Origin: Flavobacterium arcticum
Lineage (GTDB): Bacteria; Bacteroidota; Bacteroidia; Flavobacteriales; Flavobacteriaceae
DNA length: 64,000 nt
Direction of reading: 5' to 3'
Assembly (NCBI RefSeq): GCF_003344925.1
Contig: NZ_CP031188.1
Coordinates: forward strand, 1,238,501-1,302,500
Shown here: one piece after another, positions 1-64,000 of the stretch
Numbering within the stretch: the stretch's first letter is position 1
Layout of the letters: every line of letters begins with the position of its first letter
Program-made: the position numbers and the translations under genes
The notes under the pieces: generated by a model
Databases searched by the model: none
The model's input: only the letters and a program-made list of their open reading frames with translations
Told to the model about the DNA's origin: nothing

Positions 1-530
1 ATTTTAGGTTTACAGGCTATTGCCATAGCAATCATTACCCGTTGCTTTTGCCCACCCGATATTTCATGTGGGTAACGGTTGTATATTTCATGCGGGTTGG
101 GTAGCTTCACTTTCTCAAATAATGAAAGTATAGTTTCCTTAATTTCTTTTTGTGAAAGTGTGGTATGCTCTTTTAGTATTTCGGCTACCTGATAACCACA
201 TTTTAGCGATGGGTTTAAAGAACTCATCGGTTCTTGAAATATCATACTAATGGCATTACCGCGCAGTTTTCGTAGTGCTTTTTGCGAAAGTGTGGCAATA
301 GTATTGCCTTCAAAGTCAATTTTCCCTTCGGTAATTGCTAAAATGCCTTTCGGCAACAGCCCCATTACTGCTAATGAAGTAACCGACTTACCCGAACCTG
401 ACTCGCCCACTATGCCTAGTATCTCATTTTGATGGAGTACAAAATCGCTACCTTTTACAATGGGAGTCCACTCGCCTTCTTTTTTAGCCGAAATAGTAAC
501 ATGGTCGATATGTAGCAGGGGAGTATTCAT
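1..530 (-). CDS. Oligo/dipeptide-type ABC transporter ATP-binding protein (3' part lies outside the window)
   Basis: ATPase subunit of an importer of the Opp/Dpp type, which powers uptake of peptides or similar solutes at the cytoplasmic face of the inner membrane. The 176 visible residues start at an ATG (528-530) with MNTPLLHIDHVTI. A Walker A motif GESGSGKS lies near residue 45, the Q-loop region reads MIFQEPMSSLNPS, and the ABC signature ISGGQKQRV lies near residue 160. The MSSLNP stretch after the Q-loop is characteristic of the DppD/OppD group. The Walker B and any second ATPase half (as in YejF-like fusions) would be past the window edge. The substrate cannot be told from this fragment. 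Confidence 0.85.
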   Translation of the reverse strand, partial: MNTPLLHIDHVTISAKKEGEWTPIVKGSDFVLHQNEILGIVGESGSGKSVTSLAVMGLLPKGILAITEGKIDFEGNTIATLSQKALRKLRGNAISMIFQEPMSSLNPSLKCGYQVAEILKEHTTLSQKEIKETILSLFEKVKLPNPHEIYNRYPHEISGGQKQRVMIAMAIACKPK

Positions 531-553
531 ACTATAAAAGTAATGAAAACGGT

Positions 554-766
554 TTACAATACTTTTTGTAAGTAAAATTTACGACCATCGGCAGCGATGT
601 GTTCTATATAGTCGGTCTTTTTAAATTCCCTGTAGTAATACATATAGTTTTTCAGGTTTTTAGCAACACTATCTAACGAGATTACAAAATCTTTTAGGTT
701 AGTACTAAAAACAATTACCTTATTATCGGTTTGGGCTACGTATAATTCCTTTATTTCTTTTATCAT
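554..766 (-). CDS. Small protein of unknown function (70 aa)
   Basis: I do not recognise this 70-residue protein. It is a plausible real gene: it starts with ATG, fills the gap between two minus-strand genes, and has a Bacteroidota-type -7 box (771-778) just upstream. The sequence is mixed alpha/beta, rich in Lys, Tyr and Asp, with no signal peptide or membrane segment. The -7 box lies so close to the ATG that the mRNA may be almost leaderless. The fold vaguely recalls a LytTR half-domain (short strands around a helix), but the usual motif is missing, so I make no functional call. Confidence 0.5.
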   Translation of the reverse strand: MIKEIKELYVAQTDNKVIVFSTNLKDFVISLDSVAKNLKNYMYYYREFKKTDYIEHIAADGRKFYLQKVL

Positions 767-770
767 ACTA

Positions 771-778
771 CAAAAGTA
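771..778 (-). promoter_or_regulatory. Possible -7 promoter box TACTTTTG
   Basis: On the minus strand this reads TACTTTTG, matching the Bacteroidota -7 consensus TAnnTTTG. It lies 5 bases before the ATG of the 70-aa gene. No clear -33 TTG is seen, so support is moderate at best. Confidence 0.3.
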
Positions 779-817
779 CTGTATTATTTAATGTGATTTA
801 TAGCAAAAAAATAAGAT

Positions 818-1531
818 CTACACATGTATAATCTCTTCATCAATCAGTAAATCTTCTTGGCGAAAACGCAGCAGTACTTGTGCTACGGCAATAACATCTT
901 TTTCGCAATAGGTTACAATACGGTCGATGTCTTTCTCTACATAATATACATGGGCTACCTGACTGCCGTCTATATCGCCTTTTGGAGATGGAATACCCAA
1001 TATTTTTGTCAATAATTTTAGCGAGGTAAAACTTTTATAATCGCCAAACTTCCATAGCTCCATAGTGTCGAGGTGGGGTACTTCCCAAGGTTTTTTACCA
1101 AAAAGGTTTAACTTATTGGGCAATGCTATACCATGAATAATCATTCTGCGTGCCATGAACGGGAAGTCAAACTCCTTAGCGTTATGCCCACACAGTATAT
1201 ATTGTGGCTTACTAAAATGATTATTGATGAGGTTATTAAAGTCTTTTAATATTTTAGGTTCTTCACCATGAAAAGAGGTTACTCTAAAATGGCGTATATC
1301 GCCTTTAAATGTAAAATAACCTACAGATAGACACACTATCTTACCAAACTCTGCCCAAATGCCAGCACGCTCATAAAACTCCTCTGGCGTCTCGCCATCC
1401 TTGCGTTGGTATTGCGTTTTTAAATCGTATAGTTTTTGAGTTTCCTCATCTAGCGATTCAAAGTTTTCCTGCTCAGGAACGGTTTCTATATCGAGGAATA
1501 ATACATTTTCGAGTCTTATTTTTTCTAACAT
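818..1531 (-). CDS. Predicted PolB-like 3'-5' exonuclease (RNase H-like fold)
   Basis: A 237-residue DEDD-superfamily nuclease related to the proofreading domain of family B DNA polymerases; such enzymes remove nucleotides from 3' ends with two metal ions. All three exonuclease motifs are visible: Exo I FLDIETVPE (Asp14 and Glu16), Exo II around GHNAKEFDFPF, and Exo III around YCEKDV near residue 210. The length fits the stand-alone family, and there is no polymerase domain. It lies 24 bases downstream of the serine hydrolase gene on the same strand and may be co-transcribed with it. The natural substrate (DNA or RNA) is not evident. Confidence 0.8.
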   Translation of the reverse strand: MLEKIRLENVLFLDIETVPEQENFESLDEETQKLYDLKTQYQRKDGETPEEFYERAGIWAEFGKIVCLSVGYFTFKGDIRHFRVTSFHGEEPKILKDFNNLINNHFSKPQYILCGHNAKEFDFPFMARRMIIHGIALPNKLNLFGKKPWEVPHLDTMELWKFGDYKSFTSLKLLTKILGIPSPKGDIDGSQVAHVYYVEKDIDRIVTYCEKDVIAVAQVLLRFRQEDLLIDEEIIHV

Positions 1532-1555
1532 GATACTATGAAATATGCGCCTTTG

Positions 1556-2746
1556 TTATTTTAATGCTTTCGAGTTGCCTTCGCCTTCGCTAGGTTGCAT
1601 CAGTCCCATCATTTTGTAGGCTTCATCTACATATACATAAAAGTCGTTACTGTGTACGTCTTCACTTGTTTGCAGTCCTTTTAGGTGTCCCAGTCGGGTA
1701 ATGATAATTTTATCATCGGGAATAACAATTACAAACTGCCCTAAGTGTCCACGCATATAAAACATTTTTTTGCCCATATAGTTGTTTATCCACCAGCCGT
1801 AGCCATAATATGGAGTGTCTACAAACCTAGGATTTATCATTTTTTGTATTGATGCAGCATTTAGTAGTTCTCTATCATCCCAGTTACCATGATGTTGAAA
1901 CAGTTTCCCGAAACGAGAAAAATCGCGCGCATTACTACCTATACAACAGTAGGCTTTCTCGATGCCATCTAAGTTGTCTACTTGCCATAATGCATCATTT
2001 TCCATACCCATAGGCTTCCAAAATTTATCTGAAACATAGTCAGATAGTGTTTGTCCTGTAGCTTTTGTAATTACCATTGCTAGCAATTCAGTAGCGCCAC
2101 TTAGGTATTTAAATTCTTTGCCCGGTTCATCTACAACTTTTAATCCCAGTATTACTTTATCTAGATGATCATCAAAATAGGCACGGGTTACTATAGAGAA
2201 CGGACTATAATATTTTTCGTCCCAACTTAGCCCAGATGCCATAGAAGATAGGTCGCCTACCGTCATTTCTGCCGCAAGCCCTTCGCTAAATTCAGGAAAG
2301 TAATCGCCTACTTTTTGGTTAAGGCTTTTTATTTTACCTTCTTCTATAGCTTTAAATAGTGCTGCCGAAACAACACTTTTTGCCATAGAAAAAGAATTTG
2401 ATTTACTGTCTTTATCATACCCATCATAATAACTTTCGTGCCAGATACTGTCATTTTTTATAATGAGGTAGGCTACTGTTTCAAGTTTTTCGTGGGCTTC
2501 TTCTAGTCTTTGGGTCGCTTTTACTTTGTTATAATCTTTATGTATTGCCCATGGTTGCACCGTGCCTTTAGCTATAGTACGGTTAGGAAATTCTTTATAA
2601 TCGTCAAGAAAAGCGGTGGTTTCGCCCCTAAAATATATCGTACGAACGGCTCGTAATAGATAATTGACCTCAAAAATATACATGAGTATAATGATACCTG
2701 TAAGGATGATAGCAAACCAAAGCAGGAAGTTTTTAATAAATCTCAT
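1556..2746 (-). CDS. Membrane-anchored serine hydrolase, beta-lactamase class C family
   Basis: Member of the class C beta-lactamase/penicillin-binding-protein-like hydrolases, which use a Ser-Lys pair to cleave amides or esters. The SxxK motif is SMAK (Ser120-Lys123 from the chosen start), inside NSFSMAKSVV. A YLSG motif further on can supply the Tyr of the YxN/YxS element. One N-terminal membrane helix (FLLWFAIILTGIIILMYIF) anchors the enzyme with the catalytic domain in the periplasm. I start at the ATG at 2744-2746 because the longer frame begins with TTG and adds nine unhelpful residues. The substrate is unknown: such proteins in flavobacteria include esterases and D-amino-acid peptidases as well as beta-lactamases. 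Confidence 0.78.
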   Translation of the reverse strand: MRFIKNFLLWFAIILTGIIILMYIFEVNYLLRAVRTIYFRGETTAFLDDYKEFPNRTIAKGTVQPWAIHKDYNKVKATQRLEEAHEKLETVAYLIIKNDSIWHESYYDGYDKDSKSNSFSMAKSVVSAALFKAIEEGKIKSLNQKVGDYFPEFSEGLAAEMTVGDLSSMASGLSWDEKYYSPFSIVTRAYFDDHLDKVILGLKVVDEPGKEFKYLSGATELLAMVITKATGQTLSDYVSDKFWKPMGMENDALWQVDNLDGIEKAYCCIGSNARDFSRFGKLFQHHGNWDDRELLNAASIQKMINPRFVDTPYYGYGWWINNYMGKKMFYMRGHLGQFVIVIPDDKIIITRLGHLKGLQTSEDVHSNDFYVYVDEAYKMMGLMQPSEGEGNSKALK

Positions 2747-2836
2747 AGAAGAATGGTATAATACGTTTAGCAACGAATTTAATTAAAAAATATGTTACTG
2801 AGACAAATTATACTAATTTCTACTAACATTACTAGC

Positions 2837-3310
2837 TTAAAAAAGGCTTTGTTGTATGGGTGGGTTTTCGTGCTCTAGTAACCATTTTTTACGCCACAGT
2901 CCGCCTGCATAGCCTGTAAGTGAACCGTCAGAACCTATAACTCTGTGGCAGGGTACAACTATCCATAACGGATTTTTACCGTTTGCCGATGCTACAGCCC
3001 GTATGGCTTTTACATCGCCCAGTTGTATAGATAATTTTTGGTAAGATGTGGTTTTACCATAGGGTATTTCTAAGAGTGCCTGCCAAACTTTCTTCTGAAA
3101 ATCAGTCCCCTGTGGGTTAATTTTGAAAGTGAAATTATTTCGCTTGCCTGCAAAATATTCTTCGAGTTGGTTTACAGCTTCCTGTAACTCTGTAGCAATT
3201 GTATTAGATACAGTCATAGCTTCATCAAGCACTGTTATTTTGGTAATACCCTCTGTGTCGCCTTCTATAGCGGTAATGCCTAACGGTGTTTTGATGTGTG
3301 CCTGAACCAT
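2837..3310 (-). CDS. ogt: Methylated-DNA-protein-cysteine methyltransferase
   Basis: Suicide DNA repair protein that takes the alkyl group from O6-alkylguanine (and O4-alkylthymine) onto its own cysteine. The acceptor motif PCHRVIG (Cys121) is intact. It is followed by the GYAGGLWRKKWLLEHE helix typical of the family, and the DNA-binding helix IRAVASANGKNP precedes it. At 157 residues it is the short Ogt/MGMT form, without an Ada-type regulatory domain. It lies just downstream of a small HTH regulator on the same strand (6-base gap). The context does not show whether it is part of an adaptive response. Confidence 0.93.
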   Translation of the reverse strand: MVQAHIKTPLGITAIEGDTEGITKITVLDEAMTVSNTIATELQEAVNQLEEYFAGKRNNFTFKINPQGTDFQKKVWQALLEIPYGKTTSYQKLSIQLGDVKAIRAVASANGKNPLWIVVPCHRVIGSDGSLTGYAGGLWRKKWLLEHENPPIQQSLF

Positions 3311-3316
3311 AATTAT

Positions 3317-3517
3317 TTAATCTTCTTCTTCGAGTTCAAAAATTTCATTTACAGGTTTTTCAAAAAGCTGAGACAGCTTTAGTGCTAGCACGGTAGAGGG
3401 TACATATTTCCCTGCTTCTAGTGCGTTAATGGTTTGCCTGCTTACTCCTATTTTCTCTGCCAATTCCTGCTGTGTCAGGTTATATATGGCGCGCTGTACT
3501 TTTATATTATTCTTCAT
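3317..3517 (-). CDS. Small Cro/CI-type HTH transcriptional regulator
   Basis: A 66-residue protein that is essentially one HTH_3 (XRE) domain. The helix-turn-helix is in LTQQELAEKIGVSRQTINAL, followed by EAGKYVPSTVLALKLSQLF. This small type is usually paired with a membrane protein and is often read as regulating its own operon. That fits here: its start overlaps the end of the upstream membrane-protein gene by 11 bases, so the two are translationally coupled. The acidic tail (ELEEED) may be exposed. Targets are unknown. Confidence 0.88.
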   Translation of the reverse strand: MKNNIKVQRAIYNLTQQELAEKIGVSRQTINALEAGKYVPSTVLALKLSQLFEKPVNEIFELEEED

Positions 3518-3989
3518 GTGCAGCAGTTTTATAAAAGCGATACATTCTAAAGCGGAATAGCAGTATAAAGATAAGAAGTTGCGATATCATAGCCACCATT
3601 AAAACGTTTAAAAATGGCATGCCATATACAAAAAGGTAACCCAAAAGTATAATAACATAGTTAATAATGGTTGCCCATGCAAGGCTGTTAAGACGTATTG
3701 CCGAAACCATTTCATCTTCGTGTTTTTCTTTTGAAAAGGCAAAGATTATCCCAAACGGAATAACAAGCAGTATGAGCAGTTCATCAGTAATAGAGTTTTC
3801 AATCCAGAAAAAGCTTTCATTCTCTCCAAATAGCCCGGTATCGCCGAACAGAGCAAATACTTTTGCTTTTATCTCGAAATTCGAAAACTCGGAAACAGAA
3901 TAAAACAATGCTAGTAAAATAAATGATATGCTAAACAGGATACCACTAAGTGTTTTTAGCCGATACGGAAATAAAAAATTTGTTTTCAT
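3507..3989 (-). CDS. Four-helix membrane protein paired with the HTH regulator
   Basis: A small integral membrane protein of unknown function. Four hydrophobic stretches are visible: one near residues 13-33, one around LLILLVIPFGIIFAF, and two in the C-terminal half ending in SQLLIFILLFRF. The ATG at 3987-3989 is chosen; the longer frame starts with TTG. A -7 box (4014-4021) lies upstream. The gene overlaps the following HTH gene by 11 bases, the common arrangement in which a compact membrane protein and an XRE regulator form a two-gene unit. The membrane protein may sense a signal or be the regulated product; the sequence does not decide. Confidence 0.7.
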   Translation of the reverse strand: MKTNFLFPYRLKTLSGILFSISFILLALFYSVSEFSNFEIKAKVFALFGDTGLFGENESFFWIENSITDELLILLVIPFGIIFAFSKEKHEDEMVSAIRLNSLAWATIINYVIILLGYLFVYGMPFLNVLMVAMISQLLIFILLFRFRMYRFYKTAAHEE

Positions 3990-4013
3990 AGGATTGATAT
4001 TATGATTAGATAT

Positions 4014-4021
4014 CAAATGTA
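4014..4021 (-). promoter_or_regulatory. Possible -7 box TACATTTG for the membrane protein/HTH pair
   Basis: Minus-strand TACATTTG matches TAnnTTTG and sits 24 bases before the chosen ATG at 3989. This spacing favours that ATG over the upstream TTG, which lies inside the box. Confidence 0.35.
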
Positions 4022-4070
4022 AAACAATTTTTCCAATATGTAAAGTATACTTTACTTTTTTGTTTATAAA

Positions 4071-4094
4071 AAAACCACCGTTACAGGTGGCTTT
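4071..4094 (-). terminator. Rho-independent terminator of the DUF1573 gene
   Basis: Nine-base arms (4071-4079 and 4086-4094, one G-U pair) enclose a six-base loop. On the minus strand they are followed by a T-rich run. It lies 27 bases after the DUF1573 stop codon. Confidence 0.8.
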
Positions 4095-4121
4095 TATATC
4101 TTTATAATCTGTAAAAAAGAA

Positions 4122-4589
4122 TTATTGTTTTTTAGCAGGAGCTGCTTCAACAGCAGGAGTCATTACCTTTCCTTTTATTTTAAGTACTTTTTTTACATCG
4201 CTATCGTTTGTAGTTACACTAACTGTTTTGTTAAAGTTACCACCATTACGTGCGTTATAAGTTGCTGTTACAGATCCTGTTTCTCCTGGTTTGATAGGAG
4301 TTTTAGTGTAGTTAGTAGCAGTACACCCACAAGATGCTTTTACATTAGTAATAAGCACAGTTTGTTTAGTAGTGTTTTTAAAAGTAAACTCATGCGATAC
4401 TGGTGTTCCTTGCTCTATTTCGCCAAAGTTATGAGAATCTTCTGTCCAAGAGATTTCTGAAGGTTGCATGTTTTTTTGCTCACTAGTAGCTGTTCTTGTA
4501 TTTTTAGCTGCTGCTGATTGTGCGTTAGCAGAGAATGTTAGTAATAAAGCCCCTGCCGCAGCAAATAAAGTAAATTTCAATGATTTCAT
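4122..4589 (-). CDS. Secreted DUF1573 domain protein
   Basis: Exported protein with a signal peptide (MKSLKFTLFAAAGALLLTF, cleavage after SANA) and one DUF1573 domain, an Ig-like beta-sandwich of the ASPM-SPD-2-Hydin type. Typical motifs are visible: HNFGEIEQGTPVSHEFTFKN, then SCGCTATNYTKTPIKPGETG with the conserved CGC. Bacteroidota encode many such periplasmic or surface proteins, and their molecular role is not established. The ATG at 4587-4589 is chosen because it begins a proper signal peptide; the longer frame adds a Asn-rich leader. The gene has its own -7 box (4637-4644) and terminator, so it looks monocistronic. Confidence 0.85.
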   Translation of the reverse strand: MKSLKFTLFAAAGALLLTFSANAQSAAAKNTRTATSEQKNMQPSEISWTEDSHNFGEIEQGTPVSHEFTFKNTTKQTVLITNVKASCGCTATNYTKTPIKPGETGSVTATYNARNGGNFNKTVSVTTNDSDVKKVLKIKGKVMTPAVEAAPAKKQ

Positions 4590-4636
4590 AATTAGTAGAT
4601 TTATAAGGTTAATACAGTTTTTATTATTTAACAATA

Positions 4637-4644
4637 CAAATATA
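4637..4644 (-). promoter_or_regulatory. Possible -7 box TATATTTG for the DUF1573 gene
   Basis: Minus-strand TATATTTG matches TAnnTTTG about 48 bases before the chosen ATG. A properly spaced -33 element is not obvious. Confidence 0.35.
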
Positions 4645-4766
4645 TTTACTTATTTGAATAAAAATGTTAACTGTTTTCAAACTATTGTTAATGACATGTT
4701 AACGACTTGTGGTATACGCTTTTTTATAGTAATATAGGATAATGGTAACAAACAACATTTTTAAAA

Positions 4767-6047
4767 TTGAAATTCAATAAACTTAACATAATCGTTTTTA
4801 TTGGCTTACTAGCTATAATAGGTGTTATCACAATGCAGTTGGTAATGCTTAAACAGGCTTTTATGTTTGAGCGTAAAGAGTTTGGTGAAAAAATTCATTT
4901 TGCACTACAAGATGTTGTAGATAAAATTTATAGGGATAACGATAGCGAGTTGCCCGTTACTACGCCTATTAAAAAAGTATCAGACGATTACTATGTGGTA
5001 AATGTTGATGATGTTTTTGAAGCAGATATACTAGAATATTATTTAAGAACCGAGTTTCAGAAGGTAAAACTAGATATTGATTATGAGTATTCTATATACA
5101 ACTGTGCTTCGGATGAAATGATGTATGGTAATTATATAAATGCTACAGGGAGCGAAGTGAAAAATGATATAGCCAAATGCGAAAATTGCTTTACCAAGAA
5201 AGAAGGGCTTATTTACTATTTTGCCATTCGGTTTCCGCATCTGCATTATAATTATATAGCATCGTTACAGCAGTATTGGATATATACAGGAGTACTGTTT
5301 TTAGTACTTGTTATTTATGTTTACTCGGTATTTACACTTTTGAAACAGAAAAGATATACTGAGTTACAAAAGGATTTCATCAATAACATGACGCATGAGT
5401 TTAAAACGCCATTATCGTCTATACTTATTGCTTCTAACTATGCGGTAAAGCAAGATGCTATAGAGAAAGACCCAAAACTAAACAAGTACTTACAGATAAT
5501 AATACAGCAAAGTAATAAACTGAATCAGCACATAGAACGTATACTAAATGTAGCCAAGACAGATGCCGACCTTATGGTGCTTGAAAAACAAGAGATTAAT
5601 CTTGTAGAAACTCTGGATTTGGTTAAAGATAATGCATCACTAAAATACCCTACTGCGATTATACAATTAGACAGTACAAAAGATAAGTATACAATAGCGG
5701 CAGATGAGTTTCATTTCTATAATATAGCCTACAATATTGTAGAAAATGCCATAAAATATGGTAATGATATTCCTGAGGTAGATATAAACATAAAAGAATG
5801 TGCTAAACATCTTGAACTACAATTTACAGATAATGGCTCTGGCATACCTGCATCGCATCTAGAGTATGTTTTTGATAGATTTTATCGTGTACCCAGAGAA
5901 AATAAAAAGGAGATAGAAGGTTTTGGTATAGGTCTTTTTTATGTAAAAAAGATTTGTGAACTTCACGAATGGAAAATTAAGATAAAAAATAACGACGATA
6001 AAGGTATAACCATTACCATAGCCATACCTAACAGTAGCCTTTTATGA
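4767..6047 (+). CDS. Sensor histidine kinase
   Basis: Membrane sensor kinase of a two-component system. One membrane helix lies at residues 8-27 and a second near 170-190, flanking a periplasmic sensor of about 140 residues. The HisKA dimerisation helix carries the phospho-accepting His210 (NNMTHEFKTPLSSI). The ATPase domain shows the N box (YNIVENAIKYG), G1 (DNGSGIP), F box (FDRFYR) and G2 (GFGIGLF). The start is a TTG: it is the only start that keeps the first membrane helix. The stop overlaps the regulator gene by four bases (ATGA). The sensor has several cysteines, but its signal is unknown. Confidence 0.9.
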   Translation: MKFNKLNIIVFIGLLAIIGVITMQLVMLKQAFMFERKEFGEKIHFALQDVVDKIYRDNDSELPVTTPIKKVSDDYYVVNVDDVFEADILEYYLRTEFQKVKLDIDYEYSIYNCASDEMMYGNYINATGSEVKNDIAKCENCFTKKEGLIYYFAIRFPHLHYNYIASLQQYWIYTGVLFLVLVIYVYSVFTLLKQKRYTELQKDFINNMTHEFKTPLSSILIASNYAVKQDAIEKDPKLNKYLQIIIQQSNKLNQHIERILNVAKTDADLMVLEKQEINLVETLDLVKDNASLKYPTAIIQLDSTKDKYTIAADEFHFYNIAYNIVENAIKYGNDIPEVDINIKECAKHLELQFTDNGSGIPASHLEYVFDRFYRVPRENKKEIEGFGIGLFYVKKICELHEWKIKIKNNDDKGITITIAIPNSSLL

Positions 6048-6727
6048 AAAAGAAAATACTATATGTAGAAGACGATAACACACTAGCATTTCTTACTGCA
6101 GATAATTTAGAGCAGGAGTATGAAGTGGCTCATTATGATAATGGGAAGGCAGCATTTGAAGCCTTTAAACAAGAAGATTTTGATCTTTGTATACTCGATG
6201 TGATGTTGCCTATAATGGATGGCTTTGAACTTGCAGCAGCCATTAGGGAACGCGATGTAGAGGTGCCTATTATTTTCCTATCGGCAAAAACACTAAAAGA
6301 AGACCGTATAAAAGGACTACGACTTGGTGCCGATGATTATTTGGTAAAGCCCTATAGTATGGAGGAGCTGATTTTAAAAATTGAAGTATTCTTACAACGG
6401 AGCCAGAAAAAATCGGCGATAAAGAAAAGTACTTATACCATTGCCGATTTTGTTTTTGATACTGTAAACTATACTATATTGCGTAATGGTGAAACTACAA
6501 AGCTTACCGAAAGAGAATCGGCATTACTGCAACTCTTTATAGAGCATAAAAATACCGTACTTAAACGTGAGGTTATACTAACCAGTATTTGGGGTACAGA
6601 TGATTATTTTATGGGGCGTAGTATGGATGTTTTTATATCGCGCTTGCGCAAAATATTTAAAGACGACGACCGTATTAAGATAGAGAATATACCCCGTGTA
6701 GGCTTTAAACTCGTAGCACCGGAGTAG
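6044..6727 (+). CDS. OmpR/PhoB-family response regulator
   Basis: DNA-binding partner of the kinase just upstream. The receiver domain (1-120) has the acidic pair ED/D near residues 9-11, the phosphorylation site Asp52 (ILDVMLP), the Thr/Ser switch (FLSAKT) and Lys in YLVKPY. The winged-helix domain (about 130-227) ends in SRLRKIFKDDDRIKIENIPRVGFKL, typical of the family. Four-base overlap with the kinase gene shows translational coupling, so they form one two-component system. Targets cannot be named; the divergent DUF1573 gene is a neighbour but not necessarily a target. Confidence 0.93.
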   Translation: MKKKILYVEDDNTLAFLTADNLEQEYEVAHYDNGKAAFEAFKQEDFDLCILDVMLPIMDGFELAAAIRERDVEVPIIFLSAKTLKEDRIKGLRLGADDYLVKPYSMEELILKIEVFLQRSQKKSAIKKSTYTIADFVFDTVNYTILRNGETTKLTERESALLQLFIEHKNTVLKREVILTSIWGTDDYFMGRSMDVFISRLRKIFKDDDRIKIENIPRVGFKLVAPE

Positions 6728-6799
6728 TATTCAGTTTACAGTCGTAGTTTACAGTTAGCATAGTGCATGCTGAATACTGCGACTGTAAGCCGAGATTAA
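6727..6799. repeat. Interleaved inverted repeats between two genes
   Basis: This convergent intergenic spacer holds two word pairs: GTATTCAG (6727-6734) with CTGAATAC further on, and TTACAGTCG with CGACTGTAA. Their order is A-B-A'-B', so they cannot form one simple nested hairpin. TTTACAGT also recurs. The composition resembles the TTACAGT/CTGAATACT-type intergenic repeats I recall from flavobacterial genomes. Whether it terminates either transcript is unclear. Confidence 0.45.
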
Positions 6800-6802
6800 A
6801 AG

Positions 6803-7213
6803 CTATTCAGGTTTAAAACTCATCACATAGTCTACTACGCCTTGCATTTCTTCATCAGTAAAATGTTTAGTGATGTAAAAGTTGGTTTTCATAACAGCAT
6901 ATTGCGAAGGGTCAACAATAGGGTCGGCTTTCCCTTTTAGAAAAGCAGTCATATCACCATTTTCATCAGCATATATTTTTGCAATTTCGGCAATACTTGG
7001 TCCTATAACTTTTTGGTCAGGTTTATGGCAAGAAAAACAATTACCTTTTCCGTTAAAAATTTCCTCACCAATTTTTTCTGAAGACGTATAATTCGAAGTT
7101 GTTTCTTCTTCCGTAGTAGTGCTTTCAGTTTTTTTTCCAAAAGGTTCTTGCTGTTTGTTATCCTTACAAGCAAAAAGCGAAAAGGCAACAAGCAGGGTTA
7201 AAAAATATTTCAT
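6803..7213 (-). CDS. Monohaem cytochrome c lipoprotein
   Basis: Periplasmic electron carrier anchored by a lipid. The signal peptide ends in a lipobox (SLFAC, Cys16) followed by a Lys/Asp/Gln-rich linker. The class I haem motif is CFSCH in FNGKGNCFSCHKP. A candidate Met ligand lies in YAVMKTNFYITKHF, with a C-terminal helix EEMQGVVDYVMSF. At 136 residues it is a small, one-haem domain. It starts 20 bases after the hemB stop and is probably the last gene of the haem operon, a sensible link because it consumes haem. The redox partners are unknown. Confidence 0.85.
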   Translation of the reverse strand: MKYFLTLLVAFSLFACKDNKQQEPFGKKTESTTTEEETTSNYTSSEKIGEEIFNGKGNCFSCHKPDQKVIGPSIAEIAKIYADENGDMTAFLKGKADPIVDPSQYAVMKTNFYITKHFTDEEMQGVVDYVMSFKPE

Positions 7214-7233
7214 GATATAATGTTTTAAGACGA

Positions 7234-8229
7234 TTACTTGTTTAATAAGATAGCAGCTTCTTTAGCAAAATAAGTCGAGATAAGGTCGGCTCCTGCGCGT
7301 TTAATGCAGTGTAGCTGTTCTATCATAATCTTATCATGATCTAGCCAGCCTTTTTCGGCAGCAGCTTTTACCATAGCATATTCTCCTGATACATGAAATA
7401 CTGATACAGGAACGTTTACCGCATTTTTTACTTCACGAACAATGTCTAAGTAAGCAAGCCCTGGTTTTACCATTACAATATCGGCACCTTCTTCTACATC
7501 TTGTAAGGCTTCTTTAATAGCTTCTATGCGATTAGCATAATCCATTTGGTACGTTTTTTTATCCTTTGGTACAGGTACGCCTGATTCTTTTGGCGCACTA
7601 TCTAGCGCATCACGAAAAGGACCATAAAATGACGAAGCATACTTGGCACTATAGCTCATAATACCCACATTGTGATGTCCGCTTCCTTCTAGTGCTTTTC
7701 TAATAGCGAGTACTCTGCCGTCCATCATATCGCTTGGTGCTACAAAATCGGCACCAGCATCGGCATGGCTTACGCTCATTAAGGTAAGTGCATCTACAGT
7801 AGCATCGTTTATTACTTGTCCGTTTTCTACAATACCATCATGTCCGTATATCGAGTAAGGGTCTAGCGCCACATCGGGCATTACTATCATGCCGGGTACA
7901 GCATCTTTTATAGCTTTAATAGCTTGTTGCATTAACCCATCAGGGTTCCATGCTTCTTTACCCGTATTATCTTTAAGGGTATCACTGACCTTTACATATA
8001 TATTAATTGCTTTAATACCGATGCTCCACAATTCCTTAACTTCTTTTACGGTAAGGTCTATAGAACGACGGTAAATACCAGGCATTGATGGGATTTCTAC
8101 CTGAACGTTAGTACCTTCTGCAATAAACATAGGAAACATAAAATCGTTAGGGCTTATGGTAGTTTCGCGCATTATGGCACGTATAGCATCGTTGGTTCTT
8201 AGTCGTCTGTTTCTGTGTATTGGGAACAT
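7234..8229 (-). CDS. hemB: Delta-aminolevulinic acid dehydratase (porphobilinogen synthase)
   Basis: Condenses two 5-aminolevulinate molecules to porphobilinogen, the second step after ALA formation, in the cytosol. Recognised by RRLRTNDAIRAI at the N-terminus, the Schiff-base lysine regions SAKYASSFYGPFRD and VMVKPGLAYLDIV, and the full length of 331 residues. The metal loop reads ALDPYSIYGHDGIV; the cysteines of zinc-type enzymes are absent, so this is the cysteine-free, Mg-type form, as in plants and Pseudomonas. It lies last among the hem genes. A 90-base spacer with nested inverted repeats separates it from hemF. Confidence 0.96.
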   Translation of the reverse strand: MFPIHRNRRLRTNDAIRAIMRETTISPNDFMFPMFIAEGTNVQVEIPSMPGIYRRSIDLTVKEVKELWSIGIKAINIYVKVSDTLKDNTGKEAWNPDGLMQQAIKAIKDAVPGMIVMPDVALDPYSIYGHDGIVENGQVINDATVDALTLMSVSHADAGADFVAPSDMMDGRVLAIRKALEGSGHHNVGIMSYSAKYASSFYGPFRDALDSAPKESGVPVPKDKKTYQMDYANRIEAIKEALQDVEEGADIVMVKPGLAYLDIVREVKNAVNVPVSVFHVSGEYAMVKAAAEKGWLDHDKIMIEQLHCIKRAGADLISTYFAKEAAILLNK

Positions 8230-8260
8230 AGTATTATGATTTAATCAAAGTTGCAAATAA

Positions 8261-8312
8261 TTGAGTACATGACGTATGATATATATCATGTACATAGTAT
8301 ATTTTAACTCAA
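8261..8312. repeat. Nested inverted repeats between hemF and hemB
   Basis: GTACATGA (8265-8272) pairs with TCATGTAC (8286-8293). Inside lies the perfect 14-base palindrome ATGATATATATCAT (8276-8289), and TTGAGT (8261) pairs with ACTCAA (8307). It could be an intercistronic RNA hairpin or an operator for hemB. There is no clear T-run on the minus strand. Confidence 0.5.
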
Positions 8313-8319
8313 GTGGCTC

Positions 8320-9222
8320 TTATATCCAGTTTTTTGGTTTTTGAAGTATAGTAATAAGCCTTTCTTCTTCACTACCCTGTTCAGGATGATGGTCGTACAC
8401 CCACTGTACATGGGGTGGTAGGCTCATTAATATACTCTCCATCCGTCCGTTGGTTTTTAGCCCGAAAAGCGTGCCTTTATCATGTACAAGGTTAAACTCT
8501 ACATAACGTCCGCGACGTATTTCTTGCCAAGTCCTGTTTTCAGCAGTATATTCAATATCTTTTCTTCGTTCTACTATAGGTACATAAGCCTCAAGGAAAC
8601 TATTACCTACTTCGGTTACAAAGTTATACCATTGCTCCATGCTAAAGTTTTCGGTTGCTTTGCAATGGTCAAAAAATAAACCACCTATACCACGCGCTTC
8701 ATCGCGGTGTGCATTCCAAAAGTACTCGTCACATTGTTTCTTGAATTTTGGGTAAAATTCAGGGTTGTGTTTATCGCAAGCTGTTTTACACGTTTGATGA
8801 AAGTGTGTTGCATCTTCATCAAAAAGGTAATAAGGGGTGAGGTCTTGCCCACCGCCAAACCAACTATTGATGATGTTACCCTCTTTGTCATACATTTCAA
8901 AATAACGCCAGTTGGCATGTACTGTTGGTATAAAAGGGTTTGTTGGGTGAATAACCAAACTTAATCCGCAAGCGAAGAAATCGACATCACCTACATTAAA
9001 ATAACTCTGCATGGCTTTGGGCAATGCTCCATGTACTGCCGAGATATTTACACCGCCTTTCTCAAATACATTTCCGTTTTCTATAACACGGGTTCTTCCG
9101 CCGCCACCTTCGGCACGTTCCCAAATATCCTCACGGAATTTGGCTTTGCCATCAACGGCTTCTAGTTTAGCGGTTATTGTGTCTTGTAGTTGTTGTATGT
9201 ATGCGTAAAACTTGTCTTTCAT
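8320..9222 (-). CDS. hemF: Oxygen-dependent coproporphyrinogen III oxidase
   Basis: Oxidatively decarboxylates coproporphyrinogen III to protoporphyrinogen IX with O2 and no metal cofactor in the active site. The family is clear from GGGGRTRVIENGNVFEKGGV at the N-terminus, WFGGGQDLTPYYLF in the middle and RRGRYVEFNLVHDKGT near residue 240. The length of 300 matches HemF. This oxygen-dependent enzyme fits an aerobic organism and places the pathway on the protoporphyrin branch, consistent with hemJ and hemH at 16.9-19.8 kb. It lies 15 bases after hemE on the same strand. Confidence 0.97.
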   Translation of the reverse strand: MKDKFYAYIQQLQDTITAKLEAVDGKAKFREDIWERAEGGGGRTRVIENGNVFEKGGVNISAVHGALPKAMQSYFNVGDVDFFACGLSLVIHPTNPFIPTVHANWRYFEMYDKEGNIINSWFGGGQDLTPYYLFDEDATHFHQTCKTACDKHNPEFYPKFKKQCDEYFWNAHRDEARGIGGLFFDHCKATENFSMEQWYNFVTEVGNSFLEAYVPIVERRKDIEYTAENRTWQEIRRGRYVEFNLVHDKGTLFGLKTNGRMESILMSLPPHVQWVYDHHPEQGSEEERLITILQKPKNWI

Positions 9223-9237
9223 AGCGAGTAGTTGTGT

Positions 9238-10263
9238 CTATTTATACTCTTTTACTGCTTCTATAAATGCTTTGGCATGGTCTACAGGAACGTGTGGTAA
9301 TATACCATGACCTAAGTTTACAATGTAATTGTCTTTACCAAACTCGTCAATCATTTCGTGCACCATTTTCTTGATGGTAGGTATTGGCGATAGTAATCTA
9401 CTTGGGTCAAAATTACCTTGTAGTGTTATTTTTCCACCTGTTAAGTAACGTGCATTGCGTGGCGAACACGTCCAGTCTACCCCAAGTGCAGATGCTTTAC
9501 TTTTTGCCATTTCGTCAAGGGCAAACCAGCAACCTTTACCAAACACAATAACGTGTGTTTCGAGTGCTAATGCTTCTATAATTTGGTTAATGTACTTCCA
9601 AGAAAATTCTTGATAATCTACAGGACTTAACATACCACCCCAGCTATCAAATATTTGTACAGCATTAACGCCTGCTTTTACTTTCTCTTTTAAGTAAGCA
9701 ATAGTAGTATCGGTTATTTTTTGGAGTAACGCATGGGCTGCTTCGGGTTGCGAAAAACAGAAGCCTTTGGCAATATCAAAACTTTTAGAGCCTCTACCTT
9801 CTACGGCATAACAAAGTATTGTCCATGGGGAGCCTGCAAAACCAATTAGCGGAACTTCGTCATTCAGCATTTCTTTGGTTAGTTTAATGGCGTCCATTAC
9901 ATAACCCAGTGTTTCATGAATGTCTGGTACACGCACTTTTTCTACATCTTGTATTGTGCGTATAGGATTGGGTACAAACGGACCAAAATCTGGTTTCATT
10001 ACTACGTCTATCCCCATAGCTTGTGGTATAACCAATATATCCGAAAATAATATTGCCGCATCGGGCTTTACAATACGAATAGGCTGCACGGTTATCTCGG
10101 CAGCAAGCTCTGGTGTTTGGCAACGGGTAAAGAAATCATATTTATCTTTCAATGCCATAAATTCCGGCAGGTAGCGTCCTGCTTGGCGCATCATCCATAC
10201 GGGTGGGCGTTCTACGGTTTCGTTACGTAATGCTTTTAGGAAAAGGTCGTTTTTTATGCTCAT
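9238..10263 (-). CDS. hemE: Uroporphyrinogen decarboxylase
   Basis: Removes the four acetate carboxyls of uroporphyrinogen III to give coproporphyrinogen III. The signature [17 protein letters not shown] near residue 20 carries the substrate-binding arginines. [26 protein letters not shown] and [16 protein letters not shown] near the C-terminus are further family blocks. Full length (341). It lies between hemD and hemF in the minus-strand haem operon. A 93-base palindromic spacer separates it from hemD. Confidence 0.97.
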
Positions 10264-10278
10264 TTGTATTTAGTTTAT

Positions 10279-10360
10279 TTAACCACAAAGTGCACTAAGT
10301 TTTTCACGAGGTCCACATGTGTTGTGTCCGTTGTGTATACTTTGTGTTCTTGGTGGTTAA
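10279..10360. repeat. Long imperfect palindrome between hemD and hemE
   Basis: The ends TTAACCAC (10279-10286) and GTGGTTAA (10353-10360) are perfect inverses, and the inner parts (ACAAAGTGCAC and ACTTTGTGTTCTTGG) match partly. A central CACATGTG is itself palindromic. The right end overlaps the hemD stop codon. The pattern of repeated CACAAAGT words resembles a dispersed flavobacterial intergenic repeat. It could also form an RNA hairpin within the operon. Confidence 0.5.
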
Positions 10361-11028
10361 TAATTCTTATAATAATTAATACACTGTATTATAACATTCT
10401 CTATACTCGGCTTGTTTGCCACAATTATATTTTCGGTTATACCGTTTAAAGCTTGTGCGGTAGTTGTACCAATGCAAAAACAAGCTTCATTTGTAATACT
10501 ATTTTCTTTTAAATAACTCGTTACACCACTCGGACTAAAAAATAAAATTCCATCTGCGCCCGAGGTAATTTTATGTGGTGTTAGCACCGTTTTATATACC
10601 TCAATTTCATTCAACACTATACCTGCTGCTTTTAATGCTTCGGGTAGAGTATCGCGTCGCATACTACCTGATAGGAACGTAAAACTCTCTTTATTGTAAT
10701 TGTTTATAATTGTTGTTGCCAGTTCCTCTGCATAATCTGAAAAAGCAATTACATTATAACCATTACTTACAATAACATCGCGGGTTTTTTGCCCTACACA
10801 AAAGATATTTCTATCCTTAAAGTTCTCACTTTTTTTCTTCTCTAAGAACGCTTTAAATCCGTTTTGGCTGGTAAATATCAGGTTGCCTTTAATGTTATTT
10901 ACCTCAAACTGCTTGTGACTAATGCCTATAAAATCGGCTTCGGTTACAGATAATTCTGCATTAAGTAGATATTGCCGTTGGTTAGGTTGCAGCTTTTTGG
11001 TAGCCAATATGCGCGCGCACCGTTCCAT
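10357..11028 (-). CDS. hemD: Uroporphyrinogen-III synthase
   Basis: Closes the linear tetrapyrrole hydroxymethylbilane to uroporphyrinogen III with inversion of ring D. HemD proteins are poorly conserved; support comes from the two-lobed pattern (LIFTSQNGFKAFLE, FCVGQKTRDVI, then ILFFSPSGVTSYL and CFCIGTTTAQAL) and the position among hemC and hemE. Length 223 is usual. It starts three bases after the ktrA stop on the same strand, so the K+ transport genes and hemD are co-transcribed. Confidence 0.9.
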   Translation of the reverse strand: MERCARILATKKLQPNQRQYLLNAELSVTEADFIGISHKQFEVNNIKGNLIFTSQNGFKAFLEKKKSENFKDRNIFCVGQKTRDVIVSNGYNVIAFSDYAEELATTIINNYNKESFTFLSGSMRRDTLPEALKAAGIVLNEIEVYKTVLTPHKITSGADGILFFSPSGVTSYLKENSITNEACFCIGTTTAQALNGITENIIVANKPSIENVIIQCINYYKNY

Positions 11029-11031
11029 TAC

Positions 11032-11733
11032 TTAACGCTTTTTTTGCTGGTAGCGATTACAAAACTTACCAATATCTTTATTAAGCCCAAAAACGACTAA
11101 AAGGTCGTCTTCCATAATAATACTATCTTTTGTTATAAACCCTTCTGACTGGTCTATTTGACTGGTAGTTCCTATAATAGATTTTCGTGCTTGTTTGCGA
11201 ATAATAGTTACTACATGAAGGTTATATGTTTGTCTAAATGCCAATTCTTCAAGTGTTTTTCCTGTAAAATCGGGTACAGCCTTAATTTCAGATATGCTGT
11301 AATTTTTATCAATGCTAAAGTTATCTACAATACCCTTTAGGTTTATTTTTTTGGCAAGCCTGTCAGCAAAATCTTGCTCTGGGTGAATAATGGTTTCTAT
11401 ACCCATTGCATTTAATACGGTATCGTGTATAGGGGAAAGCGAACGCCCTATAATACGAGCTTGTGATAATTTTTTTATTATAGCGGTGGTAATAATGGCT
11501 GCCCCCTCGTTTTCGCCAATGGCTATAACAGCAAGATCGGCATCCTTTACAGGTAGTGCTTGGTAAGCCATTTCATTAGTAGCATCCATACATATCGCGT
11601 GAGATATTTGATGCTTTACCATATTAACCTTATTCATATCGTTATCAATACCAATAACTTCGTTGCCTGTCTCTGTAAGATTTACTGCTAGCGACATCCC
11701 GAAATTTCCTAACCCGAATATGATAATTTTCAT
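11032..11733 (-). CDS. ktrA: Potassium uptake regulatory subunit, RCK domain (KtrA/TrkA)
   Basis: Cytosolic nucleotide-binding subunit that gates the K+ channel-like partner encoded just upstream. An N-terminal Rossmann RCK domain has IIIFGLGNFGMSLAVNL (GxGxxG) and an acidic residue after the second strand (VIGIDND). A C-terminal TrkA_C domain covers about residues 135-225. At 233 residues it has one RCK unit, as in KtrA, unlike the double unit of enterobacterial TrkA. It lies 12 bases after the ktrB-like gene and 3 bases before hemD. Confidence 0.9.
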   Translation of the reverse strand: MKIIIFGLGNFGMSLAVNLTETGNEVIGIDNDMNKVNMVKHQISHAICMDATNEMAYQALPVKDADLAVIAIGENEGAAIITTAIIKKLSQARIIGRSLSPIHDTVLNAMGIETIIHPEQDFADRLAKKINLKGIVDNFSIDKNYSISEIKAVPDFTGKTLEELAFRQTYNLHVVTIIRKQARKSIIGTTSQIDQSEGFITKDSIIMEDDLLVVFGLNKDIGKFCNRYQQKKR

Positions 11734-11745
11734 AATTTCAAATTT

Positions 11746-13482
11746 TTAGTTTATCAGTATGTTTTCTTCAGGATACTCATAACTATGTGCTTCTATAGTT
11801 TTTAGCATACCTATAAGGAGGTTTAGTAAGCCTATTCTTCCTAAAAACATTACTACTATCAAAACATATTTACTGCCTATACTAAGGCTTGCTGTTATAC
11901 CTAGGCTAAGCCCTACGGTACTGAATGCCGAGAATACCTCGAAAGCAATTTGTATAAGCGAAAAATCTTTTTCAAAGAATAATATCATTAAAATGCCCAT
12001 ACCTATAACAATAAGCGATATGCATATAATGGCAAATGCACGTTTTACTGACTGGTTGTTTATCTTTCTGCCCCTCAGTTCTATATGTTCTTTTCCTCGT
12101 GCTATAGTAAATACATTTAGTGTAGCTAGTGCAAAGGTACTGGTTTTTATACCACCTCCAGTAGAGCCAGGTGAAGCTCCTATCCACATAAGGAATATTA
12201 CAAAAAGTATAGCAGGCATAGACAGCGAAGCAAAATCGAAGGTGTTAAAACCTGCTGTTCTTGCTGTAACCGATGTAAATGCTGCCGATGTAATTTTACC
12301 AAAAAAGGTTTCTTTACTAAACGCGTTACTTTGTTCTGCAAAAAAGAAAAATATACTACCTACTGTAAGTAGTGTTGCGGTAGTGATAATAACAATGCGA
12401 GAGTTTAGTGTAAGTATGCGCACTGGTGCTTGAAAACGCATATTTGATATACTATTAACAATAAAGTGTTTTATGTAAAGCAAAAAGTTGAAAACAATAT
12501 TATAACCAAGCCCGCCAAATATAATAAGGTGCATTATAACCCACTGAAATGCATAGGCATTTTGTACCGAAGGGTCGGCTAATCCTGCTGAAAAGGTAGA
12601 AAACCCAGCATTACAAAATGCTGAGATAGAATGGAATATTGAGAAAAATGCTTTGTGCTCTATACTAGGTATATCGGCTATAAAAGAATATATGAGTAGT
12701 GCTCCTGCAATTTCTATACCTACAGTAAAAGCTACTACTCGCATGGCAAAACGCATTACATTTTGCAAGTTATCACTATCTACAAAACTGCTTACATTCA
12801 TACCCTCTCTAAAGGTAGAACCTTGCTTAAAGAAAAACGAGAAGAAAGATGTAAAGGTAAGCATACCTATACCGCCTAGTTGTATAAGACAAAGGATTAC
12901 TGTTTTACCCATAAAAGTAAAATCGGCAGCAGTATCTACTACAATTAAGCCTGTAACACAAACGGCACTAATGGATGTAAATAGTGCATCGGTAAAGGTA
13001 ATTCCGTGTGTCGTGGCATTGGGTAACATTAATAAAAAAGCTCCTATAAACCCTGTAATAGCAAAACTTCCTACAAATAGTATGGTGGGGTTGTAATATA
13101 GCGCATATAGTTTCCTGATGAGGCTTGTAAGTCGCAAGAAAAAGTAAAGAATAAGCCCCGTATCGATAATTAGGGTTGCTTTATACAGCCGTTCATATTC
13201 ATCACTAAATAGAAACGTAACAGTCGCTATTACTAACGTTAGTGCTAATATCAATACGTTTGCCTTCAGCATCTTTTTGAGCATCAGGTTTTGGGTATAA
13301 AAAAAGCGGATAACATTAAATGTTATAAGCCCAGCTATAAGCCCAATAAGGTAAAGTGTTTTATGATTAAATAACTCAGAGATAAGATTTTCGAAGCCAA
13401 AATCGAATACCAAGAAGGTAATTAATAAGATATCTACAAAGCCATATATCTTAGATAGTACATTCGAAATATTTTTAAACAT
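11746..13482 (-). CDS. ktrB: Potassium transporter membrane subunit, TrkH/KtrB family
   Basis: Forms the K+ translocation path of a Trk/Ktr system in the inner membrane. Four filter loops of the M1-P-M2 repeats can be seen, each with a key Gly: SAVCVTGLIVVD, SAFCNAGFSTF, TARTAGFNTFD and FSTVGLSLG. The protein has 578 residues, longer than typical KtrB; about 130 extra N-terminal residues contribute several predicted helices. It lies between hemC and ktrA with 8- and 12-base gaps, an unusual position inside a haem operon. Confidence 0.9.
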   Translation of the reverse strand: MFKNISNVLSKIYGFVDILLITFLVFDFGFENLISELFNHKTLYLIGLIAGLITFNVIRFFYTQNLMLKKMLKANVLILALTLVIATVTFLFSDEYERLYKATLIIDTGLILYFFLRLTSLIRKLYALYYNPTILFVGSFAITGFIGAFLLMLPNATTHGITFTDALFTSISAVCVTGLIVVDTAADFTFMGKTVILCLIQLGGIGMLTFTSFFSFFFKQGSTFREGMNVSSFVDSDNLQNVMRFAMRVVAFTVGIEIAGALLIYSFIADIPSIEHKAFFSIFHSISAFCNAGFSTFSAGLADPSVQNAYAFQWVIMHLIIFGGLGYNIVFNFLLYIKHFIVNSISNMRFQAPVRILTLNSRIVIITTATLLTVGSIFFFFAEQSNAFSKETFFGKITSAAFTSVTARTAGFNTFDFASLSMPAILFVIFLMWIGASPGSTGGGIKTSTFALATLNVFTIARGKEHIELRGRKINNQSVKRAFAIICISLIVIGMGILMILFFEKDFSLIQIAFEVFSAFSTVGLSLGITASLSIGSKYVLIVVMFLGRIGLLNLLIGMLKTIEAHSYEYPEENILIN

Positions 13483-13490
13483 CTCCTAAA

Positions 13491-14414
13491 TTACTTTTTG
13501 TTCAGTTTCTCACGAATTTCCTGCATTAACGGTTGTCCGCCGTTATTCAGGATTTCCTGAGCGCATTGTTCGCCAAAGGTACTATAATCAGCATTCTTGG
13601 CAATCATTTTTTCGATATGTATTCTTTGTTTGCCGTTTATTGACAGTAATATTCCTTCAAAGTGTATAGTGTCTTCTTTAAATTGAGCTAGTGCGCCAAT
13701 AGGGGCAGTACAACCACCTTCTAGTTTTTTAAGAAACTGACGCTCTATAAAGGTACAAATTTCTGTTTCAGTATGGTTTAGTTTTGCAAGAGCTTCACGA
13801 CAATAATTATCACTTTCCATAGCTACCACCACCATTGCGCCTTGTGCAGGTGCGGGTATCATCCAGTCGAGTACTAAATGATTTTCGGGTAGTAAGTTAA
13901 TGCGCTTTAGTCCCGCAGCAGCAAATATAGCGCCACCCCAGTTGCTTTCTTCCAGCTTTCTAAGTCGGGTATTTACATTACCACGCAGGTCGGTTACGGA
14001 GTGGTCTGTGTAGCGGTTTAGCCATTGTGCCTGTCGGCGAAGGCTACCTGTGGCAATAATCCCTTCTTTGTTTAAGAAATCTAGGTTTCCTTTATGTACC
14101 AGTACATCATCGGTAGCGGCGCGTTCTAATACAGCAGCCTGTATAATGCCTTTAGGCAATGCAGTAGGTACATCTTTCATAGAGTGTACGGCAATATCTA
14201 CTTCGCCTTTTATCATGGCGACATCTAGCGTTTTGGTAAATATACCTGTAATGCCAAACTCATATAACGGTACATCTAATACGACATCTCCAGTAGATTT
14301 TACAGCTACAATTTCAGTGGTATAGCCTAGCGCTTCCAGTTTTGCTTGTACAGTATGTGCTTGCCATAGTGCAAGTTCACTATCGCGCGTGCCTATTCTT
14401 ATGGCTTTATTCAT
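13491..14414 (-). CDS. hemC: Hydroxymethylbilane synthase (porphobilinogen deaminase)
   Basis: Polymerises four porphobilinogens to hydroxymethylbilane. Clear motifs: IRIGTRDSELALWQAH at the start, HSMKDVPTALP, GTGSLRRQAQ-like ATGSLRRQAQ, and the cofactor cysteine in LEGGCTAPIGA, to which the dipyrromethane is attached. I start at the ATG at 14412-14414, which gives the normal N-terminus. It overlaps the hemA stop by four bases (ATGA), so translation of the two is coupled. The longer frame would add 13 residues inside hemA. Confidence 0.96.
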   Translation of the reverse strand: MNKAIRIGTRDSELALWQAHTVQAKLEALGYTTEIVAVKSTGDVVLDVPLYEFGITGIFTKTLDVAMIKGEVDIAVHSMKDVPTALPKGIIQAAVLERAATDDVLVHKGNLDFLNKEGIIATGSLRRQAQWLNRYTDHSVTDLRGNVNTRLRKLEESNWGGAIFAAAGLKRINLLPENHLVLDWMIPAPAQGAMVVVAMESDNYCREALAKLNHTETEICTFIERQFLKKLEGGCTAPIGALAQFKEDTIHFEGILLSINGKQRIHIEKMIAKNADYSTFGEQCAQEILNNGGQPLMQEIREKLNKK

Positions 14415-15667
14415 TTTGTAGTGTTTTCGATATGGAATACTTTTTCTATCCATTCTATGCTTTCATCTACCATAGTATCCCTGTCTTTTAAGTGGTTTGC
14501 AAAATGGGTTGTAATTTTATGAATAATTCGCTGGCTTATTATTTCTGCCTGTTCTTCATCAAAATTACTTATTTTTTTGCGTTGAAAGTCTAATTCGCCA
14601 TCTTTTATGGTCGTAAGCTTTTCTTTAAGTGCATGTATAGTTGGTGCAAACTTTCTTGCATTTAGCCAGTTAACAAAGTCTTCTTCTGTTTCGGCAATGA
14701 TAGCTTCGGCTGTAGGAATATGTTTTTTCCTGTTTTCTAGGGTATCATCGGTTATTTTAGAAAGGTCGTCGAGGTGTATTACTGTTACGCCCTCAATTTC
14801 TTTTGCATTATCATGAACATTCTTCGGGATAGATAAATCGAGTATAAGCAATGGTTTGTGTGGCACTAAAATGTCCTTATCTATAGTAGGGTTTTGGGCA
14901 CCTGTAGCTACCACGAGCACGTCGGCTTTGGGTATTTCTAGTGGTAGTAAATCGTAGTCTTTTACAAGTAGGTTAAATTTCCCAGCTATTTTCTCGGCTT
15001 TGTCTTTAGTACGATTAATAAGGGTAATATGTTCGTTCTTGGTATGTTTTACCAAGTTTTCGCAAGTGTTGCGCCCTATTTTTCCTGTACCAAAAAGGAG
15101 TATGTTTTTATTTTGAATATCAGCCACATTATTCATAATGTACTGTACTGATGCAAATGAGACTGATGTTGCGCCAGAGCTAAGTTCGGTTTCATTTTTA
15201 ATTCTTTTACTAGCTTGTATAGTACAGTTTACTAATCGTTCTAAAAAGGCATTAGTTAGCTCTAGTTCTTTAGACTCTGCAAAACCAATTTTTATTTGAC
15301 TAATAATTTCAAAGTCACCCAGTATTTGACTGTCTAGCCCTGTACCCACACGAAACATATGGTTTATGGCTTCGTTGTTTTTATATACAAAAGCTACGCG
15401 CTGAAACTCTTCTACAGTACCACGGCTGTTGTCGCAAAGTAATTTTATAAGCTGAAAAGGGTGCTGAGCAAAGCCGTATATCTCTGTCCTGTTGCAGGTA
15501 GATATTACAACAAGGCTACTTATGCCTTCTTGTTTTGCTTGTTGCAATACATTGTGTTTGCCTTCGGCGCTTAAACTAAACTTTCCTCTCATCTCGGCAT
15601 CTGCTTTCTTGTAGCTTAAACCTATAGCATAAAAGTACTGATGCTTCGATCCGTTATGATTCTCCAT
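14411..15667 (-). CDS. hemA: Glutamyl-tRNA reductase
   Basis: First committed step of C5-pathway tetrapyrrole synthesis: reduces glutamyl-tRNA to glutamate-1-semialdehyde with NADPH. The catalytic cysteine is in VISTCNRTEIYG (about residue 58). The NADPH-binding domain has LLFGTGKIGRNTCENL, and the C-terminal dimerisation helix bundle is complete. I choose the ATG at 15665-15667 over a GTG nine bases upstream. A -7 box (15693-15700) precedes it. It is the first gene of the minus-strand operon and the obvious control point. Confidence 0.95.
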   Translation of the reverse strand: MENHNGSKHQYFYAIGLSYKKADAEMRGKFSLSAEGKHNVLQQAKQEGISSLVVISTCNRTEIYGFAQHPFQLIKLLCDNSRGTVEEFQRVAFVYKNNEAINHMFRVGTGLDSQILGDFEIISQIKIGFAESKELELTNAFLERLVNCTIQASKRIKNETELSSGATSVSFASVQYIMNNVADIQNKNILLFGTGKIGRNTCENLVKHTKNEHITLINRTKDKAEKIAGKFNLLVKDYDLLPLEIPKADVLVVATGAQNPTIDKDILVPHKPLLILDLSIPKNVHDNAKEIEGVTVIHLDDLSKITDDTLENRKKHIPTAEAIIAETEEDFVNWLNARKFAPTIHALKEKLTTIKDGELDFQRKKISNFDEEQAEIISQRIIHKITTHFANHLKDRDTMVDESIEWIEKVFHIENTTK

Positions 15668-15692
15668 AATATCCACTTTCCTAAAAGTGCTA

Positions 15693-15700
15693 CAAAATTA
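15693..15700 (-). promoter_or_regulatory. Possible -7 box TAATTTTG of the hemA operon
   Basis: Minus-strand TAATTTTG matches TAnnTTTG 25 bases before the hemA ATG. A -33 TTG at usual spacing is not seen. Confidence 0.35.
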
Positions 15701-15794
15701 CTTTTAACATTTTTTTAAAAGTAACGCTACAGGTTCTTTTTATAACGCTGTCGGATATTTTCGTGCTAAAATCCTTTTTTAAGGATAAATACGC

Positions 15795-15802
15795 TAAATT
15801 TG
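15795..15802 (+). promoter_or_regulatory. Possible -7 box TAAATTTG for the araC-hemH operon
   Basis: Plus-strand TAAATTTG matches TAnnTTTG. Transcription would begin near 15808, giving a leader of about 88 bases that contains the palindrome at 15833-15849. Confidence 0.35.
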
Positions 15803-15832
15803 CACTAAAATCAATGCCTTACAACTTTTTTG

Positions 15833-15849
15833 TTTAGAACTATTCTAAA
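15833..15849. promoter_or_regulatory. Palindromic operator candidate between hemA and the AraC gene
   Basis: TTTAGAA-CTA-TTCTAAA is a perfect inverted repeat with seven-base arms and a three-base spacer. It lies in the divergent hemA/araC promoter region, 47 bases before the AraC start. The form is the same as the Irr/ICE-box and close to Fur/PerR-family sites. A Fur-superfamily regulator responding to iron, haem or peroxide is therefore the natural candidate; this is inference. Confidence 0.55.
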
Positions 15850-15895
15850 TAAAACGAATTGAAAACTTAAAAAAGGCAGTCAAAAAAATACCGCT

Positions 15896-16768
15896 ATGGG
15901 TACTCATGAAGAGATACAGATTGAGGATAATTTTTTTGTTTTACGTTTCCAAAATGATAGCGATGATACCGTACATTTTGAGCGTGAAGTAGGAGTAGAT
16001 CTTATCCAATTTCATTTTGGAGTAAAGGGTAAGGCTAAATTTATATTCAATCAGGGGCATTATGCACTAGACTTACGCGAGGAGGTTTCTCTGTTTTTAT
16101 ACAACCCACAAAAAGAGTTGCCTGTACACTTAGAAATTGCGCCACATTCATGGGTTTTATCTATATTAATATCAATAAAAAAATTCCATAGTTTTTTCTC
16201 TGAAGAGGCAGACTATATACCGTTTTTGAGCGATGGTAACAAAGACAAAAAGTATTATAAAGAAGATAAGATAAACCCAAGTATGGCTATAGTGCTTAGT
16301 CAGTTGTTTCACTTTAATTTGCATCAGTCTATCAAGAAACTGTACTTTAAAGGTAAAGTGTATGAATTGCTAAGCCTGTATTTTAACCGTACCGAAGACC
16401 CCAATGCCGAGCAATGCCCATTCCTGATAGATGAGGATAACGTTATAAAAATTCGCAAGGCAAAAGATATAGTTATAACTAACATGGCAGAGCCGCCAGG
16501 GTTACAAGAACTTGCCGACCAGGTGGGGATCAACTTAAAGAAGCTAAAAATGGGCTTTCGCCAGATATATGGTGACAGTGTGTACAGTTTTTTGTTTGAT
16601 TATAAAATGGAGTATGCTCGTAAACTATTAGATAGTGGGTCGTATAACGTGAATGAAGTAGGACTGCGTATAGGCTATAGCACATCGAGCCACTTTATAG
16701 CTGCCTTTAAAAAGAAATTTGGCACTACACCCAAAAAGTATTTGATGAGTATGAATGCGAACACTTAA
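15896..16768 (+). CDS. AraC-family transcriptional regulator at the haem locus
   Basis: A 290-residue regulator. The N-terminal 180 residues form a probable sensor domain. The C-terminal about 100 residues are the AraC double HTH: GLQELADQVGINLKKLKMGFRQIYG, then VNEVGLRIGYSTSSHFIAAFKKKFGTTPKKY in pieces. The N-terminal half does not show a clear cupin motif to me. It starts a plus-strand operon that continues into hemH, and is divergent from hemA, so control of haem synthesis is a reasonable guess. A palindrome at 15833-15849 lies in its probable leader. Confidence 0.88.
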   Translation: MGTHEEIQIEDNFFVLRFQNDSDDTVHFEREVGVDLIQFHFGVKGKAKFIFNQGHYALDLREEVSLFLYNPQKELPVHLEIAPHSWVLSILISIKKFHSFFSEEADYIPFLSDGNKDKKYYKEDKINPSMAIVLSQLFHFNLHQSIKKLYFKGKVYELLSLYFNRTEDPNAEQCPFLIDEDNVIKIRKAKDIVITNMAEPPGLQELADQVGINLKKLKMGFRQIYGDSVYSFLFDYKMEYARKLLDSGSYNVNEVGLRIGYSTSSHFIAAFKKKFGTTPKKYLMSMNANT

Positions 16769-16857
16769 ACAAATCATAAAGTTAATAAACAGGCTGCATC
16801 TCGCACGGTTTTTGAGCAGAAGCAGGCAATAACAACCAAGAACAAACAATATATAAC

Positions 16858-17889
16858 ATGAAGGGAGTACTGTTAGTAAACCTAGGCTCACCAAAAAGCC
16901 CAACCCCAGAGGATGTAAAACCTTACCTTGATGAGTTCCTGATGGATAAATATGTAATAGATGTTCCTTTCTTGCTACGAGCATTATTGGTAAGAGGTAT
17001 CATATTACGCAAAAGACCAAAAGAATCGGCGCATGCTTATCAACAAATATGGTGGGACGAAGGTTCTCCGCTTATTGTTATTAGCGAGAGGATGCATAAA
17101 AAAGTAAACAAAAAAGTAGAGTTGCCAGTATCGCTTGCTATGCGTTATGGTCAGCCTTCTATAGAAACGGGTTTGCAAGAACTTGCCGATAAAGGAGTGA
17201 CAGAAGTACTGCTTTTTCCACTTTATCCGCAGTATGCTATGGCATCTACTTTAACGATATTGAAGCTTGCAGAGGAAATTCGCGCAAAGAAATTCCCAAA
17301 CATGACCATTACCGATGTTCCTGCTTTTTATGATAAGCCAGACTATATAAAAGTACTTGCTAACTCGATAAAATCATCGTTAGAAGGTTATAATTATGAT
17401 CACTTGTTGTTTAGCTATCACGGTATACCAGAGCGTCACATCCGTAAAACAGATGTAACCAAATCGCACTGTAAAATTGATGGCTCGTGTTGTGTAACGC
17501 CATCTCCAGCACATAAATTCTGCTACCGTCATCAGTGTTACGAAACTACACGACTGGTAGTAAAAGAGCTGGGTATACCTGAAGATAAATATTCCCTAAC
17601 CTTTCAGTCGCGTCTTTCGGGCGACAAATGGTTAGAGCCTTATACTGATATTGAAGTAAATAAAATGCCCGAAAAAGGCATTAAAAATCTTGCAGTAGTA
17701 ACTCCTGCTTTTGTGTCAGATTGTCTTGAAACTCTCGAAGAGATTGCTATGCGCGCAAATGAAGACTTTAAAGAACATGGTGGCGAAAACTTTATGGCTA
17801 TTCCTTGTCTTAATGATAGCGACCCTTGGATAGACGTTGTAGTAAACTGGATAAACGAATGGGCTCACGCTGAAAAGCCAGTAGCATAA
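16858..17889 (+). CDS. hemH: Ferrochelatase
   Basis: Inserts Fe2+ into protoporphyrin IX, the last step of haem synthesis, at the membrane surface. The N-terminus KGVLLVNLGSP, active-site His188 in LLFSYHGIPERH and SDCLETLEEIAMRA near the C-terminus are diagnostic. Cysteines 205, 211, 212, 222 and 227 form a tight cluster (C-x5-CC-x9-C-x4-C) just after the active-site loop. This resembles metal or iron-sulphur ligation seen in some bacterial ferrochelatases, but the role here is not proven. The stop overlaps the MATE start (TAATG). Confidence 0.96.
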   Translation: MKGVLLVNLGSPKSPTPEDVKPYLDEFLMDKYVIDVPFLLRALLVRGIILRKRPKESAHAYQQIWWDEGSPLIVISERMHKKVNKKVELPVSLAMRYGQPSIETGLQELADKGVTEVLLFPLYPQYAMASTLTILKLAEEIRAKKFPNMTITDVPAFYDKPDYIKVLANSIKSSLEGYNYDHLLFSYHGIPERHIRKTDVTKSHCKIDGSCCVTPSPAHKFCYRHQCYETTRLVVKELGIPEDKYSLTFQSRLSGDKWLEPYTDIEVNKMPEKGIKNLAVVTPAFVSDCLETLEEIAMRANEDFKEHGGENFMAIPCLNDSDPWIDVVVNWINEWAHAEKPVA

Positions 17890-19229
17890 TGTCAGTTTCA
17901 TCTACCGATTTAGCTCATAAGAGTATAAAAAGCCTGCTAATAAAGCAAGCTGTACCTGCATCTATAGGCATATTGTTCTTAACAGTTAACTTGCTTATAG
18001 ATACTATTTTTGTAGGACGATGGATAGGCTCTATAGCTATTGCTGCACTCTCTGTAGTAATGCCTATTACTTTTTTTATCTCCTCTATGGGTATGGCTAT
18101 AGGTATAGGGGGTAGCTCTGTATTATCGCGGGCGTTAGGTAAAGGTAATCATGAAAAGGCGGTTGCTACCTTTGCTCATCAAATTATGATGACCTTTGGC
18201 ATTTGTATACTCTTTGTAATAGCAGGGCTATTTTTTAGCGAAGAGATACTTTTTCTTTTTGGTGCTAATGGTGCTATTATGCCTCCTGCCAAAGAATTTT
18301 TTATGCCCATATTACTTGCTGTACCACTTCAGGCATTTTGTATGATGGGTAACACTGTTATACGTGCCGAAGATAAGGCGCGCCATGCTATGGTTGCCAT
18401 GATAGTGGCAGCATTATCAAACGTTATTTTAGATGTGCTTTTTATAAAAGTATTAGATATGGGGGTTTTTGGGGCAGCACTTGCCACAGCCTTCTCTTTT
18501 ATGCTTTGTTTTGCTTATATCCTTTGGTTTTTTATTAAAAAAAGTGAACTTAGATTAAAGCTGAGTAGTTTTGTTTTTCACCCTGAGTTAGTTAAAGAGA
18601 TTGTTTCGTTGAGTTTTGTAACATTTGCAAGACAAGGCGTAATAAGTATTCTTGCCATTATATTAAACCATACGCTATATGCCGAAGGAGGTGAACAGGC
18701 TGTTGCCATATATGGTATTATTAGCCGAATGCTTATGTTTATGCTATTTCCTGTGCTTGGGGTTACCCAAGGTTTTATGCCTATTGCAGGTTATAATTAT
18801 GGGGCAGGAAATTATATAAGAGTAAAAGAAGCGATTACTACGGCTATTAAATATGCAACCTATATTTCTATAATTATATTTGTAGTAGTGCTTGTATTTG
18901 CAAGACCTATTGCAGCTTTATTTACCACCGATGCAGGTGTTATAGAAGGTACTCCAGTTGCATTGCGCTGGGTATTTGCGGCATCACCTATTATTGCGAT
19001 ACAACTTATAGGAGGGGCTTATTTTCAGGCAGCAGGAAAGGCGACTAAAGCATTATTGTTAACACTTAGTAAGCAAGGTTTTTTCCTGATACCGCTGGTG
19101 CTTATTTTACCACCGTTTTTTGGTATTTTTGGGGTATGGATAGCTTTCCCTATATCAGATATACTATCTACGTTATTAACGGGGTTGTTTTTAAAGAAAG
19201 AAATGACCGAAGAACTTAAAGAAGCTTGA
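17889..19229 (+). CDS. MATE-family multidrug/toxin exporter
   Basis: Inner-membrane antiporter with 12 predicted helices in two repeats, exporting cationic or hydrophobic compounds in exchange for Na+ or H+. Length 446 is normal. Recognised by PASIGILFLTVNLLIDTIFVGRWIG at the start (cited in part), the VLSRALGKG loop with its acidic/basic pattern, and QGFMPIAGYNYGAG at the repeat junction. It lies between hemH and hemJ with overlaps on both sides (TAATG and TGATG). A link to export of porphyrin intermediates is conceivable but unsupported by sequence. Confidence 0.9.
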   Translation: MSVSSTDLAHKSIKSLLIKQAVPASIGILFLTVNLLIDTIFVGRWIGSIAIAALSVVMPITFFISSMGMAIGIGGSSVLSRALGKGNHEKAVATFAHQIMMTFGICILFVIAGLFFSEEILFLFGANGAIMPPAKEFFMPILLAVPLQAFCMMGNTVIRAEDKARHAMVAMIVAALSNVILDVLFIKVLDMGVFGAALATAFSFMLCFAYILWFFIKKSELRLKLSSFVFHPELVKEIVSLSFVTFARQGVISILAIILNHTLYAEGGEQAVAIYGIISRMLMFMLFPVLGVTQGFMPIAGYNYGAGNYIRVKEAITTAIKYATYISIIIFVVVLVFARPIAALFTTDAGVIEGTPVALRWVFAASPIIAIQLIGGAYFQAAGKATKALLLTLSKQGFFLIPLVLILPPFFGIFGVWIAFPISDILSTLLTGLFLKKEMTEELKEA

Positions 19230-19786
19230 TGGAAGAGTACTATGACTATATAAAATCGTTACACCTTATTTTTGTGATAACCTGGTTCGCTGGGTTGTTT
19301 TATATTGTTCGGCTTTTTGTATATCATATAGAGGCTAACGATAAGCCATCGCCCGAAAAAGAAATATTGATAAAGCAATATAAGTTAATGTCCTACAGGC
19401 TTTGGTATATCATCACATGGCCATCGGCAGTATTAGCTAGTATTTTTGCTTTTTTAATGCTGTTTGGTACAGCACGTGGCGGAGTGTGGTTACAATTTTC
19501 GTGGATGCATGTAAAGCTAGGCTTTGTTTTCTTGCTTTATTTATATCATTTAAAATGTCACCAGATATTTAAACAATTGCAAAATGATGCCGTAAAATAC
19601 TCTACCAGTTTTATGCGCTTGTGGAACGAAGGTGCAACCATTATACTATTTGCCGTCATTTTTTTAGTAATTTTAAAAAGTGCTGTAAACTGGATATATG
19701 GGGTAGTGGGTATTATTGCCTTTTCTGTACTACTCATGTTAGGTTTTAAATTTTATAAACGGATACGAGAAAAGAACAAATCCTGA
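19229..19786 (+). CDS. hemJ: Protoporphyrinogen IX oxidase, HemJ family
   Basis: Small membrane protein that oxidises protoporphyrinogen IX to protoporphyrin IX using a bound b-type haem. The sequence has four or five hydrophobic helices. The conserved His is in IKSLHLIFVITWFAGLFYI near residue 11, and the conserved Lys is in WMHVKLGFVFLLYLYH. The start is the ATG at 19229; a TTG three bases earlier is less likely. The start overlaps the MATE stop (TGATG). The position after hemH fits the job: it fills the HemG/HemY step that no other gene here supplies. Confidence 0.92.
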   Translation: MEEYYDYIKSLHLIFVITWFAGLFYIVRLFVYHIEANDKPSPEKEILIKQYKLMSYRLWYIITWPSAVLASIFAFLMLFGTARGGVWLQFSWMHVKLGFVFLLYLYHLKCHQIFKQLQNDAVKYSTSFMRLWNEGATIILFAVIFLVILKSAVNWIYGVVGIIAFSVLLMLGFKFYKRIREKNKS

Positions 19787-19790
19787 AAGG

Positions 19791-21302
19791 ATGAAAAAAC
19801 GGTTTAAGATAAGAAGATGGTCGCTGCGAGTAAGAATATTTCTCTCTATGATATTTGTTACGTTAGTGGCTTCTATGCTTATTGCAGCAGTATCTATTTA
19901 TCAGTTTAAAAAAGAAGCCAAAGACTACCATCAGGAACGTGTAGATAGGAAAGAGAAGGCAATAAAAGAGCATATTAACTATATACTTGCTACGACTACC
20001 TATCCGCTTTCTACAGAGAATTTACCACTTATTTTTCGTGAACGCATACATGAGTTAGCAAATATTCATGGCATGGAGATTAATATTTATGATCTTAATG
20101 GCGAGTTGTTAAAATCATCTAAAGCTGCTTTTTCTATAGATACCGTTAGCCAAAAAATAGATGAACCTATATTGCGTGTTATACGCTCTACTGCCGAGAA
20201 ACGCTATGTAGATTTACTGAAAACAGAAAACGGAAAGCGCTACCGCTCTTCTTACAGTTATATTAAAGATACCAAGTTTAAACCATTGGGCATACTCAAC
20301 CTACCTTATATAGAAGATGATGGGTATTATGAAAAAGAGATAAATAATTTTATGATGCGCTTTTTTCAGGTGTACTCTTTTATGTTACTTATTTCTATAA
20401 TAATAGCTTACTTCCTTTCGAGTTATATTACAAAATCACTTAAATCGATAAGTGACAGGATAACCGAAATTCGCTTAAGTAGTGTTAACGAAAAAATAGA
20501 CCAACGGGATTCGCCACAAGAAATTAGTCAGCTAGTAAAAGCCTATAATGGTTTGGTAGATGATCTTGATGAGAGTGCTGCAAAACTGGCACAAAGCGAG
20601 CGAGAACAGGCTTGGCGCGAAATGGCAAAACAGGTGGCGCATGAGATTAAAAATCCGCTAACGCCTATGCGTCTCACGGTGCAAAGTTTTCAGCGCAGGT
20701 TTAACCCTGATGATCCTGATATAAATAAAAAGCTGGATGAATACTCTACCTCGTTAATACAACAAATAGATACCATGTCATCAGTAGCGTCGGCATTTTC
20801 GAGTTTTGCCTCTATGCCAGCACAGCAAAATGAGACCATTAATATGGTTAAAGTAGTGCAGCTTGCATTAGAGATATTTAATGAAAACTATATTGTTTTT
20901 AGTAGTGAAGAAAAGGAAATAATAACCCGAATGGATCGTACTCAATTGATTCGGATTATTACCAACCTTGTTAAAAATGCTACGCAAGCAATGTCTAAAG
21001 ATTTTGCTAATCCGCTTATTGAGGTTAGTATGTATAGCAAGGACAATCATGCTGTGATAGCAGTAAGAGATAACGGAAAAGGTATAAGCATTGAAAATAA
21101 GAGCCGTATATTTGAACCTAAGTTTACAACCAAAACTAGTGGTATGGGGCTCGGACTGGGTATCATTAAAAACATTGTAGAGAACTATAATGGCACCATT
21201 ACCTTTACTAGTGAAATAGGGAAAGGAACCACATTTATAGTAGAATTCCCTATTATAGATGCCGATAGCTCTGATAATAAAGAAGGACAAACAATAATGT
21301 AA
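19791..21302 (+). CDS. NtrY-like sensor histidine kinase
   Basis: Membrane kinase with helices near residues 17-38 and 190-212, a periplasmic sensor of about 150 residues, and a HAMP linker. The HisKA box (REMAKQVAHEIKNPLTPM) has the phospho-accepting His284, followed by an ATPase domain with DNGKGI and GMGLGLGI. The NPLTPM box is typical of NtrY-type kinases. No response regulator gene is adjacent. It starts four bases after hemJ and may be co-transcribed with the haem genes, but the signal is unknown. Confidence 0.88.
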   Translation: MKKRFKIRRWSLRVRIFLSMIFVTLVASMLIAAVSIYQFKKEAKDYHQERVDRKEKAIKEHINYILATTTYPLSTENLPLIFRERIHELANIHGMEINIYDLNGELLKSSKAAFSIDTVSQKIDEPILRVIRSTAEKRYVDLLKTENGKRYRSSYSYIKDTKFKPLGILNLPYIEDDGYYEKEINNFMMRFFQVYSFMLLISIIIAYFLSSYITKSLKSISDRITEIRLSSVNEKIDQRDSPQEISQLVKAYNGLVDDLDESAAKLAQSEREQAWREMAKQVAHEIKNPLTPMRLTVQSFQRRFNPDDPDINKKLDEYSTSLIQQIDTMSSVASAFSSFASMPAQQNETINMVKVVQLALEIFNENYIVFSSEEKEIITRMDRTQLIRIITNLVKNATQAMSKDFANPLIEVSMYSKDNHAVIAVRDNGKGISIENKSRIFEPKFTTKTSGMGLGLGIIKNIVENYNGTITFTSEIGKGTTFIVEFPIIDADSSDNKEGQTIM

Positions 21303-21323
21303 ATTATAAAACCAATACTGAAA

Positions 21324-22106
21324 ATGAATTACGAAAATATCCTAACGGAAACAACAGACGGTCTTGGACTGATTACCATTAACAGACCAACAAAACTAAA
21401 TGCACTTAATAAAGCCACAATTGAGGAACTACACAATGCTTTTAAAGCATTAGACGAAGATGCTTCGGTTAAGGTTATTATTATAACAGGTAGTGGCGAG
21501 AAGGCTTTTGTAGCTGGTGCTGATATCTCTGAATTTGCTAACTTCTCAGTAGCAGAAGGTGGTAAACTTGCTGCAAAAGGACAAGAGTTGTTATTTGACT
21601 TTGTACAAAACCTTTCTACTCCTGTTATTGCAGCCGTAAACGGTTTTGCTCTGGGCGGAGGATTAGAGCTTGCTATGGCAGCACATTTCCGTGTAGCATC
21701 TGATAATGCAAAAATGGGATTACCCGAAGTATCGTTGGGTGTAATACCGGGCTACGGTGGTACACAGCGCTTACCACAACTTGTGGGTAAAGGACGTGCT
21801 ATGGAAATGATAATGACAGCCGGTATGATAAATGCCGAAGAGGCTAAAACTTACGGACTGGTAAACCACGTAGTGCCACAAGCAGAGCTTTTGGAGTTTT
21901 GTAAAGGTATAGCGGGCAAGATTATGAGAAACTCATCGGTAGCAATTGGACAGGCTATAAAAGCTATAAATACTAACTATACCGATGGCGTAAACGGTTA
22001 TGAAGCCGAAATAAAAGCCTTTGGCGAATCTTTCGGTACAGAAGATTTTAAGGAAGGAACAACGGCTTTTTTAGAGAAAAGAAGAGCTGCTTTTCCCGGT
22101 AAGTAA
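21324..22106 (+). CDS. Enoyl-CoA hydratase/crotonase family
   Basis: Adds water to enoyl-CoA in fatty-acid oxidation, or a related crotonase reaction. The oxyanion-hole motif AGADISEF is present. Both catalytic glutamates of true hydratases are in place: GGGLELAMAA and LPEVSLGVIPGYGGTQRL. Length 260 is exactly the family norm. It lies 21 bases after the kinase gene, with a strong terminator behind it, so it ends the plus-strand operon. Its substrate chain length is not visible from the sequence. Confidence 0.92.
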   Translation: MNYENILTETTDGLGLITINRPTKLNALNKATIEELHNAFKALDEDASVKVIIITGSGEKAFVAGADISEFANFSVAEGGKLAAKGQELLFDFVQNLSTPVIAAVNGFALGGGLELAMAAHFRVASDNAKMGLPEVSLGVIPGYGGTQRLPQLVGKGRAMEMIMTAGMINAEEAKTYGLVNHVVPQAELLEFCKGIAGKIMRNSSVAIGQAIKAINTNYTDGVNGYEAEIKAFGESFGTEDFKEGTTAFLEKRRAAFPGK

Positions 22107-22130
22107 TTACACCATTATATTATAAACATG

Positions 22131-22156
22131 AAAGCCCCAAACATGGGGCTTTTTTT
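22131..22156 (+). terminator. Rho-independent terminator of the hemH operon
   Basis: AAAGCCCC (22131-22138) pairs with GGGGCTTT (22145-22152), followed by more T. It lies 25 bases after the enoyl-CoA hydratase stop, and meets the end of the convergent minus-strand gene. Confidence 0.9.
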
Positions 22157-22724
22157 ATTGTTTTTCTCTTTCTTTTAAAACGTATTCCCGTATTGGTATG
22201 TCGTCTATTATAACATCTTTCAAAACAGCATTACCATTTATTACAGCCACCAGTGCATAAGCAGGTTTTTTGTTTTCTGCATTTTGGTTATACGACCTGT
22301 AAAATGTTTCTGCTTCTGGGGCTTTACTTTCTTCCATATAGTAGCGGTCAAACTCCAGTGAGAAGTTTATATTGTCCTTAGCATTATAGCGGTATTTTGC
22401 TACAACGTAATCTGTTCCGTCATCAGGAGCTTGATGACTTATGCTTTCTATAGCTGCAAAACCTTCATTGTCATTTTTTAGGGTTACATAAACAGGTTCT
22501 CCATGTACCCAAGTAGTGTCATTTGTAGGGTATGAACTCATATCATAATTCAACCTTACATATTTACCGCGAAAAGGGTCTTGGGGGTCAATGGGTGCTG
22601 TTTTAAACTTATATACAGTACCGGTTCTTTCGGTCATTTCACTATCATATACCATTTTTAATGGTACAAATACCTGAGCAATAGCAGTGATTATAAAGGC
22701 TATAAATAGGTGTTTAGTTTTCAT
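22155..22724 (-). CDS. GDYXXLXY-family membrane-associated protein
   Basis: A 189-residue protein with one N-terminal membrane helix and a beta-rich exterior domain. It belongs to the family named for the GDYxxLxY motif, here as GKYVRLNY following DPFR. The function is unknown. It is coupled to the upstream DUF2157 membrane-protein gene by an 11-base overlap, and the two families regularly occur together, so they probably make one membrane complex. Confidence 0.8.
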   Translation of the reverse strand: MKTKHLFIAFIITAIAQVFVPLKMVYDSEMTERTGTVYKFKTAPIDPQDPFRGKYVRLNYDMSSYPTNDTTWVHGEPVYVTLKNDNEGFAAIESISHQAPDDGTDYVVAKYRYNAKDNINFSLEFDRYYMEESKAPEAETFYRSYNQNAENKKPAYALVAVINGNAVLKDVIIDDIPIREYVLKEREKQ

Positions 22725-24003
22725 GTTTAGTAGTGTTTAGTGTTTCTTTCTTCTTCTTTGCTAAAAAATAGTTGCCTATAAAAAAGCTAATGCCTAAAGC
22801 CAAGAATAAAACCCCCTTGATAGCAAAGGAAATTTGGATATCAAAAAAGCGGCATAGTATAAGTATTGCTATAGTAACTAAACCGAAGTTGAGTATTTTA
22901 AAGTCGATAGTATTTATACCTCGTTGAATACAGCCAACTCCTACAGCCAGCACAGCTACATTACTTAACCAAAAAGCGATATTATAATCAATTAGATAGC
23001 CGAGATAAATTAAAGGGAAAATTAATGCTGCTACGTTGAAAATAGTAAGTTTTTCTCCTTTTTTGCGTGCAATGTAGCTAAGCCAGATACTTATAGCAGC
23101 TAAAACTAAAGCCAGAATATAATATACAGGTTTTTCGGGTGATTGAGCAGTGTTAAATCGCCATACCATGCGGAAAGAACTAATAATAAGTAATGTGGTA
23201 ATTCCTAAAGCACCCAGTTGACTATAACCATTTAGTAACCAGCCTCTCCGGAAGGCAGGGAGCATACCTATATTATAAATTATGCATAGTAACAAACCAT
23301 AAAGTATAATAATAAGTTGTTCAATGCTATCCATAAAAGCACCAAATGTTATAATAATACTTAATGGTAATAGCCAGTTAAAAATATTAGTAACATTATG
23401 GTTTGGTTTTACTTTTAGTAAGTTTAAGTAGAAAGGCAGTAGTGCGCCAATAAACATAAAGTAGAACCAAGGGCTACTTTCATATTGGTAGGTAAAATAC
23501 CCTGTTTCTGTAGCGTAGTAGGTACTTAAAATTAAAGACAGTACTGCAATAGTTTTTGATTGTAATAAATATACTAAAGGGATACATAGCAACGTCCAAG
23601 TGAAAAGATAGCTGCCAATATCTCCGGGTATATTGTATATCTGGGCGACCAATGCTATAGAAGCTCCTACAGAAAAGCATAAAAGTATTCCCGATACTTC
23701 TTTAAAAACCTGACTTTTCTTTTTTACCAAAGCATAGCCGGTACTTATCTGGAACAGGATTAAAGGCAGTAAAGCAATTCCTGTTTTTACAGGTCGGGAA
23801 AAATTATCCCAGTTGTGCGCAAACAGTAATATTATACCAAGCCCTATTAATACTCCGCCTATAGAGCCGAATATTGCCAGTGGGTTTGTGCCGTTATCAC
23901 GATGTTTAATTGCATAGTATTGTTCAATATCTTTTGCTGTATCAGGTGTTATTACCTTCTCTTTTACAAGTTCAGGCAACTGTTTTATAATAGATGAAGC
24001 CAT
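22714..24003 (-). CDS. DUF2157 multi-spanning membrane protein
   Basis: A 429-residue integral membrane protein. A short soluble N-terminal DUF2157 helix (LPELVKEKVITPDTAKDIEQY) is followed by 11-13 hydrophobic helices. The function is unknown. It overlaps the GDYXXLXY gene. The arrangement is widespread in Bacteroidota and Proteobacteria, but no biochemical role has been assigned to my knowledge. Confidence 0.8.
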   Translation of the reverse strand: MASSIIKQLPELVKEKVITPDTAKDIEQYYAIKHRDNGTNPLAIFGSIGGVLIGLGIILLFAHNWDNFSRPVKTGIALLPLILFQISTGYALVKKKSQVFKEVSGILLCFSVGASIALVAQIYNIPGDIGSYLFTWTLLCIPLVYLLQSKTIAVLSLILSTYYATETGYFTYQYESSPWFYFMFIGALLPFYLNLLKVKPNHNVTNIFNWLLPLSIIITFGAFMDSIEQLIIILYGLLLCIIYNIGMLPAFRRGWLLNGYSQLGALGITTLLIISSFRMVWRFNTAQSPEKPVYYILALVLAAISIWLSYIARKKGEKLTIFNVAALIFPLIYLGYLIDYNIAFWLSNVAVLAVGVGCIQRGINTIDFKILNFGLVTIAILILCRFFDIQISFAIKGVLFLALGISFFIGNYFLAKKKKETLNTTKHEN

Positions 24004-24033
24004 AATTAAATTTTTTTAAATGTAATAAAATAA

Positions 24034-24072
24034 CCTCGCAACCTTGCATTATAGAATGTTTTGGTAGCGAGG
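24034..24072 (-). terminator. Likely terminator of the yiaA gene
   Basis: CCTCGC (24034-24039) pairs with GCGAGG (24067-24072) around a 27-base loop. On the minus strand the stem is followed by TTATTTTATT. The loop is long, so efficiency is uncertain. Confidence 0.55.
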
Positions 24073-24080
24073 CATCTCCG

Positions 24081-24554
24081 CTAAGCGTTGTTGTCTTCAA
24101 AATGTTTTACATCACGCGTATTTTTTTGTACGGCTATTGCAGCAAAGAGGCTTAGCGCGAACGACATTCCGTAAAAGCCCTTCTCGCTTAGTGCTAAAGT
24201 GGCATTCCATAAGCCTACTACCAGCAGTACTACTGATGCAAGTGTAGTAAACCAGCTTATACCGTAATACATATCGGTTACAGTTATGCCCTCTTGGCGG
24301 TCACGTACACTTTTTTGTACTGATATTACAGAAAACAGCCCAAATAGTAATATGGTAAAGTAATAACCTTTTTCGTTGAGTTCCATATCAGCATTAAACA
24401 AACCAATGCAGTAGGAAGTCATACCGATAAGAACTGTCATCCAGGATGCGCCTATAAAAGCAGTGCTGGGTTTAAGAGGATTGTTACTTGTTTTACTTTC
24501 TTTTTTTAAAAATTTAGAAGTTTCGTTTACTTCTTCTATGTTTAGCGGATTCAT
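24081..24554 (-). CDS. yiaA: YiaA/YiaB-type inner membrane protein
   Basis: A 157-residue protein with two copies of the YiaAB two-helix domain. Each copy has helix-loop-helix with NADMELNEKGYYFT / NATLALSEKGFYGM and ends in QKSVRDR / QKNTRD, so the internal duplication is plain. E. coli YiaA is a small inner-membrane protein of unknown exact role. The gene has its own start region and a probable terminator, so it is likely monocistronic. Confidence 0.85.
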   Translation of the reverse strand: MNPLNIEEVNETSKFLKKESKTSNNPLKPSTAFIGASWMTVLIGMTSYCIGLFNADMELNEKGYYFTILLFGLFSVISVQKSVRDRQEGITVTDMYYGISWFTTLASVVLLVVGLWNATLALSEKGFYGMSFALSLFAAIAVQKNTRDVKHFEDNNA

Positions 24555-24681
24555 AATTATTTGTTTTAAGATTATGAGGCAAATCTCCTGTAAAAAGTAA
24601 ACCTGTAAAAGCTATAATTTTACAAAAACTGATGATATATTATTTAAATTATTATATTTATATACTTAATATGCAAAGTGT

Positions 24682-26181
24682 ATGAATGCTCTGGATGAAG
24701 TAGTCTCTATGATGTCGTTGAAAGATAAAAAGTCTTTTGTAACATATCTTGGTAAGAAGAATAAACGTAAAGATGTCCATAATATCAACTTCTTTAAATT
24801 GTTAGAAACTGATGATATAAATACCTTAAAAAATAGATATAAAACTAAAAAATCTGCCGATGTATATCATGCCTTGCGCAAACGTATGTATGATAGCCTT
24901 ATCGCATTTATGGCAAACCGCACTTTTGAGTATACTACTTCGGCAGAACACGAGGTGTTACGTTTGCTGGTAGTAGCTCGTGCATTTTTAGAACATAATT
25001 TATACAAAACAGCATTTAAATGTTTGGCAAAAGCCGAAACAAAGGCATTGACTTTAGAGCAGTTTAGTTTGCTTAATGAAATATACCATACCCAAATACA
25101 ATTTGCTCATATAGAGGGTAGCCCACAACTGGATGGTGTGATTGCCAAGTTTACAGCTAACAGGCAAAAGCTATATTATGAAGAACAGCTTAACTTGGGT
25201 TATGCACTATTACGGAAGGAATTGGCAGACATTTACCATAAAGGTAAAATAGTCGATTTGCGTGCTTTGATACAGAATACTATAAAATCGCTTAATATAT
25301 CACTAGATGAGGTACTTACTTTTAAATCGCTATATCAAATATTATTTATTGCCAATGAGTATGCCTCTATAAATAGCGATTATAGCCTTATAACATCGTT
25401 TGTAAATAAAAGTCTGCCTTTTATTCAAGATAAAAAAGAGCTTGCAGGGAAACATTTGTATTACCATATTTATGTGCTGTATTTTATAGCCAATATCTAT
25501 TTTCGTAATCGTGAGTTTGCAACATCATTACGCTACTTAGAGTTGATGCAGGAGCAAATGCAAGTACAAAACAAGAAATATTACAAACGGTTCTTTATGC
25601 GCTGGTCGTTATTATTAGGGCTTAACCAGCACTATACTAATAACCCTGATGCAGCTAAAGCAACAATACAAAAAGCACTAAATCAGCAAAAAGGAGATGT
25701 TACAGACCTGAATGACCTGCTGCTTTGTATGGTTGTTTTCTATTCGCAACAAGCCGATAAAACAGCATTTAAATATATGAGGCAATTTGCTCATACTGAC
25801 AGCTGGTACGAAAAAAGAATGGGTATGGACTGGGCTATAAAAAAGGCATTGGTTGAAATTATACTCCAGGCAGAATTTGATAATCAAGAGTTAGCATTAT
25901 CCCGTATTAAAGGGTTTAAACGGCGGTATAAAAAATACCTTACTGATGTTAAAGAGGGTAAAGTATTGGAGTACGTACAGCTAGCGGAAAAATATATTTT
26001 GAACGCGGATGTTATATATACAAAGCTATTTAACGATAAACTACAGGAGCTTATGGCAATGGCAACGGCAACCCAAGATGTTTTTGTATTGAGTTTCATA
26101 GCATGGCTATATGCCAAAACACAAAACAAACCTGTTTATGAAGTAACGCTTAGTCTATTAAACGAAAGCGCAACAGTATAA
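24682..26181 (+). CDS. Large alpha-helical protein of unknown function
   Basis: I do not recognise this 499-residue cytosolic protein. It is almost entirely helical and Leu/Lys/Tyr-rich, with repeated helix pairs (for example AFLEHNLYKTAFKCLAKAE and FRNREFATSLRYLELMQ) like TPR or other solenoid repeats. There is no signal peptide, membrane segment or catalytic motif. It stands alone on the plus strand between two minus-strand genes. A role as a scaffold would be a guess. The ATG at 24682 follows a short leader ATG that runs into TGA (24671-24685). Confidence 0.65.
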   Translation: MNALDEVVSMMSLKDKKSFVTYLGKKNKRKDVHNINFFKLLETDDINTLKNRYKTKKSADVYHALRKRMYDSLIAFMANRTFEYTTSAEHEVLRLLVVARAFLEHNLYKTAFKCLAKAETKALTLEQFSLLNEIYHTQIQFAHIEGSPQLDGVIAKFTANRQKLYYEEQLNLGYALLRKELADIYHKGKIVDLRALIQNTIKSLNISLDEVLTFKSLYQILFIANEYASINSDYSLITSFVNKSLPFIQDKKELAGKHLYYHIYVLYFIANIYFRNREFATSLRYLELMQEQMQVQNKKYYKRFFMRWSLLLGLNQHYTNNPDAAKATIQKALNQQKGDVTDLNDLLLCMVVFYSQQADKTAFKYMRQFAHTDSWYEKRMGMDWAIKKALVEIILQAEFDNQELALSRIKGFKRRYKKYLTDVKEGKVLEYVQLAEKYILNADVIYTKLFNDKLQELMAMATATQDVFVLSFIAWLYAKTQNKPVYEVTLSLLNESATV

Positions 26182-26182
26182 T

Positions 26183-26836
26183 TTACTTTTCACCTTCCCA
26201 TTCAGCATAAAACTGCGCAAGGAAGTTAACCATATAGTTGTGTCTGCCTTGTGCTAAGGTTTTACCTGTTTCGGTATTCATACGGTCTTTTAGTAATAGT
26301 AGCTTTTCGTAAAAATGGTTTATAGTAGGGCTATCGCCTTTTTTGTATTCCTCCTTTGTCATATTCATTTCAGGTGCAATATCAGGATTGTACAAAGCTC
26401 TGTTTTTAAACCCACCATAGTTAAAAGTACGCGCTATACCTATTGCACCTATTGCATCTAGTCTGTCAGCATCCTGTACTACTTCCAATTCTATTGAGTT
26501 GAATTTCTGTTCGAAATTACCTCCTTTAAAAGATATGTTCTCGATAATGTTTACTACGTGTAGTATCGTGGCTTCCTCAACATTTTCTTGCTCTAAAAAA
26601 GCTCGTGCTACCTTTGGACCTACGGTTTCATCGCCGTTATGAAACTTACTGTCGGCAATATCGTGCAGTAACGCCCCAAGTTGAACAACCAACAAATCAC
26701 ACTGTTCTGTTTCGGCTATTTTTAAGGCGTTGTTATATACACGTTGTATATGAAACCAGTCATGACCGCCTTCGGCATTTTCCAGTTGTTCTTTTACGAA
26801 ATTAATGGTTTTGTGTATAAGAGCGGGGTTAGTCAT
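26183..26836 (-). CDS. HD-domain phosphohydrolase (YedJ/YpgQ-like)
   Basis: Metal-dependent phosphohydrolase of the HD superfamily. The ligands are visible: His in GGHDWFHIQRVYNNAL, the HD pair in GALLHDIADSKF, and the Asp in VVQDADRLDAIGAIGIAR. Length 217 and the FKNRALYN segment match the YedJ/YpgQ group, some members of which hydrolyse nucleotides. A -7 box (26856-26863) lies upstream. It converges with the preceding plus-strand gene, with 1 base between their stops. Confidence 0.87.
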   Translation of the reverse strand: MTNPALIHKTINFVKEQLENAEGGHDWFHIQRVYNNALKIAETEQCDLLVVQLGALLHDIADSKFHNGDETVGPKVARAFLEQENVEEATILHVVNIIENISFKGGNFEQKFNSIELEVVQDADRLDAIGAIGIARTFNYGGFKNRALYNPDIAPEMNMTKEEYKKGDSPTINHFYEKLLLLKDRMNTETGKTLAQGRHNYMVNFLAQFYAEWEGEK

Positions 26837-26855
26837 GATATAATGTTGAGTAATG

Positions 26856-26863
26856 CAAAAATA
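26856..26863 (-). promoter_or_regulatory. Possible -7 box TATTTTTG for the HD gene
   Basis: Minus-strand TATTTTTG matches TAnnTTTG 19 bases before the ATG. No clear -33 element is visible. Confidence 0.35.
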
Positions 26864-26880
26864 GTTAATACAAAAATAAA

Positions 26881-26902
26881 AAAGCTACCATTAGGTAGCT
26901 TT
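26881..26902 (-). terminator. Terminator of the desaturase gene
   Basis: AAAGCTACC (26881-26889) and GGTAGCTTT (26894-26902) enclose a four-base loop. On the minus strand a TTTATTTTTG run follows. It ends the plsC-desaturase operon. Confidence 0.9.
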
Positions 26903-26907
26903 TAGTA

Positions 26908-27903
26908 TTATTTTATCAGGGCAGGTTGCACCCACTTAAAAATGTGCGATTCTTCTGGTATTACTATCCTTTCGGATATTCTTGCCATTCTATCGGGCAA
27001 TTTCATGAGGTAATCTCTAGCTTTTTCAGCTTCGGCAGTAAGCCCAGTAATTTTATCTATTTGCCACTTATCATTAAGTTTACGCAATATATCTACATAA
27101 TCCATAGCGGTATAAACGCCTATACGCTGTGCCGAATCTGAAAACTGATCGAAAGCACTACCTATACTACCGCCCGATTCTCTAAGGAAGTGCGCAGGCA
27201 TAGTTATTTTTTGCTTCATCATGTATTGGAACGCCAGCATCATTTCGCTTGGGTCTACTTTAAAAATACGATCTACAAACTCGCTATATGCCATGTGATG
27301 ACGCATTTCGTCGCCAGCAATTAGTTTACACATTTTAGATAGTTTGTTATCGCCAAATTTCTTTGCCATTTGCGATACTCTGTTGTGCGATACATAAGTA
27401 GCTAGTTCTTGAAAACTTGTGTACACAAAGTTTTTATACGGGTCACGGTCTGTACCAATATCAAAACCATCGTTAATAAGGTGATGTGCAGTTATTTCTA
27501 CTTCACGCATATTTACACGACCTGATAGGTATAGGTATTTGTTAAGCACATCGCCATGGCGGTTTTCTTCTCCCGTCCAGTTGCGCACCCATTTGCTCCA
27601 GCCGTTCCCACCGTTATCTACTTGGTTTACACCTTCTACATCCATTAACCAAGATTCGTAAGTAGGTAACGCTTCTTCTGTAATGGTATCGCCCACAAGC
27701 ACTACCCAAAAATCATAAGGTAGGTCTTTGGCTATTTCTCTTAGCTCTTTGACATCTTCATAGAAAGATTCGCTCTGAGAGTCTGGCAGTAAGTCTGTTG
27801 GCTGCCATATTTTTTCTACAGGTACGAGGTAACTATCAACAAAAGCGTCGATGTTTTTTTCTAAAAACTGCATTACCTCTAACCGGATGTTTTTTATAGA
27901 CAT
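26908..27903 (-). CDS. Acyl-ACP desaturase (soluble di-iron type)
   Basis: Soluble di-iron fatty-acid desaturase of the plant stearoyl-ACP type, which puts a double bond into an acyl-ACP using O2 and reduced ferredoxin. The two ExxH ligand motifs are EENRHG (in WTGEENRHGDVLNKYL) and DEMRHH (in AGDEMRHHMAYSEF). Further glutamates for the diiron site lie in the helices near residues 75-85 and 170-180. Length 331 is normal. It is co-transcribed with the acyltransferase gene (four-base gap), which fits membrane lipid synthesis. Confidence 0.9.
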   Translation of the reverse strand: MSIKNIRLEVMQFLEKNIDAFVDSYLVPVEKIWQPTDLLPDSQSESFYEDVKELREIAKDLPYDFWVVLVGDTITEEALPTYESWLMDVEGVNQVDNGGNGWSKWVRNWTGEENRHGDVLNKYLYLSGRVNMREVEITAHHLINDGFDIGTDRDPYKNFVYTSFQELATYVSHNRVSQMAKKFGDNKLSKMCKLIAGDEMRHHMAYSEFVDRIFKVDPSEMMLAFQYMMKQKITMPAHFLRESGGSIGSAFDQFSDSAQRIGVYTAMDYVDILRKLNDKWQIDKITGLTAEAEKARDYLMKLPDRMARISERIVIPEESHIFKWVQPALIK

Positions 27904-27907
27904 ATAT

Positions 27908-28642
27908 TTAATTTTTTATTCCTTGTTTTACTTCTCTTTCTGTTCGTTCCATTACCTCTGCAAAAGAAATATTTTTTATAGCAAATGGCTCTTGTACTGT
28001 AAAAGTCAAATGATTACCCAATCCTAATGGATATTTTCCGAATTTAAATATTTTCCACGAATTATTAATGCTTAAAGGTACAATGTACGCAGATGGGGCA
28101 TATTTACAAAGTATTTTTATTCCGTTTTCAGAGAATCGTTTTGGTTCTCCTGTCTTACTTCGTGTTCCTTCGGGAAATATTACTGCTGAGCGATTATTTT
28201 TCTCTATATATTCTGCCAGCTGTTTTATTGCTGGTAGTGCCTGCTTAGGGTCTTTGCGATCTATAAGTGCTGAGCCACCATGTTTTAAATTGAAAGACAC
28301 ACTTGGTATACCTTTTCCTAATTCTTTTTTGCTAATGAACTTAGGATGAAATTTTCGCATAAACCAAATAATTGGCGGTATGTCGCTCATACTTTGGTGA
28401 TTAGCTACTATAATTAGTGGGACTCCTTTTGGTACACGTTCTAAATTGTAAAATGTATGATGAGTACCAATAATGTAAGCACAACTTAAAAGACTTCCGT
28501 TTAAATAATCGACACTTTTTTTATGTGCTTGGTAACCAAAAACAGTAAAGCACAGCCACTGTATCGGATGAAAAATAAGTAACACCAGCAAGTAGGCAAT
28601 ACAATATATTGCAGATATAGGATATGATAGTATCTTTTCCAT
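27908..28642 (-). CDS. plsC: 1-acyl-sn-glycerol-3-phosphate acyltransferase (PlsC family)
   Basis: Transfers an acyl chain to lysophosphatidate at the inner membrane. The catalytic HxxxxD motif is NHQSMSD, and the acceptor-binding motif is FPEGTRSKTGEPKRF. An N-terminal membrane helix (AIYCIAYLLVLLIFHPIQWL) anchors it. Length 244 is typical. It is the first gene of a two-gene operon with the desaturase. Its products would be phospholipids with unsaturated acyl chains. Confidence 0.9.
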   Translation of the reverse strand: MEKILSYPISAIYCIAYLLVLLIFHPIQWLCFTVFGYQAHKKSVDYLNGSLLSCAYIIGTHHTFYNLERVPKGVPLIIVANHQSMSDIPPIIWFMRKFHPKFISKKELGKGIPSVSFNLKHGGSALIDRKDPKQALPAIKQLAEYIEKNNRSAVIFPEGTRSKTGEPKRFSENGIKILCKYAPSAYIVPLSINNSWKIFKFGKYPLGLGNHLTFTVQEPFAIKNISFAEVMERTEREVKQGIKN

Positions 28643-28742
28643 GTAGGGGTTAAAAATTCGCGTAAAAGTACTACCTTTTTATAACATACTGAAAATTTTT
28701 ACTATGCAAGCATATTATGTGGTGTGTATAGTATAATTATGC

Positions 28743-28769
28743 AAAAACCACGCCATAAGCGTGGTTTTT
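28743..28769 (-). terminator. Terminator of the bacilliredoxin gene
   Basis: A perfect 11-base stem (28743-28753 with 28759-28769) with loop CATAA, carrying A and T runs on both sides, 24 bases after the stop. It can work in both directions but serves the minus strand here. Confidence 0.93.
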
Positions 28770-28792
28770 ATAATAGATGTAGTTAGTATTGC

Positions 28793-29203
28793 TTAGCAAT
28801 GCTCACTATAGGCATCTTTTAAGTTTTCTGCGATCATCTCGGCAGGGCGACCTTCTATATGGTGACGCTCTAGCATGTGTACTAATTCTCCGTTTTTAAA
28901 CAAAGCCATACATGGTGATGATGGAGGGAAAGGGAACATAGACTCTCTTGCTGCATCTACAGCCTCTTTATCTACACCAGCAAATACAGTAACCGTTTTA
29001 GATGGTTTCTTGTCGTTGTCAAGGCTCATTTTTGCGCCTGGTCTTGCATTTCTTGCAGCACATCCACATACCGAGTTTACTACTACTAGTGTAGTACCAT
29101 CAATATTAATAGCATTTTTTACCGCATCGGCTGTATATAATTCTTCAAAACCTGCTTCTGATAATTCAGCACGCATTGGTTTTACTAGTTCTTCAGGATA
29201 CAT
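28793..29203 (-). CDS. BrxA/BrxB-family bacilliredoxin
   Basis: Small thioredoxin-like protein that removes bacillithiol or similar thiols from oxidised protein cysteines. The unusual active site is CGC in [16 protein letters not shown]. The [20 protein letters not shown]-terminus is typical. I start at the ATG at 29201-29203; a TTG ten codons upstream lies inside the -7 box (29231-29238). Length is 136 from this start. It has a strong terminator and looks monocistronic. Whether this organism makes bacillithiol is not shown in the window. Confidence 0.87.
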
Positions 29204-29230
29204 ATCTTTATATATTAAAGTTTGATGTAG

Positions 29231-29238
29231 CAAAGTTA
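29231..29238 (-). promoter_or_regulatory. Possible -7 box TAACTTTG for the bacilliredoxin gene
   Basis: Minus-strand TAACTTTG matches TAnnTTTG. Transcription would begin near 29224, giving a 21-base leader to the ATG at 29203 and ruling out the upstream TTG start. Confidence 0.4.
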
Positions 29239-29270
29239 CGAAGAAATACTGTTCTAAAAAATATTACGGT

Positions 29271-30407
29271 TTAAAACAATCTTTTGCCTAATGCTTTTAT
29301 AAAAAGGCTTTTGGGGCATGCCCATATTACCTTTAAATCTTCTGATATTGTGGTTTCTTCATCTAAGAATTTAAAGATGAGTTGTGGCATGGCATTACGA
29401 AACATAGCCGAGAAGATAGTGCTGCCTTTTTCGTTTTTTTTATACAGAATATCTAGCAATAATAGGTCGTACAGCCAAAAACGATTTTTCTTATGAAATT
29501 TGGTAAAGTCAGTTTCATTTTCAAGAAAAGCAATAAGCTTCTGCGATTTTTTACTTGTATTTTTAAAGGTATAACCCGTACTGGCTTTTGTCCATCCGCC
29601 TGCTGAGCCAATATTAATAATGTTCTTAGTATTATTTTCCCAAAAGGGGTAACACGTCATAGGTATGCTGCCTCTTTCTTTTTCAATAACTTCATAATCG
29701 TTACTATCGAGGTTTTCAAGATATTGATGTATCGCACTTTCATATTCTTGTGTTTGTAGCAAGTCATGAGAGAAGAGCGTATATTCTACCAATGCCTCTG
29801 TCTCAGAAACGGGCATTACATACATAAACCGAGTATTGCCTTTTTGTGGAACGCTAAAGTCCATAAATGTAGCCGTATCAGCATTAAAAACAGGTTTCTT
29901 GGTTTTTACAAACCATCCTATAAAATGTTGTTGCAGTAAAGGATACCTGCTTTCTGCTGGCAATGTAGGGTTATATATACTATTAAACAGTTTGTTACAA
30001 GTATAACTTTCCGTTTCTGTTTTTACTAAAACGTGTTGCGGAGTATCGGTAAAATCAGTTACTCTTTGTTGTATAAAAGTAATGTTAGCTTGTTTACTGA
30101 TTACACTTTTTATATGACTATAAAAATCTGCTCCCTTAATCATTTTATAATGGTAAGGGGCAAGTATCATTTTTTTAGTAAAGGCAGTGTTAATAAAAAA
30201 GGCACTATCCCAATGCTTACTTACTATATTATCCCATTCGCCTGATTCAGTTTCCCAAAAACACCAGGTACGGTCATTACTTTCTTTGGTATCAGGGTCT
30301 ATGAGTAATATGCTTTTATCGGTAAACTTTCCTGAAACGACCATTCTGTAAACCGTCATTAAAGCGGAAAGCCCCGAACCTGCAAAAATATAGTGAAAGT
30401 GTTTCAT
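29271..30407 (-). CDS. crtY: Lycopene cyclase (CrtY family)
   Basis: Closes the ends of lycopene to beta-carotene, the precursor of zeaxanthin-type yellow pigments. An N-terminal FAD-binding motif reads HYIFAGSGLSALMTVYRM, followed by LLIDPDTKESNDRTWCFWE, the classic CrtY block. A further block is IPMTCYPFWENNTKNIINIGSAGG in pieces. I choose the ATG at 30405-30407. No other carotenoid gene is adjacent, so the pathway is split. It lies back to back with the DtxR-family regulator gene. Confidence 0.9.
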   Translation of the reverse strand: MKHFHYIFAGSGLSALMTVYRMVVSGKFTDKSILLIDPDTKESNDRTWCFWETESGEWDNIVSKHWDSAFFINTAFTKKMILAPYHYKMIKGADFYSHIKSVISKQANITFIQQRVTDFTDTPQHVLVKTETESYTCNKLFNSIYNPTLPAESRYPLLQQHFIGWFVKTKKPVFNADTATFMDFSVPQKGNTRFMYVMPVSETEALVEYTLFSHDLLQTQEYESAIHQYLENLDSNDYEVIEKERGSIPMTCYPFWENNTKNIINIGSAGGWTKASTGYTFKNTSKKSQKLIAFLENETDFTKFHKKNRFWLYDLLLLDILYKKNEKGSTIFSAMFRNAMPQLIFKFLDEETTISEDLKVIWACPKSLFIKALGKRLF

Positions 30408-30465
30408 ATCGTTACTCCTGAAAATCAAAAATAAGCAAATAGCATATAGTATTAAAAGGATAATA

Positions 30466-30481
30466 TTTAGGCTGTCCTAAA
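30466..30481. promoter_or_regulatory. DtxR/MntR-type operator
   Basis: TTTAGG-CTGT-CCTAAA is a perfect six-base inverted repeat with a four-base spacer. It matches the TTTAGG-N4-CCTAAA form of the SirR/MntR and DtxR-class sites. It lies 28 bases before the -7 box of the DtxR-family gene, in the divergent region with crtY, so autoregulation is likely. Confidence 0.6.
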
Positions 30482-30509
30482 AAATATTTTAACCATATCA
30501 AATAATCAC

Positions 30510-30517
30510 TATATTTG
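30510..30517 (+). promoter_or_regulatory. Possible -7 box TATATTTG of the dtxR-ZIP operon
   Basis: TATATTTG matches TAnnTTTG, 20 bases before the ATG at 30537. The operator palindrome sits just upstream of where the -33 element would be. Confidence 0.45.
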
Positions 30518-30536
30518 TATATCAATTTAATGATTA

Positions 30537-31190
30537 ATGACCTATTCTGAAGAAAATTACCTTAAAGTAATTTACCATCTTTCTACCGCCACAAGCAAGG
30601 GTATAGCTACTAACGCTATTGCTAATGAAATGGAGAGTAAACCTTCATCGGTTACTGATATGCTGCAAAAGCTTGCCGAGAAAGATTTAGTTATCTATAA
30701 AAAGTATCAAGGTGTATCGCTTACAGATAAAGGGAGGTTTACGGCTCTAATGATTGTGCGTAAACACCGTTTATGGGAAGTGTTTTTATTAGAAAAACTC
30801 GACTTTTCTTGGGATGAAGTGCATGATGTTGCCGAACAATTAGAACATATAAAATCGGATAAATTAACAGACAAGCTCGACGAGTTTCTCGATTTTCCTA
30901 CCGAAGATCCGCATGGCGACCCTATACCTGATAAAGAAGGAAATATAAAGAAAGTAGATAAAAAACTACTATCAGAAGTTGAAGCGGGTAAAAAAGTGAT
31001 ATGTGTAGGTGTAAAAGATAGTTCGCCTGCCTTTTTACAATACCTCGATAAGCAACAAATAGCCCTCGGCTCGGCTATTGATATAGTTTCTAAAGAAGAT
31101 TTTGATATGTCGCTTACTTTGCGTGTACACGATAAGCAACTAACAGTATCAAACAAAATAGCCGCTAACCTTTTTGTAAAAACTTTGTAA
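30537..31190 (+). CDS. Metal-dependent DtxR/MntR-family regulator
   Basis: Fe2+- or Mn2+-responsive repressor. The N-terminal winged helix (residues 1-65) has NAIANEMESKPSSVTDMLQKLAEKDLV. The metal-binding dimerisation domain (about 66-140) includes HRLWEVFLLEKLDFSWDEVHDVAEQLEHI in pieces, with the His and Glu ligands. The C-terminal 70 residues form a FeoA/SH3-like domain. Length 217 fits the three-domain form. It is co-transcribed with a ZIP metal transporter (8-base gap) and has a DtxR-type site in front. Iron versus manganese is not decided by the sequence. Confidence 0.9.
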   Translation: MTYSEENYLKVIYHLSTATSKGIATNAIANEMESKPSSVTDMLQKLAEKDLVIYKKYQGVSLTDKGRFTALMIVRKHRLWEVFLLEKLDFSWDEVHDVAEQLEHIKSDKLTDKLDEFLDFPTEDPHGDPIPDKEGNIKKVDKKLLSEVEAGKKVICVGVKDSSPAFLQYLDKQQIALGSAIDIVSKEDFDMSLTLRVHDKQLTVSNKIAANLFVKTL

Positions 31191-31197
31191 ATAAATT

Positions 31198-32022
31198 ATG
31201 TTTGAAACTATAGTTACTTACTTTGAGTCGATAGACCCCGTTTTGGCAGCGCTTTATGCTACATTATTTACATGGGGTGTTACTGCACTTGGCGCATCGG
31301 CAGTATTCTTTTTTAAAACAATGCACAGGGCATTACTAGATGGTATGCTTGGTTTTACAGGAGGGGTAATGGTGGCAGCAAGTTACTGGAGCTTACTTTC
31401 TCCTGCTATAGAAATGAGCTCGGGTGAAGGTTTTACTAAAGTAATGCCCGCTGCTATAGGCTTTATACTTGGCGCCTTATTTTTGTTTGGGCTTGATAAA
31501 GCATTACCACACCTTCATATAAACTTTAAAGAAACAGAAAAAGAGGGTATAAAAACCCCTTGGCAACGTACTACACTATTGGTGCTTGCTATAACATTAC
31601 ATAATATACCCGAAGGTCTTGCTGTAGGTGTACTTTTTGGTGGTGTTGCAGCAGGTATACCAGAGGCTTCTATAGCTGGGGCTTTAACACTTGCTATAGG
31701 TATAGGTATTCAAAATTTCCCCGAAGGTATTGCAGTGTCTATGCCATTGCGCCGTATGGGCATGAAGCGTAGTAAAAGTTTTATGTATGGGCAGGCATCG
31801 GCACTTGTAGAGCCTATTGCGGGTGTGCTAGGCGCGGTAGCGGTTACTTTTTTTACCCCTATACTACCTTATGCCTTAGCCTTTGCGGCGGGTGCTATGA
31901 TTTTTGTGGTAGTAGAAGAGGTAATACCCGAAACGCAGCGCGATAAGAATACTGATATTGCTACCTTAGGCTTTATAGGAGGGTTTGTAGTAATGATGTC
32001 GTTAGATGTTGCATTGGGTTAA
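31198..32022 (+). CDS. ZIP-family metal transporter
   Basis: Divalent-metal (Zn, Fe or Mn) uptake or release protein of the inner membrane. Eight helices are expected; the central pair carries the metal-binding motifs HNIPEGLAVGVLFGG and NFPEGIAVSMPLRRMG. The C-terminal EEVIPE motif fits the ZupT/GufA group. Length 274 is usual. The DtxR-family gene just upstream probably controls it. The real metal is unknown; in gut and soil Bacteroidota these have been linked to several metals. Confidence 0.88.
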   Translation: MFETIVTYFESIDPVLAALYATLFTWGVTALGASAVFFFKTMHRALLDGMLGFTGGVMVAASYWSLLSPAIEMSSGEGFTKVMPAAIGFILGALFLFGLDKALPHLHINFKETEKEGIKTPWQRTTLLVLAITLHNIPEGLAVGVLFGGVAAGIPEASIAGALTLAIGIGIQNFPEGIAVSMPLRRMGMKRSKSFMYGQASALVEPIAGVLGAVAVTFFTPILPYALAFAAGAMIFVVVEEVIPETQRDKNTDIATLGFIGGFVVMMSLDVALG

Positions 32023-32053
32023 GCAAGTTCCCTTTTATGATTTACATTATATA

Positions 32054-32185
32054 TTAATGACAACCACAATCGTCACTGCCACAGTTTGCTGCTGCTTTCT
32101 TCTTTTTCTTAAAAAAGAATTTCTTTACAAGGTAAGCTGCTGCTCCTACTACTAATAAATAAGCTATTATTGATTGTATATACAT
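32054..32185 (-). CDS. FeoB-associated Cys-rich membrane protein
   Basis: A 43-residue protein: one membrane helix (SIIAYLLVVGAAAYLVKKFF), a run of lysines, and a Cys tail (NCGSDDCGCH). Proteins of this form are found downstream of feoB, which fits: it starts 5 bases after the feoB stop. They are proposed to help with ferrous iron handling at the membrane; the evidence is mainly genomic. I start at the ATG at 32183-32185. The longer frame would overlap feoB and lacks sense. Confidence 0.8.
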   Translation of the reverse strand: MYIQSIIAYLLVVGAAAYLVKKFFFKKKKKAAANCGSDDCGCH

Positions 32186-32190
32186 AGTTT

Positions 32191-34296
32191 TTATTTTAAT
32201 AGCTGGTAGGCTATCAATGATACAATATAAGCAAAAGTACTCATGCCAAATAGTTGTATCATAGGCCATTTCCAAGAATTAGTCTCTTTTTTAGTAACAG
32301 CAAGTGTACTCATACATTGCATAGCAAAGGCATAAAATAATAATAATGATAACCCTGAAGCGAAGTTGAATACTTTCTTGCCCGTTTCGGGGTCAGTTTC
32401 AGCCTTCATACGTTCTTTAATGGTGGCTTCGTCATCGCTGCCACTACCTATGTTGTATATGGTGGCAAGAGTACCTACAAATACCTCACGTGCCGCAAAA
32501 GAAGAAACTATAGCAATACCAATTTTCCAATCGTAACCTAATGGTTTTATAGCAGGCTCTATGCTTTTTCCCATAATACCGATGTAAGAGTGCTCTAGCT
32601 GGTAAGCAGCTATTTTATCATCAAGTTTATCGGGGTCTATTTTAGTTGTACCAATTTGGGTAGTTATAATTTGTTCTGCATTTTCAAACTCATCACCCGG
32701 TCCATGTGAGCCTAAAAACCATATAATAATAGATAGTGCCAGTATTATTTTACCTGCACCATATACAAATGCTTTTGTTTTTTCTATTACAGTAAGCGCT
32801 ACGTTTTTAGCAAGAGGCAATTTGTAGTTAGGCATTTCGGCTACAAAAAAGCTTTTATAGCGAGTTTTAAGTACTTTGTTAAGTATAATTGCTGATACAA
32901 TTGCACTTGCAAAGCCAAGCATATACAATAACATTAACGTAAGTCCTTGCAGGTTAAAGAAACCAAAAACCATACGGTTAGGTATTACCAGTGCAATAAG
33001 GATAGCATATACAGGCAGCCTTGCAGAGCAGGTGGTAAAAGGTGTTACTAGTATAGTAATAAGTCTTTCGCGCCAGTTCTCTATATTACGAGCGGCCATA
33101 ATAGCAGGTATAGCACACGCAGTACCCGATATAAGGGGTACAACGCTTTTACCGCTTAGCCCAAAACGTTTCATAATCCTATCCATAAGGAATACTACAC
33201 GGCTCATATAGCCACTCTCTTCTAATATTGATATAAATAGAAACAGGAAGGCTATTTGTGGTATAAAGATAACTACACCACCTATACCGGGAATAATACC
33301 TTCGGCTATTAGCTCTGTAAGTTTGCCAGCAGGTAAATTTTTAGATGCATAGGAGCTTAACCATGTAAAACCTTCATCTATTAAATCCATTGGTACGCTC
33401 GACCATGCAAATATCGATTGGAAGATGAGCATTAATATCGAAAAGAAAATAACGTAACCAAATACTTTATGGGTTAATACCCTGTCTAGTCTTGCTCTTA
33501 GGTCTTTTGCTATCGTAGCATCTACAACAAGCCCAAATTTTAGCACATCATTTATAAACTGATAGCGTTTTATGGTTTCTTTTTGTTGTAGTCTTTTCAG
33601 TTCTGTTTTAGATTTGGTAAACGAACTTTTTTCTATTTCGTTTCGCTCTAGTTGCCCAAAGTTTACATCTTGAGTAATAACCAACCAAAGTTTGTATAAT
33701 AATTGGTTAGGAAATGCTTTTCTTAGTTTACCAAAATAATCAGGATCTATAGACGATGCATTAAGGCATGGCTCTGTAGTAAGATCTTTATAATTAACAA
33801 TAAGTTCTTTAAGATCGTCAATTCCCGTTCCTTTACGAGAGCTTACTAAGGCAATTTTTGTTTTAAGTTGTTCTTCTAAGTACGGAATGTCTAGCGATAT
33901 ACCTTTGCGCTCCATTCTGTCTGCCATATTTATGACGAGTATGGCGGGTATTTCTAAATCTTTAATTTGAGTAAAAAGTAGTAGATTACGTTTTAGGTTC
34001 TCCACATCAGTTACTACTACTGCTACATCAGGAAAATCTTTATCATTACGGTTTAACAGCAGTTCTATAACCACATTCTCGTCCATAGAGCTGGCATTCA
34101 GGCTATAGGTGCCTGGTAGGTCTATAATTGTTCCTTTAATACCAGTACCTAGTTTTGCAGAGCCTTGCTTGCGCTCTACCGTTATACCAGGGTAATTACC
34201 AACTTGTTGGTTAAGCCCTGTAAGCTGGTTAAATACTGAGGTTTTACCTGTGTTAGGGTTACCTATTAAAGAAATTTTTATAGTTTGGGTTGCCAT
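32191..34296 (-). CDS. feoB: Ferrous iron transporter FeoB
   Basis: Main permease for Fe2+ uptake. The N-terminal G domain has G1 GNPNTGKTS, G2/G3 DLPGTYSL, and G4-like VINMADRMERKG. It is followed by helical linkers and two Gate segments with the conserved cysteines (for example GTACAIPAIMAARNI). Length 701 matches. It overlaps no gene, lies 5 bases after feoA, and ends 5 bases before the Cys-rich protein. The order feoA-feoB-Cys protein is typical of Bacteroidota. Confidence 0.97.
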   Translation of the reverse strand: MATQTIKISLIGNPNTGKTSVFNQLTGLNQQVGNYPGITVERKQGSAKLGTGIKGTIIDLPGTYSLNASSMDENVVIELLLNRNDKDFPDVAVVVTDVENLKRNLLLFTQIKDLEIPAILVINMADRMERKGISLDIPYLEEQLKTKIALVSSRKGTGIDDLKELIVNYKDLTTEPCLNASSIDPDYFGKLRKAFPNQLLYKLWLVITQDVNFGQLERNEIEKSSFTKSKTELKRLQQKETIKRYQFINDVLKFGLVVDATIAKDLRARLDRVLTHKVFGYVIFFSILMLIFQSIFAWSSVPMDLIDEGFTWLSSYASKNLPAGKLTELIAEGIIPGIGGVVIFIPQIAFLFLFISILEESGYMSRVVFLMDRIMKRFGLSGKSVVPLISGTACAIPAIMAARNIENWRERLITILVTPFTTCSARLPVYAILIALVIPNRMVFGFFNLQGLTLMLLYMLGFASAIVSAIILNKVLKTRYKSFFVAEMPNYKLPLAKNVALTVIEKTKAFVYGAGKIILALSIIIWFLGSHGPGDEFENAEQIITTQIGTTKIDPDKLDDKIAAYQLEHSYIGIMGKSIEPAIKPLGYDWKIGIAIVSSFAAREVFVGTLATIYNIGSGSDDEATIKERMKAETDPETGKKVFNFASGLSLLLFYAFAMQCMSTLAVTKKETNSWKWPMIQLFGMSTFAYIVSLIAYQLLK

Positions 34297-34301
34297 TAAA
34301 A

Positions 34302-34535
34302 TTAGTCGATTAAAATTTCTACATCAATTTCAGCAGCAGTTTCTAAACGAATTGCTACATGACTATCATTTACATTGATGTAGATGGGGTCGCCAAATGG
34401 TGCGACCTGCAATAACTCTACAAGATTGCCTGGCAGGCACCCCATTTCAAGTAGCTTGAGCGGGATGAGGTCGATATTAAAATCGACTATAATGGCTTTT
34501 TGCCCTTTTTTGAGCCCTGCAAGAGTGTTTTTCAA
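34302..34535 (-). CDS. feoA: Ferrous iron transport protein FeoA
   Basis: Small cytosolic SH3-like protein of the Feo system, needed for FeoB activity. Its 77 residues have the usual start (KNTLAGLKKGQKAIIVDF) and the LLEMGCLPGNLVELL motif. The start codon is a TTG; no in-frame ATG gives the right N-terminus, and a promoter box (34561-34568) lies just upstream. It leads the feo operon. Confidence 0.92.
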   Translation of the reverse strand: MKNTLAGLKKGQKAIIVDFNIDLIPLKLLEMGCLPGNLVELLQVAPFGDPIYINVNDSHVAIRLETAAEIDVEILID

Positions 34536-34560
34536 AGTTTATTAAGAATAATTAAAGATA

Positions 34561-34568
34561 CAAATTTA
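34561..34568 (-). promoter_or_regulatory. Possible feoA promoter (-7 box TAAATTTG)
   Basis: Minus-strand TAAATTTG matches TAnnTTTG, 25 bases before the feoA TTG. A minus-strand TTG (34584-34586) lies 15 bases further upstream as a possible -33. The small palindrome at 34577-34592 overlaps it. Confidence 0.4.
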
Positions 34569-34576
34569 CAAAAAAT

Positions 34577-34592
34577 TAACACACAAGTGTTA
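34577..34592 (-). terminator. Weak terminator of the SCO gene
   Basis: TAACAC (34577-34582) and GTGTTA (34587-34592) form a short stem overlapping the SCO stop, followed by ATTTTTTG on the minus strand. It could instead be an operator for feoA. Confidence 0.45.
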
Positions 34593-35282
34593 GTTTTCAT
34601 GGTTAGATAACCAGTTGATGTCCTCTAGTAATTGGGTTACATTTTTTTCGCCCTCTACTTCTTTATCAAGATTGGTTCCGTTGTAAAAACCTCTTATTCG
34701 ACCTTTACTATCTACTAATATAAAATTTTCGGTATGTACCATGTCATACAACTCGTTTGATGTACTGGTTTTTACAGCGAGATAAGATTTTCTAGCAATG
34801 TAATAAATGTCTTTTTTATTACCAGTAACCAAGTTCCATTTACTATCTATAACTCCTTTTTTTTCGGCATAGGCTTTTAGTACTGGTACACTGTCTATAT
34901 CTGGTGTAACTGAGTGTGAAAGTAGCATTACTTTCGTGTTATCTTTAATTTTGTCTTGTAGCCATACCATGTTGTCAGTCATTATTGGGCAAATGGTAGG
35001 GCACGTGGTAAAAAAGAAATCAGCGACATATATCTTTCCCTCATAATCTTTTTGAGTAATGGTTTTACCGTTTTGATTGGTAAAAGCAAAATCGGCTATT
35101 TTATGATTACGCGCTACATATTGTACTGTAGTGTCTACCAGCTCTGGGTTTACATCGGCAGGGCTGTATATTTTTAGTGATTTTTTGGGCTTTAATGCAC
35201 CATAAAACAGGTACAAGATGACTGCCGAAAGCACACCCATGAACAAGAAGAAAAATTTATATTTTTTGAAAAAAGAAAGCAT
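34590..35282 (-). CDS. SCO1/SenC-family copper chaperone or thiol protein
   Basis: Membrane-anchored thioredoxin-fold protein that helps assemble the CuA site of cytochrome c oxidase. An N-terminal helix (FFFLFMGVLSAVILYLFYG) anchors it. The CxxxC copper motif is in FTTCPTICPIM, and the third ligand His is in DMVHTENF. Start at the ATG 35280-35282, giving the anchor at the N-terminus; the longer frame adds 17 residues. Length 230. It lies upstream of feoA on the same strand, but with its own terminator. Confidence 0.9.
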   Translation of the reverse strand: MLSFFKKYKFFFLFMGVLSAVILYLFYGALKPKKSLKIYSPADVNPELVDTTVQYVARNHKIADFAFTNQNGKTITQKDYEGKIYVADFFFTTCPTICPIMTDNMVWLQDKIKDNTKVMLLSHSVTPDIDSVPVLKAYAEKKGVIDSKWNLVTGNKKDIYYIARKSYLAVKTSTSNELYDMVHTENFILVDSKGRIRGFYNGTNLDKEVEGEKNVTQLLEDINWLSNHEN

Positions 35283-35414
35283 ATTGGGGTAGTTTTTTGC
35301 AAAATTACGAAAGGAAAACCGATTACAATGCAAGTAAAGCAGGTTTTACAACGTTAAAAAACAATCGGAAAACTAGTTTTTTTGCTTTTATAATGGCTTT
35401 TTGGGCTAACTTTA

Positions 35415-35422
35415 TATTTTTG
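35415..35422 (+). promoter_or_regulatory. Possible -7 box TATTTTTG for the M13 peptidase gene
   Basis: TATTTTTG matches TAnnTTTG, 26 bases before the ATG at 35449. The -33 element is not clear. Confidence 0.35.
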
Positions 35423-35448
35423 TAAAACCAAGGTATAAAACTGAAAAC

Positions 35449-37512
35449 ATGAAATTAAACAAAAAAACAACTTTTGCATCTTTAGCTATAGTGCTTGGTG
35501 CAACGGTATGTAATGCACAAACTAATAATAGTGAGCAATCGAAACCAGGTATTAACTTATCGTATATGGATAAGTCGGTAGCTCCAGGCGAAGATTTTTT
35601 TCGCTATGTAAATGGTACTTGGGTAGACAATACCGAAATTCCTGGAGATAAAACCCGTTGGGGAAGCTTTGATGAGCTGCGCGAGCAAACTAATAATGAT
35701 GCACTTGCAATATTAAAAAAAGCGGCTGCTAATGAAGGCCTAGACCCAAATAGTGATCAAGGTAAGGCAGCAAGCTTGTACCGCTCTATTATGGATACTG
35801 TGGCACGAAATGAAAAAGGGATTGAACCACTAAAACCATATTTAACTAAAATAGATATGATTGGGAGTGTAAAAGATTTACAATCACTTTTAATAGAAAT
35901 GGAGCCTCTTGGCGGACTTGGTTTTTTTGGTATAGGTATAGGTGCAGATGCTAAAGATAGTAATAGCAATGTAGTATATATGGGGCCTGGTAGTTTAGGT
36001 TTGCCAGACAGAGATTATTATGTGTCTGATGATGCAGACTCTAAAGAAAAAAGACAAGAGTATGTGTTGCACGTAGCCCGAATGCTAAAATATTTAGGAT
36101 ATAGTGATGCACAAGCACAAAAAGCAGCTAAAGGTATACTGGCGCTAGAAACTGCAATGGCAGAACCAAGAATGGATAGAGTAGAGCGTCGCGATAGAAG
36201 AAAAAGCTATAACCCAATGACGGTTGCCGAACTTCAGGAGCTTACTCCTGTTATAGATTGGAGTAAATATATTACAGCTATAGGTATTGATAAGGTAGAT
36301 ACACTTATTGTATCGCAACCTAAGTATATGACTGCCCTAAATAGTATATTAAAAGAAAACAATGTAGAAGACTGGAAATTTTACATGAAATGGACTTTAA
36401 TAAACAGAGCGTCAGGATATCTTACTACAGATATTGAGACTGCTGACTGGGAGTTTTACAGTAAAACACTTCGTGGTGCACTAAAAGAAGAAAAGCGTGA
36501 TATTAATGCACTAAAAACAGTAAATGGTACAGTAGGCGAAGCATTAGGGAAACTATATGTTGCCGAAAAATTTCCTGCAGAAGCGAAAGAAAAAGCAGAG
36601 AGCATGATAGCCAATGTAATGCAGGCTTTTGAAAACCGTATTAACAAATTGCCATGGATGGCAATATCTACTCGAAAAAACGCTATAGAAAAGCTACGTA
36701 AATTAAGAGTAAAAATAGGTTACCCTGATAAATGGAAAGATTATTCGGCATTAACTATTAAGAGCCCTGAAGCAGGAGGGAATCTTTTTGCAAATATGAT
36801 GAACATCGCTCGTTTTAGTTATAATGAAGATATTGAAAAATTACATAAGCCAGTAGATAAAGACGAATGGCACATGGCTCCACAAATTGTGAATGCATAT
36901 TTTAACCCTGCCTATAACGAAATTGTTTTTCCTGCAGGAATATTACAACCACCATTTTATGATTATAAGGCTGACGAAGCAGTTAATTATGGAGGTATTG
37001 GTGCTGTAATAGGACACGAAATATCGCATGGATTTGACGATTCTGGTTCTCGTTATAATGCCGACGGTAATCTTGTAAACTGGTGGAGCGATGAAGACCT
37101 TGAGAAATTTACAGGACTTGGTGGTGCACTTGCCAGCCAATACAGTCAGTTACAACCACTACCTAACACTTTTGTAGACGGTAAATTTACTCTAGGAGAA
37201 AATATTGGTGACCTTGGTGGTGTAAACGCTGCTTATGATGGGTTACAACTATATCTTAAAGAGCACGGTAACCCAGGGCTTATAGATGGTTATACACCAG
37301 AGCAACGTTTCTTTATGTCTTGGGCTACAATATGGAGAACTAAGATGAGAGACGAAGCAATAAAAAATCAGGTAAAAACCGATCCGCATTCACCAGGTAT
37401 GTACAGGGCTTATGTACCACTTCAAAATGTAGATGCCTTTTATAAAGCATTTGATATTAAAAAAGGAGATGGCATGTATATCGCACCTGATGAACGGGTA
37501 AAAATATGGTAA
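35449..37512 (+). CDS. M13-family zinc metallopeptidase (neprilysin/PepO type)
   Basis: Secreted or periplasmic oligopeptidase. A signal peptide ends at VCNAQ (about residue 24). The zinc motif is HEISHGFDD in VIGHEISHG near residue 525, with the third ligand Glu in LGENIGDLGGVNAAYDG and NAYFNPAYNEIVFPAGILQ before it, as in neprilysin. Length 687 is the family norm. It is monocistronic, with a promoter box before it and a terminator after. It should digest short peptides; the natural substrates are unknown. Confidence 0.93.
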   Translation: MKLNKKTTFASLAIVLGATVCNAQTNNSEQSKPGINLSYMDKSVAPGEDFFRYVNGTWVDNTEIPGDKTRWGSFDELREQTNNDALAILKKAAANEGLDPNSDQGKAASLYRSIMDTVARNEKGIEPLKPYLTKIDMIGSVKDLQSLLIEMEPLGGLGFFGIGIGADAKDSNSNVVYMGPGSLGLPDRDYYVSDDADSKEKRQEYVLHVARMLKYLGYSDAQAQKAAKGILALETAMAEPRMDRVERRDRRKSYNPMTVAELQELTPVIDWSKYITAIGIDKVDTLIVSQPKYMTALNSILKENNVEDWKFYMKWTLINRASGYLTTDIETADWEFYSKTLRGALKEEKRDINALKTVNGTVGEALGKLYVAEKFPAEAKEKAESMIANVMQAFENRINKLPWMAISTRKNAIEKLRKLRVKIGYPDKWKDYSALTIKSPEAGGNLFANMMNIARFSYNEDIEKLHKPVDKDEWHMAPQIVNAYFNPAYNEIVFPAGILQPPFYDYKADEAVNYGGIGAVIGHEISHGFDDSGSRYNADGNLVNWWSDEDLEKFTGLGGALASQYSQLQPLPNTFVDGKFTLGENIGDLGGVNAAYDGLQLYLKEHGNPGLIDGYTPEQRFFMSWATIWRTKMRDEAIKNQVKTDPHSPGMYRAYVPLQNVDAFYKAFDIKKGDGMYIAPDERVKIW

Positions 37513-37515
37513 ACA

Positions 37516-37545
37516 AAAAAAGCCCTGCAATTTGCAGGGCTTTTT
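37516..37545. terminator. Bidirectional terminator between convergent genes
   Basis: AAAAAGCCCTGC-type arm (37516-37528) pairs with GCAGGGCTTTTT (37534-37545). A and T runs on both sides let it serve the M13 gene and the convergent minus gene. Confidence 0.92.
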
Positions 37546-37548
37546 CTT

Positions 37549-38154
37549 TTAGTTACAACTATTATTATAATAATCAATAACCTCAATAGCGTGTTTAGCT
37601 TTAAAATCTTTGTTGTTTATTTTTTCTACAAGAGTAGGACAATCGGAGAAATATTCAGTAGCAAATTCTTTAAATCCTCTGCGCTTGTATCTAGCACCAA
37701 TTACGGCCCCTCTTTGTATATAAGCATACATTTTTGGCATTTCAGCATCAGTTTTTTGGAGATATAAAACCGTTATTTCGGTTGAATATAATAACACTAA
37801 TGCGGTAGATGGAGTGTATTCTAATAGTGTAACCTTTCCTTGTGACATAATGCGAAAAAGCCGTTTTTTAATATTTTGGGGCTCATCTATTCTTGTTAAA
37901 GAGAAGGGAGCGTCGAGAAAAACAAAACTTTCATTAGTGTCGTTGATATTTGCTTGTACCGATTTAATTTTATCAGAAGATATGGCAGAGAAGTCGGCAT
38001 TCTCTGACTTCTTATAATTAATGCCATTATCATAATTAAACTCAATAAGACCAGTTAGTTTTTTTCCGTCGTTAAGGGTTATACTTCCGTTATAAAATTG
38101 TGCATTTATATGTGTTGAAAACAATATAACTAATGCAGTGAGAGATAGTTTCAT
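37549..38154 (-). CDS. Secreted protein of unknown function
   Basis: A 201-residue protein with a clear signal peptide (MKLSLTALVILFSTHINAQ). The rest is beta-rich, with GSITLNDGKKLTGLIEFN near the N-terminus, then a Lys/Tyr-rich part and two cysteines near the C-terminus (Cys176 and 200). I recognise no domain. It converges on the M13 gene with a shared terminator, and a 315-base spacer separates it from the next gene. Confidence 0.7.
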   Translation of the reverse strand: MKLSLTALVILFSTHINAQFYNGSITLNDGKKLTGLIEFNYDNGINYKKSENADFSAISSDKIKSVQANINDTNESFVFLDAPFSLTRIDEPQNIKKRLFRIMSQGKVTLLEYTPSTALVLLYSTEITVLYLQKTDAEMPKMYAYIQRGAVIGARYKRRGFKEFATEYFSDCPTLVEKINNKDFKAKHAIEVIDYYNNSCN

Positions 38155-38396
38155 TTTTTAATTTAATTAATTTGCTAAGATCTATTTTTTTTTAACACTA
38201 CTGTCGTTTGTAGGTTAAACTTAATGCTTAGTCAACATAACAATAATAATTATTTAAAAAAAGTATTTTATGTTGTAAATTTTAACTATTTTCAGGTGCA
38301 ATAATTTTTTAATATGTGTGTAGTGAGCTAACCAGATTATCCTATTGATTATAGGGCTTTTGAGTTCCTATAAAGGCTAATGCCTAAATTGTTAAT

Positions 38397-38411
38397 TGCG
38401 GAAAAACCGCA
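38397..38411. promoter_or_regulatory. Palindrome TGCGG-AAAAA-CCGCA before the response regulator
   Basis: Five-base arms around an A5 spacer, 30 bases (centre) upstream of the -7 box TAACTTTG. A reverse-oriented relative flanks the gene on the other side at 39217-39237. GCGG-N5-CCGC is rare in this AT-rich DNA. Confidence 0.5.
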
Positions 38412-38433
38412 GTTATAATAGATATTTAAGAAT

Positions 38434-38441
38434 TAACTTTG
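38434..38441 (+). promoter_or_regulatory. Possible -7 box TAACTTTG of the response regulator gene
   Basis: Matches TAnnTTTG, 28 bases before the TTG start at 38470. The -33 box is not obvious, and the palindrome sits in the place of an activator site. Confidence 0.4.
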
Positions 38442-38469
38442 TCCACCCACAAAATAAATACAATCCAAC

Positions 38470-39132
38470 TTGAAAAAGGTATTACATGTTCTTGCGATAG
38501 ACGACCATGTTGTAGTTCTAGAGGGGTATCACGCCATTTTTAAAGCTCTGAATGAAGAACACGGTAATCTAAATTTTATTAAAGCATCTGATTGCAAATC
38601 GGCTTATGAATTGATTGAGAGTTATAAAAACGACCCTTTTGATATTGCCGTAGTAGATTATAGTATTCCCGATTATGCAGAGCGAGAACTCTACTCTGGC
38701 GGAGATATGGCTATGCTATTGCGCGAAGTTATGCCCGAATGCAAAATTGTAATGATGACCATGCACAAAGAGGTCGATATTATGGGGCGTATACTTGAAA
38801 CAATAAGTCCCGAAGGTTTTATTAACAAAAGTGATTGTACTACCGATGAGCTTCTTGAAGGTTTTAAAATAGTGCTCGATGGGGGTAATTATTACTCTAA
38901 AACAGTTTCGAATTTTCAAAAACGATTGAGTTCTGGTATATTACTAGATGACTTAGACATCCGCATTATAAAATTATTAGCAAGAGGTATCAAAAATAAA
39001 AACTTAGATAAATACATACCACTTACTGTAAGTGGTATAGAAAAACGAAAATATAGAATAAAGCGTTTACTAGATATAGAGGGGGGCGATGAAGAATTGA
39101 TATCTGAAGCCCGTAACCAAGGTTATGTTTAA
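38470..39132 (+). CDS. Orphan response regulator with divergent output domain
   Basis: A 220-residue NarL/FixJ-like response regulator. The receiver shows DDH at the active site, the phosphorylation residue Asp63 (AVVDYSIPDY), a Thr/Met in MTMHKE and Lys in FINKSDC. The C-terminal 60 residues carry a weak LuxR-like HTH (IKLLARGIKNKNLDKYIPLTVSGIEKRKYRIKRLL, in pieces). The start is a TTG: it gives the normal N-terminus, and no ATG does. No kinase is adjacent. The palindromes on both sides are candidate sites for its own product. Confidence 0.85.
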   Translation: MKKVLHVLAIDDHVVVLEGYHAIFKALNEEHGNLNFIKASDCKSAYELIESYKNDPFDIAVVDYSIPDYAERELYSGGDMAMLLREVMPECKIVMMTMHKEVDIMGRILETISPEGFINKSDCTTDELLEGFKIVLDGGNYYSKTVSNFQKRLSSGILLDDLDIRIIKLLARGIKNKNLDKYIPLTVSGIEKRKYRIKRLLDIEGGDEELISEARNQGYV

Positions 39133-39161
39133 TTTCATTGTTACCAAATTGTTATAATATG

Positions 39162-39186
39162 AAGCCTGCATTTAGCAGGCTTTTTT
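39162..39186 (+). terminator. Terminator of the response regulator gene
   Basis: AAGCCTGC (39162-39169) pairs with GCAGGCTT (39175-39182), loop ATTTA, followed by T6. It lies 30 bases after the stop. Confidence 0.92.
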
Positions 39187-39216
39187 ATGAAAGAAAAAAC
39201 CTCTTAATAAAATGTT

Positions 39217-39237
39217 AATTGCGGTTTTTCCGCAATT
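39217..39237. promoter_or_regulatory. Palindrome AATTGCGG-TTTTT-CCGCAATT
   Basis: Perfect eight-base arms with a T5 spacer, downstream of the response regulator terminator. It is the inverse of the site at 38397-38411. About 32 bases after its centre lies TATTTTAC, a partial -7 box, before a hairpin with a T-run. This resembles a small promoter-terminator unit. Confidence 0.5.
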
Positions 39238-39286
39238 TTAAGTCATAAAAATTCCTTTATTTTACACTACATCCAGCTAATTTATG

Positions 39287-39329
39287 ATACTGCTCTTGGT
39301 AATGCGTTTATCCGGGGCAGTATTTTTTT
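39287..39329 (+). terminator. Plus-strand hairpin with T-run, no gene upstream
   Basis: ATACTGCTC (39287-39295) pairs with GGGCAGTAT (39315-39323, one G-U), loop 19 bases, followed by T7. No coding region on the plus strand ends here, so it may end a short non-coding RNA starting near 39272. Confidence 0.5.
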
Positions 39330-39336
39330 ATAATAG

Positions 39337-40140
39337 TTATAAATTAGTGTTTATAAAATTATATTCTAAAACCTGCTTTACCCTATCGGCAATTATCACT
39401 TTTGTTATTGATACTTCTTCCCGGCTGAATAAAGGTATAGGCAGGTTTTTTTCTTTTGCCTTTTCGGTATAGTATTCCTGGCGTGTAGGATGATGAGGGG
39501 TTACAGCATTAAAAACATCTCCCCAAACATTTTTTTCGATTATTTTCATGATAATACCTATACAATCATCGCGATGGATGAGGTTTACAGGAGCGCTAGG
39601 GTTACTGATATCTTTTTTACCAGCCAAGTATTTTACAGGATTTCTATCGTCGCCTATAAGTCCCCCAAAACGAATTATAGTAGTTTTAAAATTGGTATTG
39701 CTTTGTAATATAGCTTCTACTTCTAGAAGCTGCTTCCCGCTTTCGGTTTCAGGGTTGGGTATAGTACCCTCTGTAACAATACCATTTACAGCACCATAAA
39801 CAGAAGTAGAGCTTATAAACAATACTTTAGTTATCCTTGAAGTTGCCATGATAGGGATGAGCGTGTTTATTTTGGCAACAAAACTTTCGCTGCTCCCTTT
39901 GCGTAACCCAGGAGGGATATCAATTATAAGTATGTTACTGTCTTGAAGAAAACCTTTACTATCGCCTTCTATATTATTTTCATGTAATGTTATTACATAA
40001 GGCTTTATAGCTGCTTTTTGCAAAACAGCTATTTTTTCGGGAGAAGTAGTACTACCTTTTACGGTATGTCCTTTTGCAATAAGTTGTTTTGCTAAGGGCA
40101 GTCCGAGCCAGCCACAACCCAATATAGATATTTGTGCCAT
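39337..40140 (-). CDS. Atypical SDR-family NAD(P)-binding protein
   Basis: Short-chain dehydrogenase/reductase of the extended/atypical kind (YeeZ-like). The Rossmann motif is unusual: ISILGCGWLGLPLAKQLIAKG (in pieces) with GCGWLG. The catalytic Ser-Tyr pattern SSTSVYG is visible near residue 105, and PDRNPVKYLAG-like RNPVKYLAG after it. Length 267. It starts 18 bases after the nitrilase fusion stop on the same strand. The substrate is unknown; relatives are epimerase-like or sugar-nucleotide enzymes. Confidence 0.8.
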   Translation of the reverse strand: MAQISILGCGWLGLPLAKQLIAKGHTVKGSTTSPEKIAVLQKAAIKPYVITLHENNIEGDSKGFLQDSNILIIDIPPGLRKGSSESFVAKINTLIPIMATSRITKVLFISSTSVYGAVNGIVTEGTIPNPETESGKQLLEVEAILQSNTNFKTTIIRFGGLIGDDRNPVKYLAGKKDISNPSAPVNLIHRDDCIGIIMKIIEKNVWGDVFNAVTPHHPTRQEYYTEKAKEKNLPIPLFSREEVSITKVIIADRVKQVLEYNFINTNL

Positions 40141-40158
40141 GTATAGTAACGTGAATAT

Positions 40159-41730
40159 TTAACTAGTTTGGTTATCCGAACCTGATTTAGTTGCTGCTAC
40201 AGGTTGGTTAAGCTTTTTTATTTTATATAAGTCATTACGCCTGTCTTTCAGTATGCGCACACTACCATATTCGTGTAGTTCTTTTAATAAGTCAATGTCT
40301 ACATCTACAATAAGCGTCATCTCAGTATTTGGGGTTGTTTCTGCCTTAATACCGTTAGATGGAAATGAAAAGTCAGATGGCGTAAATACTGCTGTTTGTG
40401 CATACTGTATATCCATATTATTTACCTTAGGCAAGTTACCTACACATCCAGCTATGGCTACATAACATTCGTTTTCTATCGCACGCGCCTGCGCACAGTG
40501 TTTTACGCGAGTATAGCCGTTTTGGGTATCGGTAAGGAAAGGGACAAATAAGATATTCATTCCTTCATCTGCCATTAGGCGTGCTAGCTCTGGGAACTCA
40601 ACATCATAGCATATCATAATACCTATTTTACCACAATCGGTATCAAATGTTTTAATTTCGCTACCACCTTTCATACCCCAATATTGTACCTCGTTTGGGG
40701 TAATGTGTATTTTGGTATACATTTCAGATGTACCGTCGCGCTTGCATAAAAACCCTACATTATACAGGTTCCCATCTTCTAGGTAAGGCATACTCCCTGT
40801 AATGATGTTGATGTTATAGGATATTGCCATTTCTTGAAATCGTTTTTGTATAGGATCGCAATAGCGTGCAATTTCGCGTATAGCATCAGCTTCGCTAAGA
40901 TGGTTAAAATCTGCCATAAGCGGTGCCACAAAAAGTTCTGGAAATAATGCGAAGTCACTACCATAGCCCGAAACGGCATCAATAAAAAACTCGGCTTGTT
41001 CAAAAAGTGCCTCAACATTTGCTAGTGGGCGCATTTGCCATTGTACTAATCCTAAACGAATAGTACTTTTTTGTGTATTGATAAGTTTAGGGCTTTTATC
41101 ATAATAAATATTATTCCACTCCATTAGTACGGCATACTCTTTAGAGCTAACATCGCCCTCTAGGTAGTTTCGCATTAACTTTATTACGTGGAAATCGTTA
41201 CTTATTTGAAAAGATAATACAGGGTCATGTACTTCTTTTAGGCGTACTTTTTCTATGTATTCTTTAGGTGAATATTCATCTACGTGAGCGGTATAATTAG
41301 GCATACGTCCTGCAAATATTATCGATTTCAGGTTGAGTTGCTCGCATAGTTCTTTTCGCATATCATAGAGCCTTCTGCCTAGGCGAAGCCCACGATATTC
41401 AGGGTCTATAAATACATCTATACCATATAGTATATCAGCTTCATAGTCATGAGTATCAAAAGTATACTTACCTGTAATGGTTTCATAATTATGACTGCCT
41501 ATAGCTTTTTTATAATCTATTATTAATGATAGTGCAGCACCCACAACTTTACCGTCTACAAGCACTACAAGTTGCCCCTCGGGAAATATTTTTAAGAGTT
41601 TTTTTATTTCTTTTTCTTGCCAGTACGACTGTTCTAGCTCGCCATAGGCATGTTGCATAGAAAGCTTTAACTGTTTGTAATCTTCTATTTGCAGGTTGCG
41701 TAATTCAACCTTATTTATCTCTATTTGCAT
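40159..41730 (-). CDS. GNAT acetyltransferase fused to a carbon-nitrogen hydrolase
   Basis: A 523-residue two-domain protein. Residues 1-210 form a GNAT fold, with the acetyl-CoA loop DPEYRGLRLGRRLYD. Residues about 225-510 form a nitrilase-superfamily domain with the Glu-Lys-Cys triad: Glu in ALFPELFVAPL, Lys in YTKIHITPNEV, and Cys in GIMICYDVEFPEL. Such fusions are annotated as bifunctional GNAT/amidohydrolase and occur in several bacterial groups; the reaction is not established. It is the first of two minus-strand genes with the SDR protein. Confidence 0.87.
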   Translation of the reverse strand: MQIEINKVELRNLQIEDYKQLKLSMQHAYGELEQSYWQEKEIKKLLKIFPEGQLVVLVDGKVVGAALSLIIDYKKAIGSHNYETITGKYTFDTHDYEADILYGIDVFIDPEYRGLRLGRRLYDMRKELCEQLNLKSIIFAGRMPNYTAHVDEYSPKEYIEKVRLKEVHDPVLSFQISNDFHVIKLMRNYLEGDVSSKEYAVLMEWNNIYYDKSPKLINTQKSTIRLGLVQWQMRPLANVEALFEQAEFFIDAVSGYGSDFALFPELFVAPLMADFNHLSEADAIREIARYCDPIQKRFQEMAISYNINIITGSMPYLEDGNLYNVGFLCKRDGTSEMYTKIHITPNEVQYWGMKGGSEIKTFDTDCGKIGIMICYDVEFPELARLMADEGMNILFVPFLTDTQNGYTRVKHCAQARAIENECYVAIAGCVGNLPKVNNMDIQYAQTAVFTPSDFSFPSNGIKAETTPNTEMTLIVDVDIDLLKELHEYGSVRILKDRRNDLYKIKKLNQPVAATKSGSDNQTS

Positions 41731-41980
41731 ACTATCAGTATTTTTATCAAATGTACAAAAGTCTTTGATTTGTAAAAGGAATTTTTATTGGGGTGTAGAA
41801 GTTTTTAACTAACTGATATTTAGTTTTTTATTTTAGTTGTATGTGTATATGGTCATCATGTCTTACAGCTCTACAACCATGATACCTTATTTTAGAATTG
41901 TTTAAATTCAGCCTATTTTTTAGATGAGGTTCTATATTCTTTACTGACATTTAGTATTCTACTTATCAAAATAATAATTA

Positions 41981-41992
41981 CCCATAATTGGG
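41981..41992. promoter_or_regulatory. Operator-like palindrome CCCA-TAAT-TGGG (unit 1)
   Basis: Imperfect inverted repeat (outer bases TA / GA mismatch) 37 bases before the -7 box at 42018, counted first base to first base. The same spacing is found in unit 2 (42182 to 42219), which supports a real protein-binding site. Confidence 0.5.
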
Positions 41993-42017
41993 GATGTTTT
42001 TGTGTTGCACTAACTTT

Positions 42018-42025
42018 TATATTTG
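42018..42025 (+). promoter_or_regulatory. Promoter of the candidate small RNA (-7 TATATTTG, -33 TTG)
   Basis: TATATTTG matches TAnnTTTG. TTG at 42000-42002 lies 15 bases upstream (slightly short of the usual spacing). Transcription would start near 42032. Confidence 0.45.
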
Positions 42026-42031
42026 CCTAGA

Positions 42032-42140
42032 TTTAATAGCTAATAGTTTCTTAAAAAATTGTGTTTGTTTCATCGGGGGGTATTATTAGACCCATTTGAA
42101 ATTAGTTTAGGTGGGGTTGCTGAGGAGCAACCCCCTTTCT
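42032..42140 (+). ncRNA. Candidate small RNA of about 105 bases
   Basis: Bounded by the unit 1 promoter and a nine-base-arm hairpin (42113-42121 with 42126-42134) followed by CCTTTCTTTT. There is no ATG in the interval. The last 70 bases resemble the 3' untranslated region of the lipoprotein gene at 42279: both have a G/C-run hairpin, then TTAGTTTAGG, then the identical hairpin. It may be a true sRNA or the remnant of a lipoprotein gene that lost its coding part. Confidence 0.4.
42113..42134 (+). terminator. Hairpin copy 1 (identical stem to copy 2)
   Basis: GGGGTTGCT (42113-42121), loop GAGG, AGCAACCCC (42126-42134), then T-rich DNA. The stem and loop are identical to those at 42851-42872, including the preceding TTAGTTTAGG. 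Confidence 0.75.
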
Positions 42141-42177
42141 TTTATATATAGTGTTGATAATGAGGTTTTTTTATAAT

Positions 42178-42197
42178 AATACCCATAGTTGGGTATT
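42178..42197. promoter_or_regulatory. Operator-like palindrome AATACCCA-TAGT-TGGGTATT (unit 2)
   Basis: Perfect eight-base arms with a four-base spacer, immediately upstream of the -33 TTG (42200-42202) of the lipoprotein promoter. The position suggests an activator site. Confidence 0.6.
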
Positions 42198-42218
42198 TTT
42201 TGACATAACCTGAATGAC

Positions 42219-42226
42219 TAAGTTTG
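42219..42226 (+). promoter_or_regulatory. Lipoprotein promoter (-7 TAAGTTTG, -33 TTG)
   Basis: TAAGTTTG matches TAnnTTTG, with TTG (42200-42202) 16 bases before it. Transcription would start near 42233, 46 bases before the ATG. Confidence 0.5.
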
Positions 42227-42278
42227 ACCTTTCTAAAACTAGTAAACACTTAAGCATTAACCAATAAACTTAATTACC

Positions 42279-42791
42279 ATGAAGAAAAAACTATTTTTAA
42301 AAGCAACATTTTTATTTGTATTAGGGCTAGCGCTTGTAACATCGTGTTCTAAAGACGATGATGGTGGAGACAGGTTTGCAGGGGTTCCTAAGGGAGAGAT
42401 AGTGCCTGTTGGCGAACGTTATGAAACACTTACAGGTTTTCCTGAAGGTGAAGGACGCGGAAGTCTTGAAGAAAGTAGCCAAGTATGGTGGAAACAAGTA
42501 CAATCTAAAATAGATTATCACTGTGGAGGTTATGAAGATGAAGATCTTTATGAAGAAGATTTTTATATTGCTTTTAAACCAGATGGATTATTGTATGCAA
42601 AATATGGTAGTAACGGTCAGGAGTTCTCTTACTACAGCTGGGAATGGAAAGATGATAATAAAGAGGCTATACTTATGGAGGGTGAAACTTTCGAAATTCG
42701 AGAGCTTAACGATGGAGGTATAGTATATGCTAGCCGTCAGGAACAAAGTAGCGATTGCTATGCAATTACCTGGGAGCAGTTTAGTAACTAA
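42279..42791 (+). CDS. Lipoprotein of unknown function (170 aa)
   Basis: Signal peptide with lipobox LVTSC, followed by SKDDDGG, the acidic stretch that in Bacteroidota directs lipoproteins to the outer membrane or surface. The mature part is rich in Glu, Gly and Tyr, with two tryptophan-containing strands and a C-terminal Cys pair possible. I recognise no domain; the size suggests a lipocalin-like or small beta-sheet protein. It has its own palindrome-controlled promoter and terminator, so it is monocistronic. Confidence 0.75.
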   Translation: MKKKLFLKATFLFVLGLALVTSCSKDDDGGDRFAGVPKGEIVPVGERYETLTGFPEGEGRGSLEESSQVWWKQVQSKIDYHCGGYEDEDLYEEDFYIAFKPDGLLYAKYGSNGQEFSYYSWEWKDDNKEAILMEGETFEIRELNDGGIVYASRQEQSSDCYAITWEQFSN

Positions 42792-42848
42792 GAATTTGTG
42801 TGTTTTGTGCTCGTGCGGGAAGTCAACCCGCTATGAGTTAGTTTAGGG

Positions 42849-42874
42849 GAGGGGTTGCTGAGGAGCAACCCCTC
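42849..42874 (+). terminator. Terminator of the 170-aa lipoprotein (hairpin copy 2)
   Basis: Eleven-base stem (42849-42859 with 42864-42874), loop GAGG. A second hairpin GCGGG-n7-CCCGC (42815-42831) lies just before. It repeats the end of unit 1. Confidence 0.8.
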
Positions 42875-43017
42875 ATTAATATTTAATTGTTTTAAGAAAT
42901 GGTTAAGTAATGTAAAATAGAGTATATTTCTGTTATATAGTGTGTTATGTTTTTTTGTTGTTCAGAAATTATTTACATTTACTGCCATAAATTTATTATA
43001 TAACTAATTATACATAA

Positions 43018-44760
43018 ATGAAAAAGTTTAAATTTTTACAAGTTACGTTAGTACTGTTGGTAATTGCCTGTACAGGTTTTTTAAACAGTTGCTCTAAAGA
43101 CGACAGTCCTGCTACAGCGGAAGAGGGTGAAATAATTACTCCTACCGAGATATATCAAAGTCAGGTAGTAAGTATAGAGATGCCCACAGCAGTACCGGCT
43201 GCACAATATGCAGGAACATTTGCTGGAAGCCCAATAACACTGGCAAGAGCAGGCGAAAACACACTAATGTTTAAAGTGTCTTCTTCGCTAATCGGTGAAG
43301 CCGATTTAGTAGTAACTGATTTAGGACTTGACTTACATTATACTATATATGAAACAGTACTTACAAGTACACCAGAAGTAGAGCTAGCTCCGCTTTTTAC
43401 TGATGTTGTTGATTTTTCGGAGTCTATAAGTAATGAGCAAAACGAGGAAGCCGATATAGTAAACCAATACATAGCTTCTTTTAATGCGTATTATGAAACC
43501 CTTACAGATTCAGAAAAGCAACAATTAGCAATTACTTATAAAGCTAACAGCGAATTGTTTAGCGGTATCATAGCGGGAGACCTTACTTTAGGTCGCTCTA
43601 CAAACATTTTTAATATTGATACTCAATTACTAAAACATAAACTAGCAGTACTTGCATTTGGTGGTGGTGTTGCGTTTGTAATATTAGCTCCAGATCCTGT
43701 AGAAAAAGCATTAGGTGCTTTAGTAGCAGCCATTGCTTGGAAAAAATCTAAAGATTACCTAACTGAATTTATGCAAGTAAAGCTTAAAAAAATAAATGCA
43801 GTATTTAACGGTGTTGCGGGAGAACTGAGCGGTAGAGGTACTTTGCAAACCCTTACATTTACTGATGGTGAGGCAAAAAGTTTTTCTTTTGATGTTCAGA
43901 GCCGTAATATTGAATCGGGAGACGAAGGCTCATCTTCATCTGGACTCACTACTTTTTTTAATTCGCACGGAATCTTTAGCGGTGCAGTAACCAACCTTAA
44001 TGACGCTATTGAGTTTGTTAATGATAATCTTTTCTTTTCAAACATTAGCCTTATTCCGGTATATACCATGCCGAGTAATCAACCAACTGCAGTTGAGAAT
44101 GGTGATAGCGCATTTTTTGATGCTATGCAATTATCAGTAGCTAGTAACAATGTAACAATGAGTAATGTAAGCTTTGCTAATGGTGCAATAAGTATGAAGC
44201 TAACGGTTGATAATCCCGATGCTGTAAACGGTGACTCATTAGAAACAACCATAAATTATAGCTATCAGGATGAGCTGAACAGTTTTAGTGGTAGTTTTCC
44301 TATTGTAATAAGTTTGTCAGAAATAGATTTATCAGGAAATTGGATCATGCAGGTTACTAATCCCTACGATTTTGGTTCACTTGACGGTGATGCTGCTTTA
44401 TATAGATTTGTATTTAATGAAAGCACAATTACATTCAATCAAATTACTGTAATAAGTGACGGGTATCAGGAAAACGGCAGTGCTTTAAATCAAGATCTTG
44501 TAATTAATTCTTATACTTTAGATGGTGATTATTTAGATATTTATTTAGAATATGAATTCTTATTAGAATATACTTGTGAAGAAGAGGAGCAACAAACTAA
44601 TCTGTTACAAAATGAAAATATAGTGGTTACATATAACCACGATTTAGATAAGTTTACAGGAACTATAAATGATAATGGAAATTATAATGGTGACAATAAT
44701 TCTTGTCTTGATACAACTCCTTTCAGTGTAAATAGAACAATAGAGATTTATAGGGAATAA
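43018..44760 (+). CDS. Large lipoprotein of unknown function (580 aa)
   Basis: Lipobox LNSCSKDD near residue 25, again with the Bacteroidota export acidic signal. A hydrophobic stretch near 215-240 (LAVLAFGGGVAFVILAP) could be a buried or membrane helix, unusual in a surface lipoprotein. The C-terminal about 150 residues are beta-rich, with repeated Asp/Asn/Gly loops and a Cys pair. No recognised domain. It lies 226 bases after the smaller lipoprotein and ends in a bidirectional terminator. The two lipoproteins are not obviously homologous outside the signal. Confidence 0.75.
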   Translation: MKKFKFLQVTLVLLVIACTGFLNSCSKDDSPATAEEGEIITPTEIYQSQVVSIEMPTAVPAAQYAGTFAGSPITLARAGENTLMFKVSSSLIGEADLVVTDLGLDLHYTIYETVLTSTPEVELAPLFTDVVDFSESISNEQNEEADIVNQYIASFNAYYETLTDSEKQQLAITYKANSELFSGIIAGDLTLGRSTNIFNIDTQLLKHKLAVLAFGGGVAFVILAPDPVEKALGALVAAIAWKKSKDYLTEFMQVKLKKINAVFNGVAGELSGRGTLQTLTFTDGEAKSFSFDVQSRNIESGDEGSSSSGLTTFFNSHGIFSGAVTNLNDAIEFVNDNLFFSNISLIPVYTMPSNQPTAVENGDSAFFDAMQLSVASNNVTMSNVSFANGAISMKLTVDNPDAVNGDSLETTINYSYQDELNSFSGSFPIVISLSEIDLSGNWIMQVTNPYDFGSLDGDAALYRFVFNESTITFNQITVISDGYQENGSALNQDLVINSYTLDGDYLDIYLEYEFLLEYTCEEEEQQTNLLQNENIVVTYNHDLDKFTGTINDNGNYNGDNNSCLDTTPFSVNRTIEIYRE

Positions 44761-44777
44761 ATAAAAAATATGTATTA

Positions 44778-44805
44778 AAAATGGCAGTCAATTGGCTGCC
44801 ATTTT
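44778..44805. terminator. Bidirectional terminator between the lipoprotein and repressor genes
   Basis: AAAATGGCAG (44778-44787) pairs with CTGCCATTTT (44796-44805), loop eight bases, with A and T runs on both sides. Confidence 0.88.
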
Positions 44806-44812
44806 TGGTTTA

Positions 44813-45568
44813 CTATTCTGGGTTTTGGCGTAGGTTGGCAATAGAGCTCTCCAGTTGTGCAAGTCGTTGTTCTAGTTCGCTTTCGTTGCTTGGTAATGTA
44901 TATCTAAATAAATGCACTACTACCCATAGCCCTGTAATTTCTTTAGTGTTAAGAGCTATTGGTTCTACACCAGGATGGTTAGCTTTTAGGACTACTTTAT
45001 CATTTTGATAGTTTATTTTTCTAAAATAAAAATCGTTGGCTGTGGCTATAAGTACTAGTTCTCCGTTAGTTTTTTCAATTTCATCAAGTGGTATTTGTGT
45101 ACCTATTACCATATCTTTTGGTAAAAAACCATTTGGCTCGCCAGACATGGTTAAATCATCTATTACTAACGCTAGTTTATGCGTTCCGCTAACGTGGGGT
45201 AGGTAAACAGAGGGTAATTGCACGTTGCTAATATTATTAGCAATATTGTATTGTTTAATGAAATCTTCTTTATTGTTCTCAGAAATACAGGTAATACCTT
45301 CTTTATCATTGTCTTGTGTTTCTCCAGGTATTACCGTTATAGTCTCATTAAAGCGTAATAATCGGTTTACGGTAAGCTCCCTTGTTAATAGGTCATCTAT
45401 ACTAATACTAAAATGCTTAGCAATTTTTACAACGGTTTCTAGTTTAGGATTGCTACGGTTTTCTTCATACGCCCCGAGTGTAGCGCGCTTTAAATCAAAC
45501 AGTTCTGCAAATTCTTGCTGACTCATTCCGTGTACGCTGCGTATTTTTTTTAGATTCTTTCCAAACAT
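44813..45568 (-). CDS. CI-like repressor: HTH plus S24-like domain
   Basis: A 251-residue regulator. The N-terminal HTH (SQQEFAELFDLKRATLGAYE) is of the Cro/CI type. Residues about 115-220 resemble the LexA/CI C-terminal peptidase-like domain (DDLTMSGEPNGFLPKDMVIG, then GELVLIATANDFYFRKI), but the Ser-Lys pair that makes such proteins cut themselves is not clear, so it may bind a ligand instead. A short C-terminal coiled coil (ESELEQRLAQLESSI) fits dimer or tetramer formation. It is divergent from the PspA-flotillin operon, with three operator-like sites in between. Confidence 0.82.
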   Translation of the reverse strand: MFGKNLKKIRSVHGMSQQEFAELFDLKRATLGAYEENRSNPKLETVVKIAKHFSISIDDLLTRELTVNRLLRFNETITVIPGETQDNDKEGITCISENNKEDFIKQYNIANNISNVQLPSVYLPHVSGTHKLALVIDDLTMSGEPNGFLPKDMVIGTQIPLDEIEKTNGELVLIATANDFYFRKINYQNDKVVLKANHPGVEPIALNTKEITGLWVVVHLFRYTLPSNESELEQRLAQLESSIANLRQNPE

Positions 45569-45580
45569 GATAAAATTATT

Positions 45581-45599
45581 TTGCTAATAATATTTGCAA
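45581..45599. promoter_or_regulatory. Operator site 1 TTGCTAATAATATTTGCAA
   Basis: A 19-base palindrome with one mismatch pair. It overlaps the -33 TTG (45594-45596) of the plus-strand promoter, so binding would block it. Confidence 0.6.
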
Positions 45600-45615
45600 T
45601 TTAAAATTATTTTCT

Positions 45616-45623
45616 TAAATTTG
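45616..45623 (+). promoter_or_regulatory. Promoter of the PspA-flotillin operon (-7 TAAATTTG, -33 TTG)
   Basis: TAAATTTG matches TAnnTTTG. TTG at 45594-45596 is exactly 19 bases upstream, the best-spaced promoter seen in the window. The start would be near 45630, inside operator site 2. Confidence 0.6.
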
Positions 45624-45640
45624 TGCTAACAATATTAGCA
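45624..45640. promoter_or_regulatory. Operator site 2 TGCTAACAATATTAGCA
   Basis: Six-base arms TGCTAA/TTAGCA with a five-base spacer. The centre lies 42 bases (four helical turns) from site 1. A half-site GCTAA recurs at 45655-45659. Both promoters are covered, so the repressor probably controls both directions. Confidence 0.6.
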
Positions 45641-45646
45641 AAGATA
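45639..45646 (-). promoter_or_regulatory. Possible -7 box TATCTTTG of the repressor gene
   Basis: Minus-strand TATCTTTG matches TAnnTTTG and abuts operator site 2. The -33 element is not clear, so confidence is low to moderate. Confidence 0.35.
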
Positions 45647-45775
45647 GTAATAATGCTAATATAATGAGTTTTTGAAGCTTAAAATTTTAACCCTTATTGT
45701 TAAAAAATATGTAAGGCAATAGTTGTAAGCCGTCAAAAAAAAAGCGAGTTTTATAAAATTATTAATACCTGTAAC

Positions 45776-46171
45776 ATGAAAGACTATTTTGGAGTGGTTA
45801 AAAATTACCTGAATGAGCTTGAGCTTGAGGTTAAATACGAAAATCATAAAGATGGCGTATTTATAGTGAGCAGCGAGCAAGACGGTATAGTTAATCTTAT
45901 TATTTGTGTGGCATATCCTATTGTTATTTTTGAGCAATATTTGTTTGAAATCAAGCCAGATGCTTACACAGTATTTAAAGAATTACTCCAAAAAAATCGC
46001 GATATTATTCACGGGGCCTTTGTTCTTGATGATACAGGTAGAAAAGTAATTTTCAGAGATTCGCTACAACTCGAAAATTTAGACCAGAATGAGTTTGGGG
46101 CAACGTTAAATTCGCTCAGCCTGTTGCTTAGCGAGTATTCGGAACAGATTATTAACTTTTCAAAAAATTAA
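45776..46171 (+). CDS. YbjN/type III chaperone-like protein, first gene of the Psp operon
   Basis: A 131-residue cytosolic protein with the alpha/beta pattern of the YbjN and T3SS-chaperone-like fold, including KNRDIIHGAFVLDDTG and FRDSLQLENLDQNEFGATL in the second half. I assign it by pattern, not by a strong motif. In E. coli a comparable protein (YjfI) lies before the PspA-like YjfJ, so the position directly before pspA is telling. It starts the plus-strand operon and is followed by pspA after 4 bases. A role as a small adaptor is inferred. Confidence 0.65.
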   Translation: MKDYFGVVKNYLNELELEVKYENHKDGVFIVSSEQDGIVNLIICVAYPIVIFEQYLFEIKPDAYTVFKELLQKNRDIIHGAFVLDDTGRKVIFRDSLQLENLDQNEFGATLNSLSLLLSEYSEQIINFSKN

Positions 46172-46175
46172 AAAG

Positions 46176-46892
46176 ATGAAATTTCTAAGAAGATTATTTA
46201 AGATTGGACAGGCAGAGGTGCACCACGCTATAGATGGAGTAGAAGATCCTATAAAAATGACAGAGCAAGGTATAAGAGATATGAAACAAGATCTTGATAA
46301 AGGTCTAGAAGCTTTGGCGCAGGTAAAAGCCATGAGCATACGTGCTAAAAATGAGATAGAAGAGCACGGTAACAAGGCAGAAGATTATAACGAAAAAGCC
46401 ATGCTGATACTAAAAAAAGCACAAAAAGGCGATATGGATGCCGAAGAGGCTGACCGACTAGCAACTGAAGCCTTGCTTAAAAAAGAAGAATCAATGGCAC
46501 ACCAGCAGCGTGCTGAGGGTGACAAGGAGAAATTTGACCAAAATGTATTGCAAATGGAGGGCAATGTGCAAACCATTAAGCAAAATATTAATAAATGGGA
46601 AAACGAATTAAAAATATTAAGAAGCCGTGTTAAGGTTGCGGATGCTACTAAGAGCCTTAACAAACAAATGGCTAAGATAGATACAAATGGCACCATATCG
46701 CTTTTAGAACGTATGAAAGAAAAAGTAATACAAGAGGAAGCGTTAGCGGAAGCCTATGGCGAAATTGCCAACTCAACCAAATCGGTAGATGCCGAGATAG
46801 ACAAGGCTGTAGATGTAAAAAAATCTAAAGCCATGAGCGAGCTCGAAAAGCTGAAATCCCAAATGGGTATCGGCGGTGGCACACCGGAATAA
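46176..46892 (+). CDS. pspA: PspA/IM30-family membrane-stress protein
   Basis: A 238-residue, almost wholly helical protein of the PspA/Vipp1/ESCRT-III family, which forms rings or rods on the inner membrane and guards it against stress. The N-terminus (KFLRRLFKIGQAEVHHAIDGVEDPIKMTEQGIRDM, in pieces) is typical, followed by coiled coils with Ala, Glu and Lys heptads. It ends in a short Gly-rich tail (MGIGGGTPE). It sits between the YbjN-like and OB-fold genes in the operon. No PspF, PspB or PspC is here, so this is not the enterobacterial circuit. Confidence 0.93.
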   Translation: MKFLRRLFKIGQAEVHHAIDGVEDPIKMTEQGIRDMKQDLDKGLEALAQVKAMSIRAKNEIEEHGNKAEDYNEKAMLILKKAQKGDMDAEEADRLATEALLKKEESMAHQQRAEGDKEKFDQNVLQMEGNVQTIKQNINKWENELKILRSRVKVADATKSLNKQMAKIDTNGTISLLERMKEKVIQEEALAEAYGEIANSTKSVDAEIDKAVDVKKSKAMSELEKLKSQMGIGGGTPE

Positions 46893-46906
46893 TACATACT
46901 TAAACA

Positions 46907-47545
46907 ATGGAGGAATTAATTAGAATTTCTTTTTCGCCTGTCAATGCATTTTTTACCATCATGTCTATTATCATGTTGCTATATTGGCTATTGGTCATTA
47001 TAGCAGGTTTAGATCCTGATTTATTTAGTGTAGAGTTTGATGCAGCAGATGTTGATGGCGATTTTGGTGTCGATGGCAACGGGGGTAGTGGTGGATTCAT
47101 GAAAATACTCGAGTATTTTAGTTTTGACGAACTCCCCATGATGTTTATTGTTACCATAGTCTTTTTTAGTATGTGGTTTTTAGGCGTCAATATCTCATAC
47201 TATTTAGGCGTAGAGAGTTCTTTGTTAGGATTTATATTACTTATTCCTAACTTTATTTTTAGTCTGTTTTTAGTGAAAATATTGGCCAAACCACTGGGAA
47301 AGCTATATAAACTAGTCAACCATAAGGGCGAACCAGAAATTGATTTTTTAGGGCGCAGGTGTAATGTTATTACATCAATAGCGCAAGATAAAACAGGAAT
47401 GATAGAACTCATAGTAAATGGCGACCCTATAAAGCTGTATGCCCGCAGTAATACCGAAGAAAGAATTACAGTAGGACAGCAAGCAGTTATAGTAAAAGAA
47501 AGCGAAGACAAGAGATACTACCTCATTGAAAAATTCGATTATTAG
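46907..47545 (+). CDS. YqiJ-like OB-fold membrane protein (NfeD/DUF1449 type)
   Basis: A 212-residue protein with membrane helices near residues 14-34, 88-108 and 113-134. An acidic Asp/Gly-rich loop (VEFDAADVDGDFGVDGNGG) lies after the first helix. The soluble C-terminal part (about 145-212) has the beta pattern of an OB fold (LGRRCNVITSIA, GMIELIVNGDPIKLYAR). Proteins of this type are encoded next to flotillins: E. coli YqiJ-YqiK, B. subtilis YuaF-FloT. It lies before the micro-protein and flotillin genes and probably binds the flotillin. Confidence 0.82.
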   Translation: MEELIRISFSPVNAFFTIMSIIMLLYWLLVIIAGLDPDLFSVEFDAADVDGDFGVDGNGGSGGFMKILEYFSFDELPMMFIVTIVFFSMWFLGVNISYYLGVESSLLGFILLIPNFIFSLFLVKILAKPLGKLYKLVNHKGEPEIDFLGRRCNVITSIAQDKTGMIELIVNGDPIKLYARSNTEERITVGQQAVIVKESEDKRYYLIEKFDY

Positions 47546-47580
47546 TACTTAAGAATAACATCATAAAACATCCAACAACC

Positions 47581-47655
47581 ATGATAGCAGTCTTTATTAC
47601 CATTATTTCAGCCTGTGTAGGGCTTATACAAACTATCATACAATCAATTTTTTAA
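47581..47655 (+). CDS. 24-residue hydrophobic micro-protein inside the Psp operon
   Basis: An open frame from ATG 47581 to TAA 47655 in the gap between the OB-fold and flotillin genes. It encodes 24 residues, starting MIAVFITIISACVGLIQ and ending in a hydrophobic tail, enough for one membrane helix. The leader AACAACC before the ATG resembles that before the flotillin ATG. The gap of 137 bases is unusually long for this tight operon unless it holds a gene. Such small membrane peptides can modulate partner complexes. Assignment as a real gene is by context only. Confidence 0.5.
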   Translation: MIAVFITIISACVGLIQTIIQSIF

Positions 47656-47682
47656 CCAACCAATTTAAACACTTAAAACAAA

Positions 47683-49743
47683 ATGTTAGGAGACACACTT
47701 ATTATTACCATGATAGCCATTATCGTTGTGATTATTGGTCTTGCAGTATGGATAATATCCATGTACAAAAAAACCATACAAGGTAAAGTTATAGTACGTA
47801 CTGGGTATGGAGGTACAAAAGTATTCTTTAATGCAGGGCTTATAGTACCAGTTTTCCATAAAATGGAGATTATGGACATCTCTGTAAAAAAGCTCGATGT
47901 AGAGCGTACAGGTGTTAACGGTCTTATCTGTAAAGACAACATCCGTGCCGATATCAAAGTAACGTTCTTTATCAAAATTAATAAATCTACTGCTGATATT
48001 ATTAACGTAGCACAAACCATCGGTTGCGAAAGAGCATCAGAAATTGATGTACTTAGGCAGCTGTTTGATGCTAAATTCTCGGAGGCATTAAAAACAGTAG
48101 GTAAAAAGTTTGATTTTATCGAGCTATACGAAGCCCGAAGCGAATTCCGTGAAGAGATTATCTCGATAATAGGAACAGACCTTAACGGTTATATTCTTGA
48201 TGACTGTGCTATTGACGATTTAGAACAAACATCATTAAGCCATCTAAAATCAGATAACATTCTTGACTCTGAAGGTATCAAGAAAATTACTGAGCTTACG
48301 GCTGCACAAAACATGAAATCAAACCTTATCCGCAGGGACGAGGAGAAAACCATCCGCAAGCAAGATGTAGAGGCACGTGAAGCTATTTTAGCACTAGACC
48401 GTCAGCTTGCCGAAAAAGAAGAAATACAAAAACGTGAGATAGCAAATATCAGATCGCGTGAGGAAGCTGAAATTGCAAAAGTAGCCGAAGAAGAAAAACT
48501 GAAATCGGAAACAGCACGCATTAGCACTGCCGAAAAAGTTCAGGTTGCCGAAGAAAACAAAGACAGGCTTGTAATTGTAGCAGCCAAGAACAAAGAACGT
48601 ACGGCTGCCGTAGAAACCGAAAGGGTAGAAAAAGACCGTGCATTAGAACAAACCGAAAGGGAACGTATTGTTACACTAGCTCAGATAGAGAAAGAAAAAG
48701 CCGTTGAGGTAGAGCGCAAAAACATACAGAATGTTATCCGCGATAGGGTTACGCTAGAAAAAGGCGTGGTGCAAGAGCAGGAAAACATGAAAGATATTGA
48801 GGCATTTAAAACTGCCGATAGGGAGAAAAAAGTAGCAATCACACTTGCCGAGAAATTAAGTGAAGAGCTATACATTAAACGCCTGAAAGCTGCCGAGGCA
48901 GAAAAAGAGGCAATGAAACAAAAAGCAGAAGAAATTAATATTGATGCTGCTGCTAGAATGGCTGCGAGTGAAAAAGAAGCCGAAGCCCGTAAAATACTTG
49001 CCGAAGCCAAAGCTAAGGAAGATGCTACATTAGGATTATCTGAAGCGCAAGTAATGCATGCTAAAGCGGACGCTAACGAAAGACAAGGTATAGTAGATGC
49101 GGTAATTATCGAGAAAAAAGCCCTTGCCGAAGCAGCAGGTCTTAAAGCAAGAGCCGAAGCCGAAAGAGAGTTCGGATTATCTGAAGCCAATGTTATTAAA
49201 GAGAAAGCATTTGCCGAAGCTAGCGGTATAGAAGAAAAAGCTGAAGCAATGAAGAAACTTGACGGTGTAGGTAAAGACCATGAAGAGTTCAAGTTAAAAC
49301 TAGATAAAGAACTTCAAGTTGATCTTGCACACATCAATATCCAGAAAGATATTGCAGATGCTCAGGCAAGCGTAATAGGAGAAGCACTTAAAGCGGCTAA
49401 GATTGATATTGTGGGTGGCGAAACAATGTTCTTTGACCAGATTGTTAACCAGATAACAAGAGCCAAAGGCTTTGACAGACTGGTAAACCACTCTGAGAAT
49501 ATTACCGAGATTAAAGATGCTATTTTAGGCGAAGGTGGCGAAAGCCAAGAAAACCTAATAGAGCGTGTTAAAGGCTTTGCCGATAAATACAACATCTCGT
49601 CAGAGGATATAAAAAACCTAACCGTAGCCGGACTGCTTATGGAACTGCAAAAACGCAGTAGCGATGACGGAGAGCAAGGCTTGTTTGCTAACCTGATGGA
49701 TATGGCTAAAAACCTAGGCTTGTCTAACAGGAAGCTGGGATAA
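47683..49743 (+). CDS. Flotillin-like SPFH protein (YqiK type)
   Basis: A 686-residue membrane scaffold. One N-terminal helix (IITMIAIIVVIIGLAVWIISMY) is followed by an SPFH/Band-7 domain (about 30-200; KVIVRTGYGGTKVFFNAG, IRADIKVTFFIKI). A very long Ala/Glu/Lys coiled-coil region (about 210-560) and a C-terminal part of about 120 residues follow. Flotillins form oligomers that order membrane patches. It is longer than E. coli YqiK, mainly in the coiled coil. The preceding OB-fold gene and the pspA gene make an envelope-stress context. Confidence 0.93.
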   Translation: MLGDTLIITMIAIIVVIIGLAVWIISMYKKTIQGKVIVRTGYGGTKVFFNAGLIVPVFHKMEIMDISVKKLDVERTGVNGLICKDNIRADIKVTFFIKINKSTADIINVAQTIGCERASEIDVLRQLFDAKFSEALKTVGKKFDFIELYEARSEFREEIISIIGTDLNGYILDDCAIDDLEQTSLSHLKSDNILDSEGIKKITELTAAQNMKSNLIRRDEEKTIRKQDVEAREAILALDRQLAEKEEIQKREIANIRSREEAEIAKVAEEEKLKSETARISTAEKVQVAEENKDRLVIVAAKNKERTAAVETERVEKDRALEQTERERIVTLAQIEKEKAVEVERKNIQNVIRDRVTLEKGVVQEQENMKDIEAFKTADREKKVAITLAEKLSEELYIKRLKAAEAEKEAMKQKAEEINIDAAARMAASEKEAEARKILAEAKAKEDATLGLSEAQVMHAKADANERQGIVDAVIIEKKALAEAAGLKARAEAEREFGLSEANVIKEKAFAEASGIEEKAEAMKKLDGVGKDHEEFKLKLDKELQVDLAHINIQKDIADAQASVIGEALKAAKIDIVGGETMFFDQIVNQITRAKGFDRLVNHSENITEIKDAILGEGGESQENLIERVKGFADKYNISSEDIKNLTVAGLLMELQKRSSDDGEQGLFANLMDMAKNLGLSNRKLG

Positions 49744-49774
49744 TTATGAGTTTATCTGATTTTTTTAAATAATG

Positions 49775-49802
49775 CCTTCGGTGTGCCAAAGCACACCGAG
49801 GG
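49775..49802 (+). terminator. Strong hairpin after the flotillin gene, weak T-run
   Basis: Twelve-base arms (49775-49786 with 49791-49802, one G-U pair) around a CAAA loop, then TTACTTTTACT. It may be a partial terminator or mRNA-stabilising hairpin that lowers expression of the lipoprotein and AAA genes relative to pspA and flotillin. Confidence 0.65.
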
Positions 49803-49823
49803 TTACTTTTACTCTCGCATACT

Positions 49824-50276
49824 ATGAAAAGAATAATTTCAATGATGATTCTATTTTTTATTGCGGTTTCTTGTAATTCTTATCAGAATGTATCTAGTAA
49901 TGAATCAAACAAAACTACAGAGCCTATAGCGGATGATTATGAGAGCAATTGGGTATATTTCGATTTACAGGAATCAACCGAACTAAAGATTATTTCTCAT
50001 CAACTGGCAGGCGTTGGTTGTGGAACTATAGCAACAGCATCAGTTACAATAGGAGTTACAAAAAAGAATGATACAATTAGAGTATTTGAATTGTGTAATA
50101 CTAAAAAAGATTTTCCGGTTAATGGAAATGTAATTATAGAGCCTGCAACACGTCCGAGCTTTACTGTAATGTACCCAAAAATATATATTCAAGACGAAAA
50201 TGGAAGTTTGTTAACACATCCTGTCAACAAACAAGTCTTGAAGACAACTTACGGAATAATCGAAAGAAAAAAATAA
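49824..50276 (+). CDS. Small lipoprotein inserted in the operon (150 aa)
   Basis: Lipobox AVSC near residue 17, followed by Asn/Ser-rich residues without the SKDD export signal, so it may stay in the inner membrane or periplasm. The domain is beta-rich, with a Cys pair (GVGCGTIATA and LCNTKK). I do not recognise it. It lies between flotillin and the AAA gene, with a 12-base gap to the AAA gene. It may report periplasmic state to the complex or be an unrelated insertion. Confidence 0.7.
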   Translation: MKRIISMMILFFIAVSCNSYQNVSSNESNKTTEPIADDYESNWVYFDLQESTELKIISHQLAGVGCGTIATASVTIGVTKKNDTIRVFELCNTKKDFPVNGNVIIEPATRPSFTVMYPKIYIQDENGSLLTHPVNKQVLKTTYGIIERKK

Positions 50277-50288
50277 TACAACCACACC

Positions 50289-53200
50289 ATGAGTACACTG
50301 GAAGGCGGTACATATGAAATTATACAAGCACGTTTAGAAGCCCAAAAGAAAGATCTTTTGGACAGGCTGCAAAAACTAAATGGCGCGCGGAAGGAAGTAT
50401 TTGGCAGTATCGAAACCAAACTGATAGCCAATAACAGAATTATTACCCAAAATAACTGTATTCCTGCCGATATTGTATCAATAAACGACAGGTGCATATT
50501 GGGGTATAATGTACACTTTGGGCTGCGTACCGATATTAAGGCTGAGGATGTTTTTGCCATATATGTATATGAAAACGGCGATTTTCGTGAGGAAAACCTC
50601 GACTTTATTGGCGACGAAACATTCCAAACTGATTTTTTTAACCTTTATAAATATTACAGAGATACCAGTTTTCGCAAGTTTTTTATTGCGGGTAACTACC
50701 TGCACATGGTATTCCAAATCAGCGACCGAATTTCGGATATAAAGACATTCAAATGGCTGATAAAAGACAACCAGCTTACTTATATAGACAACAGGAGCGA
50801 CCACGAATATAAATTTCCGCGTCAGCACGATTTCAGGTGGCAGGAAACCACGCGCGAAATGCAAAAGTATGGCGAACACCCTCACGTTTCTATACTCGAT
50901 AAAGTATTTGTAGAAACTGTGGGTGGTACACTTACCATAAAAATAGAAAACAATACCGCTGTAGGCAAAGGTATTTATGACGAAGATGTTATTCATCCTG
51001 ACCAAACGTTGGACGATGGTAATTTTCAATATGCCGATTTGGGTAACCTTATCGCACTGCGCATAAAACCCTTTCAGGAAGAGCCCCGTTATTTTATATA
51101 TAATCATAAATTACAGGAAGTCCGCAAGATAGACAGCCTTGAAACATCGGCTATTTTATTGCCTGACGATCATGGGTTGATATTCTCTAACGGGTATTAC
51201 TTGCAAACAGGCGAATATAAAATATTTGAGAGTAGTCTGGAAAACCTGATGTTTCAGGAACGTATCGCATCGCCTAACGGCGAGGACTTTATGTATGTTT
51301 TTTATGAAGAAACCTACGGGCAGTATGTACTGATGTCCTATAACCTTATTACCCGCGAGGTAATGACACCCATTGTTTGTAATGGTTATACCATTCTTAA
51401 AAACGGCGAGCTGTGCTACTTCCGTGCGGAAGATGAAGCGACTAAAAATCACTTGGTACAAATATGGCAAACGCCGTTTGTAAAAAGCGATATTATGCCG
51501 TCACAACACAAGGACAGCTACATCTATAAAATAGGCAATAAGGATATTGTAAAAGCTATGGCAGACAGTCAAGCCATTATTACCTTATTGAATAAAAATG
51601 ACGATTATGCAGGCTTGTATGCCGACCTTACTCGTTTGTCTCAAAACATACTTGATGGCTATTACTGGATAACCAACAGTGAGACGTTTGAGCTTAACAA
51701 GCCACTTACCGAGATAAAAAGCACGGCAAATGCCGCCATCGATGAGTTTGAAAAGGTGGTGCAATTGCGCCATAATGCCAAGAAAATTACAGGAGAGGTA
51801 CGGCAAAAAGCAGAGAGTCTTTTTATACAAATAAAGAGTTCTCCGCTTAACGATATTGATGTTTTTGTAGCCGATCTTGCCGGATTACGCTCACTACGTG
51901 GCGAAGTAATAAGCCTGCGCGAAGTACGCTATGTTGACACTGAGTTTATTAATGAGCTGGAAGCCGAAATTGTAGAACAAACCGAGAATATTTCGCAAAA
52001 CTGTGTAGAGTTCCTTATGGATGAAAAGGCTTTAGAGCCATATCATGCACGGGTAGAAGAAAAGAAAGGCGAAATAGAAAATATTACCACCGTTGCCGAA
52101 GGTAAAGAATTGCAAGATGCCGTAAATAGCATTACTGCCGATTTGGAAATGCTGATTGATATCGTATCGAATTTAAAGATAGATGATACCTCGAAGTCAA
52201 CACAAATTATCAATAATATCTCCCTGATATTTGCTACACTTAACCGCGTTAAGGCAGATATAAAAAACAAGATTTCATCGCTTGGCAGTAAAGAAGCAAA
52301 AGCCGATTTTGCAGCACAGATAAAACTGATAGACCAAAGTATTGTAAATGCACTCGACAGAGCTACCACTCCTGAAAAAGCGGATGAATTACTGAATAAA
52401 ATTTCAGTACAACTGGAAGACCTTGAAGCACGCTTTGCCGACTATGAGGAGTTTACAGGGGCTATCATGGAGAAGCGCGAAGAGGTATATTCGGCATTCG
52501 AAGCGAAGAAAAATGCACTTACCGAGGCACGCAATAAAAAGGCGATTGCCATAGAAAATGCTTCAAGCCGTATTTTAAAAAATGTGGCAACTAAGGCACT
52601 TACATTCGATTCGGTTGAGGAGATAAACGGTTATTTTGCATCTGACCTGATGATTGCCAAACTCCGCGACCTTGTAGAGCAACTTATAGCACTAGAAGAT
52701 ACAGGCAAAGCCGAAGCCATAGAAACCGAATTGAAATCAGCGAGAGAAGATGCACTTCGTAAACTGAAAGACAAGCAGGACTTGTATGAAGACGGCGAAA
52801 ATATTATAAAGTTGGGTACTCATAAGTTTGCGGTAAACAAGCAACCGCTAGACTTAACGATAGTGTATAAAGACGGTAACCTGAACTATCATTTAACAGG
52901 GACTGATTTTTACCAAGAGTTGAAAAGTGAAACCTTATTAGCTTCTAAAAAATATTGGAGTCAGGAACTGGTTTCAGAAAATGAAAAGATATACAGAGCA
53001 GCTTTCTTGGCATACAAGATATTCAGGAATAATGCTCCTGAAAAGCTTTTTAATATGACCGATGAAGCCTTAGAGGCTTTAGTAGCTGAAGAAACGTCTA
53101 AAAACTATACCGAAGGCTATGTAAAAGGCGTGCATGATGCCGATGCTTTTAAAATACTGAAAACATTGGTGGCAAAGCATCATAACTTGGGGTTGTTGCG

Positions 53201-55142
53201 CTACGCGCCTATCACCCGAGCGTTTGCACAGTTCTTTTGGTATGCACAAGAAGATGAAGCTCGGAATATCATTAATAGCAAAATAAAAGCGTCGGGAGGC
53301 GTGCTGGCGATATTCCCTAATAGCAAGGAGTTTGATTATATTGTTAAAGAGTTACAGCAAAAACTAGAGGCGCATTTACACAATACAGCTTTTGGTAAAG
53401 ACTTGGCTATTGATACGGCTAAAACAGCACGCTATCTTTTTGATGAATTAAAGGATGATGATGCTTTTACAGTAAGCCATAAAGCGGCACAACTGGCGGA
53501 GAGCTTTATAAAAATGCTCGACAGCAAGGGTGCAGCCGTTACCTTTAGACATAATATAGACCATGCTTCTGATAAAGAGAGTGGTGTGCTACTGGCTGCA
53601 CAATGGGTAGCTTCTTATTTAGAAGAAACCGAGCAACAGCAGTATGCACAGTATTTGTATGAAATAACAGCTTTGTTATTATACAGGCATGAGTCGGCAG
53701 AGAAAATAGTACCGATAGAACCAGATGAAGAAATTACAGGACTAGCAGGTTCTCACCCAACAATAGAGGAAGGGAAATATCATTTCCACTATCATGAGTT
53801 TACACGAATTTTCGGTAACTATTATGATAACGAAATGCCTGCTTTTGAAAACTTCAGAGCAGAACGCCACAAGCTTACCATAGAGCTTAAAGAACAATTG
53901 CGTTTAAATGAGTTTATGCCAAAAGTATTGACCTCGTTTGTTCGTAATAAGTTAATTGATCAAGTCTATTTGCCATTATTTGGTGAAAACCTTGCCAAAC
54001 AATTGGGTAGTGCAGGCGAAAACCGCCGAACTGATCGTTCGGGAATGTTACTATTGGTATCGCCACCAGGTTATGGTAAAACCACCTTAATGGAGTATCT
54101 AGCGAACAGGCTTGGGTTGGTTTTCATGAAAATAAACGGTCCTGCAATTGGGCACGATATTACATCGGTAGACCCATCGTCGGCTACTAATGCAGCAGCT
54201 CGTGAGGAATTGAAGAAGCTGAACCTTGCCCTTGAAATGGGGAATAATGTAATGCTATATCTTGATGATATACAGCATTGTAGTCCTGAGTTTTTACAGA
54301 AGTTTATTTCGCTTGCCGATGGTACGCGTAAGATAGAAGGTATATATAATGGGCAACCCAAAACGTATGACATGAAATCGAAGAAGTTTTGTGTTATTAT
54401 GGCGGGTAACCCTTATACCGAAACTGGCGAGAAATTCCGCATACCCGATATGCTTGCCAACCGTGCCGATATTTACAATTTGGGTGATGTTATAGGTAGT
54501 ACAAGCGACTTGTTTGAATTGAGCCTTATAGAGAATGCTTTAACGTCTAACCCTGTATTGGCAAGTATAATGGCTAAAAACGGTGATGACTTGTACCCGA
54601 TGATTGAAATGGCAACAACAGAGCAGCGTGATGGCATTGAACTGAAAGGTAATTATAGCAAGCAGGAAATAGAAACCTACGTTAGTGTACTAGATAAAGT
54701 AATAAAAGTGCGTGATGTAGTACTAAAAGCCAATGCCGCCTATATTGCCTCAGCAGCTATGGAAGATGCCTATCGAATAGAACCGCCATTTAGGTTGCAA
54801 GGATCTTACCGTGATATGAACAAGCTAGTTGCTAAGATAGTACCTGTTATGAACAATGATGAGATAAGCACTCTCTTACTTTCGCATTACCGTAACGAAA
54901 CACAAACGCTTACCAGTGCTGCCGAAGCGAACCTACTTAAGTATAAAGAAATGACAGGGCAACTCTCGGAAGAAGATGTAGCGCGTTGGGAGTCTATAAA
55001 AGAGACTTTTGTAAAGAACAACAAACTTAAAGGCTTTGGCAACCGAGATGACATGGCACAAATGCTATCGCAAGTAATGGAATTTACCGAGCATATAGAA
55101 GGTATAAAAGAGATATTGCGAAGAGGTATTGAAAAGCAATAA
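50289..55142 (+). CDS. Giant AAA+ ATPase (1617 aa), family often annotated DNA repair ATPase
   Basis: A very large cytosolic protein. Residues 1-400 are a beta-rich domain with WD/propeller-like strands. Residues about 480-850 form long coiled coils. An alpha-helical stretch follows, then a single AAA+ core near 1240-1450: Walker A PPGYGKTT (about 1258-1265), Walker B VMLYLDDIQ (about 1320), a sensor AGNPYTET and Arg in ANRADIYN. It has no helicase or nuclease motif, so the common label DNA repair ATPase lacks support here. Position in an operon with pspA and flotillin argues for a remodelling ATPase at the membrane. Confidence 0.87.
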   Translation: MSTLEGGTYEIIQARLEAQKKDLLDRLQKLNGARKEVFGSIETKLIANNRIITQNNCIPADIVSINDRCILGYNVHFGLRTDIKAEDVFAIYVYENGDFREENLDFIGDETFQTDFFNLYKYYRDTSFRKFFIAGNYLHMVFQISDRISDIKTFKWLIKDNQLTYIDNRSDHEYKFPRQHDFRWQETTREMQKYGEHPHVSILDKVFVETVGGTLTIKIENNTAVGKGIYDEDVIHPDQTLDDGNFQYADLGNLIALRIKPFQEEPRYFIYNHKLQEVRKIDSLETSAILLPDDHGLIFSNGYYLQTGEYKIFESSLENLMFQERIASPNGEDFMYVFYEETYGQYVLMSYNLITREVMTPIVCNGYTILKNGELCYFRAEDEATKNHLVQIWQTPFVKSDIMPSQHKDSYIYKIGNKDIVKAMADSQAIITLLNKNDDYAGLYADLTRLSQNILDGYYWITNSETFELNKPLTEIKSTANAAIDEFEKVVQLRHNAKKITGEVRQKAESLFIQIKSSPLNDIDVFVADLAGLRSLRGEVISLREVRYVDTEFINELEAEIVEQTENISQNCVEFLMDEKALEPYHARVEEKKGEIENITTVAEGKELQDAVNSITADLEMLIDIVSNLKIDDTSKSTQIINNISLIFATLNRVKADIKNKISSLGSKEAKADFAAQIKLIDQSIVNALDRATTPEKADELLNKISVQLEDLEARFADYEEFTGAIMEKREEVYSAFEAKKNALTEARNKKAIAIENASSRILKNVATKALTFDSVEEINGYFASDLMIAKLRDLVEQLIALEDTGKAEAIETELKSAREDALRKLKDKQDLYEDGENIIKLGTHKFAVNKQPLDLTIVYKDGNLNYHLTGTDFYQELKSETLLASKKYWSQELVSENEKIYRAAFLAYKIFRNNAPEKLFNMTDEALEALVAEETSKNYTEGYVKGVHDADAFKILKTLVAKHHNLGLLRYAPITRAFAQFFWYAQEDEARNIINSKIKASGGVLAIFPNSKEFDYIVKELQQKLEAHLHNTAFGKDLAIDTAKTARYLFDELKDDDAFTVSHKAAQLAESFIKMLDSKGAAVTFRHNIDHASDKESGVLLAAQWVASYLEETEQQQYAQYLYEITALLLYRHESAEKIVPIEPDEEITGLAGSHPTIEEGKYHFHYHEFTRIFGNYYDNEMPAFENFRAERHKLTIELKEQLRLNEFMPKVLTSFVRNKLIDQVYLPLFGENLAKQLGSAGENRRTDRSGMLLLVSPPGYGKTTLMEYLANRLGLVFMKINGPAIGHDITSVDPSSATNAAAREELKKLNLALEMGNNVMLYLDDIQHCSPEFLQKFISLADGTRKIEGIYNGQPKTYDMKSKKFCVIMAGNPYTETGEKFRIPDMLANRADIYNLGDVIGSTSDLFELSLIENALTSNPVLASIMAKNGDDLYPMIEMATTEQRDGIELKGNYSKQEIETYVSVLDKVIKVRDVVLKANAAYIASAAMEDAYRIEPPFRLQGSYRDMNKLVAKIVPVMNNDEISTLLLSHYRNETQTLTSAAEANLLKYKEMTGQLSEEDVARWESIKETFVKNNKLKGFGNRDDMAQMLSQVMEFTEHIEGIKEILRRGIEKQ

Positions 55143-55145
55143 TGT

Positions 55146-55176
55146 AAAAAGCAGCGCTGTAACAGCACTGCTTTTT
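55146..55176 (+). terminator. Terminator of the PspA-flotillin-AAA operon
   Basis: AAAAAGCAG-n-GCTG and CAGC-n-CTGCTTTTTT form a 13-base stem with one internal mismatch, loop TAA, then T6. It lies three bases after the AAA stop. Confidence 0.88.
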
Positions 55177-55199
55177 TATTTAAAGATATGTCTTAGAGC

Positions 55200-57365
55200 T
55201 TATTGTTTTACCACTCTAAAATTAGTTTCCTTATTATCGTTTACCGCTTTAAAGAAGTATACACCGTTAGCCAGTGCAGAAATATCTATAGTAGTCTGAG
55301 CTGCGTTTACCTCTTTTGTAAATAATAGCTGTCCTGAAATAGCATATACTTTTATCTCGGTGATTTCTTCACCAGCACTAATATTTAGTAGGTCTGTAGC
55401 CGGATTAGGATAGTATGTAAAGTTATTGAATGAGTTATCATTAACACTAGCATTGGCATTAACACATTCTACTGAGGCAACCCATCCTGCATTATTTTGT
55501 GATTCATTTGAAGAAAACTCAAAAGTTAACGAACCGTCTGCTGCTGTAGAGGTAACCACATTTTGAATAGATGTTCCTGTGTAGTTATTTATTAAAGGGG
55601 CGGTCGTAGTAGCTCCGTTATAGATAGTAAGATAATCAAAACCTTGTTCAAGTTCAAATGAGTTAAAGGTAACTCGTATTACTTTTCCTTCTTCTGTAGG
55701 GGTAAATGTACGGGCGATGTATTGATTTTCATTATAGTTCCCAGATACTCCTCCTGGATCGGTAAATATTTGCCCTTCACACCAGTCGGCATCGGTAGCA
55801 AAAAGTATTTCTTCTATTCCAGACACTCCAGTTTCGCAAACAGAACGTACTTTTAATACATAATAATTGTTAGGCTGAAGGTCTTGTATAGTTACAAACT
55901 CTGAGTCTACCTCTACCCATCCACTATTTTGTGATGTGCTAGCCTCATCTAGTCTTATATCCCATAAATTAGTTGTACTACTTTCGTCTTCCCATGAGAT
56001 GATAAAATTATCTAATGAAGAGTCTTCAACGCCTAAATTACTAATATTGCCGTCACAAATGCCACCTTCGCAGCTTGTGCTTAGGCAATTTGAAGCGTTT
56101 ACATTATCAATCATTAATTGTGCAGGTTGTTCCCCAAAACCATTTGCTAGGTTAACGCCCGCAGATGATAAATGACAATAGCTCATAATAGTTCCTCCAT
56201 TTGTAGGAATTGGTCCTGGGGCACAACCACCTTCTGTTTCATAACAACCATCTATTGCTGTATTGTTTCCATTCCATACACAGGCATGTGTATGTGGTGA
56301 GCCTAATTGATGACCAAGTTCGTGTGTTGAAGCCTGAACACTCCATGAATATGCTGGGACATCTTGTAAAGAAGTACCATCTACATCTACATAACTAACA
56401 TTATTAGGGATATCACAAACACCATTTAAGAAAGCAATCCCCCCTAAACTTCCTAAATCGTCTGCTAAAAGTTGACCTAAATCTCCATCGAAAAAGGTAG
56501 TTTGATAGTTGTCAAAAAACTGTATAAGGTAATCAACCGAGTCTTCACCAAAATACGGGTCATCAGTAGTCCAAATGAAAAATGATTTTAGCGATATGTT
56601 AATACCGTCGTTATCATATAGTGTTTGAGTATTGTTAAATAAGGAGGTAAGCCAGTTGGCGGTAAGTTCTTCGGTAGAAAAGTTTTGTTGAAAGATATCA
56701 TAATCTATTTCATAATAGAGGCCCACACATTTATCGGTCTCTGTATTTTGTGTGCTTAATGCTGTTTTTTTTCCAAATTGCTGTCCTTTAATAATATTGT
56801 CATCCGATGTTGAGCAGTTAAAAGGATTAGCAACATTTAGTTCGCTATCAGAATAAATAATGTATTCTGAAAAGTTGTGGAGTTTGGCAAGCTTGCCAAT
56901 CACAATGTTTTTATGTTCTTGATTAGATACAATACCCGACATTTCATTCTCGAAAAAGCTAAAAGATGCCAGTGATGCATTATCATTTTTTATAATACCA
57001 CGGTAGAAAACACCGTGTTTAAAAGCAAAATCTTTTTCTTTATCAGTATCTGCATGGAAGCCTTCGGCAAAAATAGTTACTTTATACAGGCTGATGTTTA
57101 TATTATTTCCCTGATATGGTATTATCAGGTTAATAGTTTCTGGTTTGCTGTTATATATAGTATTTAAAACATTACTGTCGAGCGTAGCATACGTTTCGTT
57201 ATCTACTATTGTATAGTCTTTAGTGCCTTGAGAAGCAATAAGAGGAGTGAATTTTTGAAAAGATGCTTCAGCATTATTTAATTCCTGCACCTTTATAGCA
57301 ACTCTTCGCTGAGCATAAAAAGATACCGAAAGAAGGAGTGCTATTATTAGTGTAATTTTTTTCAT
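55200..57365 (-). CDS. Secreted metalloprotease with T9SS sorting domain
   Basis: A 721-residue multi-domain exoprotease. Order: signal peptide (MKKITLIIALLLSVSFYAQ), a propeptide of about 180 residues, a reprolysin-like metzincin domain with zinc motif HELGHQLGSPH (near 345) and Met-turn IMSYCH, one fibronectin type III domain (about 440-520), a CUB-like domain (about 535-635), and a type IX secretion sorting domain (about 645-721; YYPNPATDLLNISAGEEI, then YFFKAVNDNKETNFRVVKQ). It is exported and perhaps cell-surface attached. Monocistronic, convergent with the AAA gene. Confidence 0.93.
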   Translation of the reverse strand: MKKITLIIALLLSVSFYAQRRVAIKVQELNNAEASFQKFTPLIASQGTKDYTIVDNETYATLDSNVLNTIYNSKPETINLIIPYQGNNINISLYKVTIFAEGFHADTDKEKDFAFKHGVFYRGIIKNDNASLASFSFFENEMSGIVSNQEHKNIVIGKLAKLHNFSEYIIYSDSELNVANPFNCSTSDDNIIKGQQFGKKTALSTQNTETDKCVGLYYEIDYDIFQQNFSTEELTANWLTSLFNNTQTLYDNDGINISLKSFFIWTTDDPYFGEDSVDYLIQFFDNYQTTFFDGDLGQLLADDLGSLGGIAFLNGVCDIPNNVSYVDVDGTSLQDVPAYSWSVQASTHELGHQLGSPHTHACVWNGNNTAIDGCYETEGGCAPGPIPTNGGTIMSYCHLSSAGVNLANGFGEQPAQLMIDNVNASNCLSTSCEGGICDGNISNLGVEDSSLDNFIISWEDESSTTNLWDIRLDEASTSQNSGWVEVDSEFVTIQDLQPNNYYVLKVRSVCETGVSGIEEILFATDADWCEGQIFTDPGGVSGNYNENQYIARTFTPTEEGKVIRVTFNSFELEQGFDYLTIYNGATTTAPLINNYTGTSIQNVVTSTAADGSLTFEFSSNESQNNAGWVASVECVNANASVNDNSFNNFTYYPNPATDLLNISAGEEITEIKVYAISGQLLFTKEVNAAQTTIDISALANGVYFFKAVNDNKETNFRVVKQ

Positions 57366-57526
57366 AACTTAGTTTTTAAAGAGTAGCAATTTAATCTAAA
57401 ATATTTATTTTTTAAGTAATTGATTATAAATAAAGTATTAATGTGTAAATATAATGTACTAATTAATAATATGTTAACTCAAATGAGTATGTGCCGTGTT
57501 ATAATTAGTATTTGAAGAAAAAGGTA

Positions 57527-58429
57527 TTAGAAATAAATGTTTTTAGCTGCTCTGTACGTGTTGGCGTGGGCTTCAATAATAATTTTTATATCGGGACTAT
57601 AACCACCACCCATGCTGCATTGTACAGGAATATTCAGTTTATAGCAAAGATTTAAGACATATTCATCTCGTTCTTTGCAACCTTGTATAGAGCAGTCTAG
57701 TTTTCCTAATTTATCAGAAGCCAATATATCTACACCACTCAGGTAAAAAATAAAATCAGGTTTGTGGCTATCGATGAGTTTTGGTAAGGTTTCTTTTAAA
57801 ATTGACAGGTACTCATCATCACCTGTATTATCGGGCAGGGCAATATCTAAATCAGATATTTCTTTTTTAAAAGGGTAGTTGGTTTTACCATGCATAGAGA
57901 AAGTAAATACCGTGTCATTATTTTTAAATATTTCGGCAGTACCATTACCTTGATGTACATCGAGGTCAACAATTAATATCTTTTTCGCGAGATTATTTTG
58001 TAGTAAATAATGCGCTCCTATGGCTTGGTCATTAAGCAGGCAAAAAGCTTCGCCATGTGTGCTGTAGGCATGGTGTGTGCCCCCTGCTATGTTGAATGCG
58101 ATGCCTTTTTGTAATGCTTGGTCGCATCCCCAAATAGTACCTTGTGCAATACGTAATTCTCTTTCTACTAATTCTGCTGAGAGCGGAAAACCAATTTTGC
58201 GCGCTGCACGTGGGTCGAGTGTTAGGTTTAGTAAATTATTTACATAAGCTTTCTCATGTATGCCGAATATATAGCGCATATTGGGCATATTAGGGGTATG
58301 AAAATCACTTTGTGTAACCGTTCCTTCGTGTAGTAATTGTTCGGGTAACAATTCGTATTTTATCATCGGGAATCGATGCCCTTCGGGTAACGGGTGCTTG
58401 TATATAGAGTGAAAAGCGATTGAAAGCAT
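57527..58429 (-). CDS. Histone-deacetylase-family hydrolase
   Basis: Zinc amidohydrolase of the HDAC/acetoin-utilisation superfamily. The catalytic His pair lies in NIAGGTHHAYSTHGEAF. Metal ligands are Asp-x-His in VDLDVHQGNGTAEIF and Asp in YLSGVDILASD. Length 301. The likely substrate is an acetylated amine or lysine. I start at the ATG at 58427-58429; a TTG six codons upstream would lie inside the -7 box (58445-58452). It stands between unrelated minus-strand genes. Confidence 0.88.
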   Translation of the reverse strand: MLSIAFHSIYKHPLPEGHRFPMIKYELLPEQLLHEGTVTQSDFHTPNMPNMRYIFGIHEKAYVNNLLNLTLDPRAARKIGFPLSAELVERELRIAQGTIWGCDQALQKGIAFNIAGGTHHAYSTHGEAFCLLNDQAIGAHYLLQNNLAKKILIVDLDVHQGNGTAEIFKNNDTVFTFSMHGKTNYPFKKEISDLDIALPDNTGDDEYLSILKETLPKLIDSHKPDFIFYLSGVDILASDKLGKLDCSIQGCKERDEYVLNLCYKLNIPVQCSMGGGYSPDIKIIIEAHANTYRAAKNIYF

Positions 58430-58444
58430 TCGGTAAACTTTATA

Positions 58445-58452
58445 CAAAGATA
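58445..58452 (-). promoter_or_regulatory. Possible -7 box TATCTTTG for the HDAC-like gene
   Basis: Minus-strand TATCTTTG matches TAnnTTTG 16 bases before the chosen ATG. The spacing supports that ATG over the TTG at 58447. Confidence 0.4.
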
Positions 58453-58481
58453 AAATTCCTTAGTAATGTTTAGTTACTCTT

Positions 58482-58970
58482 TTAAAGAACGAGTCCTTGT
58501 TTTTTAGCTTCATCATCTTTTCTTTTACCATATATCATTCCTATTGCTACTCCAACACCTATACCTAAAGACATTCCTGTAGACATCCCTATACTTACCC
58601 CTAAATCGGGGTTAATGGCAGAACCAATTATTAAACCCATTACCATACCTAAGCTCATTCCTAAACTTATCCCTAAGGCTGCACCTGCTTCGGCATAATG
58701 TTTTTCAGTTGTAAAAGAAAATTCATTCTTTAAGAATGTTTTAAACTCATGAAGTTTTTGACTGTAATATTTTCGTCTTTTTTCTGGAATTGCATTTAAA
58801 TTTAACGAAGAAAGTTTTTCTTGTATTAATAGTAGCTGGTTTTCAGTTAAGTTTTTCTTTTTTAAAGCTGATAGTATCCCTATAAAATTAGTGTAAACCT
58901 TTTGTTCTGTTTTTTTATGCGTTTGGGAGAGTAAAGTATTTAATAATTGAGAGGTTTCGTCTAAACTCAT
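58482..58970 (-). CDS. Glycine-zipper membrane protein of unknown function
   Basis: A 162-residue protein. The N-terminal about 80 residues are Lys- and Leu-rich helix. Residues about 85-150 hold two long helices of Gly and Met at every fourth position (LGISLGMSLGMVMGLIIGSA and VSIGMSTGMSLGIGVGVAIG), a glycine-zipper pattern for tight helix packing in membranes. The C-terminus is charged (GKRKDDEAKKQ). Such proteins can form pores or oligomers. It lies 43 bases after the KAS gene on the same strand. No function is assigned. Confidence 0.7.
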   Translation of the reverse strand: MSLDETSQLLNTLLSQTHKKTEQKVYTNFIGILSALKKKNLTENQLLLIQEKLSSLNLNAIPEKRRKYYSQKLHEFKTFLKNEFSFTTEKHYAEAGAALGISLGMSLGMVMGLIIGSAINPDLGVSIGMSTGMSLGIGVGVAIGMIYGKRKDDEAKKQGLVL

Positions 58971-59013
58971 GTGTTTTTATTTTATCAGTCGTATAACACC
59001 CACATTTGTTACA

Positions 59014-60168
59014 TTATTTACCAACTAATACGCTCACGGCATTACCACCAAAACCTACAGCATTTACCAGTACTTTTTTAATTTCTTTTTTATTTTCCTG
59101 AACAGGGATAAAAGGCACATTAATAAACGTGTTGTGTTCTAGCATTAATAATGCAAGCTCAAGGCTTAATAGCCCAGAAGCACCAAATGTATGTCCTGTT
59201 TTCCATTTATTGGTAGTAAGTAAGGGCAGGTTGTTGCCAAAGATGCTTTTTATAGCATTATATTCAGATAAGTCACCTTTTACTGTACCAGGAGCATGGA
59301 GTACTATGGCATCTATTTCGTTTAATGGAGTATTGCCAATAGCCATTTGCATCGATTTTTGCAGACAGTCGGCATTTGCCGAAATAGAAACACTATGTTT
59401 CAGTTCTTCTGTAGCATAGCCAATGCCTTCTATGTAACCAATAGCATTTTCTTTGCGCCCAATTTCTAGACAGGCAGTTGCCGCACCTTCGCCTAGTACC
59501 ATAGTATTGGTTTTTTTGTTGAGGTCTAGGGCGAGGCATGGGTATTCAGCCTCTTTAGATGCATATATTTTCATAGCCTGCATTTGGGCTATGGTAAAGG
59601 GGGTAAGAGGAGCTTCGCTACCGCCTACGATAAATTTATCTGCCATGCCCGATTGTAACCATGCCACACCGTTAAGCAAAGCGTGTAATGCAGTAGAGCA
59701 GGTTATAGAGTGCGATATGTCGGGTCCAGTAGTTTTAAGATCTTGTGCTATCCAAGAGGCTATATTGCCTAATGTGGTAGAGGGTGAAGCCTGCGTATGG
59801 GTGAGTCCTGTTTTTAAAAACGCTTCATGATATTGTTCAAATAATGCCGTTGCGCCACGAGAAGAACCGATGTTTACACCAAAATTATCGCCTGTTTTCC
59901 ATCCTGCTTTTTTTATGGCAGCACGTGATGCTAAGAGTGCATATAGTACCGAGTTATCAAGGTTTTGATATTTTGATGCTGAATTTCTTAATGCTTGTAC
60001 TTCTTGTTGTAACAGGTTAGATAGCGGCGCGCCAAATGCTTTTTTAACACCAAAGTGCATCAATTGTATAAAAGATGCATTGTTGCGATAATTTTCCCAA
60101 ACAGTATCAGGGTTATTGCCTAATGGTGAGAAAGAAGAGATAGCAGTTATGGAAACAGATATAGACAA
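59014..60168 (-). CDS. Beta-ketoacyl synthase (KAS I/II type) at the biotin locus
   Basis: Decarboxylating condensing enzyme of the FabB/FabF fold. Catalytic Cys in HSITCSTALHALL, first His in IVLHAPGTVKGD (where most relatives have HGTGT), second His in KWKTGHTFGASGLL. About 384 residues. I prefer the TTG at 60166-60168, because a -7-like box and palindrome (60173-60192) precede it and the longer ATG frame (60198) adds ten atypical residues. It lies 46-76 bases after bioA on the same strand, so it may make a biotin precursor, but could serve another acyl product. Confidence 0.85.
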   Translation of the reverse strand: MSISVSITAISSFSPLGNNPDTVWENYRNNASFIQLMHFGVKKAFGAPLSNLLQQEVQALRNSASKYQNLDNSVLYALLASRAAIKKAGWKTGDNFGVNIGSSRGATALFEQYHEAFLKTGLTHTQASPSTTLGNIASWIAQDLKTTGPDISHSITCSTALHALLNGVAWLQSGMADKFIVGGSEAPLTPFTIAQMQAMKIYASKEAEYPCLALDLNKKTNTMVLGEGAATACLEIGRKENAIGYIEGIGYATEELKHSVSISANADCLQKSMQMAIGNTPLNEIDAIVLHAPGTVKGDLSEYNAIKSIFGNNLPLLTTNKWKTGHTFGASGLLSLELALLMLEHNTFINVPFIPVQENKKEIKKVLVNAVGFGGNAVSVLVGK

Positions 60169-60172
60169 TATG

Positions 60173-60192
60173 GCGGTTTTACCGCAAAAGTA
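60173..60192 (-). promoter_or_regulatory. GCGG-TTTTA-CCGC palindrome with overlapping -7 box before the KAS gene
   Basis: GCGG (60173-60176) and CCGC (60182-60185) repeat the rare palindrome seen around the response regulator. Minus-strand TACTTTTG (60192-60185) is a TAnnTTTG box overlapping it. Transcription would start near 60178, just before the TTG at 60168. Confidence 0.45.
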
Positions 60193-60244
60193 CTCCAAAA
60201 CCTGAAATTACCGAAAAACAGTTTGTTAAAACCACTTGGTAGGG

Positions 60245-61555
60245 CTATACAATAGCATTAATAGCCGATTCTATTGTGTTATAAATAGTATTTAATAATT
60301 CATCGCTAATGATATAGGGTGGGAGTATATAGATGATATTCCCCACAGGGCGTAGTATTACACCTTTTTCTATAAAATAATTGTATAATTTATTTCTAAG
60401 TCCGCCATAATAGCTTTCTTCACCATCTGTTTTTAATTCAAGGGCAAAAATTACACCTAATACTCTTGTAGTTTTAACCTTTGGGTGTGCTTCTATCTTA
60501 GTTTTAAAAGCAAGGTGTTGTTGGTTAATGCGCTGTATGTTTTCTTGCATTTCAGGTTGTTGCAATAGCGCAATACTGGCTAATGCAGCAGCACACCCTG
60601 TAGGGTTTGCCGTAAAGGTATGCCCATGAAATAATGCTTTGTTTACATCGTCATCATAAAAACCATCAAATAACTCTTGTGTAAAAGTCGTTAGTGCCAT
60701 AGGTATAGTGCCACCAGTAAGTGCTTTAGATAAGCACATCATATCGGGTTGTGTAGTAAGGTAATCGCAAGCAAAGTTTTTACCTGTTTTGCCAAAGCCC
60801 GTCATTACTTCATCGGCTATGGTAAATATGTTATTTTGTTTACAAATGTCTATTAAATCATTTAATGCTTCGGGGGTGTACATAACCATTCCTGCCGCAC
60901 CTTGTACTAAGGGCTCGAAAATAAAGGCTGCGTATTCGTCTGTTTCTGCAAGTTGTTTTAACGCTTCTATACTTGTCTCTTCTTGTTCCGCTACAGGTAC
61001 AGGAATGCGGGTAACTTCTATAAGTGAGCCACGAAAGGCTTCGGTAAAAAATGATATACCGCTTGCTGCCATTGCCGCAAAGGTATCACCATGAAAAGCA
61101 TTTTCGAAAGCAATTATCTTAGTGCGTTTTTCACCTTTGTTATAATTGTATTGTAATGCTACTTTTAAGGCAATTTCTACAGCGGTAGAGCCGTTATCTG
61201 AAAAGAAGAATTTTTGCTGATTTTGTGGTAGTATCTCTTTTAGTTTTTCGGCTACCAATACGGCAGGTTCATGTGTGAATCCGCCAAATAGTACATGTTC
61301 TAGCGTGGTAAGCTGCTTGTATATGGCATCGGCTATAAAGGTGTTGCTGTGCCCAAAGGGGTTTACCCACCACGATGCTATAGCGTCTATATATTGTTTG
61401 TCATCTTCATCCCATAGTAGCGCACCTTCTCCGCGTTTTATGGCTATAGGTAGTGCTGCTGTTTTGTGTTGTGTATAAGGATGCCAAAGGTATTCGGCAT
61501 CACGTGCTACAAGGTTTTTATCTTTTGCGGAGGTGGTTTTATTTACGTTGCTCAT
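60245..61555 (-). CDS. bioA: Adenosylmethionine-8-amino-7-oxononanoate aminotransferase
   Basis: Transfers the amino group of S-adenosylmethionine to 8-amino-7-oxononanoate, giving diaminopelargonate for biotin. A class III aminotransferase of 436 residues. The N-terminus LWHPYTQHKTA is diagnostic of BioA. The PLP lysine is in MCLSKALTGGTIPM. It overlaps the bioD stop (TAATG), so bioD-bioA are coupled, with the KAS gene next. Confidence 0.95.
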   Translation of the reverse strand: MSNVNKTTSAKDKNLVARDAEYLWHPYTQHKTAALPIAIKRGEGALLWDEDDKQYIDAIASWWVNPFGHSNTFIADAIYKQLTTLEHVLFGGFTHEPAVLVAEKLKEILPQNQQKFFFSDNGSTAVEIALKVALQYNYNKGEKRTKIIAFENAFHGDTFAAMAASGISFFTEAFRGSLIEVTRIPVPVAEQEETSIEALKQLAETDEYAAFIFEPLVQGAAGMVMYTPEALNDLIDICKQNNIFTIADEVMTGFGKTGKNFACDYLTTQPDMMCLSKALTGGTIPMALTTFTQELFDGFYDDDVNKALFHGHTFTANPTGCAAALASIALLQQPEMQENIQRINQQHLAFKTKIEAHPKVKTTRVLGVIFALELKTDGEESYYGGLRNKLYNYFIEKGVILRPVGNIIYILPPYIISDELLNTIYNTIESAINAIV

Positions 61556-62178
61556 TATGAATTTAATGCTTCTAGGTTATTTTTAAACTGATCGGCATAA
61601 TCACGAATAACTGTTGTATCGAAAAAAGGCTCGTTTTCTATCCTGCCAAGGAATGTAATACCTGTTTTGTGTAGTATTATTTCTTCGGTTGCTTTGTTTT
61701 CTTCACCATTAAAAATGATACCTGCAACCGCTATATTTTTATTTTTTAAGGCTTCAATAGTAAGTAACGTATGATTGATACTACCCAAGTAATGGCGTGA
61801 TACTATGATAACTTTATAATCGGGCTGTATAAGGTCGGCAATAGTATCATTATCATTTAACGGAACAAATAGTCCGCCAGCACCTTCTATAACCAAATGA
61901 TTTTTAGTTTTGGGGGCTTTTATTTTTTTAAGGTCTATAGTAATACCGTCTATTGCTGCTGCAAGGTGCGGACTTGCTGGTGTATTGAGCGCATAGCTGT
62001 TATCGTGAAATGTTGTTTTAGTGTTAGAGATGTATTTTTTCACTTTATGACTATCAGAATTGTTGAGATCTCCTGCTTGTATGGGTTTCCAGTAGTCGGC
62101 TTCTAGAGCTTCGGTAATAATTGCCGATGCTATTGTTTTACCTACGTCTGTGCCTATACCTGTTATAAATAGTTTCAT
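61555..62178 (-). CDS. bioD: Dethiobiotin synthetase
   Basis: Carboxylates diaminopelargonate to dethiobiotin with ATP. P-loop FITGIGTDVGKTIAS at the start; the catalytic Lys/Thr pair follows in WKPIQAG. VIEGAGGLFVPL is the second family block. The start is the ATG at 62176-62178; a TTG two codons earlier is less likely. The -7 box (62198-62205) lies just upstream. First gene of the bioD-bioA-KAS operon, divergent from the AI-2E family gene. Confidence 0.95.
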   Translation of the reverse strand: MKLFITGIGTDVGKTIASAIITEALEADYWKPIQAGDLNNSDSHKVKKYISNTKTTFHDNSYALNTPASPHLAAAIDGITIDLKKIKAPKTKNHLVIEGAGGLFVPLNDNDTIADLIQPDYKVIIVSRHYLGSINHTLLTIEALKNKNIAVAGIIFNGEENKATEEIILHKTGITFLGRIENEPFFDTTVIRDYADQFKNNLEALNS

Positions 62179-62197
62179 TCTCAATTTGATTAGATAA

Positions 62198-62205
62198 CAA
62201 ATTTA
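62198..62205 (-). promoter_or_regulatory. Possible -7 box TAAATTTG of the biotin operon
   Basis: Minus-strand TAAATTTG matches TAnnTTTG 20 bases before the bioD ATG. A small palindrome TTTAC-TAG-GTAAA lies upstream near 62226. I see no standard BirA operator. Confidence 0.4.
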
Positions 62206-62352
62206 CTAAATAAGCAATCAATATTTTACTAGGTAAAGAAGACTTTGTTTTTTGCACATAATGCTTTATAACTTTAATAAAACATTACCATATAGGATAG
62301 CATATTATATGTAATTTTGAAAATATTCATCAAATTTAACACCTGTTTACCT

Positions 62353-63465
62353 ATGAATACATTGAAAGTGCCATCTTATATAAAAGCTGTTTTTATATCG
62401 TTGCTCATTATTCTTATCGTTTTTTTTATGATAGTGGGAAAAACTATTTTGGTGCCGCTTTTTGTATCGGGATTTATATCAATGTTATTAACACCTGCTT
62501 GTAATTGGTTAGAAAAGCGTAAAGTTCCTAGAACAGTAAGTGCTGCGGTGAGTTTGTTGATTTTTATGATTGTTATATCCGCCTCATTGGTTTTTATCTA
62601 TTTTCAAGTTCGTGGTTTTGTAGAGGATTTAGGTGATAATCTTTCGGAAAAAGTAAATGGATATGTAATAGATGCTAACAACTGGAGTTATGAAAATCTA
62701 GGCATAGATATGGGTATGTACAATGGTTTTGAGTTTAAAAAAGCAGTAGCTATTGTACAAACAGAAGATGCTAGCCCCACACAACTTATATTTATTACAC
62801 TAAGTACTTTATCAGATATATTACTGTTACCTGTATTCATTTTTTTCCTGCTTATTTATAGAGACCACCTTGCGGTATTCATCAGTAAAGTTTTTCGGAA
62901 GCAAAATGATAGTGACTTGCTAGACAAGTTAACGGCTATTCGCCGAATAGTATATGATTATATTAGTGGGGCAGGAAAGGTGATGATGATACTTGCTATA
63001 ATAAATACGGCTGTGCTTTTTACCTTGGGTATAGAACACGCTATCTTTTTTGGAGTATTAGCAGGGATGCTAAACATCATTCCGTACTTAGGTCCTATAC
63101 TGGGTGCCGTACTACCTTTCTTCTTTGCTTTAATAACAAAAGATGGGTTGTTTTACCCAATAGCTATTATTATATCGTTTACTTTCATACAATTGTTAGA
63201 AAATGCCTTTCTTACTCCTAAAATTACAGGAAGCAATGTAAACCTTAATGCCTTTGTTACTTTTTTGGGACTGCTTATAGGTGCGGCTATTTGGGGGGTG
63301 GTAGGCATGATTTTGATTATCCCTACTATTGCAATACTTAAAAAACTGTTTGAAATGAATCCTGAAACGCAACCGTATGCTTACCTGTTTGGTGAAGAGG
63401 ATAGCAACTGGTTTAAGAAGCGATTACGAAAACGTGAACAACCTAAGCCTGAAGAGTCAATTTAA
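62353..63465 (+). CDS. AI-2E-family (YdiK/PerM-like) permease
   Basis: Inner-membrane protein of the AI-2E transporter superfamily. About eight helices, with a soluble loop near 85-140 and the typical FFGVLAGMLNIIPYLGPILGA motif near residue 240, then LLENAFLTPKITG. Start at the ATG 62353; a TTG 36 bases upstream is disfavoured. Function varies in this family (autoinducer export, Na+/H+ exchange, other). Its 3' end overlaps the bioF end by 23 bases, on opposite strands. Confidence 0.87.
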   Translation: MNTLKVPSYIKAVFISLLIILIVFFMIVGKTILVPLFVSGFISMLLTPACNWLEKRKVPRTVSAAVSLLIFMIVISASLVFIYFQVRGFVEDLGDNLSEKVNGYVIDANNWSYENLGIDMGMYNGFEFKKAVAIVQTEDASPTQLIFITLSTLSDILLLPVFIFFLLIYRDHLAVFISKVFRKQNDSDLLDKLTAIRRIVYDYISGAGKVMMILAIINTAVLFTLGIEHAIFFGVLAGMLNIIPYLGPILGAVLPFFFALITKDGLFYPIAIIISFTFIQLLENAFLTPKITGSNVNLNAFVTFLGLLIGAAIWGVVGMILIIPTIAILKKLFEMNPETQPYAYLFGEEDSNWFKKRLRKREQPKPEESI

Positions 63466-64000
63466 GATGTGCTAATACAGCTGTAATTTCTGAAGGGGTA
63501 TTGTAGCTGTGCAAACAAAAGCGTAAGCGTTCTTTTTCTTTGGGCACGGTAGGCGAAAGTATAGCTTTTACATTATAACCACTATGCTGTAATTGTTGCG
63601 CTATATTTTTTACTTTTTCATTTCCTGATAATATAGTGCAATGTATAGCTGAGTTACTGTGTATAAAAGTAGTTAGTTCTAGTCTTTTGACTTCGGCTTT
63701 AAAAAATTGAATATTGCTTTTCAGTTTTTTACGATTTTCATCATCCTCTTGTAGTTGCTTGTAAGCACAAAAAACAGTAGCAACACTATGCGGTGGTAAT
63801 CCTGTAGTATAGATAAAACTGCGGGCGAAATTAACTAGATAATCCATAAGAGCTTTGCTGCCCAAAATAACCGCACCATGAGAGCCTAATCCTTTTCCAA
63901 AAGTCATGATTCTGGCAAAAACTTTATCCTGTAACTCTAAATGTTGTACTAAGCCTTCGCCCTTTATACCGAATACTCCTAATGCATGAGCTTCGTCTAC
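63443..64000 (-). CDS. bioF: 8-amino-7-oxononanoate synthase (5' part outside the window)
   Basis: The C-terminal 185 residues of a PLP-dependent alpha-oxoamine synthase, running off the window edge at 64000. VDEAHALGVFG at the edge supplies the PLP-binding Asp, and TFGKGLGSHGA the PLP lysine. The rest (FARSFIYTTGLPPHSVA) is typical of BioF. It condenses pimeloyl-ACP or pimeloyl-CoA with alanine for biotin. The closeness of bioA and bioD supports BioF over KBL or HemA-type relatives. Confidence 0.88.
   Translation of the reverse strand, partial: VDEAHALGVFGIKGEGLVQHLELQDKVFARIMTFGKGLGSHGAVILGSKALMDYLVNFARSFIYTTGLPPHSVATVFCAYKQLQEDDENRKKLKSNIQFFKAEVKRLELTTFIHSNSAIHCTILSGNEKVKNIAQQLQHSGYNVKAILSPTVPKEKERLRFCLHSYNTPSEITAVLAHLKLTLQA

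Follow-up and report, generated by a model that had tools for sequence, protein, structure and literature searches.

The locus described here lies in a window of 64,000 nucleotides (the whole stretch of DNA that was analysed) from Flavobacterium arcticum, whose genome is a single contig of 2.97 Mb. A regulator gene is transcribed divergently from genes for a CesT-like protein, PspA, a YqiJ/YuaF-like membrane protein, a flotillin-like protein and a giant ATPase, and the intergenic regions contain putative operators, a candidate promoter, a 24-aa ORF and a hairpin (Table 1). A profile search of the genome places both its sole PspA match and its sole DUF3686 match in this locus.

Table 1. Coordinates of genes and predicted elements, as positions in the window
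Feature	Position	Strand	Evidence or remark
CI/LexA-fold repressor	44813..45568	-	HTH_3, degenerate S24-like domain, C-terminal helix
Possible auxiliary operator, perfect GCTAA-N5-TTAGC	45227..45241		within the repressor gene
Operator-like site	45407..45421		one mismatch; within the repressor gene
Putative operator O1	45583..45597		overlaps the -33 TTTG
Candidate promoter, TTTG-N19-TAAATTTG	45593..45623	+	presumed Bacteroidota-type consensus
Putative operator O2	45625..45639		perfect palindrome at the expected transcription start
Putative operator O3	45655..45669		two mismatches; columns largely conserved in 12 aligned Flavobacterium gaps
CesT_Tir_1 chaperone-like protein	45776..46171	+	E 2.1e-52
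PspA/IM30 family protein	46176..46892	+	PspA_IM30, E 6e-36
YqiJ/YuaF-like (NfeD-type) membrane protein	46907..47545	+	weak profile matches and position
24-aa hydrophobic ORF, putative microprotein	47581..47655	+	
SPFH/flotillin-like protein	47683..49743	+	Band_7, profile alignment
Hairpin, possibly a partial terminator, upstream of the lipoprotein and AAA+ genes	49774..49803	+	13 pairs, 8 GC
ATPase of 1617 aa	50289..55142	+	DUF3686 (E 2e-180), coiled coil, DUF7902, AAA

Open frames are present where an earlier note on this DNA had placed them, and most of the names given there are correct: pspA and the AAA+ gene are borne out by their profile matches, the 24-aa hydrophobic frame is present, and the divergent HTH gene does have CI-like character, with an S24-like C-terminus that matches weakly and under the Pfam cut-off. 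The first frame of the operon, previously called YbjN-like, is renamed here, its strong identity being CesT_Tir_1 and its YbjN match weak (E 0.011). The YqiJ-like label is kept provisionally, with YqiJ_N matched in 7/19 members and YuaF (2k14) at E 0.0074. For the flotillin-like protein, searching the genome gave a Band_7 match above the cut-off (E 1.2e-12), and the N-terminal half aligns with a flotillin bearing PF15975 (hhalign, E 5e-57), whereas hmmscan returned neither Band_7 nor flotillin, a PDB search gave no match, and PF15975, the C-terminal flotillin domain, has no match in the window's protein at E 0.001. A lipoprotein encoded ahead of the AAA+ gene had been counted as a member of the operon; it is local, as tblastn (cut-off 1e-3) gave no match across 34 loci, and its gap is filled by unrelated ORFs in other species. 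The locus genes include neither PspF/sigma-54 control nor PspB/PspC, as found in classical Psp systems; the single PspC match of the genome lies 1.2 Mb away, and its two strong sigma-54 activator matches lie elsewhere. An Rfam scan found nothing reaching the gathering score. Of the named relatives returned when the ATPase served as query, the nearest is in Flavobacterium salilacus (94% identity).

The gene order extends well beyond this strain. CesT–PspA–YqiJ–flotillin–AAA+ is found in identical order in 28/28 distinct AAA+ loci (29 were fetched, of which L027 and L035 are the same contig), and a divergent HTH regulator precedes the operon in 27 of these, the contig of the remaining locus (L038) beginning 79 bp before CesT. 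Near relatives are over-represented among the 29, since 19 of them came from the search with the window's own ATPase. In a sample independent of that search, DUF3686 occurs in 8/296 genomes of the phylum (own genome included), and in all eight CesT_Tir_1 and PspA lie a few kb away and the regulator is also present. These counts support the earlier proposal of a conserved module of PspA, an SPFH protein, a YqiJ-like protein and a giant AAA+ protein, in which PspF is replaced by a divergently transcribed CI-like regulator, and they place the AAA+ gene close to pspA in every DUF3686-bearing genome of the phylum sample. The protein distances of the parts co-vary (r 0.84-0.95 over 27 loci, with shared ancestry uncorrected).

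The distribution of the first two genes is wider. Strong CesT_Tir_1 matches (E < 1e-40) number 19 in the phylum set, and the eight from the same class as F. arcticum all have the regulator. Around the 11 out-of-class loci the regulator was found in none (eight regulators used as tblastn queries, cut-off 1e-4; 5.5 kb only for L073), and the genomes of these loci gave no DUF3686 match. Among 80 relatives, own genome included, 11 carry CesT_Tir_1 above the cut-off, and the regulator lies within 1 kb in 10 of these, the exception being G071. The locus of that genome (L020) has a flotillin 10.6 kb off, where the stretch ends; another locus, L022, is truncated where its contig stops.

The ATPase is also encoded in 12 records of a plasmid collection, some of them chromosome-sized, of which seven were examined. 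YqiJ, flotillin and AAA+ genes are contiguous in all seven (YqiJ being weak in L080 and L081), and PspA lies within 8 kb in two and outside that range or missing in five. CesT of the window's kind together with the regulator occurs in one of the seven, a Hymenobacter plasmid (L078) that carries the whole set and whose regulator is annotated as LexA family. In pQBR103, YjfI–PspA and polyamine genes are joined to SPFH–ATPase. Thus the flotillin pair is the steadiest partner of the ATPase, and PspA, which the earlier note had cast as part of the same machine, is not an obligate one. Shorter YqiJ–flotillin–AAA+ operons without PspA have also been described by Ravi et al. 2024 (mSystems, PMC11237479), and the constancy of the trio there and here suggests that the giant protein, annotated as a 'DNA repair ATPase', may be the motor of a flotillin scaffold. 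The case for a single obligate machine is weakened by the out-of-class CesT–PspA dyad, which occurs without regulator or DUF3686, and by the trio, which stands without nearby PspA in 5/7 of the plasmid-collection loci examined.

The same data bear on a second reading, in which a repressor–CesT–PspA stress unit and an independent YqiJ–flotillin–AAA+ membrane unit are adjacent modules sharing an operon by chance. Such independence would account for the five plasmid-collection trios without PspA, for three loci (L017, L018, L019) in which regulator–CesT–PspA stands alone, flotillin and ATPase being absent from the stretch fetched, and for the hairpin between flotillin and AAA+ genes described below; it is difficult to square with parts that are joined in all eight DUF3686 genomes of the phylum set, that co-vary in protein distance, and that travel as a whole set on the Hymenobacter plasmid. 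This reading is considered unlikely, while retaining an appreciable chance of being correct.

Prediction of the regulator structure with AlphaFold2 gave a model (pLDDT 84.6, pTM 0.55) whose top structural matches are lambda repressor (E 6.8e-8) and LexA, and on this model the regulator has a CI/LexA fold. In an alignment with LexA (1jhc) that is of low significance (E 0.0095), the position of the catalytic Lys is taken by Arg in every regulator with a full-length C-terminus (19/19). In the other 13 of the 32, whose C-terminus is diverged or shorter, inspection by eye assigned to this position Arg in three, Gly, Ser or Gln in seven, a gap in two, and Lys in one (L048). The presumed nucleophile position, placed by eye, is occupied by Ser in 5/19, and no conserved Ala-Gly or Cys-Gly pair was seen by eye in the linker. 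An Arg at the position of the catalytic Lys makes SOS-type self-cleavage unlikely, and the window's regulator is accordingly predicted not to cut itself, an ability that it seems to have lost. If the repressor had kept a response to DNA damage, mediated by RecA or by a partner protease, the operon would belong to the SOS response; the LexA/CI fold and the Ser found in some members are what such a repressor would be expected to have, but the uniform Arg and the linker with no cleavage pair in view are not, and this is judged very improbable, the least likely of the readings.

The predicted operator of this regulator, GCTAA-N5-TTWGC, is repeated around the promoter. Its longer form, TTTGCTAA-N5-TTTGCA, is found with at most two mismatches in 31/32 regulator–CesT gaps on either strand and in 29/32 on the plus strand (first 160 nt of each gap, duplicate L027 excluded), the pattern having been derived from the same gaps. 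The match was unequalled by 100 first-order shuffles in 29/32 gaps, and five positions of the core are invariant in 32/32. The sole miss, L030, shares with the related copy on the Hymenobacter plasmid the variant GCTCA-N5-TGAGC, a symmetric change in both half-sites that would be expected of a dyad bound by a dimer. In 20/32 gaps the operator is followed by a TAnnTTTG element, at a constant distance in 18 of those 20. The two perfect sites of the entire window are both in the locus, as are two of the three perfect matches in the whole genome among those listed. Two-mismatch cores occur in the window at chance level (50 against 54 expected), so that only perfect sites and conservation count. 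Genome-wide, the pattern outnumbers its reversed control by roughly two to one (121 and 105 against 63 and 70). A regulon beyond the locus was considered and rejected: among the matches listed, which include no reverse-strand sites, eight sites with at most one mismatch lie outside, and the five examined are all in coding frames. What we take to be a Bacteroidota-type promoter is present in 17/28 regulator–CesT gaps; the pattern by itself turns up in the window no more often than expected by chance (3 found, 4.4 expected), and its weight comes from its constant position.

The proposal that the operon runs without an internal boundary is not confirmed, a 13-pair hairpin lying downstream of the flotillin gene. 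A stem of -14 kcal/mol or lower, starting within 40 nt of the flotillin stop, is found in 16/29 flotillin–AAA+ gaps, a count made without a shuffle control and at a threshold chosen after the values were known, and similar stems were seen by eye in L016 and L033. A window-wide terminator scan found 18 candidates, against 8.9 expected from its shuffle control. The recurrence of the hairpin weakens the claim of one transcript. No Bacteroidota-type promoter was detected in 29 flotillin–AAA+ gaps or in 29 YqiJ–flotillin gaps. We infer that read-through of the hairpin may give a lower output of the ATPase; against this, transcription could stop at the hairpin and start again for the AAA+ gene at a promoter that escaped recognition.

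The 24-aa hydrophobic ORF between yqiJ and flotillin is found in 10/13 loci of the closest Flavobacterium group, always with 24 codons; the exceptions are L033, with 20 aa, and L034 and L035, with none. The more distant loci of the same genus L023, L026 and L028 have no hydrophobic ORF between these two genes. Pooled over all pairs, pN/pS is weak (0.43/0.61), and in three close pairs pN is well below pS (0.08/0.30, 0.04/0.24 and 0.10/0.41). Only small ORFs with mean hydropathy above 0.8 were listed, so hydrophobicity was selected for, while length and position were not. Hydrophobic ORFs elsewhere in the operon include one of 16 aa before CesT in four Leeuwenhoekiella loci, one of 17 aa there in L029, one of 19 aa before flotillin in L025, and one of 21 aa between CesT and PspA in L026 and L028. 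The 24-aa ORF may encode a tiny conserved membrane peptide, a putative component that looks new relative to the described operon.

The ATPase appears to be catalytically equipped. Motifs that we take to be Walker A, the Walker B region, the sensor 1 Asn and an Arg-finger candidate are invariant in 27/27 ATPases. A model of the C-terminal part (pLDDT 80, pTM 0.47) was compared with known structures using Foldseek, which ranked CbbQ first (E 1.2e-5), FtsH-type proteins second and third, and NorQ fourth, with query TM 0.17-0.26. Vps4 ranks 28th, and no MIT domain is among the Pfam matches of the ATPase or the locus. A sequence comparison with solved structures gave p97/NVL and RuvB as the nearest. 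The core thus leans weakly towards the MoxR type (CbbQ/NorQ), a lean rather than a finding: the CbbQ and NorQ ranks speak for it, and the FtsH-type ranks, the nearest chains by sequence, and the VWA partner not seen among the locus Pfam matches speak against it. According to Ravi et al. (PMC11237479), DUF3686 is a beta-propeller.

An anti-phage defence system governed by a phage-like repressor was also considered. The CI-like fold would suit this role, but the regulator has the lysine for self-cleavage replaced, and the conserved genes contain no nuclease, protease or toxin Pfam domain except the S24-like fold. Occurrence is patchy (8/296 phylum genomes, 11/80 relatives) and one plasmid carries the whole set; PADLOC, on the other hand, returned only generic HTH and P-loop matches and two weak ones (E 0.007-0.009), and a search of viral contigs with the C-terminal ATPase profile gave 23 pattern matches, none of which was confirmed as a relative. 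A defence function is therefore regarded as very improbable.

The locus is, with reasonable probability, the version found in Bacteroidia of the CesT/Tir–PspA–flotillin–AAA+ operon already in the literature, and we infer that it functions as a locally repressed membrane-remodelling module. In the mechanism proposed, a dedicated CI/LexA-fold repressor, apparently non-cutting, would occupy several operators around one recognisable promoter and keep both the operon and its own gene low. Membrane disturbance would lead to derepression, most likely by protein contact or a ligand rather than by RecA-driven cleavage. The YqiJ-like protein and flotillin would then form a membrane scaffold, while the CesT-like protein would chaperone PspA, which would assemble on the damaged membrane and might contribute to its repair. 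The AAA+ protein, made in smaller amounts via hairpin read-through, would dock by its N-terminal part and use ATP to remodel or dismantle the scaffold or the PspA assemblies. A more speculative extension, thought to be rather doubtful, is that the repressor, phage-type in fold, now serves as a sensor of membrane stress that does not cleave itself, with PspA/CesT or the 24-aa peptide pulling it off its operators upon membrane disturbance, in a PspA autocontrol by protein contact that mirrors PspA–PspF. Outside Proteobacteria, little is known of how PspA systems are switched, and here the switch, its putative operators and its target are found in one place.

Comparison with known systems places the locus among several better-studied relatives. 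It differs from classical Psp systems in that its own genes include no PspF/sigma-54 control and no PspC. Like lambda CI and LexA, its regulator combines an HTH with an S24-like fold and has palindromic, though putative, operators; it differs in the Arg replacing the catalytic Lys, in an added C-terminal helix, and in having no second target among the operator sites examined. In the B. subtilis PspA–YdjGHI system (PMC8581546), an SPFH protein is likewise paired with PspA and is needed for PspA at the membrane, while neither a giant AAA+ protein nor a CI-like repressor is mentioned in the passages drawn on here. In P. aeruginosa (PMC10948618), the co-transcribed bacABCDEF genes similarly begin with a CesT-like/YjfI gene followed by PspA, and this first gene has a negative effect on the others, the remaining Bac proteins increasing 6- to 13.5-fold when it is lost; control there has been proposed to involve a sigma-54 site, in passages that mention no CI-like regulator. 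The closest counterpart is the operon of Ravi et al. (PMC11237479; example ANH61663.1), in which CesT/Tir–PspA is accompanied by band-7/flotillin, YqiJ/YuaF and a propeller–coiled-coil–AAA+ protein, and for which membrane remodelling was proposed. The gene set is thus already published and not, as the earlier note had it, little described, this being the only work found that treats PspA, CesT, band-7 and AAA proteins jointly. Its main-text passages mention no CI/LexA-like regulator, operators, microprotein or hairpin; LexA and S24 are absent from the main text, and cHTH is used for ClgR. In the window, CesT/Tir stands beside PspA, and band-7, YqiJ/YuaF (weak) and AAA+ are present, so that the two share the five conserved kinds of protein as well as the way these are associated. 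The locus is of a known operon kind, well conserved, with a control layer that looks new.

The gap between the flotillin-like and AAA+ genes is an insertion slot occupied by unrelated ORFs, whose kinds, named by eye, are lipoprotein-like, GIY-YIG-like, transposase-like and DUF559-like. At the other end of the operon, a second conserved block, AAAAA..CGAGTTTTATAAAATTATT, immediately precedes the CesT start in the Flavobacterium loci, and one fetched locus (L022) carries a hydrophobic ORF of 69 aa between regulator and CesT. Among the CesT-PspA dyads outside Bacteroidia, a gene for a small J-domain-like protein, labelled from an HPD motif spotted by eye, lies directly 5' of CesT in 9 of 11; Ravi et al. 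(PMC11237479) mention neither DnaJ nor J-domain in their main text.

Coordinates of features in the window and in loci fetched from other genomes or plasmids (L numbers)
Feature	Location
Flotillin-AAA+ gap	window 49744-50288
Equivalent gap with unrelated ORFs	L021, L023, L030, L031, L036-L038, L042, L043
Second conserved block	window 45733-45775
Hydrophobic ORF	L022 2299-2508
J-domain-like protein	L067-L071, L073-L076
YjfI-PspA-polyamine and SPFH-ATPase genes	L079 (pQBR103) 1-13190

In the large plasmid pQBR103, YjfI-PspA-polyamine genes are linked to SPFH-'DNA repair ATPase' genes.
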